Of a stretch of 64,000 bases of DNA, positions 1 through 64,000 are shown one piece after another; positions within the stretch are counted from its first letter, which is position 1; every line of letters starts with the position of its first letter. The notes under the pieces were generated by a model that was not told the origin of the DNA, did not search any database, and saw only the letters and a program-made list of their open reading frames with translations. The position numbers were made by a program, and so were the translations under genes. The stretch is from Martelella lutilitoris (GTDB lineage Bacteria > Pseudomonadota > Alphaproteobacteria > Rhizobiales > Rhizobiaceae): NCBI RefSeq assembly GCF_005924265.1, contig NZ_VCLB01000006.1, positions 186,001 to 250,000 on the forward strand, given 5' to 3'.

Positions 1-21
1 ACCGCAAGGTTTTGAAGCCGC

Positions 22-1293
22 TCAATCGGGGTGCGTATCGGCCACGGTTCCGCCCGGCTCCTGATAGTCCTCGCGGTCGATTTCCGGCAGTTCCATGCCG
101 AAGATCGCGGCTTCGAAGGCTTTCAGACGCTTGTAGATCGAGATCAGCTCGATAATCGTCGACCAGGACATCACGAGATACTGGAACGAGGAGGCAACCT
201 GGCCGAAAGCCGTCACGATCTGCTGTACGAGACCGTAGGTCACCGCGCCGGCGACAATTGCCGGGACCAGAATGAAATAGCCGAAGATATTGTCGGCCTG
301 GAGGTAGAGACTGCGGGCGAGATTGAAATAGGTGTAGTGCAGATAGAGCCGGAAATAGTTGCGGCGCACATTGGTGAAGAGCTCCTGCAGCGTCACCGGA
401 TCGGCCCGGTCCTCATGGTCCTCGCCATAGACGAGTTCCTTACGGTAGGCGGCCTCGACGCGCTGATTGCGGAACTCCAGCCCCGGCAGCTTGATGCCCA
501 CAACAACCAGCAAGATCGTGCCGAACAGCGACCAGAAGATCGCCGCGGTGAAAAGCGGAGCGGGAATCGCGCCGACGATCGGCAGTTCGGTGACATATTG
601 CGACAGCGAGAACAGCACCGGCAGAAAGGCGATCAGGGTCATCACCGAATCGATCATCGAAACGCCGAGCCCCTCCATGATCGAGGCGAAGCGCATCGTG
701 TCTTCCTGAACGCGCTGGGATGCGCCTTCGATATGACGGACGCGTTCCCACATGCCGGTGTAGTAGTCATTCATCGCCGTGCGCCAGCGGAAGATATAGT
801 GGCTGATGAAGAAGCGCGAAACGATGAAAAGGGTGACGCTCAGAAAGGCGATCTGCAGGAAGATCAGCATCAGCGTATAAAAGTCGCCGACCGTTATGCC
901 GCCTTCGCCCTGAAGTGCCGCCTGCAACGTATCCCCGAAAGGACGGCGCCAGTTGTTGATGGCAACCGAGATCTGCACCGAAAAATAGGTGACGAAGATG
1001 ATCAGCTGCGACCCCCACACCGACCAGGGCTGCCATTTGCGATTATCGCCGACGATCCACCAGAAAACGCCGAAGATCACCGAGAACACGGCATAATAGA
1101 GGTAGAACCACAGGAAGTCGGGCGTTACGAAATGGGCAAGCCCGATCGGCTGCTCGCCTTCCGGATAGGGCGCGAAGCCTACGGCGACGCCAAGCTCGCG
1201 CACCACGCCGTACCAGCCGGCGATCGCGACCAGCGCCCATATCAGGGCGGAGGCGAAAAACAGTTTCGGTTTCGGAAAAAACGACTTAAACAA
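22..1293 (-). CDS. bacA: BacA/SbmA family peptide transporter
   Basis: Inner-membrane, proton-driven importer of peptides (in rhizobia, NCR-type antimicrobial peptides and bleomycin-like compounds). The protein follows E. coli SbmA closely from end to end: N-terminal [40 protein letters not shown] and the [20 protein letters not shown] stretch are all present, with about seven hydrophobic segments. The start is placed at TTG 1293 because this residue aligns with the SbmA start (MFKSFFPKP) and is preceded by GGAAGG with 8 nt spacing. A TTG nine codons upstream would only add an unconserved tail. The length, 423 residues, is slightly above SbmA. It appears to be a single-gene unit, and the gene is complete with its stop at the window edge. 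Confidence 0.93.
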
Positions 1294-1423
1294 GGGGCTG
1301 GCCTTCCGGAAAGAACACAAACGAAGGAGACTCTGCCCATCTATGGCAAAAAACCGCCGAAAGAGAAATTAAACATTGTTCAGGTGGGCGTATCGGTTGT
1401 GCGCCTACAATCTGGATCGCGTC

Positions 1424-2182
1424 CTATTCGCCCTCGGGAAGCGTCAGGATCACCGGCCCGTTGCGGGTTGCCACCAGCGTGTGCTCGAACTGGACCGTCA
1501 GCGCCTTGGGGATCGAATAGAGCACCCACTCCCGGTCCTCCTCCTCCTCGGCAAACTCGCCGCCGAGCGAAAGAAACGGCTCGACCGTGAAGACATGCCC
1601 CTCGGCGATGCGGCGGCGCTCGCTCGGGTCCGGCCATGTGGAGAGCTCTGCGGGCTCCTCGTGCAGCGAGCGGCCGATGCCGTGGCTTGCGAGATTGCGG
1701 ATCAGCGAATAGCGGTTCTTGCGGGCGAAATCGCCGATGGCATTGCCGATATCAGCGAAATCGCCGCCGGGCTTCACCTGGTTGATCCCGGTCCACATCG
1801 CCCGCTTGCCGTCGCGGCAGAGGCGCTTGATCTTCGACGTCACCGGCGGCACGGCGAAGGAGGCGCCGGTATCGGAGAAAAAGCCGTTCTTCTCGGCCGA
1901 AACATCGATATTGACGAGGTCGCCGGCGGCAATCACCCGGTCGCCCGGAATGCCGTGGGCGACCTCCTCATTGACGGAAATGCAGGTCGCTCCGGGAAAC
2001 CGATAGGTCACTTCCGGCGCCGACTGCGCGCCATTGTCATCGAGAAACTTGCGGCCGATCTTGTCAAGTTCAAGCGTGGTAATGCCGGGCTCCAGCGCCT
2101 TCGACATGATATCGATTGCGCCCGCGCAGATGCGACCGATCTCCTTCAGGGCCTGAAGCTCTTCTTCTGTCGTGACAATCAT
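1424..2182 (-). CDS. map: type I methionine aminopeptidase
   Basis: Removes the initiator methionine from nascent proteins in the cytoplasm. All five metal ligands of type I enzymes can be seen: Asp in VNIDVS, Asp in FSDTGA, His in ASHGIGRSLHEEP, Glu in FTVEPF and Glu in VQFEHT. The 252-residue length means a bare catalytic domain without the zinc-finger N-terminal extension. ATG 2182 has GAGGG 5 nt upstream. Rhizobia commonly carry more than one map paralogue. The neighbours here (bacA and an LLM oxidoreductase) are not a housekeeping cluster, so this may be the secondary copy, but the sequence alone cannot settle that. Confidence 0.93.
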   Translation of the reverse strand: MIVTTEEELQALKEIGRICAGAIDIMSKALEPGITTLELDKIGRKFLDDNGAQSAPEVTYRFPGATCISVNEEVAHGIPGDRVIAAGDLVNIDVSAEKNGFFSDTGASFAVPPVTSKIKRLCRDGKRAMWTGINQVKPGGDFADIGNAIGDFARKNRYSLIRNLASHGIGRSLHEEPAELSTWPDPSERRRIAEGHVFTVEPFLSLGGEFAEEEEDREWVLYSIPKALTVQFEHTLVATRNGPVILTLPEGE

Positions 2183-2209
2183 CCAGGCCCTCTTTTCAAA
2201 CTTCGAATT

Positions 2210-3256
2210 CTAAACCGGCTCGCCGTCGGCCAGCATTTCGCGCACCATCGGCGCGACCCTTTTGCCGAACAGCTCGATGGCATGCAAGACCTCGGCCTGC
2301 GGCACAAGCCCGACGGCAAACTGAATCATGAACCGGTCGAGACCGAAAATGCGCTGGTGGGCGACGATCTTCTTCGCCAGGTCCTCCGGTCCGCCGACGA
2401 ACAACGCGCCTTCCGGTCCCACCGAGGCATCGAACTGCGCCCGGCTTTGCGGCCCCCAGCCGCGCTCGCGTCCGAGCCTGTCCATCACCGCCTTTTGCGG
2501 TTCGAAGAAGATGTCGGCGGCTTCCTCGGCCGTATCGGCGAGAAAACCGTGGACGGAAATGCCGCGCTTCAGCTTCGCCGGATCGTGGCCGGCCTGAAGC
2601 CCCGCCTGGCGGTGGATATCGAAGAGCGGCGCAAACCGGCGCGGCTGACCGCCGAGGATGGCGATGATCAGCGGCAGGCCGAGAAAGCCGGCACGCGCCA
2701 TCGACTGCGGCGTGCCGCCGGCGGCGATCCAGACCGGCAGCGGATTCTGCACCGGACGCGGATAGACAGACTGATCGGCGAGCGGCGCGCGCGTATTGCC
2801 CGACCAGGTGACCTTCTCGTTTTCGCGGATATTCAACAGGAGATCGAGTTTTTCCGAAAACAGCTCGTCATAGGCTTCCAGCGGATAGCCGAAAAGCGGA
2901 AAGCTTTCGATGAAGGATCCACGCCCTGCCATGATTTCCGCCCGGCCCGAAGACAGCAAGTCGACGGAGGAAAACTGCTGGAACACGCGCACGGGATCAT
3001 CCGACGACAGGATCGAGACCGCGCTCGTCAGCCGGATATTCTTGGTGACCGTGGCGGCGCCCGCCAGAACCGTTGCCGGCGAGGAAACAAGATAGTCGAC
3101 GCGGTGATGCTCGCCGACGCCGAAGACATCGAGCCCGACATCGTCGGCCAGCCTGATCTCCTCCATCAGGTCCTTCATTCGGCGTTCGGCCTCGCGCCCG
3201 CGATCAATGCCGTCAGACGGATCGACATCGGCAAATGTGAAGACACCCAGTTCCAT
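2210..3256 (-). CDS. LLM class flavin-dependent oxidoreductase (bacterial luciferase-like)
   Basis: A predicted F420- or FMNH2-dependent monooxygenase with a TIM-barrel luciferase-like fold. It has the family N-terminus MELGVFTFADV, the GVGEHH segment near residue 48 and the middle stretch VWIAAGGTPQSMARAG. At 348 residues it is full length. ATG 3256 has AAAGGAC 6 nt upstream. It lies 27 bp upstream of map on the same strand, so the two may be cotranscribed. It is divergent from bdhA across a 248-bp shared promoter region. The substrate cannot be deduced. Confidence 0.85.
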   Translation of the reverse strand: MELGVFTFADVDPSDGIDRGREAERRMKDLMEEIRLADDVGLDVFGVGEHHRVDYLVSSPATVLAGAATVTKNIRLTSAVSILSSDDPVRVFQQFSSVDLLSSGRAEIMAGRGSFIESFPLFGYPLEAYDELFSEKLDLLLNIRENEKVTWSGNTRAPLADQSVYPRPVQNPLPVWIAAGGTPQSMARAGFLGLPLIIAILGGQPRRFAPLFDIHRQAGLQAGHDPAKLKRGISVHGFLADTAEEAADIFFEPQKAVMDRLGRERGWGPQSRAQFDASVGPEGALFVGGPEDLAKKIVAHQRIFGLDRFMIQFAVGLVPQAEVLHAIELFGKRVAPMVREMLADGEPV

Positions 3257-3415
3257 CGGTTTGTCCTTTCAAGTCAGAACCTGAATTGCGTTGGCCCTGA
3301 TATGGAGCATTGCCTGCCGCAAGTCACGGGATCGAGCGTCGCCGCGCCTGAAACGCTGTGTTCACACCCTGCTCCGCGCTCCGGCGCCGGACGCCCATTT
3401 CTTGGCCCCGCCCGG

Positions 3416-3433
3416 CATGCAAGCAATTGCATG
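3416..3433. promoter_or_regulatory. perfect 7-bp inverted repeat, candidate operator for the bdhA operon
   Basis: CATGCAA-GCAA-TTGCATG is a perfect palindrome with 7-bp arms and a 4-bp spacer. It lies 71 bp upstream of the bdhA start, in the region shared with the divergent luciferase-like gene. The position and symmetry suit a dimeric regulator. No such regulator is encoded next to it, so its identity is open. Confidence 0.4.
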
Positions 3434-3504
3434 GCCTCTGGTTTGCGCATAACCTTTCAGGCGAATAGCGAACAACAACAAGAATCGGGAATGGCAGACA
3501 TATC

Positions 3505-4281
3505 ATGGCGCGTACAGTAGTGGTGACCGGCTCGACCAGCGGCATAGGCCTCGGCATCGCCGAAGGCTTCGCGAAGGCCGGAGACAATCTCGTCATCAAC
3601 GGTTTCGGATCGGAAGAGGCGATCAATCAGGCCGTCGATCGCATCGGCAGTCTCGGCGAGGGATCGGTGATCTACCACCCCGCCGACATGACCAAGCCAG
3701 ACGAGATCGCGGATCTGATCGCGACTGCCGACAAGACCTTCGGCGGGCTCGACGTGCTGGTCAACAATGCCGGCGTGCAGCATGTCAGCCCGATCGAGGA
3801 TTTTCCGCCGGAAAAATGGGACCAGATCATCGCCATCAATCTGACAAGTTCCTTTCACACCATCCATCATGCGGTTCCGCTGATGAAGAAGGCGGGCCAC
3901 GGCCGGATCATCAATCTGGTCTCCGCCCACGGGCTGGTCGCCTCGCCTTTCAAGTCCGCCTATGTGGCGGCGAAACACGGCATGATGGGGCTGACGAAGA
4001 CGGTCGCGCTGGAACTGGCCCGTCACAGCATCACCGTCAACGCCATCTGCCCCGGTTATGTGCTGACGCCGCTCGTGGAAAAGCAGATCCCGGATACGGC
4101 GAAGGCGCGCGGGATGACGGAGGAACAGGTGAAAACCGACGTTCTTCTGGCCGCCCAGCCGACCAAGCAGTTCGTGACCGTCGAGCAGATCGCCGCCGCG
4201 GCGCTTTATCTAGCGAGCGACGCCGCCTGCCAGGTCACCGGTACGCATATTTCGATTGACGGCGGCTGGACCGCGCAATAA
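3505..4281 (+). CDS. bdhA: D-3-hydroxybutyrate dehydrogenase
   Basis: An NAD-dependent short-chain dehydrogenase that oxidises D-3-hydroxybutyrate, the monomer of PHB, to acetoacetate. The SDR motifs are intact: TGSTSGIG at residues 8-15, NNAG at 87-90, catalytic Ser140, Tyr153 and Lys157 (YVAAK). The family-typical NAICPGYVLTPLVEKQIPD follows. The length, 258 residues, is standard. It is the first gene of a plus-strand unit, 33 bp ahead of xdhA. The same bdhA-xdhA2-xdhB2 arrangement is known from Sinorhizobium meliloti. The acetoacetate it makes could be used by the scoAB-thiolase operon near 34 kb. The ribosome-binding site upstream is weak. Confidence 0.94.
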   Translation: MARTVVVTGSTSGIGLGIAEGFAKAGDNLVINGFGSEEAINQAVDRIGSLGEGSVIYHPADMTKPDEIADLIATADKTFGGLDVLVNNAGVQHVSPIEDFPPEKWDQIIAINLTSSFHTIHHAVPLMKKAGHGRIINLVSAHGLVASPFKSAYVAAKHGMMGLTKTVALELARHSITVNAICPGYVLTPLVEKQIPDTAKARGMTEEQVKTDVLLAAQPTKQFVTVEQIAAAALYLASDAACQVTGTHISIDGGWTAQ

Positions 4282-4314
4282 CGCCGGCCTCCGGATCTTT
4301 CTGAAGGAATTTTG

Positions 4315-5778
4315 ATGACGATACGGTTCATCCTCAACGACAGGGACGTGACGCGCGACAGGTTCTCGCCGTCGGAAACCCTGCTGGACTATCTGCGCAT
4401 CGAACGACACCTGACCGGCTCCAAGGAAGGCTGTGCGGAGGGCGACTGCGGCGCCTGCACGGTGCTGGTGGGCAGGCTGACGCGCGGAAAGCTCGTCTAT
4501 GAGACGGTCAATGCCTGCATCCGCTTTACCGCATCGCTGAATGCCACCCATGTCGTCACCGTCGAGCATCTGGCGGCGAAAGACGGCGCGCTCCATCCCG
4601 TCCAGCAGGCCATGGTCGACATGAACGGCTCGCAATGCGGTTTCTGCACGCCGGGTTTCGTCATGTCGCTTTACGCGCTGTGGATGGAAAACGAAAAACC
4701 GTCCCGACAGGCGATCGAGAAGGCATTGCAGGGCAATCTCTGTCGCTGCACCGGCTACGAGCCGATCATCAAGGCGGCGGAGAAGGCCTCCGCCATTCGA
4801 CCGGATGCGGCCTTCGATGCGCTGGCGCGCGAGCGCGAGAGCGTGATGGCAACGCTTGCGGCCATGAAGACCGGCGAGACCATCACCATCGGCACCGAAA
4901 GCAAGCGCGGGATTATTCCCGGCTCCGCCGACGCCCTTGCCGGGGTGCTCGCCGAATATCGCGACGCGACCATCGTGGCGGGCTCGACCGATGTGGGTCT
5001 CTGGGTCACCAAGCAGATGCGCGATCTGAACCCGATGGTGTTCATCAACCATCTGGAAGAGCTGCAGACGATCACCGAGACGGAAAAGAGCTTCATCATC
5101 GGCGCAGGCGTCACCTATTCGGAAGCGTTCCCGGCACTGGCAGGCAAAATCCCGGCGCTTTCCCGGCTGATCGACCGCATCGGCGGCGAGCAGGTGCGCA
5201 ATATGGGCACGATCGGCGGCAATGTCGCCAATGGGTCGCCGATCGGCGACACCCCGCCTGCCCTGATCGCTCTGGGCGCGACGCTGACGCTGCAATCGAA
5301 GGACGGCACGCGGTCCATCGCGCTTGAGGATTATTTCCGCGATTACGGCAAGCAGGACCGGCGACCGGGTGAGTTCGTGCTGTCGCTTACCGTTCCGAAG
5401 CCGGCAGAGGGCGCGCACTACGCGGTCTACAAGGTTTCCAAACGCCGCGAAGAGGATATTTCCGCCCTTTGCGGTGCCTTTTATCTTGAGCTTGGCGGTG
5501 ACGGCACGGTCGACAAAATCCGCATCGCCTATGGCGGCATGGCCGGCATTCCCAAGCGCGCGGCCCATGTTGAGGCCGCCCTTTCCGGCAAGCCGTGGAC
5601 GGCCGAGACCGTGGAAGCGGCGCGGCCCGCCTTTGAGAGCGACTACCAGCCGATGACCGATATGCGCGCCACGGCGGAATATCGTATGCTCGCGGCCAAG
5701 AACCTGCTCTCCCGCCTGCTGCTTGAAACCGGGGGCAGCCCGCAAGAACTCTCACGCTTCGAACGCGAGGAGGCTTAA
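4315..5778 (+). CDS. xdhA: xanthine dehydrogenase, small (FeS/FAD) subunit
   Basis: The electron-transfer subunit of cytoplasmic xanthine dehydrogenase, which passes electrons from the molybdenum site to NAD. The N-terminal ferredoxin-type 2Fe-2S domain has CAEGDCGACTVL. The second 2Fe-2S domain has CGFCTPG and CRCTGY. Next comes a FAD-binding domain with AGSTDVGLWVTKQ and GGNVANGSPIGDTPPAL, then the CO dehydrogenase flavoprotein C-terminal domain. It is 487 residues. ATG 4315 is chosen over TTG 4312 because AAGGA lies 6 nt before it. It is followed with only 1 bp of spacing by xdhB. Confidence 0.95.
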   Translation: MTIRFILNDRDVTRDRFSPSETLLDYLRIERHLTGSKEGCAEGDCGACTVLVGRLTRGKLVYETVNACIRFTASLNATHVVTVEHLAAKDGALHPVQQAMVDMNGSQCGFCTPGFVMSLYALWMENEKPSRQAIEKALQGNLCRCTGYEPIIKAAEKASAIRPDAAFDALARERESVMATLAAMKTGETITIGTESKRGIIPGSADALAGVLAEYRDATIVAGSTDVGLWVTKQMRDLNPMVFINHLEELQTITETEKSFIIGAGVTYSEAFPALAGKIPALSRLIDRIGGEQVRNMGTIGGNVANGSPIGDTPPALIALGATLTLQSKDGTRSIALEDYFRDYGKQDRRPGEFVLSLTVPKPAEGAHYAVYKVSKRREEDISALCGAFYLELGGDGTVDKIRIAYGGMAGIPKRAAHVEAALSGKPWTAETVEAARPAFESDYQPMTDMRATAEYRMLAAKNLLSRLLLETGGSPQELSRFEREEA

Positions 5779-5779
5779 G

Positions 5780-8125
5780 GTGGACAAGCAGACCAATGAC
5801 GCGCTTTCCCTGAAGACCGAGATTTCGGGCGGCATGCACAAGCCTCGTGTTCACGATTCCGCCCACAAGCATGTGGCCGGCACCGCTGAATATATCGACG
5901 ACATTCCCGAACCCGCAGGCCTTCTGCATGTCGGCCTCGGCCTTTCCGAGCGGCCGCATGCGCGCATTGCCGCGATGGACCTGTCGGCGGTGGCCGAAGC
6001 CCCCGGCGTCGTCGCCGTGCTGTCGGCGAAGGATGTGCCCGGCACCAATGACATTTCCTCGGGCGGCAATCACGACGAGCCGCTCTTTGCCAATGACGAG
6101 GTCGAGTATCACGGACAGATCATGTTCGCGGTGATCGCCGAGACCCGGCATCAGGCCCGCGCGGCGGCGCGGCTTGCGAAGATCACCTATGAGGACCTGC
6201 CCTTCTGGACCAATGTGCGCGACGCGATTGCCAATGACGCGCCCAATGTCATCACCCCGATGACGCTTCAGCGCGGCGATGCGAAGGCCGCGCTCGACAA
6301 GGCGCCCCGCAGGATCACCGGCGAGATGGAGATCGGCGGGCAGGAGCATTTCTATCTCGAAAGCCAGATCGCGCTCGCCATACCCGGCGAGGATGACGAG
6401 GTGGCCGTCTGGTCGTCCACACAGCATCCAAGCGAGATCCAGCATATCGTCGGCCATGTGCTCGATATTCCGTCCAACGCCGTCACCGTCTATCAGCGAC
6501 GCATGGGCGGCGGCTTCGGCGGCAAGGAGACCCAGGGCAACGGCTTTGCCGCGATCGCGGCCCTTGCGGCCAAGAAGCTCAACCGCGCGATCAAGGTCCG
6601 CCCCGACCGCGACGAGGACATGGTGATCACCGGCAAGCGCCACGATTTCGTCGCCTATTACGATATCGGCTTTGACGATGACGGCGTGATCGAGGGCGTG
6701 GACACGACCTTTGCCGGGCGTTGCGGCTTTTCCTCCGACCTTTCAGGGCCGGTGACCGACCGCACGCTGTTTCACGCCGACAGTTCCTATTATTATCCGA
6801 ACGTGCACATGGTCTCCCGACCCTTGAAGACGCATACCTGCTCGAACACCGCCTATCGCGGTTTCGGCGGGCCGCAGGGCATGCTGGCGGGCGAGCGCTT
6901 CATCGAGGAAATCGCCTATGCGCTGCAGAAAGACCCGCTCGATATCCGCAAAGCGAATTTCTACGGCCCCAACGGCTCCGGCCGGGATGTGACGCCCTAT
7001 CACCAGACGGTGGAGGACAACATCATCCTGCGCGTGGTCGAGGAACTGGAGGCAAGCGCCGACTACCGCACCCGCCGCCAGGCGATCATCGATTTCAACG
7101 AGACGAGCCCGGTGATCAAGAAGGGCATTGCGCTGACGCCGGTGAAATTCGGCATCTCCTTCACCATGACCGCCTTCAACCAGGCCGGCGCGCTCGTCCA
7201 TGTCTATCAGGACGGCTCGGTTCAGCTCAATCACGGCGGCACGGAGATGGGCCAGGGGCTTTACATCAAAGTCGCCCAGGTGGTCGCCGACGTCTTCCAG
7301 ATCGACCTCGAACGGGTGAAGATCACCGCGACGACGACCGGCAAGGTGCCGAACACGTCTGCCACCGCCGCGTCCTCGGGCTCCGACCTCAACGGCATGG
7401 CTGCCTGGAACGGCGCGATGCAGATCCGCGACCGGCTGGTCGCCTTTGCCGCCGAACACTGGAATGTCGCGCCGGAGGAAATCGAATTCCTGCCGAACCG
7501 GGTGCGTATCGGAAAGGAAGAAATTCCTTTCCCCGACCTGATCAAGGCCGCCTATTTCGCCCGTATCCAGCTTTCGGCGGCGGGCTTCTACAAGACGCCG
7601 AAGATCCATTGGGACCGCGCGGCGGGCAAGGGCCGGCCTTTTTACTATTTCGCCTATGGCGCTGCCTGCACCGAGGTCTCGATCGATACGCTCACCGGCG
7701 AATATCTGTTCGACCGCACCGACATTCTCCACGATGCCGGGCGGTCGCTGAACCCGACCATCGATATCGGCCAGATCGAGGGCGGTTTCGTGCAGGGGCT
7801 CGGCTGGCTGACGACGGAGGAATTGTGGTGGGACGACAAGGGACGCCTTCGCACCCATGCGCCGTCCACCTACAAGATCCCGCTTGCCTCCGACCGGCCG
7901 AAGATCTTCAACGTCAAGCTCACCGATTTCTCCGAAAACCGCGAACCGACCATCGGCCGTTCCAAGGCCGTCGGCGAACCGCCCTTCATGCTGGCGATTT
8001 CGGCGCTGGAGGCAATCTCCATGGCCGTTGCCAGCGTCGCCGACTACCGCGTCTGCCCCAGGCTCGACGCACCGGCAACGCCCGAACGCGTGCTGATGGC
8101 GGTGGAGCGGATGAAGAAGGCGTGA
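5780..8125 (+). CDS. xdhB: xanthine dehydrogenase, large (molybdopterin) subunit
   Basis: The catalytic subunit that hydroxylates hypoxanthine and xanthine to urate. Residues typical of true xanthine dehydrogenases are present: the Glu of RMGGGFGGKE, the Arg of TAYRGFGGPQG and the catalytic Glu of AVGEPPFML near the C-terminus. The Moco-binding GTEMGQGLYIKVAQ segment is also there. The start is set at GTG 5780, right behind the xdhA stop, with AGGAGG 6 nt upstream. The longer reading frame from 5723 overlaps xdhA and adds no conserved sequence. It is 781 residues, full length for the family. Confidence 0.95.
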   Translation: MDKQTNDALSLKTEISGGMHKPRVHDSAHKHVAGTAEYIDDIPEPAGLLHVGLGLSERPHARIAAMDLSAVAEAPGVVAVLSAKDVPGTNDISSGGNHDEPLFANDEVEYHGQIMFAVIAETRHQARAAARLAKITYEDLPFWTNVRDAIANDAPNVITPMTLQRGDAKAALDKAPRRITGEMEIGGQEHFYLESQIALAIPGEDDEVAVWSSTQHPSEIQHIVGHVLDIPSNAVTVYQRRMGGGFGGKETQGNGFAAIAALAAKKLNRAIKVRPDRDEDMVITGKRHDFVAYYDIGFDDDGVIEGVDTTFAGRCGFSSDLSGPVTDRTLFHADSSYYYPNVHMVSRPLKTHTCSNTAYRGFGGPQGMLAGERFIEEIAYALQKDPLDIRKANFYGPNGSGRDVTPYHQTVEDNIILRVVEELEASADYRTRRQAIIDFNETSPVIKKGIALTPVKFGISFTMTAFNQAGALVHVYQDGSVQLNHGGTEMGQGLYIKVAQVVADVFQIDLERVKITATTTGKVPNTSATAASSGSDLNGMAAWNGAMQIRDRLVAFAAEHWNVAPEEIEFLPNRVRIGKEEIPFPDLIKAAYFARIQLSAAGFYKTPKIHWDRAAGKGRPFYYFAYGAACTEVSIDTLTGEYLFDRTDILHDAGRSLNPTIDIGQIEGGFVQGLGWLTTEELWWDDKGRLRTHAPSTYKIPLASDRPKIFNVKLTDFSENREPTIGRSKAVGEPPFMLAISALEAISMAVASVADYRVCPRLDAPATPERVLMAVERMKKA

Positions 8126-8128
8126 GGC

Positions 8129-8965
8129 ATGAGCGAGGTCGCGACATTCCGGCGTTTTTTCGAGGATCATCCGGCCGCCGTCATTGTCACGGTGGCCGAG
8201 ATCAGGGGCTCGACGCCGCGCGAGGCAGGCGCGGTGATGGCCGTTTCAATTGACGCAACCTGCGGAACGATCGGCGGCGGCCAGCTCGAATATCTCGCGA
8301 TCGATCATGCCCGGCGTCTGCTGAAGGGTCATGACGCGCCGCTGCGGCTCGACATTCCCCTCGGCCCCGAGATCGGCCAATGCTGCGGCGGGCGTACCAT
8401 CCTCGCCTTTGAGGTCGCGGATGCCGGCACAGTCGATCGCCTGCTGAACGCGCTTGCGGAGGACGCGGCGTCAAACCCCTCGGTCTATATTTTCGGCGGC
8501 GGTCATGTCGGCATGGCGCTCGCGCAGGCGCTTGCTCCCCTGCCCTTCAACACGACTGTGATCGAAACCCGTCCGGAATTGGACGACCCGCTGCCGGGGA
8601 CCGTCGAGCTCCGCCTGTCGCCAATGCCCGAGGCCGAGGTCGCGCGCATGCCTTCAGGCAGCGCCGCCGTCATCCTCACCCATGACCATGCGCTCGATTT
8701 TCTGATCGCGACGGAAGCGCTGAAACGCGACGATCTTTCCTATTGCGGCATGATCGGTTCGAAGACCAAGCGGGCGACGTTCCTGAATTTTGCGCGGAAG
8801 GAAGGCTTAAGCGAAACAGAGCTCTCGCGGCTGACCATGCCGATCGGCGCCGGGGTTGCCGACAAGCGCCCGGCCGTGATTGCCGCCTTGGTTGCAAGTG
8901 AACTTATCCACGTCATTTCTGCCGCAAAAGCAGGCAGGCTGCCCGCAGAACGAGCAAAGAACTGA
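8129..8965 (+). CDS. xdhC: xanthine dehydrogenase accessory protein XdhC
   Basis: A cytoplasmic chaperone that binds the molybdenum cofactor, aids its sulfuration and inserts it into XdhB. The XdhC N-terminal domain shows RGSTPREAGAVM, GTIGGGQLEY and the conserved QCCGG cysteines. The C-terminal Rossmann-like domain begins VYIFGGGHVGMALAQ. It is 278 residues, starting 3 bp after xdhB ends, which completes the xdhABC set. A second, divergent XdhC-family gene lies at 22.2-23.2 kb. Confidence 0.93.
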   Translation: MSEVATFRRFFEDHPAAVIVTVAEIRGSTPREAGAVMAVSIDATCGTIGGGQLEYLAIDHARRLLKGHDAPLRLDIPLGPEIGQCCGGRTILAFEVADAGTVDRLLNALAEDAASNPSVYIFGGGHVGMALAQALAPLPFNTTVIETRPELDDPLPGTVELRLSPMPEAEVARMPSGSAAVILTHDHALDFLIATEALKRDDLSYCGMIGSKTKRATFLNFARKEGLSETELSRLTMPIGAGVADKRPAVIAALVASELIHVISAAKAGRLPAERAKN

Positions 8966-9062
8966 AAAGGCTCAACTAATTTGTCTTCTTTGCGCTCCGG
9001 CACTTTTTTTTCGCGGCAAAATTTCGCATCATTCCCGCATCTGACGTTTGGGGGCACAATTT

Positions 9063-10304
9063 ATGTTTGAACTGGCCATTTTCTGGGAATGGGCGCAATT
9101 TGCCGTGCGCTGGCTGCATGTCGTCACGGCCATCGCCTGGATCGGCTCATCCTTCTATTTCATCGCGCTGGACCTGGGGCTGATCGCGCGTCCCGGCATG
9201 CCGGAAGGGGTGAGCGGCGAGGAGTGGCAGGTCCACGGCGGCGGCTTCTACAACATCCAGAAATACATGGTCGCGCCCGAGCGCATGCCGGAGCATCTGG
9301 TGTGGTTCAAATGGGAATCCTACATGACATGGGTTTCCGGCTTCCTGATGCTGGTGCTGGTCTATTACGGCGGCGCCGACCTGTTCCTCGTCAATCGCTC
9401 CGTACTCGACGTCTCTGCCTGGGTCGCCATCCTGATCTCGCTGGCCTCGCTGTCGATCGGCTGGCTGTTCTACCACTATCTGTGCAAATCACCGCTCGGC
9501 AAACACACCGTCGGGCTGATGCTGCTGCTCTATGTGCTGCTGATCCTGATGGCCTGGGGCTATACCCATGTCTTCACCGGTCGCGCCGCCTTCCTGCATA
9601 TGGGCGCCTTCACCGCGACGATCATGACGGCGAACGTCTTCTTCGTCATCATCCCGAACCAGAAGATCGTGGTCGCCGATCTGAAGGCCGGCAGGGTGCC
9701 GGACCCGAAGCTCGGCAAGGAAGCCAAGCAGCGCTCGACGCATAACAACTACCTGACGCTGCCCGTCATCTTCTTCATGCTGTCGAACCACTATCCACTG
9801 ACCTTTGCCACCACCTTCAACTGGGTGATCGCCGCCCTTGTCTTCCTCATGGGCGTCACGATCCGGCACTATTTCAACACGATGCATGCCCGCAAAGGCC
9901 AGCCCAACTGGACATGGCTGCTGACGGCGATCATCTTCATCCTGATGATGTGGCTTTCGACATCGCCGAGAATGTTTACGGCAGAGGACCCGAACATGGC
10001 CGTCGCGCCCGCCTTCGAGAAGTTCGCGCAGGACCCGCATTTCGCATCGGCGAAGGAAATCGTCTCATCGCGCTGTTCCATGTGCCATGCGGCTGAGCCC
10101 GTCTGGGAGGGCATTCACCGCCCGCCGCTCAATGTCCGCTTCGAAACCGATGCGGAGATTGCATCGCGCGCCGGACAGATTTACCTGCAGGCAGCCCGCA
10201 GCCATGCCATGCCGCCCGGCAACGTCACCAGCATGACGGATGACGAACGGGCGAAACTGGTGGCCTGGTACAAATCCAGCACCAGCGGAAAGAAGGCTGA
10301 ATGA
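9063..10304 (+). CDS. puuD: membrane-bound urate oxidase (urate hydroxylase PuuD) with cytochrome c domain
   Basis: Oxidises urate to 5-hydroxyisourate in the inner membrane and hands electrons to the respiratory chain rather than to oxygen directly. Residues 1 to about 315 form the DUF989-type membrane domain with about eight hydrophobic helices. The C-terminal 80 residues are a periplasmic monohaem cytochrome c with CSMCH at 338-342 and a methionine ligand in HAMPPGN. The start is ATG 9063 with a GGGGG ribosome-binding site 8 nt upstream. It lies 97 bp after xdhC and overlaps guaD by 4 bp (ATGA). No soluble uricase gene is in the window, so PuuD is the likely urate-oxidising step. Confidence 0.93.
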   Translation: MFELAIFWEWAQFAVRWLHVVTAIAWIGSSFYFIALDLGLIARPGMPEGVSGEEWQVHGGGFYNIQKYMVAPERMPEHLVWFKWESYMTWVSGFLMLVLVYYGGADLFLVNRSVLDVSAWVAILISLASLSIGWLFYHYLCKSPLGKHTVGLMLLLYVLLILMAWGYTHVFTGRAAFLHMGAFTATIMTANVFFVIIPNQKIVVADLKAGRVPDPKLGKEAKQRSTHNNYLTLPVIFFMLSNHYPLTFATTFNWVIAALVFLMGVTIRHYFNTMHARKGQPNWTWLLTAIIFILMMWLSTSPRMFTAEDPNMAVAPAFEKFAQDPHFASAKEIVSSRCSMCHAAEPVWEGIHRPPLNVRFETDAEIASRAGQIYLQAARSHAMPPGNVTSMTDDERAKLVAWYKSSTSGKKAE

Positions 10305-11611
10305 CCCCGCCACGCATCCTGAGAGGCCGGCTCCTGAGCTTCAATCGCCGGCCTCTGTCCATCTCGGACACCGAAAGCTATGTATACGAGGACGATGGCG
10401 GCCTGCTGATTTCAGAGGGCCGCATTTTGGCGTTTGGGCCTTTTGAGACCGTGCTGCTGGATGCGCCGGAAGACTGTGAAGTCGTCGACCACCGGCCGAA
10501 CCTGATCCTGCCGGGCCTCATCGACACGCATCTTCACTTTCCGCAGATGCAGGTGATCGGCTCCTATGCCGCCAATCTTCTGGAATGGCTCAACACCTAC
10601 ACCTTCGTCGAGGAGCAGCGCTTCGCCGATCCCGCCCATGGCGCACGCATTGCCGTTTCCTTCTTCGACGAGATGATCCGCCAGGGCACGACCACGGCGG
10701 TCGCCTATTGCTCGGTGCACAAGGCCTCCGCCGACGCCTATTTCGCCGAAGCGTCGAAACGCAACATGCTGATGCTCGGCGGCAAGGTGCTGATGGACTG
10801 CAACGCGCCGGAAGCGCTGACCGATACGCCGCAATCGGCCTATGACGACACCAAGGCGGTGATTGCCGACTGGCATGGCAAGGCGCGCAACCACGTCGTC
10901 ATCTCGCCGCGTTTCGCGCTGACTTCCTCGCACGAACAGATGGAAGTGACCGGCGCGCTGGCGCGAGAGTTTCCCGACCTACATATCCAGACCCATCTGT
11001 CCGAAAACACCGCAGAGATTGCGCGCGCGCTGGAACTCTATCCCGAAGCGCAGGACTATACGGACATCTATGCCCGCTATGACCTTTTGGGCGCAAAAAC
11101 CCTTCTCGGCCATGCGATCCACCTTTCCGAACGGGAACGCGACGTGCTCAACGAGACCGGCGCGGTCGCCGTCCACTGCCCCACATCCAACCTCTTCCTC
11201 GGCTCGGGCCTGTTCCCCTTCAAGGATTACGAGACCCGAGACAAGCCCGTGCGCATTGCCGTTGCCACCGATATCGGCGGCGGCACCAACTATTCCATGC
11301 TGAAGACTATGGACGAGGCCTACAAGATCCAGCAATTGCGCGGCGAACGCCTCAACCCTCTCGAAAGCTTCTTCGCGATGACGCTGGGCAATGCCGAGGC
11401 GCTTTCGCTTTCCGAGCGGATCGGCACGCTTGCCCCTGACAGCGATGCCGATCTCGTGGTGCTCGACGCCCGCGCCACGCCCGCCATGGCGCTGAAGATG
11501 GACGCCATCACCACCCTTGTGGAAGAACTCTTCCTGTTGCAGACAATGGGGGACGACAGGGCGATAGCCGAAACCTATGTCGCGGGAAGTCCGGCGAAGT
11601 CCGCTTTGTAA
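10301..11611 (+). CDS. guaD: guanine deaminase
   Basis: A zinc amidohydrolase that converts guanine to xanthine, feeding XdhAB. The metal-binding motif PGLIDTHLHFPQ (His77, His79) is followed by the guanine deaminase signature VEEQRF. Later ligands lie in HIQTHLSEN, GHAIHLSE and ATDIGGG. It is 436 residues, the usual length. ATG 10301 overlaps the puuD stop, so translation is probably coupled. Confidence 0.94.
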   Translation: MTPPRILRGRLLSFNRRPLSISDTESYVYEDDGGLLISEGRILAFGPFETVLLDAPEDCEVVDHRPNLILPGLIDTHLHFPQMQVIGSYAANLLEWLNTYTFVEEQRFADPAHGARIAVSFFDEMIRQGTTTAVAYCSVHKASADAYFAEASKRNMLMLGGKVLMDCNAPEALTDTPQSAYDDTKAVIADWHGKARNHVVISPRFALTSSHEQMEVTGALAREFPDLHIQTHLSENTAEIARALELYPEAQDYTDIYARYDLLGAKTLLGHAIHLSERERDVLNETGAVAVHCPTSNLFLGSGLFPFKDYETRDKPVRIAVATDIGGGTNYSMLKTMDEAYKIQQLRGERLNPLESFFAMTLGNAEALSLSERIGTLAPDSDADLVVLDARATPAMALKMDAITTLVEELFLLQTMGDDRAIAETYVAGSPAKSAL

Positions 11612-11689
11612 GCGCGGCGTTCCAAAGATAGTTGGCAGAGATCAACGCGTATGTAAAAAGAACACTCCGATTTGACGCGGGAGGAGCTC

Positions 11690-12838
11690 ATGTTTTCAGA
11701 GCCGTTAACCATTGCCGACCTGAAGAAGCGCGCGAAATGGCGCGTGCCGAAGATGTTTTACGACTATGCCGACAGCGGCGCATGGACGGAAAGCACCTAC
11801 CGCGCCAATGAGACGGATTTCGCCAGGATCAACCTGCGCCAGCGCGTGCTGGTCGACATGACCGACCGCTCGCTGGAAACGACGATGATCGGCCGCAAGG
11901 TATCGATGCCGGTCGCGCTGGCCCCGACCGGGCTTTGCGGCATGCAGCATGCCGATGGCGAGATCCTGGCGGCACAGGCCGCGGAAGAGGCAGGCGTTCC
12001 CTTCACGCTGTCGACCATGAGCGTCTGCTCGATCGAGGATGTGGCAGAACACACGAATGAGCCTTTCTGGTTCCAGCTTTACGTGATGAAGGACCGCGGC
12101 TTCGTCGGCGATCTGATCGACCGGGCAAAGGCGGCCAAATGCGGCGCACTGGTGCTCACACTTGACCTGCAGATCCTCGGCCAGCGTCACAAGGACCTCG
12201 TCAACGGGCTTTCGACCCCGCCGAAATTCACGCCGAAACATGTCTGGCAGGTCGGCACGCGGCCCTTTTGGGCGCTGGAGATGCTTCAGACCAAGCGACG
12301 CACCTTCCGCAATATCGTCGGCCACGCGCCGGCCTCCTCCGACCTCTCCTCGCTTGCGGTCTGGACCGCCGAACAGTTCGACCCCAAGCTCTCCTGGGCC
12401 GATGTCGACTGGATCAAGGAACGCTGGGGCGGACCGCTGATCCTGAAGGGCGTGCTCGATGCCGAGGACGCGAAGATGGCGGCAAAGACCGGCGCGGATG
12501 CGATCATCGTTTCCAACCATGGCGGCCGCCAGCTTGACGGCGCGCGCTCCTCGATCTCGGTCCTGCCGGAAATCGTCGATGCGGTTCAGGGCGATATCGA
12601 AATCCACATGGATGGCGGCATCCGCTCCGGCCAGGACGTGCTGAAGGCCCGCGCGCTCGGCGCGAAGGGCACTTATATCGGCCGTCCCTATCTCTACGGC
12701 CTCGGCGCCATGGGCAAGAAAGGCGTCACCCGCGCCCTCGACATCATCCGCAAGGAGCTCGACGTGACCATGGCCCTTTGCGGCAAGCGCGATATCGAGG
12801 AGATTGATCGGGAGATTATCGCGAAGGTGGGGTTTTGA
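11690..12838 (+). CDS. lldD: FMN-dependent L-lactate dehydrogenase / alpha-hydroxy-acid dehydrogenase
   Basis: A membrane-associated flavoenzyme that oxidises L-lactate to pyruvate for the respiratory chain. The alpha-hydroxy-acid oxidase fold is clear: YDYADSGAWTESTYR near residue 25, the FMN-binding APTGLCGMQHADGE, and the catalytic His in IIVSNHGGRQLDGA followed by MDGGIRSGQDVLKA. ATG 11690 follows GGGAGGAG at good spacing; a TTG 18 nt upstream lies inside that sequence and was rejected. It is 382 residues. It is 78 bp downstream of guaD and may be read from its own promoter. A related 2-hydroxy acid as substrate cannot be excluded. Confidence 0.87.
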   Translation: MFSEPLTIADLKKRAKWRVPKMFYDYADSGAWTESTYRANETDFARINLRQRVLVDMTDRSLETTMIGRKVSMPVALAPTGLCGMQHADGEILAAQAAEEAGVPFTLSTMSVCSIEDVAEHTNEPFWFQLYVMKDRGFVGDLIDRAKAAKCGALVLTLDLQILGQRHKDLVNGLSTPPKFTPKHVWQVGTRPFWALEMLQTKRRTFRNIVGHAPASSDLSSLAVWTAEQFDPKLSWADVDWIKERWGGPLILKGVLDAEDAKMAAKTGADAIIVSNHGGRQLDGARSSISVLPEIVDAVQGDIEIHMDGGIRSGQDVLKARALGAKGTYIGRPYLYGLGAMGKKGVTRALDIIRKELDVTMALCGKRDIEEIDREIIAKVGF

Positions 12839-12883
12839 GACGAAAATGTTTCGGCGCGCAAAGAGATGCAACGCTTTTTCTGC

Positions 12884-12993
12884 GTCATCCTCGTGCTTGA
12901 CACGAGGATCCAGGCGGACGCGCAAAACCTTAGCAACAATGCTCAGTGCTGAATAAACTGAGCAGAATGGATGCTCGGATCAAGTCCAAGCAT
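12884..12993. repeat. pair of inverted CTTGA-loop palindromic elements between convergent genes
   Basis: Two REP-like hairpins lie in opposite orientation. The first is ATCCTCGTG-CTTGA-CACGAGGAT (12887-12909, perfect 9-bp stem), flanked by GTC and CCAGG. The second is ATGCTCGGA-TCAAG-TCCAAGCAT (12971-12993), the same design inverted, with one G-U-type mismatch. They sit between the convergent lldD and metallophosphoesterase genes. They may act as bidirectional 3'-end structures. Confidence 0.75.
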
Positions 12994-13054
12994 GACACAA
13001 GAGGATGCGGCGAAACCTCCTTCTTCTCATCAACAAACGGCCGCGCAACAGCGC

Positions 13055-13795
13055 CTATTCGACCCGCCCCGTCGCGATCACACGCGCCCAGTCCTCATAC
13101 CCTGCGTTTCGCGCCAGCGCGGCCATGCGGGATGTATCGTAACGGACCTGATGGAAAGTTGGCTGCCAGCCGGCGTTGGTCTTCTCGATGATGGCATAGC
13201 AGGCGAACGGGTGTGCCGTTTCCAGCTTGTGGTCGACAGGAATGTGATAGGTAAAACCGGGGCAGCCGACGGAGCCGGGATTGACGAGGATCCGGTCGCC
13301 GGAAAGCAACACCGAGCGGGCAATGTGGGAGTGGCCACACAGGATCAGCGGATAGGAAATGCCTTCCGCCAGCGCTTCGATTTCAGCCTGCTCCTTCAGC
13401 GCAAAATGGCCGGACGGCAGCAGTTCCTCGGTCCACATCACGTCGTCCTTTTGCGGCGTGGCGTGGCATAGATAGACCTCGCCTTCGACCACCAGCGCGC
13501 TCGGCATGTCGCGGATCCACTGCAGGTGTGCGGCGGAAAGCTGACGAAAGGCCGGGGCCTCCCAGTCGCCCATCTCGCTTTCCGGCCGATCGACCAGACA
13601 ACGGTCATGATTGCCGCGCACCGTGGGCAATGACATCGGCAGAAGCCGGTCAGCCGTCTCGCCGGCAGCAAGCGGCGAGGACAGGCTGTCGCCAAGATTG
13701 ACGATCGTATCGGGCCTATGGCGCTCGAGATCGGCCAGCACCGCCTCCAGCGCATCGATATTGCCATGGATGTCGGCGAGTGCTGCAATCTTCAT
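13055..13795 (-). CDS. metallophosphoesterase (calcineurin-like, YfcE/MJ0936-type)
   Basis: A cytoplasmic dinuclear-metal phosphodiesterase or phosphatase. The motifs are complete: DIHGN at 8-12, GDSLSS near 35, GNHD near 61 and CGHSHIARS near 153. It is 246 residues. It is the last gene of the minus-strand puuE-uraD-alc-allA-uraH operon, with 4 bp between the uraH stop and its ATG, so it is translated with allantoin-degrading enzymes. No known step of that pathway needs a phosphoesterase. Its substrate is unknown and the link may be only transcriptional. Confidence 0.88.
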   Translation of the reverse strand: MKIAALADIHGNIDALEAVLADLERHRPDTIVNLGDSLSSPLAAGETADRLLPMSLPTVRGNHDRCLVDRPESEMGDWEAPAFRQLSAAHLQWIRDMPSALVVEGEVYLCHATPQKDDVMWTEELLPSGHFALKEQAEIEALAEGISYPLILCGHSHIARSVLLSGDRILVNPGSVGCPGFTYHIPVDHKLETAHPFACYAIIEKTNAGWQPTFHQVRYDTSRMAALARNAGYEDWARVIATGRVE

Positions 13796-13799
13796 GGGA

Positions 13800-14156
13800 T
13801 CAACTTCCGCGATAGGTCGAAAAGGCGTGGGCGGACAGCAGCAGCGGCACGTGATAATGCGCCGTCACGTCGGCGATGGCGAAACGCAGCGGAATATCTT
13901 CCAGAAAGGCCGGTTCCGTCAGCGTCGCGCCGCTGCGCCTGAGATATTCGCCGGCGTGGAAGACCAGTTCATACTGCCCGACCTCCAGGTCATTCCCGGC
14001 AATGATCGGCCCGCCGTCAACGCGGCCGTCATCATTGGTATAGACCGTCTTGATGAAATCCCGCTTCTCGCCGTGCAGACGATAGAGATCGATCTTCATA
14101 TCGGAAGCGGGCTGGCCGAGCGCGGTGTCGAGAACATGGGTGGTGAGGCCGGTCAA
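13800..14156 (-). CDS. uraH: 5-hydroxyisourate hydrolase (transthyretin-related)
   Basis: Hydrolyses 5-hydroxyisourate, the PuuD product, to OHCU. It has the family N-terminus [14 protein letters not shown] with the catalytic His, the conserved Arg in [14 protein letters not shown] with a second His, and the diagnostic C-terminal tetrapeptide YRGS. It is 118 residues, the normal size for a cytoplasmic form without signal peptide. It overlaps allA by 4 bp (ATGA). Confidence 0.95.
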
Positions 14157-14653
14157 AGGTCAATCTCCTCGATGGTGAACAAGGCGGGATAGATATATTC
14201 CTCCAGATTGTCGCCGGGACCGCCCCGGTCGACAACCAGAAAATCGCTCGTTTCGCCAAGCGCCATCAGCGGGTGGTGCCAGACATTGGCGCGGTAATTG
14301 ATCCCCTCACCATTCTCGGCGAGAAACACGCGCGGCTTGGCCGGCGTGCCGCCATGATCCTCGGCAACGACGACGAGGAAGGGCCGCGGCGAAAGCGGCG
14401 AAAAGCTCTGGCTGCCGAGCGGGTGCCGCTCCATCATGTCGACCTGATAGGGAAAGCGGCGCGGGCTTCCCCGGAAGATATTGATGATCACCTCGGCATC
14501 CGTGCCGAGCGCCTCACAGGTCGCCAGCGCATGGAAGCGCGTGGTCGTCCCGCCATTGATCGACTTCGCCCTCGCCGGATCGGGCGCGATCACCGTGCCA
14601 AAGGGCGCGAAGGCTTCCGGGGTCAGTTTCTCGACGGGCAGCCTGATGCTCAT
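14153..14653 (-). CDS. allA: ureidoglycolate lyase
   Basis: Cleaves ureidoglycolate to glyoxylate and urea, the last step of the allantoicase route. The AllA/ureidoglycolate hydrolase fold is recognised from [13 protein letters not shown] at the N-terminus, [27 protein letters not shown] and the metal-binding cupin-like region [11 protein letters not shown]. It is 166 residues. It is 1 bp downstream of alc and overlaps uraH, so all are probably one transcript. Confidence 0.93.
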
Positions 14654-14654
14654 C

Positions 14655-15686
14655 TTATGCCTTCACTCCGTAAAGTCGCAGGCGGCTGATCCCGCCATCG
14701 GGGAAGATTGCCAGCCGGACATGCGTTATCGGACCGATATTGTTCACCGAAGCGCCGGAGAACTCATGGATATTGTCGGCCTGAAGCTTGGTCTGGTCCA
14801 GGATCGGCGCCCAGTTTTCCGAGGCCGCAAGCTCTTCCGGCGAGAACACGTCATTCTGCTCCGGCAGGTTGGCGCCGAGCAACATGCAGGTGTCGGGGAA
14901 ATTGCCCTTGAAATGCGCGGTATCGACGACGATCCGGCGGATGATGCCCGGATGACCGAGCTTCAGGATCATCCAGTCATGGCCGGGACCGCGCCGGCGG
15001 GCGGTTTCCCAGCCGTCGCCCATGTTGACGCCGCGTCCGGGGGCAAGCGTGCGGTCGGGATGGCCGTAATGGGCATCCGACCAGTGCAGCGCATGGGTGC
15101 CGCCGAAGATATAGGCAAGATCGACCTCCTCGCCGTCGCCGACCTTGTCCCAGTTGAAATAGGCCGAGCCATAGGCGCGGAGCCGGGCGATGCCGCCATC
15201 TGGATAGATATGGACCCTCAGATGGGTAAAGACCTTCTGGCGGGTATCCTGGTCCATCTCGAAATAATGATGGCTGTCCGGTCCGAGATCGGATTGCGCC
15301 AGAACCTCCTGCCAGTCGGCGTTCTCGTCCGGGTCGCCGCTTTCCATGTAGCAGCCCTCGATGGAACATTGCGGCGGATAATTGCCGGTGAAGTGCGAGG
15401 TATCGACATCGAAGCCGCGAATACGGCCCGGCATGGCAAGGCGGACGATCGCCCAGTCATGGCCCGGCACGCGTTTTCTGCGGCTTTCCCAGCCATCCAT
15501 CCATTTGCCGTGCTCGTCATATTCGCCGGGCAGGAAGACGGGCGAATCGTCCTTCAGCATGCGCGCCAGCGGCGCGAAGAACTGGTCGGTTGCGTAAATG
15601 GCGCGTGCGCCAAGCCGCGCCGAGGCAAGGTTGATCGCGCCCACGGCGAAATCGGGCAGGGCCACACTCGTTTCTTGTTCGGACAT
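14655..15686 (-). CDS. alc: allantoicase
   Basis: Hydrolyses allantoate to ureidoglycolate and urea. Two tandem allantoicase domains are visible. The first has [20 protein letters not shown] and [13 protein letters not shown]. The second repeats the pattern with [20 protein letters not shown] and [13 protein letters not shown]. Each ends with a PDGGI.RLR.YG segment. It is 343 residues. ATG 15686 is preferred over the adjacent TTG 15689; its GGAG ribosome-binding site lies within the end of uraD. Use of Alc rather than an AllC-type allantoate amidohydrolase means nitrogen is released as urea, so a urease is expected elsewhere. Confidence 0.95.
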
Positions 15687-15689
15687 CAA

Positions 15690-16184
15690 TTACTCCGCGA
15701 GAAGGGATTGCAGGCGGAACCCGGCGATCTTCTCGACCTGGTGACAGGCGGTAGCCAGCTCCTCCGCGGCGGAATTGTCGATCCGGCGTTTGAAGGCGGC
15801 GAGAATATCGTCCTTATTGAGCCCGCTGACTGCAATAATGAAAGGAAATTGGAATTTCTCTATATAGGCGGAATTGAGTCTCGTAAACTCCGCATGCTCT
15901 TCAGGGCTCAGCCGATCGAGCCCGGCGCCGGCCTGCTCGCGCTTGCTTTCCTCCGTCAACTCTCCCGAAACCGCGAGTTTCCCTGCAAGGTCCGGATGCT
16001 TGCGCAACACGCCGAGACGCTCCTCGTCGCTTGCCGCGCGAAACATCGTGCACAGCGCCTGATGCACGTCATCGGCCGTCAGAGGCTCTGACACAAGGCC
16101 CTGATCATAAGCGCGCTCGGCGATGAAGGGGGAATATTCGAAAACGCCGCCGAACCGGCTGACAAACTCTTCGCGTGCGATCAT
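15690..16184 (-). CDS. uraD: OHCU decarboxylase
   Basis: Stereospecifically decarboxylates 2-oxo-4-hydroxy-4-carboxy-5-ureidoimidazoline to S-allantoin. Family marks include FVSRFGGVFEYSPFIAERA at the N-terminus, the HPDLAGK segment with the catalytic His near residue 68, and LNSAYIEKFQFPFIIAVSG. The true start is ATG 16184, which overlaps the puuE stop (ATGA). The in-frame extension to 16253 lies inside puuE and is unconserved. It is 164 residues. Confidence 0.94.
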   Translation of the reverse strand: MIAREEFVSRFGGVFEYSPFIAERAYDQGLVSEPLTADDVHQALCTMFRAASDEERLGVLRKHPDLAGKLAVSGELTEESKREQAGAGLDRLSPEEHAEFTRLNSAYIEKFQFPFIIAVSGLNKDDILAAFKRRIDNSAAEELATACHQVEKIAGFRLQSLLAE

Positions 16185-17116
16185 GGGGCGTCTTCCTTGG
16201 GCAAATGATGGTCGTACCAGTGGCGGGCAATATCGATGCGACGGGGTATCCACACCCTGTCATGGGTCTCGACATATTCGAGGAAGCGTCTCAGCGCCGC
16301 CGTCCGGCCCGGCTTGCCGACGAGACGGCAATGCAGGCCAACCGACATCATCTTCGGCGCACCCTGCCGGCCTTCCTCGTAAAGCGTGTCGAAGGCGTCC
16401 TTCAGATAGGCGTAGAACTGCTCGCCGGAATTGAAGCCCTGCGGCGTGGCAAAGCGCATGTCATTGTTGTCGAGCGTATAGGGAATGCGCAGGAAGGGCT
16501 TGCCGTCCGGCGTCTTCACCCAATAGGGCAAATCATCGGCATAGGTATCGGAGGAATAGAGAAAGCCGCCCTCTTCCATCACCAGATCGAGCGTGTTGAC
16601 CGAGGGCTTGCCCTGGTAAAGCCCGTAGGGCCGCTCGCCCGTCAGTTCCGCGTGCAGCCGCACTGCCTCGCGGATATGGGCGCGCTCGGTCTCGATGTCG
16701 AAATCCTTGTATTCCAGCCAGCGCAGACCGTGGCTGGCGATCTCCCAACCCGCTTCCTTCATCGCGGCGACCGCTTCCGGATTGCGCTCCATGGCGCGCG
16801 TCACGCCGTAGACCGTGACCGGGATCTTCAACCCCGTAAACAGCCGGTAAAGCCGCCAGAAGCCGGCGCGCGCGCCGTATTCGTAAAGCGATTCCATGTT
16901 GAGATTGCGCTGGCCGGGCCAGGCGGCCGCGCCGACGATCTCCGACAAGAGGCTCTCCGACGCCGGATCGCCGTCGAGAATGCAGCTCTCGCCGCCTTCC
17001 TCGTAATTGATGACGAACTGCACCGCAATGCGGGCATCTCCGGGCCATTTCGGGTCTGGCGCATTGCGCCCATAGCCAATCAGTTCGCGCGGATACCCGC
17101 TCGTCTCAGCACTCAT
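16181..17116 (-). CDS. puuE: allantoinase PuuE (polysaccharide deacetylase family)
   Basis: A cofactor-independent allantoinase that opens the allantoin ring to allantoate. It is recognised by YPRELIGYGRNAPDPKWPGD at the N-terminus, VQFVINYEEGGE and NMESLYEYGAR, plus the carbohydrate-esterase-4 fold with ASHGLRWLEY. It is 311 residues from ATG 17116, which has TGAGG 5 nt upstream. An upstream GTG at 17158 would add only weak sequence. It is the first gene of the six-gene allantoin operon; a near-palindrome lies just upstream. Confidence 0.93.
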   Translation of the reverse strand: MSAETSGYPRELIGYGRNAPDPKWPGDARIAVQFVINYEEGGESCILDGDPASESLLSEIVGAAAWPGQRNLNMESLYEYGARAGFWRLYRLFTGLKIPVTVYGVTRAMERNPEAVAAMKEAGWEIASHGLRWLEYKDFDIETERAHIREAVRLHAELTGERPYGLYQGKPSVNTLDLVMEEGGFLYSSDTYADDLPYWVKTPDGKPFLRIPYTLDNNDMRFATPQGFNSGEQFYAYLKDAFDTLYEEGRQGAPKMMSVGLHCRLVGKPGRTAALRRFLEYVETHDRVWIPRRIDIARHWYDHHLPKEDAP

Positions 17117-17132
17117 GCAAGCCTCATTTCCA

Positions 17133-17149
17133 GTATCGTCCGACGGTAC
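17133..17149. promoter_or_regulatory. near-palindrome upstream of puuE, candidate operator
   Basis: GTATCGTC-C-GACGGTAC has 8-bp arms matching at 7 of 8 positions around a central C. It lies 17 bp upstream of the puuE start, where a repressor would block the allantoin operon. The identity of the regulator is unknown. Confidence 0.3.
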
Positions 17150-17206
17150 TCCACCCACCCGGATACAGAAAGAGGAAAGGGATAAAAGTCACAGAAATCA
17201 AGTCTC

Positions 17207-17929
17207 TCAGGCGATCCGCCGGGCCGGAAGCGCGCCCATGGGATGGAGGGAGTGAACACAGAACGGCGCCCCCGGCTCCTCCTCGACGAAGAGGGCTATG
17301 TTCTCGAACTCCACGGGTTCGGCCAGGATCGGGCCGAAGAACTCCAGCGCCGCGCGTTCCATCCGTTCCATGTCGCGCGGCTGAAGCGGGCCTGTCAGCG
17401 GCATATGGAAGGCGAAGGCCGACATCACGTCCGGCTCCCCCCAGCGGTGGAGATTGGCAAACTGCACCGGCGACAAAGCGCCGGTATCGCGCCGCTCCAG
17501 CTCCGCCTCGCTCAGGGGTGCGCGGAACGGATCGAACTCGGACACCACGGCGGCGGCGAGCTCATCAAGCGCGGGCACGGCAATGGCGGGGGCAAAGGCC
17601 AGGCTGTCGCGCCGTCGCACGACCTTCAGTGGCGGCAGAAAGAATGGCTTCCAGCCCGTGGCGAACCGCATCAGCGCATTCAGCAGAAGCGCCTCGCTAG
17701 CGCCTTCGGCGAGATGAAACGGCGATTTCAGCATGCCCTGGAAGCCGTAGCGTCGCGGAAGCGCGGTGTGAAAGGCAATTTCCGACAGCGACATGCCGCC
17801 GATCATCGGCGGCTCGATCGACTGGCCGGAATAGGCATTGCGACCGATCCAGTTGGCCCCGACAATGCCGAGCGCCTCATGCGGCGCCGGGGTGAAGCTG
17901 ATGGCATAACGTGGCTGGTCGGAGGGCAT
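17207..17929 (-). CDS. DUF1045 protein, 2H phosphoesterase superfamily with altered active-site motifs
   Basis: The family is recognised from RYAISFTPAPHEAL, WIGRNAYSG, ALPRRYGF, LKSPFHLAEG and the C-terminal FVEEEPGAPF. DUF1045 proteins are 2H phosphoesterases often found in phosphonate-utilisation operons. From memory of the family, motif 1 normally reads GFHATLKAPF; here it is GFQGMLKSPF, so both the His and the Thr are lost (Gln64, Met66). Motif 2 keeps His175 but has HMPLTG where HMTLTG is usual. No phn genes are nearby. It may be inactive or repurposed. ATG 17929 (240 residues) fits the family N-terminus; GTG starts upstream at 17938 and 17986 are possible. Confidence 0.8.
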   Translation of the reverse strand: MPSDQPRYAISFTPAPHEALGIVGANWIGRNAYSGQSIEPPMIGGMSLSEIAFHTALPRRYGFQGMLKSPFHLAEGASEALLLNALMRFATGWKPFFLPPLKVVRRRDSLAFAPAIAVPALDELAAAVVSEFDPFRAPLSEAELERRDTGALSPVQFANLHRWGEPDVMSAFAFHMPLTGPLQPRDMERMERAALEFFGPILAEPVEFENIALFVEEEPGAPFCVHSLHPMGALPARRIA

Positions 17930-18016
17930 CGGGATCACGCGAAAATACAGATGAACATGACCTGCGATACGTGATTCCGATGACACTGATACGACGAGAA
18001 TCCGGTTTTTACTGAA

Positions 18017-19186
18017 CTAACCGTGTTTTTTATTGGCGCGCCGCAAGTAGATTTCGAGACTATAAATGTCCGGTAAGTCCTGCGCGGAAGGGGTGTTACC
18101 GCTGGCAAGGCCAATCGCATGGTCGGCGAGCCGGTTTGCGATGCCGAAACTCGTCTTGAAGCCGCCGCCAAGCGCAATCACGTCGGGCGCGCATTGCAGC
18201 GCCCCGATCATCGGTTCGCGATGGACGCCGCGCGGGCGTAGCCCCGCCCAGCGCTCGATGACCGGCGCATCGCGGAGCGCCGGGATGGCGGCGCGGGCGG
18301 CAGCGATCAACGCCTCGAGTTTGTCGTCTGTCGAACAAGGATCTCCGAAATCATCCTCCGACGTGGAGCCGATCGCGACCCGGCCGCCTGCATGGGCGAT
18401 GACGTAAAGGCCGTTGTCGAAGAAGATCGGCAGAGCCGGATCGCAATCGGCGGCAAGCAGCGCCGCCTGTCCCTTGACCGGACGACCAAGCGGCTGACCT
18501 TGCGGCGCCCATAAAGGCTGCAGAAGCGAAAAGGCCCCGACGCCGGCCGAGACGATGGCCTTGCCGAAACCCATACATTCCCCGTCCGAAAGCACGATGC
18601 GATGCGCTTCGGCATCGATTGCGGCAACGTCTTCGCGGATGATCCGAACATGGCGGGCGGTCGCAAAAAAGGCCTTGAGGGCGGCAACGACGCCGCGCGG
18701 CGCGACATGGGCGGCGAGCGTTTCATGGACATAGGCGAGCGCTGCTTCGCGCCTTGACGGCCAGCCCGCATCCGGCGGCTCCTCGACCACGTTCCATTCG
18801 AAAGATTGATCACCGAACCGCCAGTTCCGCGCCGCTTCGTCCGCGCGAAGGCGCGCGGTCCGGACCTGCTGCTCCTGATAGAGCGGCATGACCCGGCCCG
18901 AGCGGCGATACCCTGTTTCCAGCCCCGTCTCCACCTCCAGCAGCCGGAGCTGATCCTCAAGCGCTGCCAGCGCCTCGAACTGGAACTGCTTCTTCTCGTC
19001 CCACTGGTCCGGCATATAGGCCATCAGGGCGCCGAGAAGCCCGTTGCTGGCGCCGCGGCCCGGTGCCTCACGGTCGACCAAGAGCGTATCCATGCCTGCT
19101 TTCTCGGCATGATAGGCCGCCCACAGCCCCATGATCCCGCCGCCGATGATCACGAGATCTGCGGATGTCTTTTGACGCACGGTCAT
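18017..19186 (-). CDS. FAD-dependent oxidoreductase, MnmC2-like (DAO family)
   Basis: A D-amino-acid-oxidase-type flavoprotein. The dinucleotide-binding motif VIIGGGIMGLWAAYHAEKAG is at the N-terminus, followed by GRGASNGLLGALMAYMP, which resembles the MnmC FAD domain. The C-terminal GLRPRGVHREPMIGAL and IALGGGFKTSFGIA are typical. It is divergent from mnmD with about 20 bp between starts. In gamma-proteobacteria the two activities are fused as MnmC, so this is probably the stand-alone oxidase that converts cmnm5s2U to nm5s2U in tRNA. That role is inferred from context. Start ATG 19186 is chosen so as not to overlap mnmD; ATG 19207 or 19210 is also possible. It is 389 residues. Confidence 0.78.
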   Translation of the reverse strand: MTVRQKTSADLVIIGGGIMGLWAAYHAEKAGMDTLLVDREAPGRGASNGLLGALMAYMPDQWDEKKQFQFEALAALEDQLRLLEVETGLETGYRRSGRVMPLYQEQQVRTARLRADEAARNWRFGDQSFEWNVVEEPPDAGWPSRREAALAYVHETLAAHVAPRGVVAALKAFFATARHVRIIREDVAAIDAEAHRIVLSDGECMGFGKAIVSAGVGAFSLLQPLWAPQGQPLGRPVKGQAALLAADCDPALPIFFDNGLYVIAHAGGRVAIGSTSEDDFGDPCSTDDKLEALIAAARAAIPALRDAPVIERWAGLRPRGVHREPMIGALQCAPDVIALGGGFKTSFGIANRLADHAIGLASGNTPSAQDLPDIYSLEIYLRRANKKHG

Positions 19187-19208
19187 ATTCGTATTATCGC
19201 CATTCATC

Positions 19209-19946
19209 ATGGGCGATGCGGACCACAAACACGACGCTGATGCAAGCAAAACCGGCGCGGAGACGCTGGCCTGGCACGAAAACGACATGCCGTTTTCGAA
19301 TGCCTTCCAGGACCATTTCTATTCGAAGGCCGACGGACGGGCCGAGTGCAATCACGTCTTCATCGCCGCGAACCGCTTGACGGAACGATGGCAGGCGGGC
19401 GGAAACTTCGCCATAGGCGAACTCGGCTTCGGCACGGGGCTCAATTTCTGCGAAACCCTGCGCCAGTGGAAGCGCCTCCGCCCGGCGGCGGCGCGGCTTT
19501 GCTTCACCTCGTTCGAACGCTATCCGCTCAAGTCAGCCGCGATTGACCGCGCGCTTTCGCACTGGCCGGAGCTCGCGGAAGAACGGCGTGCGCTTGTCTC
19601 GCGCTGGCCGGACGAGCCCTCGGATAGGATCGAGATCGACTTCGATCCGCAGACGCGGCTTGTCGTCCATTGCAGCGACGCGCTCGCATCGCTCACCGCA
19701 TCTGCCGAGCGCTTCGACGCCTGGTATCTCGACGGCTTTGCGCCATCGCGCAATCCCGACATGTGGTCTGCCGCGCTGATGCAGACCGTTTTCGGCCATA
19801 CCACACCGGGCGGCACATTCGGCACCTACACGGCGGCGGGTTTCGTGCGCCGCAACCTCCAGGCAGCGGGTTTTTCGGTCACCCGCGCGCGCGGTTTTGC
19901 GAACAAACGGGAGATGCTTTGCGGCAGGCGGCCGGACGCGCCCTGA
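19209..19946 (+). CDS. mnmD: tRNA (5-methylaminomethyl-2-thiouridine)(34) methyltransferase MnmD
   Basis: A SAM-dependent methyltransferase (DUF752/MnmC1 type) that finishes mnm5s2U at the wobble position of tRNA. The N-terminus NDMPFSNAFQDHFYSKADGR and HVFIAANRL are family marks. The SAM site is GELGFGTGLNF, and the catalytic region is WYLDGFAPSRNPDMW. The end GFANKREMLCG is also conserved. It is 245 residues, equal to the N-terminal half of E. coli MnmC. Its divergent neighbour is the probable FAD half of the pathway. Confidence 0.9.
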   Translation: MGDADHKHDADASKTGAETLAWHENDMPFSNAFQDHFYSKADGRAECNHVFIAANRLTERWQAGGNFAIGELGFGTGLNFCETLRQWKRLRPAAARLCFTSFERYPLKSAAIDRALSHWPELAEERRALVSRWPDEPSDRIEIDFDPQTRLVVHCSDALASLTASAERFDAWYLDGFAPSRNPDMWSAALMQTVFGHTTPGGTFGTYTAAGFVRRNLQAAGFSVTRARGFANKREMLCGRRPDAP

Positions 19947-20242
19947 TTTCCGCCAAACCAACTTGCCGCTTGACTTTTGCCAGACCAGGCCTCATGTACT
20001 GCCCAGGCTTTCCACCTGTTCGCATGCCGCGTGAGCATGCCCGCCAAGATGAACCTCAGCGGTTCGGGCAAGGTCAGGTCAAGCGCTTGATGAAAGACCG
20101 GGCTCCCACCCGGCGCGCGGAAGGCATTTTCCACCCATAAGATCCCACTTCACGCGGGGTTCTTGAAACCGAAATCACCGGCTTTGGCCATGTGGGCCAG
20201 GCTCAGGTGGCGTTTCGGCATGCCTTGAAAGGCGTAACTGAT

Positions 20243-21616
20243 TTGACAGATTTTTCCACACTCGGCCTCTCCGCCCAGATCGTCTCCCGCATCGCCAAGG
20301 AAGGCTATGAAAAGCCGACCCCGATCCAGGAAAAGGCGATCCCGCTGGTGCTTGAGGGCCGTGATGTTATGGGCCTTGCCCAGACCGGCACCGGCAAGAC
20401 GGCCGCCTTCGGCCTGCCGCTGATCGACATGCTGCTGCAGAACGGCAGGAAACCCGATCCGAAGACGGTAAAGACGCTGATCCTCGCCCCGACGCGCGAA
20501 CTGGTGAACCAGATCGCCGAGAACCTGCGCATTTTCGCGCGCAAGACGCCGCTGAAGGTCAACATCGTCGTCGGCGGCGCGTCCATCAACCGCCAGCAGC
20601 ACCAGCTTGCCGCCGGCACCGACATCCTGGTTGCCACGCCCGGTCGCCTGCTCGATCTTCTGGATCGCCGCGCGCTCCGGCTTGACGCCGTGCGTTTCCT
20701 CGTCCTCGACGAGGCCGACCAGATGCTCGACCTCGGCTTCATCCACGACCTGAAGAAAATTGCCTCGCTGGTCCCCGACCAGCGCCAGACCATGCTGTTT
20801 TCGGCCACCATGCCGAAATCGATCGCCGACCTGTCGAGCCGCTTTCTCAACAACCCGGAACGCGTCGAGGTTTCACCGCCCGGCAAGACCGCCGACAAGG
20901 TCGATCAGGCCGTGCATTTCGTTGCCGGCAAGGCCGACAAGGTCGAGCTTCTTCGGCAGGAACTGAGCAACAATCCGGAAGGCCGCGCCATTGTTTTCCT
21001 GCGCACCAAACACGGCGCGGAAAAGCTCATGAAGCACCTCGACAGCCGCGGCTTTGCCACGGCCTCGATCCACGGCAACAAGAGCCAAGGCCAGCGCGAG
21101 CGCGCGCTGAAGGCCTTCAAGACCGGCGAGATCAACGTGCTGGTGGCAACGGACGTGGCTGCGCGCGGCATCGACGTGCCCGGCGTGACCCATGTCTACA
21201 ATTACGACCTGCCGGAAGTGGCGGACGCCTATGTCCACCGCATCGGCCGCACCGCGCGCGCCGGCAATGACGGCAAGGCGATCGCCTTCTGCACGCCCGA
21301 GGAATCGGGTCTCCTGCGTGATATCCAGCGCCTGACGGGCATCGAGATCGCGATTGCTTCCGGCGAACCGCATGCCCATGCCGACCGTCCGGCAAAGGGT
21401 CGCGGCGGCCGCGGTCGCGGCGGCAATGCCTCCGGCAAGCCGGCGCGTCGCGCCCGCCCCTCCGGCGGCAATGGCGGCCAGCGCCACGCGGGTGATGCCC
21501 GCGACGGCGGTCATCGCGACAGCGCCAACCGCCACGGCCCCGGCCGCGATGGTCAGTCGAAACCGCGTCCGCGCCGCCAGCGCAACCGCCAGAATGATCG
21601 CCGCCAGAGCGCCTGA
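20243..21616 (+). CDS. DEAD-box RNA helicase, RhlE-like
   Basis: An ATP-dependent RNA helicase for ribosome assembly or mRNA turnover. All motifs are intact: Q motif YEKPTPIQ, Walker A AQTGTGKT, PTRELVNQI, TPGRLLDLL, DEAD (VLDEADQM), SAT (FSATMP), VATDVAARGIDVPGV and HRIGRTARAG. The last 80 residues are a basic Gly/Arg-rich tail probably involved in RNA binding. TTG 20243 is preferred because its product begins with the usual TDFSTLGLS and AAAGG lies 10 nt upstream; GTG 20192 would add 17 unconserved residues. A strong terminator follows. The 296 bp between mnmD and this start hold no gene I can recognise. Confidence 0.9.
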   Translation: MTDFSTLGLSAQIVSRIAKEGYEKPTPIQEKAIPLVLEGRDVMGLAQTGTGKTAAFGLPLIDMLLQNGRKPDPKTVKTLILAPTRELVNQIAENLRIFARKTPLKVNIVVGGASINRQQHQLAAGTDILVATPGRLLDLLDRRALRLDAVRFLVLDEADQMLDLGFIHDLKKIASLVPDQRQTMLFSATMPKSIADLSSRFLNNPERVEVSPPGKTADKVDQAVHFVAGKADKVELLRQELSNNPEGRAIVFLRTKHGAEKLMKHLDSRGFATASIHGNKSQGQRERALKAFKTGEINVLVATDVAARGIDVPGVTHVYNYDLPEVADAYVHRIGRTARAGNDGKAIAFCTPEESGLLRDIQRLTGIEIAIASGEPHAHADRPAKGRGGRGRGGNASGKPARRARPSGGNGGQRHAGDARDGGHRDSANRHGPGRDGQSKPRPRRQRNRQNDRRQSA

Positions 21617-21640
21617 TCACATGGTCGGGAACTGATGCGA

Positions 21641-21675
21641 AAGCCCCGCCGGCAAGACCGGCGGGGCTTTTTATT
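21641..21675 (+). terminator. rho-independent terminator of the helicase gene
   Basis: The stem AAGCCCCGCCGG pairs with CCGGCGGGGCTT around the loop CAAGA, followed by TTTTTATT. It begins 24 bp after the helicase stop codon. Confidence 0.93.
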
Positions 21676-21743
21676 TGTTTGGCCCGTCTTTTGGGCCAGA
21701 GGCAGCGTGAACCCGCCAACCCGTTCATGAACCTCAGCGATAA

Positions 21744-21914
21744 GCGCATCCCGTCTGCCGGCAGAAGAGACGGGAGAATGCCCACCCCATTGACTTTAAA
21801 ATCCGCAGACGCTCCCTGAAGGTCGGCACGGCTGCATCCGCCCTTTGCGCAGTCCTGGCGCCGGAAGCGGCGGGGCTTCCAGTGTCGGCTTTACCTTGGC
21901 GCGGCGCTCTCTAG
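21744..21914 (+). pseudogene. possible N-terminal remnant of a PaoA-like Tat-exported FeS subunit
   Basis: An open frame without a start codon reads IDFKIRRRSLKVGTAASAL followed by a hydrophobic, alanine-rich stretch, then stops at the first bases of the RIME element. It looks like a twin-arginine signal (RRxxLK), as at the start of the PaoA/YagT 2Fe-2S subunit of periplasmic aldehyde oxidoreductase. Support is mainly positional: a PaoC-like C-terminus and a PaoD-like gene follow in order. No iron-sulfur domain remains. Confidence 0.4.
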
Positions 21915-22017
21915 AGCGACGTGCGTCCATTTGGACGCACAAAGGACGCTCTAACCTATTGAATCTACGCATCGTGCTTTCCGAAAATCGATTCCGATTT
22001 TCGGAAAGCACGATGCG
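21913..22017 (+). repeat. RIME1-like intergenic mosaic element, copy 1
   Basis: The 105-bp element has two palindromes. The first is GTGCGTCC-ATTT-GGACGCAC. The second is a long near-perfect hairpin with outer arms GCATCGTGCTTTCCG and CGGAAAGCACGATGC around an inner AAAATCG/CGATTTT. It matches the layout I recall for rhizobial RIME1 (AGAGCG start, ACAAAGGACGCT between palindromes, ATCGATTCCGAT centre). It sits exactly between two apparent remnants of a pao locus. A second copy is at 35970. Confidence 0.85.
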
Positions 22018-22211
22018 CCAAGGGGATGGTGCTCGACAGGGTGCGCGGCTTCCTCGCCAATCACGACATGGCGGAATACGAGGTCGCCGTCCATGCCGAC
22101 ATCTTGGAGCAGACGGTGAGTTTCCTGGACACCACCGATGCCGTGGCGACGCCGCCGAAGACCAATGGCGCTGGAGAACTCGGGCTTTGCGCCGAAGCGG
22201 CGGCGATCTGA
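22018..22211 (+). pseudogene. C-terminal remnant of a PaoC/YagR-type molybdopterin-binding subunit
   Basis: From ATG 22026 a 61-codon frame reads MVLDRVRGFLANHDMAEYEV and continues with AVHADI, VSFLDTTDAVATP and GAGELGLCAEAAAI before the stop. This parallels the end of xanthine-dehydrogenase-family catalytic subunits (VLD..GR..NH.LAEY.VPV.ADI...GVGEIGI.G.AAA). The frame begins directly at the RIME boundary, and the rest of the roughly 730-residue protein is missing. The conserved GVGEIG is here GAGELG, and the protein ends early. It lies 17 bp upstream of the PaoD-like gene. Confidence 0.65.
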
Positions 22212-22228
22212 AGCTTCGCGGACAGCGT

Positions 22229-23173
22229 ATGAATGACATGCTGAGCAATCACCGGAGCGCGACCACATTGGCCTCAACGCTGACATCGGTGCAGGTGTCG
22301 GAAACGGATTTTCCGCTTGACGCCGCCCTTGACCGGGAAGGCTGCTCCATCGCCGTCATAACGGCGGTGGAGGGCGCATCCGATCGCCCGCTCGGCGCGG
22401 CGATGGTCATCGGCGCTGATGGGCAAACGGCGGGGACGCTTTCCTCCGGCTGTATCGAGCGCGACGTGGTGACCCGCGCCCGCAATGCGGCACGGACCGA
22501 CCGCCCGAAGAAACTGCGCTACGGCAAGGGCTCGCCCTTCCTGGACCTTCAACTGCCCTGCGGCGACGGCCTGGAGATCACGCTGATCCCCAATCCTTCG
22601 CAAACGGTGCTGAAGCGCGCTTCCGCCGCACTTCGCGATCGCCGCAATGCCGGGATCGCGATCGGCGAGGACGGGCGGCTGACCGACATGCTGAAGGACG
22701 GCGATCTCATGATCCAGGTCGTGCCGCGCCTGCGCGTCCTTGTCTTCGGCAAGGGTCCGGAACCGAAAATCTTTGCAAGGCTTGCAAGGGCGGCCGGACA
22801 ATCCGTAGAGCTTCACTCCCCCGATGCGCAAACACGCGAAGGCATCGATTATGCCCGGCCGATGACCGCGCCCGAATGGCCGGAAGACGTCGCGCTCGAC
22901 CACCGCACGGCGGTCGTCCTGTTCTTCCTGGATCATGACTGGGAACTGCCGCTGATCTGGCACGCACTTTCAAGTCCGGCCTTTTATGTCGGTGCGCAAG
23001 GCAGCGCGGGCGCGCATGAAAAACGCATAGCGGCACTTGAAGCCATCGGCGTGCGCCGCAGCGCTATTGATCGCATGGCCCGCCCCTTCGATCCCGTAAC
23101 CCATGCAGGCGACCCGCATTCGCTGGCTTCGGGCGTGCTCGCGCAGATCCTCGATCATGCCCGCCTGACGTAA
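22229..23173 (+). CDS. XdhC/CoxI family protein, PaoD/YagQ-like molybdenum cofactor chaperone
   Basis: A predicted cytoplasmic chaperone that loads molybdenum cofactor into a xanthine-dehydrogenase-family enzyme. Two XdhC domains are visible. The N-terminal one has GASDRPLGAAMVIGADG, GTLSSGCIERDVV, KGSPFLDLQLPCGDG. The Rossmann-like C-terminal one has VLVFGKGPEPKIFARLA and YVGAQGSAGAHEKR. The SGC and LPCG cysteines match PaoD rather than the QCCGG of xdhC at 8.1 kb. It is 314 residues from ATG 22229; ATG 22238 is possible. The enzyme it should serve survives only as fragments upstream, so it is an orphan unless it serves another Mo enzyme. Confidence 0.85.
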   Translation: MNDMLSNHRSATTLASTLTSVQVSETDFPLDAALDREGCSIAVITAVEGASDRPLGAAMVIGADGQTAGTLSSGCIERDVVTRARNAARTDRPKKLRYGKGSPFLDLQLPCGDGLEITLIPNPSQTVLKRASAALRDRRNAGIAIGEDGRLTDMLKDGDLMIQVVPRLRVLVFGKGPEPKIFARLARAAGQSVELHSPDAQTREGIDYARPMTAPEWPEDVALDHRTAVVLFFLDHDWELPLIWHALSSPAFYVGAQGSAGAHEKRIAALEAIGVRRSAIDRMARPFDPVTHAGDPHSLASGVLAQILDHARLT

Positions 23174-23319
23174 GCACCGCGCCGTCATCGTCCCGGACAC
23201 CGGAACGGCTGACCGGAATCAGCGCCGCCGATGATTTCCGCACCGCGCCAATTATGTAAGACGCGAAGGCCCGAGGCGCGCCGACCTTCGTCTGCTCCGT
23301 GGCCGCTGACGGCCTTCAC

Positions 23320-24642
23320 TCAAAGCCGGCCGCAGCAATGCTTGTATTTGAGGCCGCTGCCGCAGGGACAGCGGTCGTTGCGACCGGGTTTGGCCGATGC
23401 CGCCGACTGGCCGGCCAGCCTGCCGGTGCGCCGCAATTCCATGATGTCCGATGCCGGTCGTCCCGCCCGGACGAGATCGGCCATGACCTTCATGGCGGGA
23501 CCTGCATGTTTGACGAAACGGGAGGTCGAGCGGCAGTAATAGTTCAGCCCCGGTTCCCCATCCTTCGTCCTGGCGAAGCGGTGTTTCGGACAGCCGCCAT
23601 TGCAGGCGAAACGGATATCGCAGTTCTTGCACTGGCCGGGAAGCGCATCGCGCTTGTCCAGCCCGAACTGCCGCTGCCCATCGGACCCCATCATCTCCGC
23701 AATCGGCGTTTCCAAGATGTTGCCGAGCCGGTATTCGGGATAGACATAGTGGTCGCAGGCATAGAGGTCACCATTATGCTCCAGCGCCGGCCCCTGGCCG
23801 CAGGTCTGGGCAAACCAGCACATCGTCGCCGGAGCCCCCATCCACAGGCCAAGCTGCAGGTCGAAGAACTGGACGAAGACGCGGCCGACATCCTCTCTGA
23901 TCCATTCATCGAAGACGCCGCAAAGGAAATCCCCATAGGCGCGCGGCAGCACGCTCCAGGGCGTCACGTCATAGGATACGCCGTCATCGTCGATCTGCGG
24001 CGCAGGCGCCAGCGAATGGCCGTCAGCCGTGCGCTCGACGATCGGGATGAACTGAAGATAGGTGGAGCCGATGTCCTTGAGGAAGCGATAGACTTCCTTC
24101 GGATGGGCCGCATTCTCGCGGTTGACGACGGAGAGCGTGTTGAATTCCACGCCATGCGCCTTTATCCGCTCGATCCCGGCCATCACGGCATCATGGCTCG
24201 GCCGGCCGTTGCGGTAAGTGCGGAAACGGTCGTGAAGCGCGCTCGGGCCGTCAATGCTGACGCCGACGAGAAAATCATTTTCCTTCAGGAAAGCGCACCA
24301 TGCGTCGTCAAGCAGTGTGCCGTTGGTCTGGATGGTGTTGGCGACCGTCTTGCCGCGCGGCAGATATTTTTGCTGCATTTCAACGATGCGGCGGAAATAG
24401 TCGAGGCCGAGCATGGTCGGCTCACCGCCCTGCCAGTTGAAGCGGATTTCCCGGGCGGGGAAGCCGGCCTGCGAGGCGAGGTAGTCACGGATATAAGTCT
24501 CAAGCACCGCATCGGACATAGTGAAGCGCTTGGTCTCTGGATAAAGGTTTTCCTTCTCCAGATAATAGCAATAGGTGCAGTCCAGATTGCAGCGCGGACC
24601 GATCGGCTTGCCCATGACCTGAAATGGCAAATGTTCGGTCAT
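23320..24642 (-). CDS. anaerobic sulfatase-maturase-like radical SAM/SPASM enzyme with C-terminal SEC-C motif
   Basis: A member of the AslB/ChuR/anSME group, which oxidises an active-site Cys or Ser of type I sulfatases to formylglycine without oxygen. The radical SAM cluster site is RCNLDCTYCYY (Cys18, 22, 25). NWQGGEPTMLGLDYFR and TNGTLL follow. SPASM auxiliary-cluster cysteines are seen at CWFAQTCGQG, YACDHYVYPE and CKNCDIRFACNGGCPKHRF. The last 20 residues are a zinc-binding SEC-C motif, CPCGSGLKYKHCC, set off by a linker. ATG 24642 has GGAAAG upstream. It is 440 residues. No sulfatase gene lies in the window, so the target is unknown. Confidence 0.88.
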   Translation of the reverse strand: MTEHLPFQVMGKPIGPRCNLDCTYCYYLEKENLYPETKRFTMSDAVLETYIRDYLASQAGFPAREIRFNWQGGEPTMLGLDYFRRIVEMQQKYLPRGKTVANTIQTNGTLLDDAWCAFLKENDFLVGVSIDGPSALHDRFRTYRNGRPSHDAVMAGIERIKAHGVEFNTLSVVNRENAAHPKEVYRFLKDIGSTYLQFIPIVERTADGHSLAPAPQIDDDGVSYDVTPWSVLPRAYGDFLCGVFDEWIREDVGRVFVQFFDLQLGLWMGAPATMCWFAQTCGQGPALEHNGDLYACDHYVYPEYRLGNILETPIAEMMGSDGQRQFGLDKRDALPGQCKNCDIRFACNGGCPKHRFARTKDGEPGLNYYCRSTSRFVKHAGPAMKVMADLVRAGRPASDIMELRRTGRLAGQSAASAKPGRNDRCPCGSGLKYKHCCGRL

Positions 24643-24806
24643 CCGCTTTCCACTCCCTCAAGTTGCCGGCGCGGCCGGAAACCGGAAAGATGAGCCGCTC
24701 ACAGACCCGAATAGAATGTCGCCGAAGACCTTTCCTTGATCGAAATCATTTTCTGCGGCGAGGCCGCGCGCCTTGGTTGAGGGATAGGGCGGCGACCCAG
24801 TATTCC

Positions 24807-24950
24807 TTAGCGGAAGCTGTCGGGATAGCGGCGACGGGCTTCGCGCTGGATATCCTGGTAGGTTTCGAAAAAGTCTTGAATGCCGTGGGCCAGACGAACA
24901 AGGGGATTGTGTGCGCGGGGGGCCTTGTTGTGGCTACGTCCGAAAGTCAT
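24807..24950 (-). CDS. small basic hypothetical protein (47 residues)
   Basis: The frame is too short for usual ORF cut-offs but has a good ribosome-binding site, GGAG 8 nt before ATG 24950. The product starts MTFGRSHNKAPRAHNPLV and continues with an amphipathic helix-like stretch LAHGIQDFFETYQDIQREA, ending RRRYPDSFR. It contains many Arg and His residues and no membrane segment. It lies 165 bp upstream of the sulfatase-maturase-like gene on the same strand. I do not recognise the family. Confidence 0.5.
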   Translation of the reverse strand: MTFGRSHNKAPRAHNPLVRLAHGIQDFFETYQDIQREARRRYPDSFR

Positions 24951-25062
24951 GACGTCTGCTCCTTGATTGGGTTGCATTTGCACGCAACATAGTCCCGGCC
25001 GGCTTGTACGAACATGGACAAGACCTCATCGCAGCCATGCGCTGAGAAGCTGCCTGTCCGCC

Positions 25063-25072
25063 CAAACGTTTG
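25063..25072. promoter_or_regulatory. perfect palindrome upstream of the peptide importer operon
   Basis: CAAACGTTTG is a perfect 10-bp palindrome about 100 bp before the substrate-binding protein start. It resembles LacI-type operator half-sites, but no LacI gene is adjacent to this operon. Besides the 47-residue ORF and this site, I see nothing in the 530-bp gap 24643-25174. Confidence 0.25.
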
Positions 25073-25174
25073 CACAACGCGCAACAGTAGTACCATTATT
25101 TGCATTATCCTCATCCGTTATCCTGATCTATCATCCCCGTGGTACTGAGGAGAGGTGCCGAAAGGGAGGAACAG

Positions 25175-26704
25175 ATGACATTTTTCAGGAAAAGCGCGTT
25201 CTTTGCAGCGGGGCTGATGGCCAGCATCGCCTTCACCGCGCCCGCTTTCGCCGGCAAGGCTGACGACACGCTGAACGTCGCCATGGCCGAGGAAATCCTC
25301 AATCTCGACTACAACTACACGACCAAGCGCGAATACATCATTCTCGCGCAGCTGACCGACTCCACGCTGTTCGATCTCGATCCGGCGACCCAGGCGTTCA
25401 AGCCGGCGGTCGCGACCGGCTATGACTTCATCGACGACACCACAGTCGACATCACCCTGCGCGATGACGTCAGATTCCACGACGGTTCGACCCTGACGGC
25501 CGAAGACGTCGCCTACACCTATAACTGGATCATCAATCCCGAAAGCGAATCCAATGCCAGCGGCACGATCGGGCGCTGGCTCGACAATGCCGAGGTGACG
25601 GGGCCGAATACGGTGCGCTTTCACCTGAAGTCGGTTTATCCGCTTGTCCTGCGCGATATGGCCCAGCGGATCATGCTGCGCAAGGCCGGCACTTATGACG
25701 AGGGCGGCGTGATCGACCGCGACGCCATGGCAAGCGACCTGATCGGCACCGGACCCTACAAGGTCGTTTCCTTCGAGCCGGGCCAGGAACTCGTTCTGGA
25801 ACGCTTCGATGACTATTTCGGCGAGAAACCCGCAATCGAGAAGATCGTCGTGCGCAGCCTGCCGGACATGGGCACGCAACAGGCCGAACTGATGTCCGGC
25901 GGCGTCGACTGGATGTTCAAGGTGCCGCTCGAGCTTGCCGAAAACCTCGGCTCCACGCCAATGGCGGAGCATTTGAGCGGACCGGATCTGCGGATCGGCT
26001 TCCTTGTGCTGGACGCCGGCGGCCTGACCGATCCCGACGGACCGCTGACCAAGCCGAAGGTGCGCCAGGCCATCAACCATGCGCTGAACAAGAGCGACAT
26101 GGCCAAATATCTGATCGGTGGCTCGGCCGAGGCGATTCACACCGCCTGCCATCCGGCGCAGTTCGGCTGCGACCAGAACGTGACGGACTACCCTTACGAC
26201 CCGGAGAAGGCCAAGGAACTTCTGGCCGAGGCCGGCTATCCGGACGGGTTTCCGCTCGAGATCTGGGCCTATCGCGACAAGCCCGCGGCGGAAGCGATCG
26301 CAGCCGATCTTGAAGCCATAGGCATCGACGTCGACCTGCGCTATGTGAAGCTTGCAAGCCTCAACCAGGCGCGCGCCGACCAGAATATCCCCGCCTATTT
26401 CGGCACCTGGGGCTCCGGCGGCACGGCGGATACGGCGGCCATCGCCCGCATCCATTTCTCCATGGACACCGACCGCAACCTTTCCGGCGACGAGGCGCTG
26501 GCCGAAACGGTTCTGGCCGCCGAGCAGACCGTGGACCAGGAAAAGCGCAAGGAACTCTACAGCGAGGCGCTGGGGAAAATCGCCGACGAGGCGTACTGGG
26601 CGCCGCTCTTCACCTATTCGGCCAACTACCTCGTTTCGCCGGATCTTGAATTCCCGCTCGATCCGGACGGCTTGCCGCGCCTCCAGAATTCAAGCTGGAA
26701 GTGA
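25175..26704 (+). CDS. peptide/opine-type ABC transporter substrate-binding protein
   Basis: A periplasmic solute receptor of family 5 (DppA/OppA-like). The signal peptide MTFFRKSAFFAAGLMASIAF ends at AFA-GK. VRFHDGSTLTAEDVAYTYNW is the family signature. The body keeps GTGPYKVVSFEPGQELVLER and VRQAINHALNK. It is 509 residues from ATG 25175, which follows GGGAGGAACAG; an upstream in-frame start at 25139 is not needed. It is the first gene of a five-gene operon with two permeases, a fused ATPase and a lyase. The ligand is unknown; peptides, opines or an amino-polycarboxylate are possible. Confidence 0.9.
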   Translation: MTFFRKSAFFAAGLMASIAFTAPAFAGKADDTLNVAMAEEILNLDYNYTTKREYIILAQLTDSTLFDLDPATQAFKPAVATGYDFIDDTTVDITLRDDVRFHDGSTLTAEDVAYTYNWIINPESESNASGTIGRWLDNAEVTGPNTVRFHLKSVYPLVLRDMAQRIMLRKAGTYDEGGVIDRDAMASDLIGTGPYKVVSFEPGQELVLERFDDYFGEKPAIEKIVVRSLPDMGTQQAELMSGGVDWMFKVPLELAENLGSTPMAEHLSGPDLRIGFLVLDAGGLTDPDGPLTKPKVRQAINHALNKSDMAKYLIGGSAEAIHTACHPAQFGCDQNVTDYPYDPEKAKELLAEAGYPDGFPLEIWAYRDKPAAEAIAADLEAIGIDVDLRYVKLASLNQARADQNIPAYFGTWGSGGTADTAAIARIHFSMDTDRNLSGDEALAETVLAAEQTVDQEKRKELYSEALGKIADEAYWAPLFTYSANYLVSPDLEFPLDPDGLPRLQNSSWK

Positions 26705-26713
26705 TAATTTCTA

Positions 26714-26740
26714 CCGGCGGCCGCAGGAAGCAGCCGCCGG
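26714..26740 (+). other. intercistronic GC hairpin between binding protein and permease genes
   Basis: The perfect 8-bp stem CCGGCGGC / GCCGCCGG encloses an 11-nt loop with no T-tract. It starts 9 bp after the binding-protein stop. Such hairpins typically stabilise the 5' mRNA segment and lower downstream expression. Similar ones lie at 43988-44014 and 53485-53508. Confidence 0.65.
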
Positions 26741-26758
26741 GGATGGAGGATCTTCAAC

Positions 26759-27676
26759 ATGCTGCGTTATATCGGGCTGAGGGCCGTCATGGCCCTGGCG
26801 GTCGCCTTTGCCGTATCGCTCGCCGCCTTTTTCCTGCTCAACCTCGCCACCGATCCGGCGCATGCGATTGCCGGCGAGGACGCCACGCAGGAGGTCGTCG
26901 AGGCGATCCGCGCCCGCTACGGCCTCGATCAGCCCCTGCCGGTCCGCTACTTCGAATGGCTCGCCGGCGTGTTGCGCGGGGATTTCGGCGAGAGCTATTA
27001 CTGGCACAAGCCGGTTGCCGAACTGGTCGCAAGCCGCGCCGGCGTGACGCTGGCGCTGGCCTTTTCGGCGCTTGCCGTCACAATCGCCATCGCCATCCCG
27101 CTCGGCGCGCTGGCAGCGCTCAATCCCAACAGCTGGATCGACCGGTTCGCGCTTGGCGTCGCCGTTTCCGCGCAGGCGGTGCCGAATTTCTGGCTGGGGC
27201 TGATCATGATCATCATCTTCGCGGTGACGATCCCGCTGTTCCCGGTCTCCGGCGATGATAGCTGGCGGCATTTCGTCCTGCCCGCGATCGTCCTCGGCGC
27301 ATCGTCGGTACCGGCGGTCATGCGGCTGACGCGCACCGGACTTCTGGACGTGATGAGCGCGGACTATATCCGCACCGCCCGCTCCAAGGGCTATCGCGGC
27401 TGGAGCCTGCTCTACCGCCATGCGCTGCGCAACGCGCTTCTGCCGGTGATCTCCGTGCTCGCCGTCCAGCTCGGCCAGAAATTCGGCGGCTCGGTGATCA
27501 CCGAAAGCATCTTCGCCATCAACGGCCTCGGCCGTCTCGCGCTGGAATCGATCCTCGGCGCCGATATCCCGACGGTGCAGATGCTGATCTTCATCTTCGC
27601 CATCGTCTTCGTTGCCATGAACCTTCTCGCCGACATTCTCAATGCGGCGCTCGACCCGAGGATCAGAATCGGATGA
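26759..27676 (+). CDS. ABC transporter permease, DppB-like
   Basis: An inner-membrane channel subunit of the peptide-type importer. It starts with an N-terminal helix (ALAVAFAVSLAAFFLLNLA), followed by YGLDQPLPVRYFEWLAGVLRGDFGES, the usual DppB periplasmic region. The permease signature is DYIRTARSKGYRGWSLLYRHALRNALLP, where the EAA loop contacts the ATPase. It ends with DILNAALDPRIR. It is 305 residues with about six membrane segments. It overlaps the next permease by 4 bp (ATGA). Confidence 0.92.
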   Translation: MLRYIGLRAVMALAVAFAVSLAAFFLLNLATDPAHAIAGEDATQEVVEAIRARYGLDQPLPVRYFEWLAGVLRGDFGESYYWHKPVAELVASRAGVTLALAFSALAVTIAIAIPLGALAALNPNSWIDRFALGVAVSAQAVPNFWLGLIMIIIFAVTIPLFPVSGDDSWRHFVLPAIVLGASSVPAVMRLTRTGLLDVMSADYIRTARSKGYRGWSLLYRHALRNALLPVISVLAVQLGQKFGGSVITESIFAINGLGRLALESILGADIPTVQMLIFIFAIVFVAMNLLADILNAALDPRIRIG

Positions 27677-28587
27677 GTGATACGGATATTGCCTATTCGG
27701 CCGCGGAAACCGGTCCCGAAACGGAGGGCCTGACGCCCGGCCAGATCATGCGCCAGCGCGCCTTCGGTCACACCGGATTCCTGATCGGCGCGGGCCTGAT
27801 CGTGGTGCTCGCGCTGATTGCCATCGCCGCGCCGCTGATCGCCCCGCACGATCCTTACGTCCAGTCGCTCAGCCAACGCATGCTGCCGCCGGTGTGGAAC
27901 GAGGGCGGGACCTGGGACCACATCTTCGGCACAGACCAGAACGGCCGTGACTATCTGAGCCGTCTCATCTACGGCACGCGGATCTCGATCACGATCGGCA
28001 TCGGCGCCGCCAGCATCGGCCTTCTGATCGGCGTCACGCTTGGCGTGCTGGCGGGTTATTTCGGCGGATGGGTCGACCACGCGATCAGCTTCGTGCTCAC
28101 CGCCCAGCTCGCGCTGCCGTCGCTGCTTCTCGCCATGGCGCTGGTGTTCATCATCGGCCCGTCGATCTGGGTGGTTATCGGCATTATCGGCGTGCTGCAC
28201 TGGACCTATTATCTTGTGGTTACCCGCGCGGCGACGCAGCGGATCAAGAACCTGGATTTCGTCGCGGCCGCCGCATCCGCAGGCGCCAGTCCCCGGCAGG
28301 TCATCTGGCACGAAATCCTGCCCAATCTCGTCTCGCAGATCATCGTCATCTTCACCTTCGAGCTTGGCATCGCCATTCTGGCGGAATCGAGCCTCTCCTT
28401 CCTCGGCGTCGGCATCCAGCCGCCGACGCCCTCCTGGGGGCTGATGATCGCCGAGGGCAAGCAGGCGATCTTCTACCGGCCCTGGCTGGTGGTGCTGCCG
28501 GGCATCTGCCTGTTCCTGCTGGTGATCGGCGCCAACCTGATGGGCGACGGCATGCGCGACATCACATCGCCGGAGGGCCGCAACTGA
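27673..28587 (+). CDS. ABC transporter permease, DppC-like
   Basis: The second channel subunit. Family marks are LIAPHDPYVQSLSQRMLPP, HIFGTDQNGRDYLSRLIYGTRISI and the EAA loop AAAASAGASPRQVIWHEILPNL, with SSLSFLGVGIQPPTPSWGLM. It has 304 residues and about six membrane segments, preceded by a 40-residue cytoplasmic tail. It starts within the stop of the DppB-like gene and overlaps the ATPase gene by one base. Confidence 0.92.
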   Translation: MSDTDIAYSAAETGPETEGLTPGQIMRQRAFGHTGFLIGAGLIVVLALIAIAAPLIAPHDPYVQSLSQRMLPPVWNEGGTWDHIFGTDQNGRDYLSRLIYGTRISITIGIGAASIGLLIGVTLGVLAGYFGGWVDHAISFVLTAQLALPSLLLAMALVFIIGPSIWVVIGIIGVLHWTYYLVVTRAATQRIKNLDFVAAAASAGASPRQVIWHEILPNLVSQIIVIFTFELGIAILAESSLSFLGVGIQPPTPSWGLMIAEGKQAIFYRPWLVVLPGICLFLLVIGANLMGDGMRDITSPEGRN

Positions 28588-30416
28588 TGACCGCGCTTCT
28601 CGATATCCAGAATCTCGAAGTCACTCTCGGCGTTCCCGGCGGCAATCTCTTTGCCCTGCGCGACGTGTCGCTGACGCTCGAGCGCGGCCAGTCGCTCGGC
28701 ATTGTCGGCGAAAGCGGATCCGGCAAATCGATGACCGCGCTCGCCCTGATGCGGCTTCTGCCGCGCGTCGCCAATGCCACGGCGGACCGCATGGATTTCG
28801 ACGGGCGGGAGCTTCGCGAGCTGAGCGATGCCGCCTTCGCCACCGGTATTCTCGGCACCCGCATCGCGATGATCTTCCAGGAGCCGATGACGTCGCTGAA
28901 CCCGGTCTACACGATCGGCCGGCAGATGACCGAGGCAGCCGTGATGCGCGGCGCGCTGTCCGCGCGCAAGGCCCGCGAGCGCGCCATCGCGCTTCTCGAG
29001 CGCGTCGGCATTCCCGATCCCTCCGGCCGCATGGGCCAGTTCCCGCACCAGCTTTCCGGCGGCCAGCGCCAGCGGGTGATGATCGCCATGGCGCTGATGC
29101 TGGAGCCGGAACTCTTGATCGCAGACGAGCCGACAACGGCGCTCGACGTCACGGTCCAGGCGCAGATCCTCGACCTGCTTGATGATCTCAGGCGCGAGTT
29201 CAACATGGGCCTGATCCTGATCTCGCACGATCTCGCCGTTGTCGCCGAGCGCACCGACAAGGTCGCCGTCATGTATGGCGGCGAGGTGATCGAACAGGGC
29301 AAGGCGGCGGATGTGCTGAGAACGCCCGCCCACCCCTATACGCAGTCGCTGCTGCTGGCGATCCCGCGGCTTGACCAGCCGCCGCGCAGGCTTGGCGCCA
29401 TCCCCGGCATTGTTCCCTCGATCATGGAACGGCCGGAGGCCTGCATCTTCGCGCCGCGCTGCGCCCACCGGCGCGAAACGTGCGTCGAGAAGAGGCCGCC
29501 GGAAAAGAGCTCGATGGCGGATCATGTCTATCGCTGCATCCTGGAGACGCCGCCGGAACCGCGCATCGAGGCGCTTCCCGCCCATCTTGCCAGGGGACCA
29601 CAGGCCGAGACCGATATTGTCATCGAGGCGAAGGAGATTACCCAGATCTACACGTCGCGCCGGGGGCTATTCGGTCCCAAACGGGAGCTGAAAGCGCTCG
29701 ACAACGTATCGTTGACGGTCCGGCGCGGCGAAACGCTGGCGCTGATCGGCGAAAGCGGATCGGGCAAGTCGACGCTGGCGCGCATCCTGCTCGGCCTCAA
29801 CGAGCCGACGGACGGCCGCGTGACCATGCTCGGACGCCCCATTTCCGAGCTGTCCCACATCGAAAGGGCCTCTTTCGTCCAGCCGATCTTTCAGGACCCG
29901 TATTCCTCGCTCAATCCGCGCCGACGCCTGTCGGAGATCATCGCACGGCCGCTGGAGCTTTCCGGCAACGGCGATGCGGCGGCGCGCCTTGCCGCCGTGC
30001 GCGACGTGATGGACCTCGTGCGCCTGCCGAAGCGTCTCTTACATGCCTATCCCTCGCAACTTTCCGGCGGACAGCGCCAGCGCGTCGCCATCGCCCGCGC
30101 GCTGGTGACGAGACCCGAGGCGCTGATCTGCGATGAACCGACCTCGGCGCTCGACGTTTCGGTCCAGGCGCAGATCCTCAACCTGTTCGACGATCTGCGC
30201 GCCGAGATGAACCTGACGACGCTTCTGATCACCCACGACATGGCGGTCGTTCATCAGGCGGCCGATCGGGTCGCGGTCATGCTCGACGGAAAAATCGTCG
30301 AGGAAGGCCGGGCCGCCGACGTGCTGCACGCGCCGAAGAACGACTATACGGCACGGCTTCTTTCCGCCGCGCCGCAATTTCATGAGGCAGACCCCGAAGC
30401 GGAGATGGCCCGATGA
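28587..30416 (+). CDS. fused dual ATP-binding protein of a peptide-type ABC importer (DppD-DppF fusion)
   Basis: One 609-residue polypeptide carries both ATPases. The first half has Walker A GESGSGKSMTA, signature [15 protein letters not shown] and Walker B LLIADEPTTALD, and ends with the oligopeptide-transporter C-terminal Cys-rich stretch CIFAPRCAHRRETC. The second half repeats this with [27 protein letters not shown] and ALICDEPTSALD. Fusion of DppD and DppF is common in rhizobia. ATG 28587 overlaps the permease stop TGA. It overlaps the lyase gene by 4 bp. Confidence 0.93.
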   Translation: MTALLDIQNLEVTLGVPGGNLFALRDVSLTLERGQSLGIVGESGSGKSMTALALMRLLPRVANATADRMDFDGRELRELSDAAFATGILGTRIAMIFQEPMTSLNPVYTIGRQMTEAAVMRGALSARKARERAIALLERVGIPDPSGRMGQFPHQLSGGQRQRVMIAMALMLEPELLIADEPTTALDVTVQAQILDLLDDLRREFNMGLILISHDLAVVAERTDKVAVMYGGEVIEQGKAADVLRTPAHPYTQSLLLAIPRLDQPPRRLGAIPGIVPSIMERPEACIFAPRCAHRRETCVEKRPPEKSSMADHVYRCILETPPEPRIEALPAHLARGPQAETDIVIEAKEITQIYTSRRGLFGPKRELKALDNVSLTVRRGETLALIGESGSGKSTLARILLGLNEPTDGRVTMLGRPISELSHIERASFVQPIFQDPYSSLNPRRRLSEIIARPLELSGNGDAAARLAAVRDVMDLVRLPKRLLHAYPSQLSGGQRQRVAIARALVTRPEALICDEPTSALDVSVQAQILNLFDDLRAEMNLTTLLITHDMAVVHQAADRVAVMLDGKIVEEGRAADVLHAPKNDYTARLLSAAPQFHEADPEAEMAR

Positions 30417-31759
30417 CCAAGACCGGGACGGCACTGACGCCGGAAACGCTGTTTGCCCGCGAGACCCTCTGGCAATCCTGGCTCGATGTCGAGGCGGCGC
30501 TGGCGGAAGTGCAGGCCGACATGGGCACAATTCCGCAATGGGCTGCGCGCGATATCCGGACAGCGGCAAAGCTCGAGACCATCGGGGCCGCAGCGTTGGA
30601 GGCGGATATACGCAAGACGCTGGCGCCGGTCATGTCGCTGACGCGGCTTCTTGGCGAGGCTGCGGGCAAGGCGGGCGATTACGTGCATTGGGGGGCGACC
30701 ACCCAGAACGTGATGCAGACCGGCCGCATCCTCCTGATCCGCGAAGCGGATCGGGCCATTCGCGGAGAGATTGCACGCGCGATGAGAAGGCTTGCGGCCC
30801 TTGCGGAAGAGCATGCCGGCACGGTCATGGCCGGACGCACCAACCGCCAGCACGCCCTGCCGATCACCTTCGGCTTCAAGGTTGCCGGGTGGATCGAGGA
30901 GATGGGCCGGGCGGTGGAACGGCTGGATGACGGCGGCAAGCGGCTGTTCTCCCTGCCCTTCGGCGGCGCTGTCGGCGCCATGCACGCCTTCGGGCCGGAC
31001 GGGCGCGCGCTCAACCGTCGTCTTGCGGAAAAACTCGGCCTTCGCGAACTGCTGGTGCCGGGGCGAACCATCAACGACATCTTCGCCGACTATATCGTGC
31101 AGCACTGCCTGATGGCGATGACCGTGGAGCGCATCATGGCGGAGGCCTATCTGCTGATGACCGAGGAGATCGGCGAGCTTTCTGAAACGCTCGATGCCGG
31201 CACGGTCGGCTCATCCACCATGCCGCACAAGGTCAATCCGAAATTCGTCGTCAGGGTCCTGGCCGAGGCTGCGGAACTGCGCGGCCTTGCGGCAAGCGCG
31301 ATGGAAACCGGGCGCTCCAGTCACGAGGGAGATGCCGCGACCAACCAATTGCTCTCATCCGTGCTCGACCGCGCCGTGCCGCTTTCCTGGCGGATGACGC
31401 GCGGCTTTGCCGATACGCTTCACCGCATTCGCGTCAACCCGGATGCGATGATGCGCAATGCAGAACTCTCCGGCGGCGTGATCGCGACCGAGAACCTGAT
31501 GATGCGGCTGGCGCCGAAGACCGGACGGGCATCCGCCCATGATCTCGTCCATCATGTTCTGGCCGAAGCATCCGCCGGCGGCGCAACGCGGGCGGAGGAA
31601 CTGCTGAACAACGACACGATCTCGAAATACCTCCCCGCCGAGGAAATCCGCGCGGCGCTGATGCCGGCGGCCTATTGCGGCGACAGCCGCGACATCGCGC
31701 TGAAGGCGGCCGTCATGGCCCGCGATCTTGCGGGAAAACTGGACGGGGAGACGAATTGA
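30413..31759 (+). CDS. aspartase/fumarase superfamily lyase (adenylosuccinate lyase / PcaB-like)
   Basis: A homotetrameric cytoplasmic lyase that would eliminate a fumarate-like product from a C-N or C-C linked substrate. The superfamily signature GSSTMPHKVNPKF carries the flexible catalytic-Ser loop. HWGATTQNVMQTG is conserved region 1, and AGRTNRQHALPITFGFKVAGW resembles PcaB (3-carboxymuconate cycloisomerase) and PurB. It is 448 residues. Because it overlaps the transporter ATPase gene by 4 bp, it probably acts on the imported solute, for example an N-substituted aspartate. That is inference; no aromatic pca genes are present. It converges with the LysR gene 10 bp away. Confidence 0.85.
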   Translation: MTKTGTALTPETLFARETLWQSWLDVEAALAEVQADMGTIPQWAARDIRTAAKLETIGAAALEADIRKTLAPVMSLTRLLGEAAGKAGDYVHWGATTQNVMQTGRILLIREADRAIRGEIARAMRRLAALAEEHAGTVMAGRTNRQHALPITFGFKVAGWIEEMGRAVERLDDGGKRLFSLPFGGAVGAMHAFGPDGRALNRRLAEKLGLRELLVPGRTINDIFADYIVQHCLMAMTVERIMAEAYLLMTEEIGELSETLDAGTVGSSTMPHKVNPKFVVRVLAEAAELRGLAASAMETGRSSHEGDAATNQLLSSVLDRAVPLSWRMTRGFADTLHRIRVNPDAMMRNAELSGGVIATENLMMRLAPKTGRASAHDLVHHVLAEASAGGATRAEELLNNDTISKYLPAEEIRAALMPAAYCGDSRDIALKAAVMARDLAGKLDGETN

Positions 31760-31769
31760 GCGGCGGCTG

Positions 31770-32699
31770 TCAGATCAGGTAGAAAAGATCGGCAATCTCC
31801 GGACGTTCGGCGCGCTGGACCTCCACATGCTGGCTCAACGCGTCGAGAAAGACCTCCGACAATTGCGAGCGCGGCCCCTTTGCGTGCAGGCTCGCATAGG
31901 TAATCCAGTGATCGCCGGCAAGCGGGCGCAGTACCAGGCCCTTCGTGGTCAGCGCCGGGGCGCAGACGGGGTCGATCAGCGTCACGCCAAGGCCCATCCG
32001 CACCATTTCCACCGTCACGATGGTCGAGCCGGTCTCGACCGCCGTGTCGACCCGGAGACCGGAGCCGCCCATCACCTCGTCGAGCCGACTGCGCCAGCGC
32101 TGGCCGGGCGCCAGCGTGACGAAGGGCGCACCCTCCAGCATGGCCGGCGTGATTTCCCGATGGCGGGCAAGCGCGTGGTTCTCCGGCATGAGAACGCAGA
32201 GCCTCGCCTTCAGGATCGGCATGATGTCGAGCGGGATGATCGCGTTTTCGACCGGCAGCGAGATGACGCCGAGATTATAGCCGCGCGCGGCGACCTTGCT
32301 CTCGATGGCAAAGCGGCTTTCGACGTGAACCGTGCACTGGAACTCATGGCCCGCTTCGCGCATGGCGGCAATGGCCGGCACCACCAGCGCATTGGCAAGC
32401 GGCGGCGCGGTGACCACCGACAGCCAGTTGCGCTTGCGGGTCTTGATGTCGCGGGCGACGGTGGCGATCTCGTCAATACCGGTCAGCGTGTTGGCGATCT
32501 GCTGGTAGAATTCGGCGCCATCCTCCGTCAGTTCGAGATTGCGGCGCGAGCGCGAAAACAGCGTCAGCGAAAGCTGGTCCTCGAGCTGCGACAACAGCCG
32601 GCTGGCCGCCGATGGTGACAGATTGAGCCGTGCCGCGGCTTCCGAAAGCGAGCCGGTGAGAACGATCAGGTGCAAGAGCCTGAGGCCGCGCAGGTTCAT
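31770..32699 (-). CDS. LysR-family transcriptional regulator
   Basis: The N-terminal winged helix reads MNLRGLRLLHLIVLTGSLSE followed by AAARLNLSPSAASRLLSQLE. The remaining 240 residues are a LysR substrate-binding domain. It is 309 residues. ATG 32699 has GGGAG about 8 nt upstream. It converges on the lyase gene of the importer operon and is the nearest candidate regulator of it, although LysR genes are more often divergent from their targets. The next gene upstream on the same strand is the PAS-LuxR regulator. Confidence 0.9.
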   Translation of the reverse strand: MNLRGLRLLHLIVLTGSLSEAAARLNLSPSAASRLLSQLEDQLSLTLFSRSRRNLELTEDGAEFYQQIANTLTGIDEIATVARDIKTRKRNWLSVVTAPPLANALVVPAIAAMREAGHEFQCTVHVESRFAIESKVAARGYNLGVISLPVENAIIPLDIMPILKARLCVLMPENHALARHREITPAMLEGAPFVTLAPGQRWRSRLDEVMGGSGLRVDTAVETGSTIVTVEMVRMGLGVTLIDPVCAPALTTKGLVLRPLAGDHWITYASLHAKGPRSQLSEVFLDALSQHVEVQRAERPEIADLFYLI

Positions 32700-32760
32700 T
32701 AAATACTCCCCCGAGAAAATTGCGGAATGCGCAACGATCGGCAGGGTAGGTCGACTTTCG

Positions 32761-33342
32761 TCAATTGTCGATGCGGCGCTGCCCCTCGTCCGGCGGGCCG
32801 TTGAGGAACCAGGCGATCAGCTCGGCGGTGTTGGCAAGGCCCAGCGCCCGCGTCATGCGCAGGCGGTGCATCTCGATGGTCCGGCGCGAAAGTCCAAGCT
32901 CCTCGGCGATCGCGGCATTGGTCTTGCCCTGGGCCACAAGCGTCAGGATTTGCCGCTGCCTTCCGGTCAGCCCCGTATTGGCCGCCGAAACCGGCCGCGC
33001 GATCGGTTCGAAACAATAGACGGCAGCGGCAAAGGGATCGCGGGTATTGTGCGAACGCCCCCGCACCCGGCACCAGAAGCGCCGTCCGTCGGTCGCGGCC
33101 ATGATCCGTTCGTCGTAATAGACCGCGCCGCCCGGCAGGTTGTCCCGCCACATCTCGCCGGTGCGTACGAAATCATCGATCGCCGGGTAGAGCCGCGCGA
33201 AGCTCTTGTTGATCAAGGCATCGCGCTGATAGCCGAACAGCGCCGCGAATTCGCCATTGCAGTCGCGGATCACGCGATGCGTGGCAAAGACCAGCGGCAC
33301 CGGAAGCTCGGACAGGGTGAAAGCGGCGTGGGCAGTGTTCAT
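32761..33342 (-). CDS. PAS-LuxR transcriptional regulator
   Basis: Residues 10-115 look like a PAS sensor (CNGEFAALFGYQRDALINKS, then GRRFWCRVRGRS). The C-terminal LuxR/GerE helix-turn-helix is LTGRQRQILTLVAQGKTNAA with SRRTIEMHRLRM. There is no receiver domain, so it probably senses a ligand or redox state directly. It is divergent from the scoA-scoB-thiolase operon, its likely target. ATG 33342 gives 193 residues, but its ribosome-binding site is weak; GTG 33366 or TTG 33378 would place the adjacent palindrome inside the gene. Confidence 0.83.
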   Translation of the reverse strand: MNTAHAAFTLSELPVPLVFATHRVIRDCNGEFAALFGYQRDALINKSFARLYPAIDDFVRTGEMWRDNLPGGAVYYDERIMAATDGRRFWCRVRGRSHNTRDPFAAAVYCFEPIARPVSAANTGLTGRQRQILTLVAQGKTNAAIAEELGLSRRTIEMHRLRMTRALGLANTAELIAWFLNGPPDEGQRRIDN

Positions 33343-33358
33343 GTCGTATAAATACGAC
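33343..33358. promoter_or_regulatory. perfect palindrome at the PAS-LuxR start, candidate autoregulatory operator
   Basis: GTCGTAT-AA-ATACGAC is a perfect 16-bp inverted repeat that abuts the ATG of the PAS-LuxR gene. It lies 67 bp upstream of the scoA start. It could control both divergent units. Confidence 0.5.
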
Positions 33359-33424
33359 TCGGTCACGACCGGTCGCAAGCCTTATTCTGCTTCTGACAAA
33401 TTGCAATTTCTCTGGGAGGAGGCA

Positions 33425-34138
33425 ATGCGGAAAGTCTATCAATCGGCGGCCGAGGCGCTTGCCGGACAGTTGCGGGATGGCATGGTGATCATGTCGGGCG
33501 GCTTCGGCCTCTGCGGCATTCCCGAAGCGCTGATCGACGCGGTGCTGGAATCGGGCGCCCGCGACCTGACGGTCATCTCCAACAATGCCGGCGTCGACGG
33601 GATCGGCCTCGGCCGACTTCTGGAAACGCGACAGATCAGGAAGATGATCTCGTCCTATGTGGGCGAGAACAAGCTGTTTGCCGAACAATATCTCGGCGGC
33701 GAGCTGGAACTCGAATTCAACCCGCAGGGCACGCTCGCCGAACGCATCCGCGCCGGCGGCGCCGGCATTCCGGCCTTCTTCACCAAGACCGGCGTCGGCA
33801 CGATGATCGCCGAGGGCAAGGAAGTGCGCAGCTTTGGCGGCGAGGATTATGTGATGGAGACCGGCCTTTTCGCCGATATCGCCCTCGTCCACGCCTATAA
33901 GGGCGATCATGAGGGCAATCTCGTCTATCGCAAGACCGCGCGCAACTTCAATCCGGACATGGCGACGGCCGCCCGGTTGACGGTCGCCGAAGTCGAACAC
34001 CTGGTTGCCCCCGGCGAGATCGATCCCGATCATATCCACACGCCCGGCATCTTCGTCTCGCGCATCGTCCATGTGCCGGATCCGGTGAAGCACATCGAGA
34101 AGCGAACCGTGCGCGAACGCAAGTCGGAGGAGGCGTGA
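33425..34138 (+). CDS. scoA: 3-oxoacid CoA-transferase subunit A
   Basis: The alpha subunit of a class I CoA-transferase that moves CoA from succinyl-CoA to acetoacetate. [26 protein letters not shown] and [16 protein letters not shown] are conserved; [20 protein letters not shown] and FFTKTGVGT are typical of SCOT/PcaI. It is 237 residues. ATG 33425 follows GGGAGGAGGCA; upstream in-frame starts overlap the divergent regulator and are rejected. It is the first gene of scoA-scoB-thiolase. A 3-oxoadipate transferase (PcaIJ) is the main alternative, but the thiolase and the bdhA gene favour acetoacetate. Confidence 0.88.
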
Positions 34139-34139
34139 C

Positions 34140-34799
34140 ATGGCCTGGACACGTGACCAGATGGCGGCCCGCGCCGCCCGCGAACTTGAAGACGGCTTCT
34201 ATGTCAATCTCGGCATCGGCATTCCCACGCTTGTCGCCAATTTCATTCCTGACGACATGGACGTCCGCCTGCAGAGCGAAAACGGCATGATGGGCATGGG
34301 TCCTTTTCCCTATGAAGGCGAAGAGGATGCCGACCTGATCAATGCCGGCAAGCAGACGGTGACGGCCCTGCCCCAGACAAGCTTCTTCTCCTCGTCGGAG
34401 AGCTTCGCCATGATCCGCGGCGGCCACATCGACCTGTCGATCCTCGGCGCCATGCAGGTTGCCGAAAACGGCGATCTCGCCAACTGGATGATCCCGGGCA
34501 AGATGGTCAAGGGCATGGGCGGGGCGATGGACCTCGTCGCCGGCGTCAAACGCGTCGTCGTGGTGATGGAGCATGAGGCGAAGGGTTCACCGAAGCTCCT
34601 GCGCGAATGCACCCTGCCGCTGACCGGCACGCGTGTGGCCGACATGGTGATCACCGATCTCGGCGTCTTCACCATTGCGCGGCAGGGACCGGTGAAGATG
34701 GTTCTGACCGAACTGGCCGATGGCGTCACGGTCGACGAGATCACCGCCAAGACAGAAGCGCGCTTCGAGGTCGGCCTTGATCGGGAGAGCGGCAAATGA
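34140..34799 (+). CDS. scoB: 3-oxoacid CoA-transferase subunit B
   Basis: The beta subunit, carrying the catalytic glutamate that forms the enzyme-CoA thioester: Glu47 in [43 protein letters not shown] and [18 protein letters not shown] are family marks. It is 219 residues, one base after scoA. It overlaps the thiolase gene by 4 bp (ATGA). Confidence 0.9.
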
Positions 34800-35971
34800 G
34801 CGACGTCGTCATTGTTTCCGCCGCGCGCACGGCCGTCGGCGCCTTCATGAAGTCCTTCGCCGCTGTGCCCGCCCATCAGCTCGGCAGCACGGCGATCGCC
34901 GCAGCGATTGAGCGCGCTGCCGTGAGCCCTGACGAAGTGGATGAAGTCATCCTCGGCCAGGTGTTGACGGCGGGCGCCGGGCAGAACCCGGCCCGCCAGG
35001 CAGCCATTTCCGCCGGCATTCCCGACAGCGCCACGGCCTTTCTGATCAATCAGGTCTGCGGGTCGGGCCTGCGCAGCGTGGCGCTCGGGATGCAGCAGAT
35101 CGCCATGGGCGATGCCCGCATCGTGGTGGCCGGCGGACAGGAATCCATGTCGCTCTCGCCCCACTGCGCGCATCTGCGCTCCGGCCACAAGATGGGCACG
35201 GCGAGCCTCGTCGACACCATGGTCGGCGACGGCCTGACCGATGCCTTCGGCGGCATGCATATGGGCATTACCGCTGAAAACATTGCCCGGCAATGCGGCA
35301 TCGACCGCGCCCGCCAGGATGAATTCGCGCTTTCCAGCCATCGCAAGGCGACCGCCGCGCGCGAGGCCGGGCGGTTTGCCGAGGAGATCGTGCCCTTTGC
35401 CGTGAAATCGCGCAGAAGCGAAACCATCGTCGATACCGACGAGCAGATCCGCCCCGATGCCAGCGCCGAGACGCTGGCCGCCCTTCGACCGGCCTTCGAC
35501 AAGGACGGCACTGTGACGGCGGGCAACGCCTCGGGCCTCAATGACGGGGCAGCCGCGCTTGTCCTGATGCATGCGGATGAAGCCGCCCGGCGAGGACTGA
35601 CGCCGCTTGCCCGGATCGCCTCCTGGGCAACCGCCGGCGTCGACCCTTCCATCATGGGCACCGGCCCGATCCCGGCCTCGCGCAAGGCGCTGGAAAAGGC
35701 CGGCTGGTCCGTCGGCGACCTCGATCTTGTCGAAGCCAACGAAGCCTTCGCCGCCCAGGCCTGCGCCGTCAATGACGGGCTCGGCTTCGACCCGGAAAAG
35801 GTCAACGTCAATGGCGGGGCGATTGCCATCGGCCACCCGATCGGCGCCTCCGGCGCGCGTATCCTCGTAACATTGCTGCACGAAATGAAGCGCCGCGATG
35901 CCCGCAAAGGCCTTGCGACGCTCTGCATCGGCGGCGGCATGGGCGTCGCGCTCTGCGTCGAGCGGGGCTAG
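34796..35971 (+). CDS. acetyl-CoA acetyltransferase (thiolase)
   Basis: Cleaves acetoacetyl-CoA to two acetyl-CoA, or condenses them for PHB synthesis. The nucleophile Cys88 lies in [10 protein letters not shown], the active-site His in [17 protein letters not shown], and the second Cys in [13 protein letters not shown]. It is 391 residues, standard for biosynthetic-type thiolases. Position behind scoAB suggests a degradative role (AtoB-like). The stop codon TAG forms the first bases of a RIME1 element. Confidence 0.93.
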
Positions 35972-36070
35972 AGCGCCGTGCGTCCTTTAGGACGCACAAA
36001 GGACGCTCTAACTTATTGAATCTACGCATCGTTCTTTTCGAAAATCGATTCCGATTTTCGAGCCGATGCG
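35970..36070 (+). repeat. RIME1-like intergenic mosaic element, copy 2
   Basis: About 101 bp in the same orientation as the copy at 21913 and largely identical to it. The first palindrome GTGCGTCC-TTTA-GGACGCAC is intact. In the second hairpin the right arm has lost several bases (TTTTCGAGCCGATGC where the first copy has a full complement), so the hairpin is imperfect. It lies between the convergent thiolase and ROK genes and overlaps the thiolase stop codon. Confidence 0.85.
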
Positions 36071-36078
36071 CTAGGCGT

Positions 36079-37248
36079 TCACGCCTGAAATCCGGGCGTC
36101 GCGCTGAACAGGCGCTTGCGGATCGGCAGGAGCGCGGCGCCCAGAACGTTCGGATCGGTCTCGATCTCGCTGATCAGCAGTTCTGGCCCCGGAAACGGCA
36201 GGTTGATCTCGTCGACCGTGCGCGGGCTTGCCGCGCGCGCCAGACGCACCCTCAGATCACGCGGCGCCTCGCCGCCAAAGACGATGGCGGCCGGATCGAG
36301 AATGCCGGTCATCGCTCTGAGCATCTGGTCAAGCGCGGGCGTCACCCGCTCGATCCACCGGTCTATTTCCGGCCAGGACGGGTCGTATCGCTGTTTCAGC
36401 GCTGTAACCGATCCGATGTCGCGCCCCTCTTCGCGCAACATGGCAATCAGCGTGCGGAGCGCCGGGCGGCGCTCCTGCTCCTCCGGCGTATAGATCGAGG
36501 AGATTTCCGCCGCATTCATATGGTGGCCGAGATAGGGCGCGCCGTTGATGACCACGCCGCCGCCAAAACCGAGATTGATTGACAGATAGGCGAAATTGTC
36601 AAAACGCCGCCCCGCGCCGACCCAGTTCTCGGCCTCCGCGCCAAGCGTTGCGTTGTTTTCCGCCATCATGGGAAACGCGAAAGCGCCGTCGAATATCTCG
36701 GCGACATCGCGATCGCGCCAGGCGGCAATCTTAGGCGGCGGCACGAAGGCAAGACCGGGTTTGCGCCGGTAGCCCTGCATCGAGATGCCGACGCCCGCGA
36801 TCCTGCGCAGGTCGAGCCCCAGCCCCGCGATGATCTCCGACACGCAATCCGCGGTCTCCTCGCGCACGCGTTCAGGATCGTTCGGATCGACATTGAGGGT
36901 CGCAAGATGGAGGATATCGCCGGTGATATTTGTAACGGCGACGCGGACCTCTTCCGTATCGATGGCAATACCAATCCCGCAGGCCCCTTGAGGCTCAAGC
37001 GCAAGCCGCGGGCTCGGCTTGCCGCGCCCGGCAATCTTCGGCGCTTCCAGCCTGAGAAAACCCTTTTCCAGAAGATCTTCGGCAAGACGGTGCACGCTTT
37101 GCTGGGACAGCGGCGTGCGTTCGGTGAGATCCGAGCGGGCAACCGAGCCGCCGCGACGAACGGCATCCAGCACCAGCGCGCCGCTGCGCCCGATGTCGAA
37201 CACCGACCCTTCTCCCAAACCGTCGCTGAAATGCTCACCGGCCGTCAT
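36079..37248 (-). CDS. ROK-family transcriptional regulator
   Basis: A repressor with an N-terminal winged helix (LVLDAVRRGGSVARSDLTER, then SQQSVHRLAEDLLEKGFL) and a sugar-kinase-like ROK domain (GIGIAIDTEEVRVAV, NLGFGGGVVI). The ROK zinc motif, normally C.CG..GC after GHM, is not seen; here the sequence runs HHMNAAEISSIYTPEEQERR. The protein is probably a sensor rather than a kinase. It is 389 residues and divergent from the PotABCD-like importer, which it probably controls. Confidence 0.87.
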   Translation of the reverse strand: MTAGEHFSDGLGEGSVFDIGRSGALVLDAVRRGGSVARSDLTERTPLSQQSVHRLAEDLLEKGFLRLEAPKIAGRGKPSPRLALEPQGACGIGIAIDTEEVRVAVTNITGDILHLATLNVDPNDPERVREETADCVSEIIAGLGLDLRRIAGVGISMQGYRRKPGLAFVPPPKIAAWRDRDVAEIFDGAFAFPMMAENNATLGAEAENWVGAGRRFDNFAYLSINLGFGGGVVINGAPYLGHHMNAAEISSIYTPEEQERRPALRTLIAMLREEGRDIGSVTALKQRYDPSWPEIDRWIERVTPALDQMLRAMTGILDPAAIVFGGEAPRDLRVRLARAASPRTVDEINLPFPGPELLISEIETDPNVLGAALLPIRKRLFSATPGFQA

Positions 37249-37374
37249 TGCCGCGCGTCACCCCCTTGCCTGCCGCCTGATGCCTTTGAGCATGTTTGTG
37301 CGCCGGAATCCAGATTTTCGCCGCCGGCGTCGCTCAGCCTGTCAAGAAAATGCAAGATCACTGTCATATTAATT

Positions 37375-37391
37375 TTACTTACTATGAGTAA
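37375..37391. promoter_or_regulatory. AT-rich inverted repeat between ROK gene and importer, candidate operator
   Basis: TTACT-TACTATG-AGTAA has 5-bp arms in an unusually AT-rich stretch, 32 bp before the importer ATPase start. ROK repressors such as Mlc and NagC bind AT-rich inverted repeats with TTATT/AATAA ends and similar spacing. Confidence 0.4.
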
Positions 37392-37422
37392 TAAACTATC
37401 ACCTCAACAGGGGGAGACTAAA

Positions 37423-38478
37423 ATGACAGGCATTTCAGCGGACCATCTGGTCATGCGTTTCGACCGTTTCACGGCCGTCAACGATATCAGCTTCGACGTC
37501 GCGCCGGGCGAGTTCGTGACGCTTCTCGGACCGTCAGGCTGCGGCAAGACCACTCTGTTGAAGATGATTTCCGGCTTCCTGAAGCCGTCGTCCGGCCGGA
37601 TTTTCCTCGGCGAGGAGGATGTCACCGACAGGCCGCCGGAAGCGCGCGATACCGCGCTCTGCTTCCAGTCCTACGCGCTGTTTCCGCATCTGAGCGTGAA
37701 GGAAAATCTCGAATTCGGCCTCAAGCAGAAGAAAATTCCGCGCAAGGACCGCAGCCTCCGCGTCGGCGAGGTGGCGGAAAAGCTCGGCCTGGAGCCGCAG
37801 CTTGAGAAACTGCCCAACCAACTTTCCGGCGGCCAGCAGCAGCGCGTCTCGCTCGGTCGCGCGCTCGTCATGCGCCCCGGCGTCATCCTGTTCGACGAAC
37901 CGCTGTCGAACCTTGATGCCAAGCTGCGCGATCAAGTGCGCATCGAGATCCGCCGCATCCAGCAGGATTTCGCTCTCACCGCCATTTACGTGACCCATGA
38001 CCAGGCCGAGGCGCTGGCGCTTTCCGACCGGATTTTCGTGATGAATGCCGGCAGGGTGGAACAGGCCGACACGCCGGAGGTGCTCTACCGCAAGCCCGCC
38101 ACCCGTTTCGTCGCCGATTTCATCGGCGGCGCCAACATCCTGCCGGCGAAACTGAAGCCGCGCGACGGCGGCAAGGACCGGCTCATCGATACGCCAGCCG
38201 GCATCTTTTCGGTCTCACGCGAGGCCGCCCTTCCCGAGGGCAAAATCTGTCTCTGCTTCCGGCCGGAAACCGCGCGGCTCCTGAGCGGCCCTGCAGATGA
38301 CGCACTTTCGGGCACGGTCGTGACCCGCGCCTTCCAGGGCCACTTCACCGATCTGATCGCCGAGACCAACGGCATCTCCTACCGCATACAGGCCCGCGAA
38401 ACGGCGCTGCGGGAGGGCGACACCGTCTATTTCACGGTAGCGCCCGAAGATGTCATCATACTCGGAGCTGACGCATGA
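37423..38478 (+). CDS. ABC transporter ATP-binding protein, PotA-like
   Basis: The ATPase of a polyamine/iron/sulfate-type importer. Walker A is GPSGCGKTTLLK, the Q loop is CFQSYALFPHLSVKENLEFG, the signature is LSGGQQQRVSLGRAL, Walker B is [15 protein letters not shown] and the switch is THDQAEALALSDRI. A C-terminal TOBE domain follows. It is 351 residues from ATG 37423, which has GGGGGAG 7 nt upstream. It heads the operon ATPase-permease-permease-binding protein and overlaps the next gene by 4 bp. Confidence 0.9.
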   Translation: MTGISADHLVMRFDRFTAVNDISFDVAPGEFVTLLGPSGCGKTTLLKMISGFLKPSSGRIFLGEEDVTDRPPEARDTALCFQSYALFPHLSVKENLEFGLKQKKIPRKDRSLRVGEVAEKLGLEPQLEKLPNQLSGGQQQRVSLGRALVMRPGVILFDEPLSNLDAKLRDQVRIEIRRIQQDFALTAIYVTHDQAEALALSDRIFVMNAGRVEQADTPEVLYRKPATRFVADFIGGANILPAKLKPRDGGKDRLIDTPAGIFSVSREAALPEGKICLCFRPETARLLSGPADDALSGTVVTRAFQGHFTDLIAETNGISYRIQARETALREGDTVYFTVAPEDVIILGADA

Positions 38479-39329
38479 CCGCCCGTCGCTGGCTTGTGGT
38501 CGCAGCCCTTCTGACGCCCGGCCTGGGACTGATCCTGGCGCTGATCGGCACGGTCATCTATATGGCGATCGCCCAGTCGCTCGGCTATTTCAGCTTCGGC
38601 GGCGAAAGCCAGTTGTCGTTCTCCTATTGGGGCGAAGTGTTCGGCCGCAGGCTGTTTTCCCGCTCGGTGCGCTATTCGCTTTATATCGGCACGGTCAGCG
38701 CCATCCTCTCGGTCGCCCTTGCCTATCCGCTGGCGATCTGGCTGAGAAAACCCTTCCCCGGCTCGATGACCATCGGCTCCATGCTGAAGGCGCCGATGCT
38801 GGTGCATGGCCTGGTCGCGGCCTTCCTGTTCCTGAACATCATTGCCTATCACGGGCCGCTGAACCAGTTGATGCAGGCGCTCGGCATATGGGATCACCCT
38901 CATCGACTTCAGAACGACCGTCACGGCATCGCCGTCCTCATCCTTCAGGTGTGGAAGAACCTGCCCTTTGCGCTGCTGCTGCTGACGGGCGCGGTGCAGG
39001 GCATTTCCGACGATGTGCTGGATGCGGCCCGCGACATGGGCGCCGGCGCATGGTCGCGCTTTCGCAAGGTGATCGCACCGCTCTCGGTCTCGGCCATGCA
39101 GGCGGCCCTTGTCATCATCTTCATCGGCGCGCTGGCCGACTTCTCCTTCCAGACGGTTGTCGGCCCCACCAACGTTCAGTCGCTCGCCCAGCTGATGGTG
39201 TTCTTCAAGGGCCGCGGCGACTGGCATTCGGCCGCCGTCGTCGGCGTGTCGCTGATGGTGCTGGCCCTGGTGGGCTCCACGCTTCTGGCGATTGCGGCAA
39301 GGTTCATCATGAAGGGACGGCTGAAATGA
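38475..39329 (+). CDS. ABC transporter permease, PotB-like
   Basis: An inner-membrane subunit with about six helices. The EAA loop is DVLDAARDMGAGAWSRFRKVIAPL. RLQNDRHGIAVLILQVWKNLPF precedes it, as in spermidine/putrescine-type permeases. It is 284 residues. It overlaps the ATPase gene (ATGA) and the following permease gene (ATGA). Confidence 0.9.
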   Translation: MTARRWLVVAALLTPGLGLILALIGTVIYMAIAQSLGYFSFGGESQLSFSYWGEVFGRRLFSRSVRYSLYIGTVSAILSVALAYPLAIWLRKPFPGSMTIGSMLKAPMLVHGLVAAFLFLNIIAYHGPLNQLMQALGIWDHPHRLQNDRHGIAVLILQVWKNLPFALLLLTGAVQGISDDVLDAARDMGAGAWSRFRKVIAPLSVSAMQAALVIIFIGALADFSFQTVVGPTNVQSLAQLMVFFKGRGDWHSAAVVGVSLMVLALVGSTLLAIAARFIMKGRLK

Positions 39330-40153
39330 CCCGCAGGAAGCTTGATTTCGCCCTTCTGATCATGCTCTCGGTGGTCTTCGTCGTCTGGCTGATCATCCCC
39401 TTTGCCATTGCGGTTCTGTGGTCGCTGACCGACCCGGCAGAGCCCTGGACGGCCTCGACGCTTCTGCCCCCCGTCATGTCGTTCGCCCGCTGGTCCGACA
39501 TGTGGCAGCATTCGGGCCTCAAGCAGGCGCTCGTGACGTCCTATACGCTCGCCCCGACGGCAGCAGTCACCTGCCTGCTTCTGTCGCTGCCGACGGCGCT
39601 GGCGCTCGGGCGCTTTGCCTTTCCGGGCCGAGAGGTCGCCAAGATCCTCTGCCTTCTGCCGCTCGTCGTGTCGCCCTTCGTCACCTCGATCTTCTTTACC
39701 GCGCTTCTGTTCACGCTGGGACTGCAGGGCTTCCGTTTCGGCGCGATCGTCTTTGCCCATTCGGTGCTGTTCCTGCCCTATGCGATCCGTATCATGACGG
39801 TGAGCTTCGAGCAGGTGCGCCAGGATCATATCGATGCCGCGCGCGATCTCGGGGCAAGCCCGTGGGCGCGGTTTACCGCCGCCTACCTGCCGGCGCTGCG
39901 GCCCGGCATCTTCGCCACGCTCCTCATCGTCTTCATCCAGTCGATCGAGGAGTTCGCCATCGCCTATATCGTCGGTTCGCCGGAAATCGTCACGGTCCCG
40001 ACCCTTCTTTACGCAGCGCTCGGCCAGGACTTCGTCCGTCCCAATGCCGCCGTGCTGTCACTCATCCTCGTCGTCCCCAATGTTTTGCTGATGCTGATCC
40101 TCGAGAAGCTTCTGAAGTCGGCCAATCCGACGCTTGCATCAGGCAAGGGATAA
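39326..40153 (+). CDS. ABC transporter permease, PotC-like
   Basis: The second membrane subunit, 275 residues, with about six helices. The EAA loop is HIDAARDLGASPWARFTAAYLPAL. ATG 39326 overlaps the preceding stop. A longer in-frame reading back to 38450 is only the high-GC shadow of the PotB-like gene. It is followed by the binding-protein gene. Confidence 0.9.
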   Translation: MTRRKLDFALLIMLSVVFVVWLIIPFAIAVLWSLTDPAEPWTASTLLPPVMSFARWSDMWQHSGLKQALVTSYTLAPTAAVTCLLLSLPTALALGRFAFPGREVAKILCLLPLVVSPFVTSIFFTALLFTLGLQGFRFGAIVFAHSVLFLPYAIRIMTVSFEQVRQDHIDAARDLGASPWARFTAAYLPALRPGIFATLLIVFIQSIEEFAIAYIVGSPEIVTVPTLLYAALGQDFVRPNAAVLSLILVVPNVLLMLILEKLLKSANPTLASGKG

Positions 40154-40198
40154 CGCGGTCGCATGCCCAGGAAGAAACCCAACGGAGAGACTGTCAAA

Positions 40199-41305
40199 AT
40201 GCTGAAAACGCTTATTTTTTCGACCACCGCACTGGCGTTTGGCGCAAGCGCCGCATTCGCTGCCGACATCACCGCGATGAGCTGGGACGATATCGTCGCC
40301 AAGGCCAAGCATGAAGGCGAGGTCAACTGGTATGTCTGGTATTTCCAGGACGATTTCCGCAAGGTCGTCGCCCCCTTTGAAGAGAAATACGGGATCAAGG
40401 TGAACATCCCGGCCGGCGGCACCGCATCCGGCAATGCTGACAAGCTTCTCGCCGCAAGCGGCAGCGACACCGGCGACATCGACGTCTTCGCCTGGGGCTA
40501 TGGCGACATGTCGACGCTCGATTTCGCCAAGCTCTTCACCCCGCTTTCCATGCTGCCCGAAGACGCCGGCCGCATCAACACGGTCAACAATATCGACGGC
40601 GGCGACTATGTTTACGCCTATTGGGGCAACCAGACCGGCATCGCCTACGACCCGGCCAAGGTCGACGAGAACGCCCTGCCGCAGACGCCGGAAGACTTCT
40701 CGGCCTTCTGGGAAGACAATCCCGGCAAGTTCGGCTTCAACTATGAGAACGGCGGCTCCGGCCCGTCCTTCTATTCCAACATCCTGCGCGTCCTGTCCGG
40801 CCTCGACTTCAACGACGGCGATGATTCCGCCGCCCGCATCGAGGCACTTCAGCCCGGCTTCACCTTCTTCAACGACTATGCCGGCGACTATGTGATCACC
40901 ACGTCCAACGCCGACAGCATCATCCGCATGTCCGATGGCGAGCTGTTCATGGCCCCGGTCTGGGAAGACCATCTGGCAAGCCTGCAGAAGAGCGGCGAAG
41001 CGCGCAAGGACCTCAAGCTCTACATCCCGGAAATGGGCATGAACGGCGGCGGCAACGGCGTTGCCATTCCGCAGAACGCCCCGCATCCGGCCGCAGCCGC
41101 CCTTCTGATCGACTGGCTGACCTCGCCGGAAACCCAGACCACGTTCAACGCCACCTTCGGCACGGCGCCGATGAATGCCAATGCCGATGACAGCAACGCG
41201 CTGATCTCCAACGACCAGCGTCAGTACTCGGTCCCGAGCGCCGCCCAACCGTTCAAGAAGGCGATGGAAGAAGCCTTCGTCGACAACGTCATCCTCGAGC
41301 GCTGA
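40199..41305 (+). CDS. ABC transporter substrate-binding protein, family 1 (PotD/YnjB-like)
   Basis: A periplasmic receptor with a signal peptide (MLKTLIFSTTALAFGASAAF, cleavage after AFA). The mature start DITAMSWDDIVAKAKHEGEV and NWYVWYFQDDFRKVVAPFEE resemble YnjB-like and polyamine-type receptors. It is 368 residues from ATG 40199, preceded by GGAGAG. It is the last gene of the importer operon, just before a strong terminator. The ligand is unknown; polyamine, thiamine-like compounds and iron chelates all fit the family. Confidence 0.85.
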   Translation: MLKTLIFSTTALAFGASAAFAADITAMSWDDIVAKAKHEGEVNWYVWYFQDDFRKVVAPFEEKYGIKVNIPAGGTASGNADKLLAASGSDTGDIDVFAWGYGDMSTLDFAKLFTPLSMLPEDAGRINTVNNIDGGDYVYAYWGNQTGIAYDPAKVDENALPQTPEDFSAFWEDNPGKFGFNYENGGSGPSFYSNILRVLSGLDFNDGDDSAARIEALQPGFTFFNDYAGDYVITTSNADSIIRMSDGELFMAPVWEDHLASLQKSGEARKDLKLYIPEMGMNGGGNGVAIPQNAPHPAAAALLIDWLTSPETQTTFNATFGTAPMNANADDSNALISNDQRQYSVPSAAQPFKKAMEEAFVDNVILER

Positions 41306-41322
41306 TTTCAGCGAAACACTCA

Positions 41323-41355
41323 GCCCGGCAGTCGAACCGATTGCCGGGCCTTTCT
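41323..41355 (+). terminator. rho-independent terminator after the PotABCD-like operon
   Basis: The stem GCCCGGCA / TGCCGGGC encloses an 11-nt loop and is followed by CTTTCT. It starts 17 bp after the binding-protein stop. Confidence 0.8.
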
Positions 41356-41392
41356 ACCTCCCCCAAAGAAAAACAAGAAAAGGCATGCTCTC

Positions 41393-42163
41393 ATGAGCCC
41401 CCGACACCTCCATCCCGCCCGCACCGAGGCGGAACACGACAACTGGCTCAACCGCGTCGACGAAACAGGCAAGGTGGGCAAGCCCCTGCCGGGCATCACG
41501 CCCGAAGATGGCGGCGGAAAATTCGCGACGGATGGACGCGTCCTGCCCTATCCCGGCAATACCTTCATCTGCCATATCGACAAGTCGTCGCGCGAATATG
41601 CCGTGCTGTGCGGGCTGCAGGAAAAGCTGAAGATGCTGCCGACGGCGCGCTATTTCACCTTCCTCCCGCATGAGAGCTTCCACATGACCGTGTTCTGCGG
41701 CATTTCCGGCAATCCGCTGGACACGGACGGCTGGCCGGAGGGCGTGGAACGCGGATTGTCGCTAGCAGAAATGAATCGCCGGTTTCTGGAGGCATCGGCG
41801 GAGATAGACGGGTTTTCCGGCGTCACCGTGCGCGCTGACCACCTGAAGGCCGGCTATTCGATCCATGCCGAACCCGCAACCCAGGAAAGCTTCGACGAAC
41901 TCTGGCGGATGCGCGACCGGCTTGCCGAAGCGACGGGCCTCGTGCGCGAGGATCACAATCACTACCAGTTCCACATCTCATTCGCCTATCGCATCAGGCG
42001 CATGCCGCTTGAGATCGCGAAGGCCCATATCGAACAGACGACGGCGTTGTTCGAAGCGGTTCATCCGCAGCTTCAGGAAATCAGGCTTGGCCCGGTCGAA
42101 TTCTGCTCCTTTGAAACCATGCACCATTTCCAGACGGAAAAGCTTCTGATGCCGCAGGGCTGA
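41393..42163 (+). CDS. DUF1868 protein, 2H phosphoesterase superfamily with intact motifs
   Basis: A predicted cyclic phosphodiesterase. Both 2H motifs are present: HMT at residues 97-99 (ESFHMTVF) and HIS at 194-196 (YQFHISFAYR). The first part (residues 28-60) with GGGKFATDGRVLPYPGNTFI is typical of DUF1868. It is 256 residues and starts at ATG 41393 with AAGGCA upstream. It stands alone between a terminator and a REP-like hairpin, converging on the Ugp-like importer operon. The substrate is unknown. Confidence 0.85.
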   Translation: MSPRHLHPARTEAEHDNWLNRVDETGKVGKPLPGITPEDGGGKFATDGRVLPYPGNTFICHIDKSSREYAVLCGLQEKLKMLPTARYFTFLPHESFHMTVFCGISGNPLDTDGWPEGVERGLSLAEMNRRFLEASAEIDGFSGVTVRADHLKAGYSIHAEPATQESFDELWRMRDRLAEATGLVREDHNHYQFHISFAYRIRRMPLEIAKAHIEQTTALFEAVHPQLQEIRLGPVEFCSFETMHHFQTEKLLMPQG

Positions 42164-42176
42164 GGCAGAGAGGCCT

Positions 42177-42203
42177 GGTTCCTCCGGTGAAGCCGGAGGA
42201 TGA
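42177..42203. repeat. single CTTGA-type palindromic element between convergent genes
   Basis: The hairpin TCCTCCGG-TGAAG-CCGGAGGA (42180-42200) is followed by TGAC and preceded by CCTGG. This is the same layout as the elements at 12.9 and 59.9 kb, in inverted orientation and with the loop CTTCA on the other strand. It lies between the DUF1868 gene and the converging permease gene. Confidence 0.65.
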
Positions 42204-42255
42204 CGCCGAGGATCATGCCGGGCCATCGGGAAAACGCGCCCCGGCACCCGGCCTC

Positions 42256-43077
42256 CTACCGTATCCCGGCGCGCAAAAACGCCTGGATGAATTGGCGCTG
42301 GAAGATCAGGAAGGCGACGACGAGAGGCGCGACCACCATCAGCGTTGCCGCCGAGATCACCGAGATATCGACGCCGTTTTCCGGCGCGCCGAAGAGCGAC
42401 AGGCCCACCGTCAGCGGCCGCGTCGTCTGGGAATTGGTGACCACCAGCGGCCAGAGGAAATTGTTCCAATGGGTGGCAACCGAGACCAGCGCGTAGGCCA
42501 GATAGGTTGACCGCGCCGCCGGCACGTAGACCTTCAGCAACACGCCCCACCAGCTGCACCCCTCGATCCTTGCCGCCTCTTCCAGCTCGCGCGGCACCTG
42601 CTTGAAAGCCTGGCGGATGAGGAAGATGCCGAAGGCCGAGGCCATATAGGGCATGCCGACGCCGAGGATCGTATCGAACAGGCCGAGACGCGAGACCATG
42701 GCGTAATTCTCGACGATCAGCACTTCCGGCAGGATGAAGAGCTGCAACAGGATAAGCGTGAAGACGATATCGCGTCCGGGAAAGGAAAAACGGGCAAAGG
42801 CAAAGCCCGCCAACGTGCAGAGCACGAACTGGCCGATCAGCACCGAACCGGTGAGCAGAACCGTGTTGAAGGCGTAACGCAACCAGGGCGCGCCGTTCCA
42901 GGCGGTCCGGAAATTATCAAGCGTCAGCGGCGCGGTCAGATCGAAGCCGACGGCAGCGGTCGGCGTGTGGAACGCCGCCCACACGGCAAACACCAGCGGC
43001 GAGATCCAGACGGTTGCCAGAAGCAACGCGCCGACAAGATCGAAAGAACGGAAGACATCAAAATCGCGCGGGCTCAT
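42256..43077 (-). CDS. carbohydrate ABC transporter permease, UgpE/MalG-like
   Basis: An inner-membrane subunit of a CUT1 sugar importer, 273 residues with about six helices. The EAA loop is ELEEAARIEGCSWWGVLLKVYVPA. It is the last gene of the minus-strand DeoR-ATPase-binding protein-permease-permease operon and overlaps the preceding permease by 4 bp. Confidence 0.9.
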   Translation of the reverse strand: MSPRDFDVFRSFDLVGALLLATVWISPLVFAVWAAFHTPTAAVGFDLTAPLTLDNFRTAWNGAPWLRYAFNTVLLTGSVLIGQFVLCTLAGFAFARFSFPGRDIVFTLILLQLFILPEVLIVENYAMVSRLGLFDTILGVGMPYMASAFGIFLIRQAFKQVPRELEEAARIEGCSWWGVLLKVYVPAARSTYLAYALVSVATHWNNFLWPLVVTNSQTTRPLTVGLSLFGAPENGVDISVISAATLMVVAPLVVAFLIFQRQFIQAFLRAGIR

Positions 43078-43970
43078 CGGTAATGCGCCCTCCGGTCGAC
43101 AACGAAAAACTGGAAGGCGGCGGCAAGGCCAAGGGCGGCCAGCACCAGCACCGTCATGGCGGCGGCATGAACGCCATCGAAATAGGCAAAGGCCATTTCC
43201 CAGATCCAGTAAAGGATCAGCTTGGAGGCGTCATTCGGCCCGCCCCTGGTCAGGATGAAGAGATGATCGATCAGCTTGACCGAATTGATCAGCGCGTTGA
43301 TCAGCACGAAGAGCGTGGTCGGCATCAACAGCGGCAGGACAACACGGCGGGTGTAATACCACCGCCCCGCACCCTCGATACGGGCCGCCTCCTTCAGGTC
43401 CGGCGGGATGGTCTGAAGCGCTGCCAGATAGAAGATCATGTAGAAGCCGGCTTCCTTCCAGATGGTCACGACGATGACCGCGCCAAGCGCCGTCTGCGGC
43501 TGGCCGAGCCAGTTGGTCGGACCGATGCCGAAGAGCCCTGTGATCTGGTCGATCAGGCCGAAGCCAGGCGTATAGAAGAACAGCCAGAGATTGGCGGCCG
43601 CGATCATCGGCAGCATGGTCGGGGTGAAATAGGCGATGCGCACCAGACCGCGCGCGGGAATTTTCGCGTTCGCCCACAGCGCCATCGAAAGCGCGATGAT
43701 GATCGAGGCGGGAATGGTGATACCGGAATAGATCAGATTGTTGATAACAACCTTGGTGAAGGTCGGATCGGCAAAGAGATCGGCATAATTGTCGAGACCG
43801 GTGAAGACCGACGGCCGCCGCCTTGTGCCGCGCGAAAACAGGCTTTCCCAGAAGGTCATCACCGCCGGCGCGAAGGCGAAGACAGTCATCAGGGCCAGCG
43901 CTGGCGCAATCAACATCCAGCCGTAAAGGGAAAGCCGTCGTCTCTGAAGGTCTGCTTCGCTTGCCATCAT
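43074..43970 (-). CDS. carbohydrate ABC transporter permease, UgpA/MalF-like
   Basis: The first membrane subunit, 298 residues. It has an N-terminal helix (LSLYGWMLIAPALALMTVFA), VFTGLDNYADLFADPTF, and the EAA loop DLKEAARIEGAGRWYYTRRVVLPL. ATG 43970 or the adjacent 43967 are both possible. It lies 60 bp after the binding-protein gene, with a GC hairpin between. Confidence 0.9.
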   Translation of the reverse strand: MMASEADLQRRRLSLYGWMLIAPALALMTVFAFAPAVMTFWESLFSRGTRRRPSVFTGLDNYADLFADPTFTKVVINNLIYSGITIPASIIIALSMALWANAKIPARGLVRIAYFTPTMLPMIAAANLWLFFYTPGFGLIDQITGLFGIGPTNWLGQPQTALGAVIVVTIWKEAGFYMIFYLAALQTIPPDLKEAARIEGAGRWYYTRRVVLPLLMPTTLFVLINALINSVKLIDHLFILTRGGPNDASKLILYWIWEMAFAYFDGVHAAAMTVLVLAALGLAAAFQFFVVDRRAHYR

Positions 43971-43987
43971 CTTCGTCCGAAGGAATA

Positions 43988-44014
43988 CCGCCGCAGCCGG
44001 ACTGGCCGCGGCGG
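43988..44014 (-). other. intercistronic GC hairpin between binding protein and permease genes
   Basis: CCGCCGC / GCGGCGG is a perfect 7-bp stem around a 13-nt loop, with no T-tract. It lies 17 bp after the binding-protein stop in the Ugp-like operon, the same position as the hairpin in the peptide importer operon. Confidence 0.6.
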
Positions 44015-44030
44015 ATCAGATTTCAGCGTC

Positions 44031-45293
44031 TTACTGGTAAGGCTTCAGCAGGCGATCTGCTTCCGCCTGCGCATCGGCGAGCGCCTCTTCCGGCGTCTTG
44101 GAACCGGTCAGTGCGGCCTGAACCGCATTGTTCAGCGCCTCGCGCACCCGTGCGGTCTCGAAGGTCGAGAATTCGGGAATGGCGACTTCGAGCTGGTCGC
44201 GGGCAACAAGCGCCTGCGGGAAGCCTTGCGTGTAGGCCTTCAGTTCCTCGGTCTCGTATGCGGCCGGCGAAATGCCGACATAGCCGGTTGCCATCGACCA
44301 TTCGGCAGCGTTTTCGGGCTGCGTCATGTATTTGATCAGCTTCAGGGCGGCCGCGCGCTCTTCCTCGGAGGCATCCTTGAACAGGTAGAAATTGCCGCCG
44401 CCGGTCGGCGAGCCGGAACGCTGATGGCCCGGCATCATGGCAACGCCGAAATCGAACGCGGCATTGTTCTTCACTGCCGTGAGGTTACCGGTCGAATGCC
44501 ACATCATCGCGGTCTGGCCCTGCAGGAAGGCCTGGCGCAGCGTGCCCCACTCGATCGTGCCTTCCGGCATGACGCCATGATCGGCGGAAAGCGAACGCCA
44601 GAATTCCAGCGCCTCGACCACCTTCGGATCGTCGAAATAGACTTCCGTGCCGTCGGCATTCATCAGCTCCACGCCGTTGGCAATCGCAAACACCTGGAAC
44701 ATCCAATAGGGATAGCCGGTCGAGGGGATCATGATGCCGTAATGATCGTCATTGGTGAGCGCCTTGCCCATCTCGACCATCTCGTCCCAATTCTCCGGCG
44801 CGTGATCGGGATCAAGACCGGCGTCCTCGAACATGTCCTTGTTGTAGTACATGACGATGGTGGAGCGCTGGAACGGCACGCCCCAGATGTGGCCTTCCAC
44901 TTCGCCATTCTTCATCAGCGCCGGGTAGAAGCTATCGAGCCAGGCCTTGTCCTCGTCGGAGGTGGCAACCTCATCGAAGGGCACGATCAGATCGCGCTCG
45001 AGCAGGTCATAGGCATCAATGGAAAACATCACGGCGAGCTGCGCCGGGTCGCCGGAATTGAGCGCGGAGAGCGCGCGGACGCGGGTATCGTCATAATTGC
45101 CGGCATAGATGGCATTGACGTTGATGCCCGGGTTCTGGGCCTCGAAGCCCTCGATCAGGCCATCGACAACCTCGGTGAGCGGACCGCCGACGGCGATCGG
45201 ATAATACATGGTGAGCTCGACATCGTCGGCAAGAGCAGGCGCCGCGGCAAGGCAGGTTGCGGCAAAAAGAGCGGTTTTGAAAAATCTGGTCAT
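44031..45293 (-). CDS. carbohydrate ABC transporter substrate-binding protein, UgpB-like
   Basis: A periplasmic receptor of family 1. The signal peptide MTRFFKTALFAATCLAAAPA ends at ALA-DD. The mature protein has GLIEGFEAQNPGINVNAIYA and NYDDTRVRALSALNSGDPAQ, reminiscent of UgpB. It is 420 residues. ATG 45293 has GGGGAC upstream. It lies 28 bp after the ATPase gene. Glycerol 3-phosphate or a glycerophosphodiester is a reasonable guess from similarity, but a sugar cannot be excluded. Confidence 0.85.
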   Translation of the reverse strand: MTRFFKTALFAATCLAAAPALADDVELTMYYPIAVGGPLTEVVDGLIEGFEAQNPGINVNAIYAGNYDDTRVRALSALNSGDPAQLAVMFSIDAYDLLERDLIVPFDEVATSDEDKAWLDSFYPALMKNGEVEGHIWGVPFQRSTIVMYYNKDMFEDAGLDPDHAPENWDEMVEMGKALTNDDHYGIMIPSTGYPYWMFQVFAIANGVELMNADGTEVYFDDPKVVEALEFWRSLSADHGVMPEGTIEWGTLRQAFLQGQTAMMWHSTGNLTAVKNNAAFDFGVAMMPGHQRSGSPTGGGNFYLFKDASEEERAAALKLIKYMTQPENAAEWSMATGYVGISPAAYETEELKAYTQGFPQALVARDQLEVAIPEFSTFETARVREALNNAVQAALTGSKTPEEALADAQAEADRLLKPYQ

Positions 45294-45321
45294 TTCGTTC
45301 AGTCCCCTGAATCGGAAATTC

Positions 45322-46446
45322 TCAATGGGTCGAAACCTCGTTCGAGGTCATCTGGCCGGCGAGATCAAAAGGAGAAGAGGAACCGGCAAGATCTGCGGGA
45401 CAGGCAAGGCGTCTGCCGCTTTGCCTGTCAAAGAGGTGAAGGGCGTTGTCGGGCCAGGTGAGAAAAACCCGCCGGCCCGGCTCGGGGACGAACTCCCCCG
45501 CAATCTTGAGGAAGAGCCTGGCGTCGTCATCGCCCGACAGATGAACGGTGGCGAAGGTCTCGCCGCCGAGATATTCGCAATCGCCGATGACGGCCTCGGC
45601 GCGGGCGGCCGTGCCCGGCGCGGCGAGCGCAACCTGCTCCGGCCGCAGACCCGCGAGCCGCTCATGGGCTTTCGGATGCGCCGGAAAGAGCATTTCGGCC
45701 GGGATCAGCGCCATCGGCGGTTGGCCGATGAAGCCGGCGGCAAAGGTGCTGGCCGGCTTGTTGTAAAGCGATGCCGGACTGCCCTGCTGCTCGATCAGCC
45801 CGTCCTTCATCAGCACCACGCTGTCGGCCATCGACATCGCCTCTGTCTGGTCGTGGGTCACGTAGATGACGGTCATGCCGAGGCGTTTTTGCAGCGCGCG
45901 GATTTCGCGGCGCACCGAATGGCGCAGCTTGGCATCGAGATTGGAAAGCGGCTCGTCCATCAGGCAGAGCGGATGATCGGCAACGATGGCGCGGGCAAGC
46001 GCCACGCGCTGCCGCTGGCCGCCGGACAATTGCCCCGGTCGGCGCTGTTCCAGCCCTTCAAGCCCCGTCAGCGCAAGCGCGCGGGAAAGCCGCTCGGCCC
46101 GCTCCGGGCGCGGTACCCTGCGGACCTTGAGGCCGAAGAGAATGTTTTCGGCAACGTCAAGATGGGGAAACAGCGCATAGGACTGGAACACCATCGACAA
46201 ATGCCGACGGTCCGGCGAAATGCCGGTCACATCCTCGCCATTGATGAACAGCCTGCCGCTGTCGGGCGCCTCCAGGCCTGCAATCAACCGCAGCGTCGTC
46301 GACTTGCCGCAGCCTGACGGCCCGAGCAGGGTGACAAAGGAACCGGCCGGGATATCGAGCGACATGGCATGCACGCCCGCCCCGCCCGGCCAGCGTCGGG
46401 TCATGGCTTCAAGACGGACGGATGCACCATGCCCATGGCCGCTCAT
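45322..46446 (-). CDS. ABC transporter ATP-binding protein, UgpC/MalK-like
   Basis: The ATPase of the CUT1 importer, 374 residues. Walker A is [12 protein letters not shown], signature [15 protein letters not shown], Walker [16 protein letters not shown] and switch [16 protein letters not shown]-terminal TOBE/OB regulatory domain follows, with LAGLRPEQVALA. It overlaps the DeoR gene by 4 bp (ATGA), so regulator and transporter are one transcript. Confidence 0.92.
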   Translation of the reverse strand: MSGHGHGASVRLEAMTRRWPGGAGVHAMSLDIPAGSFVTLLGPSGCGKSTTLRLIAGLEAPDSGRLFINGEDVTGISPDRRHLSMVFQSYALFPHLDVAENILFGLKVRRVPRPERAERLSRALALTGLEGLEQRRPGQLSGGQRQRVALARAIVADHPLCLMDEPLSNLDAKLRHSVRREIRALQKRLGMTVIYVTHDQTEAMSMADSVVLMKDGLIEQQGSPASLYNKPASTFAAGFIGQPPMALIPAEMLFPAHPKAHERLAGLRPEQVALAAPGTAARAEAVIGDCEYLGGETFATVHLSGDDDARLFLKIAGEFVPEPGRRVFLTWPDNALHLFDRQSGRRLACPADLAGSSSPFDLAGQMTSNEVSTH

Positions 46447-47216
46447 ACCAGATCTGCCTCCGGAAAGAGCAGTTCGACGCCTTCGGCCTCGATCAACGCC
46501 GCCATTTCCGGCGTCGGTGGCCCGTCGAGCACGAGAAGATCGGCATCACCCAGCCGTCCGCGCTTGGCGGGTGCGGGGCGCGAGAACTTGGAACGGTCGG
46601 CAACCAGGATCGAGGTGCGGCAGCTCATGCGGATCGCCTCGCGGGCGGCCGCCTCCTGCTGGTCGAAATCGACAAGCGCGCCATCGGGTTCGACGCCGGC
46701 GACGCCGTAGATGCCGAAATCGGCGCGGTATCCGCTGAACATGGTCTCCACCTCCTGACCGATCAGATCGCGGTCGGGGAGACGGATCATGCCGCCGGGA
46801 ATGAAGATGCGGTTGGAACTGTTCGGGCTGAGCGCCATGGCGACGTTGAGATTATTGGTCACCACGGTGAGATCGTCATGATCGACCATGGCGGCCGCCA
46901 CCATCTCCGGCGTCGTGCCGATCGAAAACATCACCGAGGCCCGGCTCGGGATCATCCGGGCGACAAGCTGGCCGATGCGCCGCTTGGCCTCAGGGTGCGA
47001 AAGCCGCCGGCTGTCGTAAGAAAGATTGACGCCGGCGCTCATCCGTTCCACACCGCCATGGCTGCGGCGCAGCTGGTCGGCGCGGCAGAGCATGTTGACG
47101 TCGCGGCGGATCGTCTGCGGCGAAACGCCGAACTCTTCCGCCAGCGTCTCGATGGTCATCGCGCCATGCGTTTCGACCAAGGCCAGGATTTTCGTTTGAC
47201 GATCACTTATGTTCAT
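46443..47216 (-). CDS. DeoR/GlpR-family transcriptional regulator
   Basis: The N-terminal helix-turn-helix is ISDRQTKILALVETHGAMTI followed by EEFGVSPQTIRRDVNMLC, the DeoR signature. The C-terminal sugar-phosphate-sensing domain has MFSIGTTPEMVAAAM and TNNLNVAMAL. It is 257 residues from ATG 47216; GTG 47225 is an alternative. It is the first gene of the Ugp-like operon and probably an autoregulating repressor relieved by a phosphorylated substrate. Confidence 0.9.
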   Translation of the reverse strand: MNISDRQTKILALVETHGAMTIETLAEEFGVSPQTIRRDVNMLCRADQLRRSHGGVERMSAGVNLSYDSRRLSHPEAKRRIGQLVARMIPSRASVMFSIGTTPEMVAAAMVDHDDLTVVTNNLNVAMALSPNSSNRIFIPGGMIRLPDRDLIGQEVETMFSGYRADFGIYGVAGVEPDGALVDFDQQEAAAREAIRMSCRTSILVADRSKFSRPAPAKRGRLGDADLLVLDGPPTPEMAALIEAEGVELLFPEADLV

Positions 47217-47350
47217 TAGCGCCACTGAATTGCGATTTCGATGCGCGAACGAACATCCGTCCTGTTGGTGACAGGGTTTTGAACCTATGATGACGATTGA
47301 ATGAAAGTAGCGGCGAACTCAGATATCGTTGCCGCCGTCTGGCGCCTCGG

Positions 47351-48490
47351 TCAGCCGAGCTGCATCAGAAGCGCCATTGACGGTTCGCCCGTGACGGCAA
47401 GCCCGTTGGCGCGCTGGTAGGCAGAGATCGCCGCGCGTGTCTGCGTTCCGAAAACGCCGTCCACCGTGCCGGCGTCGTAGCCCCTGGCCTTCAATCCCGC
47501 CTGCAGCGCCTTTCGCTGATCGGCGGTGAAGCCGTAGCGATCCGGCGGAAATGTGCCGGCGATCGGGCCTGCACCCGCAATGCGGTCGGCCAGATGTCCG
47601 ACGCCGATCGCGTAGTTCGTTGAATTGTTGTAGCGCTTGATGACATTGAAATTGGGGCCAACGACAAAGGCCGGGCCGCCCGCATGGGGCTCGATCCGGC
47701 GACCGCCCGCGACGGAAGCACCCGGAGAACCTGCCTCCCCGCCCCAGGGCTCGCCCTTTCGCCAGCCCGCGCGCTTCAGATAGGAGGCCGTGCTCGCCAG
47801 TGCATCGGTCGGATCGTCGCTCCAGATATCGCGCCGCCCGTCGCCGTTGAAATCGACGGCATAGCCGAGATAGGAGGTCGGAATGAACTGGGTGTGCCCC
47901 ATGGCGCCGGCCCAGCTTCCCGTCATCTGCTGCGGACTGATATCGCCGTTCTGGAGGATCTTCAGCGCGGCCAACAACTGGCTCTCGAAGAAACTGCCGC
48001 GCCGTCCCTCATAGGCGAGCGTCGACAGCGCCGAGACGACGGACACATCGCCGCGCCGCTCGCCATACATGCTCTCCAGTCCCCACACGGCGACGACGAC
48101 ATGGCCGTCGACGCCATAGGTTGCCTCGATCTGTTCGAGCGCCGACCTGTAGCGGGCATAGTTGGCCCGGCCCTTGGCCACCCGTTCATCGGAAGCGGCA
48201 ATGGCGAGATATTCCTCGAGCGTGCGGTTGAATTCGGTCTGGTTGCGGTCCTGCACGATGACCTCGGGCGTATAACCCGCATTGGCAAAGGCCGCGTCGA
48301 GCGTCTGCCTTGAAATGCCTTTCGCCTCGGCCCGCTTCCTGAAGCCTTCGACCCAGGCATCATAGCCGGCATTGGCTACCGTGCCGGGCGGCCTCGATGC
48401 CGAAGGAGTTCCGCCCAGCAGATTGCTCGAGCAGGCCGACAACACGGCCGCAACCGTCAGAAGAGAAAATGCGCGTCGTGTCGCATGCAT
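47351..48490 (-). CDS. lytic murein transglycosylase, MltB-like lipoprotein with peptidoglycan-binding domain
   Basis: Cleaves peptidoglycan glycan strands to 1,6-anhydro products. A lipoprotein signal ends in the lipobox LSAC with Cys20. The catalytic domain has the MltB Glu in VWGLESMYGE, then AGAMGHTQFIPTSYLGYAVDF and GDGRRDIWSDDPTDALASTA. The last 60 residues are a peptidoglycan-binding domain 1 (LQAGLKARGYDAGTVDGVFG). It is 379 residues from ATG 48490; the long in-frame extension to 48901 overlaps the next operon and is not real. Confidence 0.92.
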   Translation of the reverse strand: MHATRRAFSLLTVAAVLSACSSNLLGGTPSASRPPGTVANAGYDAWVEGFRKRAEAKGISRQTLDAAFANAGYTPEVIVQDRNQTEFNRTLEEYLAIAASDERVAKGRANYARYRSALEQIEATYGVDGHVVVAVWGLESMYGERRGDVSVVSALSTLAYEGRRGSFFESQLLAALKILQNGDISPQQMTGSWAGAMGHTQFIPTSYLGYAVDFNGDGRRDIWSDDPTDALASTASYLKRAGWRKGEPWGGEAGSPGASVAGGRRIEPHAGGPAFVVGPNFNVIKRYNNSTNYAIGVGHLADRIAGAGPIAGTFPPDRYGFTADQRKALQAGLKARGYDAGTVDGVFGTQTRAAISAYQRANGLAVTGEPSMALLMQLG

Positions 48491-48584
48491 TCCGCTGATC
48501 CAATCCGAAGCATGTTCAGCTACGGATTCTAGCGCAGAAAATAGCGGCGGCAAGATGGACGGCAGTCTCCCCGGAGACCGGACA

Positions 48585-49688
48585 TCAGCGAATACGCCGC
48601 TCATCCTCTCCAAAAACATAAATCCTGTCGGTATCGACAGTGAGAAGAAGCGTCGTGCCGGGCCGGGCAATGGCGCTGCGTTCGACCTCCACGGTAGCAA
48701 CCGTTTCGCCGATCGTGCCGTAGAGATAGCTTGCCCCGCCGAGGAACTCCGAGAAATCGACCTTAAACGGCACGCCCGACTCTCCTTCGCCCGCAGGCCG
48801 CCAGTGTTCCGGGCGAATGCCGACCGCAACGGGCGTACCGTCACCGGGTCGCGCCTGAAGCTGCACCAGCGGCAGGCGGGCGCCGGCAATCTCGACTTCA
48901 TCGCCCCGGATCACGCCCTGAAGAAAGTTCATCTTCGGCGAGCCGATGAAACCGCCGACGAACATGTTGTCCGGATCATCGTAAAGCGCTGCCGGAGAGC
49001 CCACCTGCTCGATATATCCGCCGCGCAGCACGACGATCTTGTCGGCAAGCGTCATCGCCTCGGTCTGGTCGTGGGTGACGTAGATCATCGTATTGCCAAG
49101 CTCGCGGTGCAGCCGGGCGATCTCGATGCGCATGCCGACCCTGAGTTCGGCGTCGAGATTGGAGAGCGGTTCGTCGAAAAGGAAGATCTCCGGATCGCGC
49201 ACGATCGCCCGACCGATCGCAACGCGCTGGCGCTGGCCGCCGGAGAGCTGGCCGGGGCGGCGGTCAAGATAATCCGTCAGTTTCAGGATGTCGGCGGCCT
49301 GCCGAACCTTGGCCTCGACCTCCGCTTTCGGCCGTCCGGCAACCTTGAGGCCGAAGCCCATGTTCTGCTCCACGCTCATATGCGGGTAGAGCGCATAGGT
49401 CTGGAACACCATGGCGATGCCGCGATCGGACGGATCCTCATCGGTCACGTCCGTGCCGGCAATCAAAACATCGCCGCTTGTCACCTCTTCGAGGCCGGCG
49501 ATCAGCCTCAATAGGGTGGATTTGCCGCAGCCCGACGGACCGACGAAGACGACGAATTCGCCGCCCTCGATCTCCAGGTCGACTTCGTGGATGACCTGCA
49601 CCGCGCCGAAGGCCTTGGAGACCCGCCGAAGCGACAGGCCCGATGGGTTGCGATCCGGGGTGAGTAGCTCTGCCTGGCTCATTGTCAT
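48585..49688 (-). CDS. ABC transporter ATP-binding protein, MalK/UgpC-like (arabinoside importer)
   Basis: The CUT1 ATPase, 367 residues. Walker [13 protein letters not shown], signature [15 protein letters not shown], Walker [16 protein letters not shown] and switch [14 protein letters not shown] are present, with a TOBE-type C-terminus (GIRPEHWRP). It overlaps the GH127 gene by 4 bp and is the last gene of the LacI-linked operon. Confidence 0.92.
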
Positions 49689-51613
49689 GCCTCCCTTCGC
49701 AGCCAGACCAGCATTTCGCCCGGCGCGCGGTTGTCCCAGAGATAATAGGGTATGGCTTTCAAACTGGCGGATGTCCGTTCCGGCGGTGTGGTGGCGTAAA
49801 GCGCATCGGTCGGCTGGCTTTCGACAAGAGCCTCGATGCTGAGTGCGACCGTATCACCAAGCCCTTCAGCCTGATCAAGGGTCACGGGCGCACCATCCTT
49901 CACCACATAGGCATTGAGCGGCGCCTTGTTGTCGGTTTCCTCGACACAGTAGATGAGCGGCCCGCGCAAAAGGGCAGCCCGGCCCTGGTCGGGCGCGACT
50001 TTCGGATGGGCGTAGAGCATTTCCGGCTGCATCTCGAGATCAAGTTCGATCGTATCGCCCGCCTGCCATTGGCGACGGATGCGAAGATAGCCCTTCTCCG
50101 GCGTTGCATCCGAGGCTTCACCATTGATCGCCAGCGAAAAGCCCCTGGCCCAGCCCGGAACGCGCAGCGACAGCGTGAATTCGACGGGCGCCTCCGGCGT
50201 CAGCGTGACGGCGATCCGGCCGTCCTTCGGATAGGCCGTTTCCTGCTTCACGCCGACCTTTGTTCCCGCGACTTCGATCTCGGCGGCATTCTCGCAATAA
50301 AGATGCAGCGCCAGCTCATCCTCGGCGACGCCGTAAAAATAGGTGCCGATCGAAGCGACCAGGCGGGAAATGTTCGGCGGGCAGCAGGGGCAACGGTGCC
50401 AGCGCCAGCGGTGGTGATTGCCATAGCTTTCCAGCGGATTGTCGTAGAAGAAATGCGTGCCGTCCTCAGACAGGCCGGACAATGCGCCGTTGTAAAGCGC
50501 CCGCTCCATGACATCGGCAAAGCGCGCATCGGGCGCGCGGCCCAGCATGCGGCTGGCCCAGAACACCAGCGCGACAGCCGCGCAGGTCTCCGCATAGGCC
50601 GTCTCGTTGGGCAGGTCGTAATCGAAGGTCAGTCCCTCGTTGTCCTTCGATGGCCCGAAGCCGCCGGTTACATAGAGGTTGCGGTCGGTCAGGTGCGACC
50701 ACAGCGCTTCCAGTGCCGGATCGAGGCTCTCATCGGAAAACTCGGTGGCGACATCGGCCATGCCGGCATAGAGATAGGCCGCCCTCACCGCATGACCGAC
50801 GACTTCGCGCTGCTCGCGCACCGGCTTGTGGGCCTGGCAGTATTCGAGCGTTGTGAAATGGAAGTCTTCCGGCTTCTCGCCGCGCGCAATGGCCTCCTGG
50901 TCGAAATATTTAGGCTCCCTGCCGCGTTCGTCGACAAAGAACTTCGCCAGATCGAGATAGCGCTGCTCACCGGTGACGCGGCCGAGCTTGACCAGCGCCA
51001 GCTCAAGTTCGGGATGACCCGGATAACCGCGCTTTTTGTTCGCGTCGGCCCCGAAAGTCGCGTCGATGCAGTCGGCGTAGCGGCACATGATGTCGAGGAA
51101 TTTGCGTTTGCCCGTGGCGTGGTAATAGGCGACCGCGCCCTCGATCAGGTGACCGGCATTGTAGAGCTCATGACGGTCGCGCAGATTGGTCCAGCGCTGG
51201 CCGGGCTGGATGCGCTGGTACCAGGAATTGAGGTAACCGTCCTCGGCCTGCAGCCGGCCGTAGGCATCGATGACCGCGTCGACACGGGCTTCCAGCTCTT
51301 CGTCGCGTTTGCGGTTCAGCGCATAGGCCGCCGTCTCGATGCTCTTGCCGAAATCGGAATCCCAGAACATCTGCGTGGTGACGGTGTTTCCGTGATCGAA
51401 GGGGATGACGATGCCGGGATTGGGCAGGTCGGGATCGACCTGTTCCAGCATGCGCGCCTCGATGCAGCGATCGAAGAGAAGCTTGGCCGTCGTCGTCGCA
51501 ACGACATCGACGCGCGGGCCGAAGAAGCCGCCGACCTCGACCTGATTGACGGATAGCGGGCGGAATTTCGATTTCGGCTGCAGGGCATCGCCGGCGTTGA
51601 AGGGCTTGTTCAT
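49685..51613 (-). CDS. glycoside hydrolase family 127 (beta-L-arabinofuranosidase, DUF1680)
   Basis: Releases L-arabinose from beta-L-arabinofuranosides such as those on hydroxyproline-rich plant glycoproteins. The GH127 zinc-thiolate centre is visible: ETC at residues 342-344 and CPCCPPN at 408-414, the pair corresponding to Glu338/Cys340 and Cys417/Cys418 of Bifidobacterium HypBA1. YLNSWYQ and [17 protein letters not shown] are also typical. It is 642 residues with no signal peptide, so it acts in the cytoplasm on imported oligosaccharides. It sits inside the importer operon between a permease and the ATPase. Confidence 0.92.
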
Positions 51614-51634
51614 TATGTGGTCCTTTCGGAAATG

Positions 51635-52528
51635 CTACTTCACAGCACCGGCCGTCAGGCCGCGGATGTAGGAGCGCTGTAGAATGAGGAAGAGGATCAT
51701 GCAGGGGATCATCATCAGCGTGACGCCCGCCTGCACCGCCCCCCAGTCGACTGAGCCGTAACGGCCATAGCGCACGGCGGTCATCAAAACGGGGAGCGTG
51801 AATTTCGATTGGTCCGTGAGCAACACGAGGGCGGCCAGGAACTCGTTCCAGGCATTGAGGAAGGCAAACAGACCGACAGTCACCACGCCGGGGAGCACCA
51901 GCGGGCCCATCACCTGCACCAGCATGCGCACGCCCTTGACGCCGTCCATGCGAGCCGCCTCCTCGATCTCCTTCGGCACGGCATCAAAGGCGTTGCGCAT
52001 CATGAAGACCGAAAAGGGAAGCTGCAGCGTCGAATAGATGAGGACGAGGCCGATCAGCGTGTTCTGAAGCCCCATCTTCGCCAGCAGCAGAAACAGCGGC
52101 GTCAGAATCGACTGGAACGGAACCATCATCGTCGACAGGATCAGGACAAAGGCGAAGCCCTTCAACGGAAAGCGGTAGCGCGAGAAACCGTAACCGGCGA
52201 GGATCGCCACGACGATGGTGAGCGCGGACGTGCCGACAGCGACAAACAGCGAATTGCCCGAATAATGCAGAACCGACTGGCCGAAATTCTCAAGCCGCTC
52301 ATAGCTTGAGATGCTGAAGCCCTCCATCGGCCACGGCGGTATCGGAGGCTGGGTCGATTCCGCAGGCGTGCGGAAGCTTGCCAGCACCACCCAGACCAGC
52401 GGGGCCAGGAAAAGAGCGGCAACCAGCGTCGCCGTCACATGAAACAGGAGACGGTGATAGCGGAAGCGGCCGCGGCGGGTGGCCGGCGCTGCCGCGCTCT
52501 GTGCAAGGGATGAAACGGCGGTCGACAT
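51635..52528 (-). CDS. carbohydrate ABC transporter permease, MalG-like
   Basis: An inner-membrane subunit, 297 residues. The EAA loop is EIEEAARMDGVKGVRMLVQVMGPL; SRYRFPLKGFAFVLILSTMM is the usual membrane entry. Two adjacent ATGs exist. ATG 52531 overlaps the preceding stop (ATGA), but ATG 52528 has better spacing (6 nt) from AAAGGA and was chosen. It lies 21 bp upstream of the GH127 gene. Confidence 0.9.
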   Translation of the reverse strand: MSTAVSSLAQSAAAPATRRGRFRYHRLLFHVTATLVAALFLAPLVWVVLASFRTPAESTQPPIPPWPMEGFSISSYERLENFGQSVLHYSGNSLFVAVGTSALTIVVAILAGYGFSRYRFPLKGFAFVLILSTMMVPFQSILTPLFLLLAKMGLQNTLIGLVLIYSTLQLPFSVFMMRNAFDAVPKEIEEAARMDGVKGVRMLVQVMGPLVLPGVVTVGLFAFLNAWNEFLAALVLLTDQSKFTLPVLMTAVRYGRYGSVDWGAVQAGVTLMMIPCMILFLILQRSYIRGLTAGAVK

Positions 52529-53454
52529 CATTTGTCCTTTCGATCGCTGAGCAGCGTCAACTGCAGCACGCTGAGGACGAGCAGGATGACGAGAAGCACC
52601 ATGGACAAGGCCGCGCCATAGCCCAGGCGGAAGGAGACGAAGCTCTCGTTGAAGATCTTGTAGACGGCGGTGACCGTCTTGTTCTGCGGTCCGCCGCTCA
52701 GGATGATGTAAAACTGGTCGAAGGCGAGCATGGAGCCTGAAACGCAGAGGATCAGCGCCAGCGCGAAGGGTTTGCGGATCAGCGGCATGGTGATGTAGCG
52801 GAAACGCTGCAGCCATTTGGCGCCGTCAATGCGCGCGGCCTCCTGGTAATCCGCCGGGATCGACTGCAGGCCGCTCATCAGGATCACCATGAAGAACCCG
52901 GCCATCTTCCAGACCACCATGACGATCACCGACCAGAAGGCCGGCGTGAAATTGGCAAGTATATTGACCCGCCCCTCCGTCAGGCCGAGGTCCTGCGCCA
53001 GAGGCGCGAAAAGCCCGGTATCGACATTGGAAAGCCAGACCCAAAGCAAAGCGGCCGAGGCAAAGCCGGTCACGACCGGGAGAAAATAGATCGTTCGGTA
53101 GGCGGACACGGCGCGTCCCTGCCCCTGCACGATCAGCGCCAGCGCCATGGCGAAGCCCAAAAGCGCTATGGTGACGACGATCGTGTACTGGACGGTGAAC
53201 CAGAGCGACGACCAGAAACTCTTGTCGAACAGCAGACGTTCGTAATTGTCGAGGCCGATGAAGCGCGGCAGTCCCATCAACGGCCATTTGTGCAGCGACA
53301 TCCACACCGTCATGCAGAGCGGAACGATGAAGAACACGGCAACAAGCGCCAGCGCGGGCAGCACATAGATCAGGCCTGTCCACTGTGAATGCCGTCGCCT
53401 TCGGCGCTTTTTCGGCGGGGACGCATCCGCGCCTGCCACCATCTGATCAGACAT
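52528..53454 (-). CDS. carbohydrate ABC transporter permease, MalF-like
   Basis: An inner-membrane subunit, 308 residues. A basic cytoplasmic tail (PPKKRRRRRHSQW) precedes the first helix. GLDNYERLLFDKSFW and the EAA loop DYQEAARIDGAKWLQRFRYITMPL are typical. It is 74 bp downstream of the binding-protein gene, with an intercistronic hairpin between. Confidence 0.9.
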   Translation of the reverse strand: MSDQMVAGADASPPKKRRRRRHSQWTGLIYVLPALALVAVFFIVPLCMTVWMSLHKWPLMGLPRFIGLDNYERLLFDKSFWSSLWFTVQYTIVVTIALLGFAMALALIVQGQGRAVSAYRTIYFLPVVTGFASAALLWVWLSNVDTGLFAPLAQDLGLTEGRVNILANFTPAFWSVIVMVVWKMAGFFMVILMSGLQSIPADYQEAARIDGAKWLQRFRYITMPLIRKPFALALILCVSGSMLAFDQFYIILSGGPQNKTVTAVYKIFNESFVSFRLGYGAALSMVLLVILLVLSVLQLTLLSDRKDK

Positions 53455-53484
53455 GGCGAAAGTCCTTTCGCATCAAAGAGATGG

Positions 53485-53508
53485 CCGCCGACTCGCACGG
53501 GCCGGCGG
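53485..53508 (-). other. intercistronic GC hairpin between binding protein and permease genes
   Basis: CCGCCG / CGGCGG is a 6-bp perfect core around a 12-nt loop, without a T-tract. It is the third such structure placed between a binding-protein stop and the permease start in this window. Confidence 0.5.
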
Positions 53509-53528
53509 TCTGCTTTGCAAAGCGCTGT

Positions 53529-54782
53529 TTAGCGGGACGAGTCGATAATCGACTGCATCTCGTCCTGGGCCTCTTCCATAGCCTCATCCACCTCTTCACC
53601 GCTGTCGGCGTAGAAGGCGCGGTTCAGCATGGTGACCCAGGGGCCGTTCAGCGAGTTGATCAGGTCGTTGAAGACCGGGCTGTAGGGCGTCTTGCCCTTG
53701 GCCATGGCTCGAGCGGCGATCAGGTAGCGAGAGTCAAGCCCTTCCAGCGCCTGCTCGGCCACATCGTCGCGCACCGGCAGCGAGCCGTTCTGGGCAAGGA
53801 TTTTCTGGCCATCAGGTGAGTAGGCGAATTCGATGAAGGCCTGGATTGCGGGCATCTTGGCATCTTCGGTCTTGGCCGAGACGACGATATTGTCGCCGCC
53901 GGCGAAAGACGACCAGCCGCCGTCCTTGCCCGGCAGGTAGGTCACGCCGTATTCAAGGTCCGGATACTGGTTGTTGAGCGCGCCGATGGCAAAGGAACCG
54001 GACGGCGTGATGCCGATATTGCCGCCGGCAAAGGCTGCAAAGAAGTTCGATCCGGCATCGGTCTGGGAGCCGGCCGGCACCAGCCCGTCCTCGACCATGC
54101 CGCGATAGAACTCGATCGCATCCTTCATCTGCGGCGTGGTGACGGTTGCCTTGGCGCCTTCATCCTCGAACAGCGCACCGCCGGATGCCCAGACAAGCGG
54201 CATGAAGGTAAAGATATTGCAGCCGCCGCAATTGCCGGAGAAGTAGAAGCCGTAAGTGTCATCGCCAAGGGCGGCGACGGCTGCCGCATCGTCTCGGATT
54301 TCCGCCCAGTTGGTCGGTGCGTTGTCGGGATCAAGGCCTGCTTCCTCAAACAGGTTCTTGTTCCAGACGAGCACGGAGGCATCGGCCGAGAACGGCATGC
54401 CATAGATCTTGCCGTCATAGGTGCCGACGGTCAAATGCGCCTTGGAGAGATTGTCGTAATAGGGCAGCGACTTGGCAAATTCGGTCAGATCCTTGAGCTG
54501 GCCGGCTTGCGCAAAGGACGGCGTGTAGATCAGGTCGAGCGAGAGCGCGTCCGGCTCCGAACCGCCGGCGGCCGCAATCGCATATTTCTGCACCAGTTCG
54601 TTGACCGGCACGATCTGCAGTTCGGCCTTGTCCCCGCCCTTGGCGTTGAACGCATCGACCAGTTTCGGCATGAATTCAGACCCGTCGGAACGGACCCAGA
54701 GCGAGAAAGTTTCTGCCTGGGCAAGGCCGGGCAGAGCAAGCGCGGCAATCGCCGCGCCGCTGAGAAAAGTCTTGAGTTTCAT
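53529..54782 (-). CDS. carbohydrate ABC transporter substrate-binding protein (arabinoside importer)
   Basis: A periplasmic family 1 receptor. The signal peptide MKLKTFLSGAAIAALALPGL ends at AQA-ET. It has the usual ADASVLVWNKNLFEEAGLDP and TNWAEIRDD motifs, plus a CGGC pair near residue 155 that could form a disulfide. It is 417 residues from ATG 54782, with GGGAGG 8 nt upstream; the upstream in-frame start at 54809 is not supported. It heads the operon binding protein-permease-permease-GH127-ATPase, so beta-L-arabinosides are the likely ligand. Confidence 0.88.
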   Translation of the reverse strand: MKLKTFLSGAAIAALALPGLAQAETFSLWVRSDGSEFMPKLVDAFNAKGGDKAELQIVPVNELVQKYAIAAAGGSEPDALSLDLIYTPSFAQAGQLKDLTEFAKSLPYYDNLSKAHLTVGTYDGKIYGMPFSADASVLVWNKNLFEEAGLDPDNAPTNWAEIRDDAAAVAALGDDTYGFYFSGNCGGCNIFTFMPLVWASGGALFEDEGAKATVTTPQMKDAIEFYRGMVEDGLVPAGSQTDAGSNFFAAFAGGNIGITPSGSFAIGALNNQYPDLEYGVTYLPGKDGGWSSFAGGDNIVVSAKTEDAKMPAIQAFIEFAYSPDGQKILAQNGSLPVRDDVAEQALEGLDSRYLIAARAMAKGKTPYSPVFNDLINSLNGPWVTMLNRAFYADSGEEVDEAMEEAQDEMQSIIDSSR

Positions 54783-54838
54783 GTCAATTACCTCCCGTTT
54801 TGGTGTCATGCTGAAGTTCGCTCAAGGTTGAGCCAACG

Positions 54839-54848
54839 TTTGCGCAAA
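54839..54848. promoter_or_regulatory. LacI-type operator upstream of the arabinoside operon
   Basis: TTTGCGCAAA is a perfect palindrome within AACGTTTGCGCAAATTGCGC, 57 bp before the binding-protein start. The CGTTTGCGCAA core recurs upstream of the LacI gene at 56026. Confidence 0.6.
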
Positions 54849-54914
54849 TTGCGCGATCTCCTCCCCTTCAAACCGGCGTCTCACACTGGCGGGGGCGGTG
54901 TCCCGGCGCAAACC

Positions 54915-55967
54915 TCAGTCGGTTTTTGCGCCGCAGGACTGTCTCACGACCAGCCTGCAGGGCGTTTCCCGTGCGCCCGGCTCCACCGGCTTGCCGTCAA
55001 TCATGTCAAGAAGCGCAAGGCCTGCGCTTCTCCCGAGGCCCGGAAGGCCCATATCCACTGTCGTCAGCGGCGGTCGCGTGGCCTTGGCGAAGACTTCCCA
55101 ATTGTCGAAGCCGACAATCGCGATGTCGTCCGGCACGCGGATGCCCATCAGCGCGAAGGCATCGATGACACCGCGCGCGATCTGGTCATTGCCGCAGAAA
55201 ATGGCGTCCGGCCGTTCGCCGGCCTCGATCAGTGCGTGCGCCGTGTCGTAACCGTGAGCCTCCGTCCAGGCCGAAAAGATCGCCTCGCCGAAAGGCTCGA
55301 GACCGGCCTCGGCAAGGGCCGCGCGCCACCCGGCCTCGCGCAGATGCGCCGCCTTGAAATCGAGCGGCCCGGTGATATGCGCGATCTTCCGCCGCCCGAG
55401 GCCGGCAAGGTGCCGGACCGCGTCTTTCGCCGCATTGATATCGTCGGGCACGAAGCTGACCGCGCCTTCGGGCGCGGAGGCATAGACATAAACCACCGGC
55501 ATGCCGAGCGGCGGCAGGTCGATCGGAAGGCCGCGATCAATGCGCTTGCCGGTGATCACCAGACCGTCGACCCGCTTCTCCTCCATGGCGCCGAGATTGA
55601 GTTTCAGGCTCTCCGGTTCGTATTTGCCGGCGCTCAGGAAAACCGAAACGCCGCGATCGGCCATGGCGGCGGAGAGCCCGGCGGCCACCGGCAGCGTGAA
55701 CCGGCCATAGGTGTCATTGGTCAGAAGACCAAGGGTGAAGGAGCGCTGCTGAACCAGTCCGCGCGCGATCGAGTTCGGACGATAGTCGAGTTCCGCGGCA
55801 GCGGCGCGCACACGCTCCCGGGTCTCCTCCGACATCCGCCCCGTTCCGTTCAGCGCCCGCGAAGCGGTCGTCACGCTGACGCCGGCTTTCGTCGCGACAT
55901 CACGGATCGTGCTGCGCTGATAAGCGCTCGCCGACTGCAGCTTTGCGTTACGGTCCGCCAAATTCAT
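54915..55967 (-). CDS. LacI-family transcriptional regulator of the arabinoside operon
   Basis: The N-terminal LacI helix-turn-helix is TIRDVATKAGVSVTTASRAL followed by NGTGRMSEETRERV. The hinge is AELDYRPNSIARGL, then a periplasmic-binding-protein-like sensor with FCGNDQIARGVIDAF and GFDNWEVFAKATRPPLTTV. It is 350 residues. GGGAGG touches ATG 55967 with no spacing; TTG 55961, two codons in, has 6-nt spacing and may be the real start. It is 132 bp upstream of the importer operon on the same strand. Confidence 0.92.
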   Translation of the reverse strand: MNLADRNAKLQSASAYQRSTIRDVATKAGVSVTTASRALNGTGRMSEETRERVRAAAAELDYRPNSIARGLVQQRSFTLGLLTNDTYGRFTLPVAAGLSAAMADRGVSVFLSAGKYEPESLKLNLGAMEEKRVDGLVITGKRIDRGLPIDLPPLGMPVVYVYASAPEGAVSFVPDDINAAKDAVRHLAGLGRRKIAHITGPLDFKAAHLREAGWRAALAEAGLEPFGEAIFSAWTEAHGYDTAHALIEAGERPDAIFCGNDQIARGVIDAFALMGIRVPDDIAIVGFDNWEVFAKATRPPLTTVDMGLPGLGRSAGLALLDMIDGKPVEPGARETPCRLVVRQSCGAKTD

Positions 55968-55996
55968 CCTCCCGGCACAAACGCTCCAAACTTCAT

Positions 55997-56012
55997 GAGC
56001 AATCGTTTGCTC
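55997..56012. promoter_or_regulatory. inverted repeat upstream of the LacI-family gene
   Basis: GAGCAA-TCGT-TTGCTC is a perfect 6-bp-arm palindrome 30 bp before the LacI-family start, sharing the CGTTTGC half-site with the other two operator candidates. It is probably an autoregulatory site. Confidence 0.5.
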
Positions 56013-56025
56013 TACATTGGTTTAT

Positions 56026-56037
56026 CGTTTGCGCAAT
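56026..56037. promoter_or_regulatory. second LacI-type operator candidate upstream of the LacI-family gene
   Basis: CGTTTGCGCAAT matches the CGTTTGCGCAA core of the site at 54839. It is 14 bp from the palindrome at 55997, so two repressor dimers could bind side by side. Confidence 0.45.
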
Positions 56038-56189
56038 CAGATTTTCACAGTCTCGCAGCGCTGTCAAGCGGAGCTTGCGAGCTCTGTCAGTCAAAATTGA
56101 GATCAACGCGCGCCGCATTTACGCACGATGCCGACCAAGCAGGACCAATTCGCTTTCGCCCGGTGCGGGCAGCGTTTCGCCAGACGGCG

Positions 56190-56335
56190 TAAGCGCGATC
56201 GATCTCGATGCGCCGGAGCCGGGTGCGCTCGAACATTTCCTGTCGGGCTTCGAGACGATCGACATTCCGGTCAACAGCGGCGGCGTCAGCCTTGACCGCT
56301 GCGAATGGCAAATGGCGTGCTTCGCTCATGCATGA
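56190..56335 (+). pseudogene. possible C-terminal coding remnant, unidentified
   Basis: About 46 codons have strongly GC-rich third positions, like real genes here: AIDLDAPEPGALEHFLSG, FETIDIPVNSGGVSLDRCE, then WQMACFAHA and a stop. There is no credible start or ribosome-binding site; the open frame upstream to 55943 runs through the LacI operators. I do not recognise it. The rest of the 650-bp gap 55968-56618 holds the operators and nothing else I can identify. Confidence 0.25.
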
Positions 56336-56618
56336 TCCATCCCCACCCGACGGCATTGCCGACAGGGCCGACGACCTGGTGCGCGTTAAAGGCGACAACG
56401 ACTGGCTCAACGACTGGCTCAACGGCTTGCGGAAAAACTTTGCGCGAGAGCCAGCCGCCTGCTCATTTATTCAGCTAATTTTAAGGGGAACTGCGCGAAT
56501 TTCAGCGCGTTGGTTGTATTAGGCCATGCAAATGCCGCCATCTGCAGGAAGGCATGGTCCTTGCATTGCTGCAGATGTTGTATTGATATGCAATAATAAC
56601 AATCGGGGGATGAACGCT

Positions 56619-58031
56619 TTGGCATTCGATGAAATGATGATCGCGGACAACCAGCCGCGCGACCCTTACAAGGACTACTATGACTGGTACAGTCAGCAGA
56701 ACCCTGCATCCCTGATCGCGAAATCGCGCGATGCGGAAAACATTTTCCGCAAGACCGGCATTACCTTCGCCGTTTACGGCCATGCCGACAGTTCGGAAAA
56801 GCTGATCCCCTTCGATATCGTGCCACGCATCATTTCCGGTCGGGAATGGCGCAAGCTTGCGGCCGGCATCGAACAGCGCGTCATTGCGCTGAATGCTTTT
56901 CTGAAGGACATTTACCACAAGCAGGAGATCATCAAGGCGGGCCGCCTGCCGCGCCGGCTGATCGAGGAGAACGACGCCTTTCTGCCGCAGATGATCGGCT
57001 TCGAACCACCCGGCGGCGTCTATACCCACATTGTCGGCACCGACATCGTGCGCACGGGCGAGGACCAGTTCTACGTGCTGGAAGACAACGCCCGCACGCC
57101 GTCGGGCGTTTCCTACATGCTGGAAAACCGGGAAACCATGATGCAGATGTTTCCCGAACTGTTCTACAAGAACCGGGTGCGCCGCGTTGAGGACTATCCC
57201 CAGCTTCTGCGCCAGAGCCTTGCGACCTTGGCCCCTCCCGGCTTCTCCGGCACCCGTCCGCGCGTCGGCGTGCTGACGCCCGGCATCTACAATTCCGCCT
57301 ATTACGAGCATTCCTTCCTCGCCGACATGATGGGCGTGGAACTGGTCGAGGGTCAGGACCTGCGCGTCATCGACGGCAAGGTGAAGATGCGCACCACGCG
57401 CGGCTATGAGGCGATCGACGTCATCTATCGCCGCGTCGACGACGACTTCCTCGATCCCCTCACCTTCCGTCCGGATTCCGCCCTTGGCGTGCCCGGCATC
57501 ATGGATGTCTATCGCGCCGGCCATGTCACCATCGCCAATGCGCCGGGCACCGGTATTGCCGACGACAAGGCGATCTATTCCTACATGCCGGAAATCGTCG
57601 AGTTCTACACCGGCCAGAAGCCGCTTCTCGAAAACGTGCCGACCTGGCGCTGTTCGGAGCCGGAGAGCCTCGCCTATGTGCTCGACAATATTGCCGATCT
57701 GGTGGTCAAGGAAGTACACGGCTCAGGCGGCTACGGCATGCTGGTCGGCCCAACGGCCAGCAGGAAGGAGCTCGAGGACTTCACCGCCAAGCTTCGCGCC
57801 CGGCCGGCGAACTACATCGCCCAGCCGACGCTTTCGCTCTCCACCGTCCCGATCCTCGTCAAGAAGGGCATCGCGCCGCGCCATGTCGACCTCAGGCCCT
57901 ATGTGCTGGTGTCCGACCGCGTGCGGATCATGCCCGGCGGACTGACACGCGTTGCATTGAAGGAAGGCTCCCTGGTGGTGAATTCCAGCCAGGGCGGCGG
58001 AACCAAGGATACATGGGTGCTGGAGGACTGA
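56619..58031 (+). CDS. circularly permuted ATP-grasp protein (DUF404/DUF407)
   Basis: A predicted amidoligase-type ATP-grasp enzyme. RRTGITF-like RKTGITFAVYGH, PFDIVPRIISGREW, ALNAFLKDIYHKQEIIKAG, FYVLEDNARTPSGVSYMLEN and VKEVHGSGGYGMLVGP mark the family. It is the first gene of a triad with an alpha-E protein and a transglutaminase-like protein. This set was predicted by comparative genomics (Iyer and colleagues) to build or attach a peptide tag, but its chemistry is not established. GGGGG touches ATG 56610; TTG 56619 is spaced by 8 nt and gives the MAFDEM start I recall for homologues. The result is 470 residues. Confidence 0.88.
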   Translation: MAFDEMMIADNQPRDPYKDYYDWYSQQNPASLIAKSRDAENIFRKTGITFAVYGHADSSEKLIPFDIVPRIISGREWRKLAAGIEQRVIALNAFLKDIYHKQEIIKAGRLPRRLIEENDAFLPQMIGFEPPGGVYTHIVGTDIVRTGEDQFYVLEDNARTPSGVSYMLENRETMMQMFPELFYKNRVRRVEDYPQLLRQSLATLAPPGFSGTRPRVGVLTPGIYNSAYYEHSFLADMMGVELVEGQDLRVIDGKVKMRTTRGYEAIDVIYRRVDDDFLDPLTFRPDSALGVPGIMDVYRAGHVTIANAPGTGIADDKAIYSYMPEIVEFYTGQKPLLENVPTWRCSEPESLAYVLDNIADLVVKEVHGSGGYGMLVGPTASRKELEDFTAKLRARPANYIAQPTLSLSTVPILVKKGIAPRHVDLRPYVLVSDRVRIMPGGLTRVALKEGSLVVNSSQGGGTKDTWVLED

Positions 58032-58033
58032 TG

Positions 58034-58972
58034 ATGCTTGGAAAAACCGCAAACGGCCTTTTCTGGATGTTCCGCTATTTCGAGCGCGCCGAGAACATCG
58101 CCCGCCTGATCGACGCCGGCCAGCGCGTGGCGCTGACGCGTTCCAACGGCGCGGATGACTGGGACGGCATCCTGCAGAGCGCGGGCGTGCAGGAAGCCTA
58201 TTTCGAAGTGCACAGCAAGCTGACGGCCGACAACGCCATCGACTTCCTGCTGCGCGACCGCCGCAATCCGTCCAGCGTCGTCTCCTGCATCGATGCCGGC
58301 CGCAACAATGCCCGCCTGGTGCGCACCGCGCTGACGCGCGAGACGTGGGAGGCGACCAATGAGTGCTGGATCGAAAGCCGGAGTCTCCTTTCGGCCAAGC
58401 TGAGGCCGGCCGACCTGCCGAAGGCGATCGACCTGATCAAGCACAAGACGGCGCTGATCCGCGGCACGTTCCACGGTTCGATGCTCCGCAACGAGATCTA
58501 CAACTTCGCCCATATCGGCACATTCATCGAGCGCGCGGACAATACAAGCCGTATTCTCGACGTGAAATATTACGTGCTGCTGCCCTCCGTGCACCATGTC
58601 GGCACCTCGCTCGACAATCTGCAGTGGGAATCGATCCTGCGCTCGGTCTCGGCCCACCGGGCCTATGGCTGGGTGCATAACGGCGAGTACCGCCCGAGCC
58701 AGATCGCCGATTTCCTGATCCTCGACGTGCAGCTGCCGCGCTCGCTTGCCTATTCCTACGAGAAGATCGTGCTCAATCTCGATTATCTCGCCGCCGATTA
58801 CGGCGAGCGGCTGGAGGCGCACGAGACGGCGCATGCCATTCGCAGCACGCTTCGCAGCCAGAAGATCAAGACGATCATGGATAACGGCCTGCATCAGTTC
58901 CTCGAGGACTTCGTCAGCCGAAACAACAAGCTCAGCCAGCAAATCAGCGAGGGGTATCGCTTCTACGCATAA
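58034..58972 (+). CDS. alpha-E domain protein (DUF403)
   Basis: An all-helical protein that nearly always accompanies the permuted ATP-grasp enzyme. The family start LGKTANGLFWMFRYFERAEN is clear, followed by ARLIDAG and ESRSLLSAKLRPADLP; the second half has HVGTSLDNLQWESILRSVSA. It is 312 residues. ATG 58034 has GGAGG 7 nt upstream; ATG 58031 overlaps the ATP-grasp stop. The function is unknown. Confidence 0.88.
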   Translation: MLGKTANGLFWMFRYFERAENIARLIDAGQRVALTRSNGADDWDGILQSAGVQEAYFEVHSKLTADNAIDFLLRDRRNPSSVVSCIDAGRNNARLVRTALTRETWEATNECWIESRSLLSAKLRPADLPKAIDLIKHKTALIRGTFHGSMLRNEIYNFAHIGTFIERADNTSRILDVKYYVLLPSVHHVGTSLDNLQWESILRSVSAHRAYGWVHNGEYRPSQIADFLILDVQLPRSLAYSYEKIVLNLDYLAADYGERLEAHETAHAIRSTLRSQKIKTIMDNGLHQFLEDFVSRNNKLSQQISEGYRFYA

Positions 58973-59003
58973 GGGTGCGGAAAGGCGTGAAGGGACAAAC
59001 GCG

Positions 59004-59822
59004 ATGCTTTTGAACATCAACCATGTGACTGAATACAGTTACGAAACGCCGGTTCAGTTCTCGCTGCAGCGGCTGAGACTGACGCCGCTTGATTCGGCCG
59101 GCCAGACCATCCGCGACTGGGCGGTGACCATCGAGGGCGCCAAGAGCGAGGTCGCCTATACCGACCAGTACGAAAACCACGTCCGGCTCGTCTCCGTCGA
59201 GGGGGAACATCCGAGCGTTCGCCTGATCGCCTCGGGCACGGTGGAAACCCGCGACACGGACGGCATTTTCGGCCCGGCCTCGCCGAACATCCCGCTCTGG
59301 CTGTTCCTGCGGCAGACGCCGCTGACAACCACCGACAAGCCGATCGAGAAGCTCGTCGAAAAGCTCGAGGGCGACTCGGAACTCGCCAAGCTTCATAACC
59401 TGATGGAGCGGCTGCACAAGACCATGACCTTCAAGCCGGGCACGACCAGCGTCGCGACTACGGCCGGCGAGGCGCTGGAGGCCCAAACCGGCGTCTGCCA
59501 GGACTATGCCCATATCGTGATTGCCTCAGCCCGCAAGATGAAGGTGCCGGCGCGCTATGTCTCCGGCTATCTCTATATGCCCGATCTGGAAAACCAGACG
59601 GCAAGCCACGCCTGGGCGGAGTGCTATCTTGAAGGCCTCGGCTGGGTCGGCTTCGACGCCGCAAACAAGGTCTGTCCGGACGAGCGTTATGTGCGCGTCG
59701 CATGCGGCCTCGACTACAAGGATGCAGCGCCCGTTTCCGGCATGACGATCGGCGGCGGCAAGGAAAGCCTGGCCGTCAAACTCTCCGTTGCCAGCCAGAG
59801 CCAGTCGCAAAGCCAGAGCTGA
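59004..59822 (+). CDS. transglutaminase-like cysteine protease family protein
   Basis: The third member of the triad. The papain-like catalytic residues are in place: Cys165 in TGVCQDYAHI, His202 in ASHAWAECYL and Asp218 in VGFDAANKV. The bacterial transglutaminase N-terminal domain precedes them (HVTEYSYETPVQFSLQRLRL). It is 272 residues and ends in a low-complexity SQSQSQSQS tail. ATG 59004 has AGGGAC upstream and follows the alpha-E gene by 31 bp. It may cut or transfer the peptide made by the ATP-grasp enzyme; this is inference. Confidence 0.88.
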   Translation: MLLNINHVTEYSYETPVQFSLQRLRLTPLDSAGQTIRDWAVTIEGAKSEVAYTDQYENHVRLVSVEGEHPSVRLIASGTVETRDTDGIFGPASPNIPLWLFLRQTPLTTTDKPIEKLVEKLEGDSELAKLHNLMERLHKTMTFKPGTTSVATTAGEALEAQTGVCQDYAHIVIASARKMKVPARYVSGYLYMPDLENQTASHAWAECYLEGLGWVGFDAANKVCPDERYVRVACGLDYKDAAPVSGMTIGGGKESLAVKLSVASQSQSQSQS

Positions 59823-59888
59823 GCGGAAAAGCCGCCGGTTGATATCGGCGGCTCTCCAACTTGCTGGCAAACCATGCTCCCCCGATCC

Positions 59889-60000
59889 GTCATGCCGGCC
59901 TTGAGCCGGCATCCAGGGCTAAATGGCAAGGATTTTCGCGCTTAAGGCACTGTGGAAAAGGTTTTTGTGGCCCTGGACCCCGGCTCAAGGCCGGGGTGAC
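59889..60000. repeat. pair of inverted CTTGA-loop palindromic elements between convergent genes
   Basis: The first is ATGCCGGC-CTTGA-GCCGGCAT (59892-59912) flanked by GTC and CCAGG. The second is ACCCCGGC-TCAAG-GCCGGGGT (59977-59997), flanked by CCTGG and GAC, that is, inverted. They fill much of the 316-bp gap between the transglutaminase-like gene and the converging oxidoreductase gene. The remainder holds no gene, only an imperfect repeat of CCAACTTGCTGGC (59857 and 60079). Confidence 0.75.
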
Positions 60001-60138
60001 GGAGAATGAGAGCAAGCTCCTTGCATCTGCAACCGGTTTGGCCACCAAACTGAGCAGCCGGCTCAAATCGCCAGCTTTCCAACTTGCTGGCGAAGGCCCT
60101 CACCGCGCTACGCCCACACACCATCGGCTACGGCAAAC

Positions 60139-62708
<2,570 letters not shown>

Positions 62709-62875
62709 TCAAATACGAAATGGCCGGGCGGTGCGTTCCGTCCGGTCCCTTGCAGATAAGTCTGGAAGTTGGCGAGTGCTCGTAACACGAAGATGACGTG
62801 TTGGAAATACCCAATCCGAAATGCGCATTCCGGATCGGGCAGATTGTGAAGGCGGCGCAATTGCGCCGCGTGTTT

Positions 62876-63871
62876 TCAGACCTTGAACTGGTACGTCTTC
62901 GGCATGAATCTGTAGCCGTCTCCGACCTTTTCCACATAGCCGACGGCGGGAAACGGCATGTGATAGCCGAGGAAAGGAATCCGCTCGGCGGCCACCATGT
63001 CGAAGACCTTCTTTCGCGTCGCAGCAGCCATCTCCTTGTCCATGTCGAAACGGACATGCCAGTCCGGGCGCTGTAACGAGAGCACGTACTGATTCGCGGT
63101 GTCCGCAGTCAACAGCAGCCTCTCGTCGCCCGAATTGAGCATGAAGATCAGATGGCCGGGCGTGTGGCCGAAGGCGTCCATTGCCGTGATGCCGGGCACG
63201 ACTTCATCACCACCGCCGATGAAGGTCGCCTGATCGACAAGCGGCGTCACCAGCTTCTTCACGCTCTGATGCCCGCCTTCTGCCGGCGTGCCCATACGGG
63301 CGTCATCGCTCCAGAAGGCATACTCCTTCTCGCCGAAGACATAGCGGGCATTGGGAAAAGCCGGGCCGTCCTCTTCCATCAGACCGTTGATGTGGTCGCC
63401 ATGCATGTGGGTGATGACGACGATGTCGATATCTTCCGGCTGGTAGCCATTGGCAATCAGCCCTTCACGCAGACGCCCAGCGCCCCAGGATCGGCCCGCA
63501 GGACCCATGCCGGTGTCGAACAGGACCGTCTCGTTGCCGGTGTCGACGAGAACCGGCGCGAAGCCGTTGATCAGCTTGTCCGGCGGCAGGAAGTTTTCCT
63601 CAAGCAGGGCGGCAACGGTTTCTGGAGCCTGTCCGGTCCCGAAGGTCTCGCCCGGATTTTCCATCAGTCTTGTGCCGTCCTCGACGACGAGCAGCTTGAA
63701 GTCGCCGAGATCAAAACTGTCGCTCGGCGGCGCATCGGCCATCTTCATGCTGTCGCCTTCCGTGTTCTGCGCCATGGCGCTTGCCACGCCGGACACGAAG
63801 GGCGTGGCGATGGCGGCCAGCCCCGCGCCGGCCATGAGACGGCGGCGGTTGATACCAGTATTCTCAGTCAT
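62876..63871 (-). CDS. MBL-fold metallo-hydrolase with Tat signal peptide
   Basis: A predicted periplasmic zinc hydrolase. The N-terminus MTENTGINRRRLMAGAGLAA is a twin-arginine signal with an AMAQ cleavage region. The metal motif HMHGDH is at residues 155-160, with a further His in FGHTPGHLIFML and Asp in LLTADTAN. It is 331 residues. ATG 63871 follows AGGAGG at 7 nt, so the in-frame start at 63901 is not needed. Homologues include lactonase-like and quorum-quenching enzymes, but the substrate is unknown. Nothing recognisable lies in the last 129 bp of the window. Confidence 0.88.
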   Translation of the reverse strand: MTENTGINRRRLMAGAGLAAIATPFVSGVASAMAQNTEGDSMKMADAPPSDSFDLGDFKLLVVEDGTRLMENPGETFGTGQAPETVAALLEENFLPPDKLINGFAPVLVDTGNETVLFDTGMGPAGRSWGAGRLREGLIANGYQPEDIDIVVITHMHGDHINGLMEEDGPAFPNARYVFGEKEYAFWSDDARMGTPAEGGHQSVKKLVTPLVDQATFIGGGDEVVPGITAMDAFGHTPGHLIFMLNSGDERLLLTADTANQYVLSLQRPDWHVRFDMDKEMAAATRKKVFDMVAAERIPFLGYHMPFPAVGYVEKVGDGYRFMPKTYQFKV

Positions 63872-64000
63872 CAATCGTCCTCCTGGAATAAAATCCGACA
63901 CCCCTGACCTTGGGGAGGATGCGTCGGTTTCAAGTCGGACGCGTGTATTTGCCCTGACTGAAGCGTCACATTTGCGTGAGCGGGAAAACGGCGCCTGCCA

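Follow-up and report, generated by a model that had tools for sequence, protein, structure and literature searches.

Between rhlE and anSME, the stretch of Martelella lutilitoris DNA analysed here (64,000 nucleotides, positions 186,001 to 250,000 of contig NZ_VCLB01000006.1, referred to as the window) carries the remnant of a periplasmic aldehyde oxidoreductase operon, paoABCD: PaoA, PaoC and PaoD pieces follow one another in operon order, and a syntenic relative retains the intact genes. Very probably, an ancestral cluster of paoABCD together with MocA-like and DUF2255 genes lost its function in the window lineage and was eroded by independent deletions, with a RIME-type repeat inserted later and paoD left drifting. 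A real decayed operon is seen here midway through ordinary genome erosion, beside an intact relative. The data do not support a role for the repeat in the deletion; specialists may want to follow up its TA footprint.

The locus was read against that of Martelella radicis DSM 28101, a congener of the window strain (contig NZ_JACIDZ010000003.1; genome G010, locus L038), within a genus set of 13 Martelella genomes, the window genome itself (G000) comprising 18 contigs and 4.45 Mb. In the window, the interval between the two flanking genes holds, from left to right, the N-terminal remnant of paoA, a RIME-type repeat, what is left of the paoC C-terminus and paoD with its frame open (Table 1). The labels rhlE and anSME, like that of an aquaporin-like frame discussed below, are presumptive. 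An Rfam search of 21000-24000 gave 13 matches, all under the gathering score of their own family.

Table 1. Coordinates of the features of the pao locus and of the xdh genes in the window.
Feature	Position	Strand	Remarks
xdhAB xanthine dehydrogenase	4312-8125
xdhC	8129-8965		directly downstream of xdhAB; TIGR02964 284.9 bits, cut-off 161.6
rhlE	20192-21616		left neighbour of the pao remnant
Scar of 91-bp deletion upstream of/at paoA start	21757-21763		direct repeats GCCGGCA, 7 bp; both copies in L038
paoA N-terminal remnant, Tat-type signal	21764-21897	+	out of frame with old start
Junction of 3326-bp paoA-paoB-paoC deletion	21897-21898		left, paoA homology; right, paoC homology
Short paoC piece left of repeat	21898-21911	+	G-A-A-L-S in PaoC frame
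RIME-type repeat	21912-22020	+	element 21914-22018 (105 bp)
Left border of repeat	21912-21913		TA
Right border of repeat	22019-22020		CA, read as decayed TA
paoC C-terminal remnant	22021-22211	+	old stop codon retained
Scar of 87-bp in-frame paoC deletion	22201-22207		direct repeats CGGCGAT, 7 bp
Orphan paoD-type XdhC-family gene	22229-23173	+	314 aa, open frame
MocA-like nucleotidyltransferase gene	23174-23193	+	first bases only, then 640 bp missing
DUF2255 gene remnant	23195-23309	+	266 bp missing on its right
anSME	23320-24642	-	right neighbour of the pao remnant

At the same chromosomal site, M. radicis carries about 6 kb with paoA, paoB, paoC, paoD, a MobA/MocA-like nucleotidyltransferase gene and a DUF2255 gene, and a search of this pao locus for a RIME found none. 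This syntenic comparison bears out the decayed paoABC and orphan paoD proposed in the initial annotation. The M. radicis PaoA lies above the cut-off of NF008514 (342.6 bits, cut-off 322), its PaoC finds its best match in NF041671 (1172.4 bits, where the curated NCBIfam cut-off is 1180), and the DUF2255 gene matches PF10012. The MocA-like protein matches PF12804, and its best NCBIfam match, TIGR03310 MocA, reaches 67.7 bits, below the cut-off of 186. This arrangement is reminiscent of E. coli paoABCD in the order A-B-C-D, in the Tat-type signal on PaoA and in the XdhC-family PaoD standing last of the four, but differs from it by the MocA-like gene after paoD, a feature shared with a further Martelella genome, G012. 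The E. coli operon is unlike the window, where paoB is gone and paoA and paoC are fragments.

The pieces left in the window align with these intact genes. The paoA remnant is 84.5% identical (blastn) to M. radicis paoA over 116 bp (21757-21871), and its Tat-type peptide IRRRSLKVGTAASAL matches EIRRRTLMVGTAASAL of the M. radicis PaoA; about 46 bp are lost near 21872, one base is lost just past the old paoA start codon, and 21886-21897 agrees with paoA at 10 of 12 positions, up to the base before the 3.33-kb junction. Right of the repeat, the paoC remnant runs gap-free along M. radicis paoC (85% over 190 bp) and matches NCBIfam NF041671 PaoC with an E value of 2.1e-21 (profile positions 645-705 of 735), while a Pfam search of this C-terminal piece gave no match; 17 bp separate the paoC stop from the paoD start. 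The two remnants, this spacing and a complete RIME-type repeat between the paoA and paoC pieces all stand as first described.

The single deletion of about 4 kb that had been proposed does not stand. Relative to M. radicis, which the deletion sizes presuppose to be the ancestral form, at least four deletions lie at or in pao (3326, 91, 87 and ~46 bp) and two more after paoD. The missing 3326 bp reach from paoA to paoC and include paoB; 91 bp are missing at the paoA start between two copies of GCCGGCA, and 87 bp (29 codons) close to where paoC ends, with a copy of CGGCGAT on either side. Past paoD, ~640 bp are gone, and with them almost the whole MocA-like gene, and ~266 bp are missing from the DUF2255 gene, whose remnant is 77% identical to M. 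radicis over 115 bp. Several separate deletions argue for general erosion of the cluster, not for a single event, and the two scars with 7-bp direct repeats probably arose by slippage. Under this scheme, the common ancestor with M. radicis would have had paoABCD, the MocA-like gene and the DUF2255 gene between rhlE and anSME; loss of operon function in the window lineage would then have been followed by a series of separate deletions, part of them probably through slippage at the 7-bp repeats. The largest deletion (3.33 kb) would have joined the paoA start to the last seventh of paoC.

Across the genus set, an uninterrupted PaoC at 60% identity or more is found in two of the 13 genomes, M. radicis and G012, and the search of G009 returned a 31% match with one stop. 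At E 0.001, the window genome offers only two matches to PaoC, the remnant (72%) and, at 26% identity, a xanthine dehydrogenase subunit; no second PaoC was found at that threshold, and the enzyme is no longer encoded there. In G012, the pao cluster and its MocA-like gene lie at another genomic place, with protein identities to the M. radicis cluster that range from 59% (MocA-like) up to 84% (PaoB). The 8.5 kb examined around it yielded no match to DUF2255. In the close relatives G011 and G002, rhlE and anSME are almost adjacent, with no pao sequence in between. A two-gene tree pairs the window genome with M. radicis (support 88/91), and the mean identities over stretches are near-equal, 91.3 for G000-G010 and 91.4 for G000-G011. 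The pao cluster may either have been gained by the ancestor of the window strain and M. radicis or have been lost in G011 and G002, where the site is clean. Among the five genomes searched for it, the MocA-like gene is found in M. radicis and G012, beside paoD, and was not found in G000, G011 or G002. It directly follows paoD both in M. radicis (where the locus lies on the reverse strand of L038) and in G012; barring a second, weak MocA-like match in G012, it occurs among these five genomes only together with pao.

The repeat between the two pieces, a putative RIME1 (Rhizobium-specific intergenic mosaic element), had been placed exactly on the junction of the deletion. This placement fails by 14 bp, since the bases to its left (21898-21911) already belong to PaoC. 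When the right flank and a TA duplication are used to set the register, they agree with G012 paoC at 13 of 14 positions, and just 1 of 16,974 positions on both strands of that locus is as good. Against M. radicis, agreement is 10 of 14 (51 of 19,974 positions as good) and 12 of 16 (5 of 19,970). With the element and one duplicate taken out, the frame reads GAALSKGMVLDRVRG, where the M. radicis counterpart is GAALSEDMALDRARG. Because PaoC lies on both sides in the same register and frame, the repeat is not on the deletion junction; the alignment places the junction at 21897/21898 and the insertion point of the repeat 14 bp to its right. The repeat is inserted in the ordinary way, at a TA dinucleotide of paoC. 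Of the initial proposal that the RIME had mediated or invaded the deletion, the second half is upheld by the TA footprint and by PaoC on both sides, and the first is not. A repeat beside a deletion scar is not necessarily its cause, and here 14 bp of flank were decisive. A variant with the RIME on the exact junction, a deletion endpoint flush with its right end and a CTAG target was also considered and rejected, as TA is the constant part and paoC lies left of the element.

The repeat looks younger than the decay that surrounds it. Compared with 44 other copies, it has no private base in 107, whereas the paoC remnant shows 20 window-lineage changes in the 143 sites at which M. radicis and G012 are the same (Fisher p 1.5e-5). 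Nine of the 20 fall at second codon positions, against five own changes of M. radicis paoC at these sites, all at third positions. The simplest reading is that the repeat was probably inserted late into an already dead gene, with the provisos that gene conversion among repeat copies could mask private bases and so mimic youth and that part of the 20 paoC changes may predate the loss of function. The reverse order, in which the RIME would have inserted first and inactivated the operon, with the deletions following, draws on the entry of RIMEs into genes of the window genome, for example into the aquaporin-like frame, but is unlikely given the same contrast between an unchanged repeat and a much changed paoC remnant. 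In the preferred order, the ~105-bp element would have entered a TA of the paoC remnant after much decay, 14 bp right of the junction.

The initial annotation also described paoD as intact, which holds for its frame, free of stops and indels, but not for its sequence, which shows signs of decay. The protein scores above cut-off for both PF02625 XdhC_CoxI (62.4 bits) and PF13478 XdhC_C (51.6 bits) and is 91% identical to M. radicis PaoD. Both it and the M. radicis protein remain below the cut-off of NF045664, the aldehyde-oxidoreductase XdhC family (40.5 and 54.6 bits, respectively, vs 350), so the name PaoD is given by operon position. Two residues, H234 and G288, are replaced by L and D, respectively; the H and the G are kept in both Martelella relatives and in 26 of 26 homologues (26 used of 30 loci, the best of the matches in 219 of 247 genomes).

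Rates of change point the same way by one test. With G012 as outgroup, the sole usable Martelella for paoD among the genomes compared, 52 paoD changes fall on the window branch and 15 on the M. radicis branch, compared with 64 and 51 for rhlE and anSME together (Fisher p 0.004 for the contrast). Amino-acid changes in paoD number 13 and 4 (p 0.049), a weak excess that falls short of significance when set against the neighbours (p 0.27). When G011 is the outgroup, window and M. radicis branches carry 50 and 23 changes in rhlE and 38 and 40 in anSME; with G002, 43 and 30 in rhlE and 36 and 42 in anSME. As rhlE is also faster in the window lineage with G011, the paoD contrast is weakened and the excess may be partly general. 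The dN/dS values to M. radicis are 0.164 for paoD, 0.087 for rhlE and 0.083 for anSME, and together with the open frame the paoD value may reflect recent or residual function. Judged from these sequence comparisons, paoD is drifting and most likely on the way to being lost, its function presumably gone.

An excerpt of PMC3909100 describes E. coli PaoD as the chaperone of PaoABC, with the MCD cofactor coming from MocA. The window paoD, left without its enzyme and its likely cofactor-making partner, would be drifting behind a still open frame. Retention of PaoD for the maturation of a different molybdoenzyme, for instance the window's own xanthine dehydrogenase, would account for that open frame in a genome with xdhAB. 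It is nevertheless very unlikely: xdhAB has its own XdhC directly downstream, residues conserved in all 26 homologues are missing from PaoD, one test has paoD evolving more rapidly than the genes next to it, and no MocA-like gene was found in the window genome at E 0.001.

At least 40 further places in the window genome match the repeat at 81-98% identity (40 candidates scored), and it holds a 23-bp perfect inverted repeat. Among 72,556 plasmid records, 325 contain it; 252 of these carry the name Rhizobium and 63 the name Sinorhizobium. The footprint was read from 53 different copies scoring 80 bits or more, from loci of several genera, of which 51 were parsed and two were not. TA stands on the left in 48 of the 51, on the right in 41 and on both sides in 39; the contig-wide frequency of TA is 1.5%. 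CA on the right is seen in five of the 51, the pao copy among them, and these five are not independent, as a site that three genomes have in common holds copies with CA or a like change.

A survey of 17 copies scoring 30 bits or more, in collinear 340-400 kb stretches of four genomes, gave a precise empty site in a relative for four (G000 179586 and 221969; G002 175146 and 220654), where TA occurs once if the site is empty and on both sides if it is filled. For five copies the site is also filled in a relative, for four there is no counterpart in the stretches compared, and four have disturbed flanks (the pao copy, G000 172558, G002 299460 and G011 322368). That a RIME placed exactly at the junction of one deletion mediated the loss, for example through recombination of two RIME copies flanking paoA-paoC or through cutting at one end of the element, is very unlikely, for all that the 3.33-kb junction is no more than 14 bp away and that the intact relative has no RIME there: paoC runs on across the repeat, no partner RIME is seen in the M. 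radicis locus, the four precise empty sites show that arrival without loss of target is possible, and the pao copy looks younger than the decay.

The window repeat, then, behaves as a TA-targeting MITE like RUP. It resembles RIME1 in its length of ~105-108 bp, its palindromic parts and its many copies, and differs in that the window copy sits inside a gene remnant. RUP, the pneumococcus repeat unit, has 107 bp and IS630-Spn1 as its proposed mover, according to an excerpt of PMC2229807. The Martelella repeat is like RUP in size, in the TA target and in being present in copies by the dozen, but unlike RUP, no transposase with matching ends was found for it. The search was for an autonomous element of IS630/Tc1 or IS5 type: of 46 PF13358 matches, 30 were examined and none matches the repeat profile, the end patterns being matched at these loci only with 3-4 mismatches; all 13 PF13340 loci were examined and gave no convincing pair of ends, one of them (L275) having a repeat copy alongside; and neither PF13358 nor PF13340 has a match in the window genome at E 0.001. 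In the literature consulted, to which the original description does not belong, no treatment of RIME transposition was found, and no priority is claimed. Excerpts of PMC3733652 and PMC2229807 do not mention RIME, and an excerpt of PMC2573895 has RIMEs as annotated repeats, with dozens of such sequences "of unknown function". RIME1-type repeats in Rhizobiaceae are likely to be MITEs that target TA and that a putative transposase moves in trans, recently active in Martelella and landing in and between genes, the pao and aquaporin copies being candidate recent jumps. Their TA footprint offers a way to test whether RIME-type repeats are mobile.

Further copies were observed close to the locus and elsewhere in the genome. 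One RIME copy, 6.4 kb left of the window (G000:C15:179584-179687; L116:19584-19687), splits the aquaporin-like frame, which meets a stop right past VAMA at the copy, whereas the M. radicis frame is open; the split frame has a second lesion, a frameshift near its start. A second RIME within the window, at 35968-36071, has a precise empty TA site as its counterpart in G011 and G002. The 10.4 kb past it (~36072-46426) have no collinear block longer than 800 bp in M. radicis, which has ~80 bp there, and a partial M. radicis match lies ~5 kb further on. At G000:C4:43443-43645, two RIMEs stand head to tail, with a TA between them that is apparently common to both.
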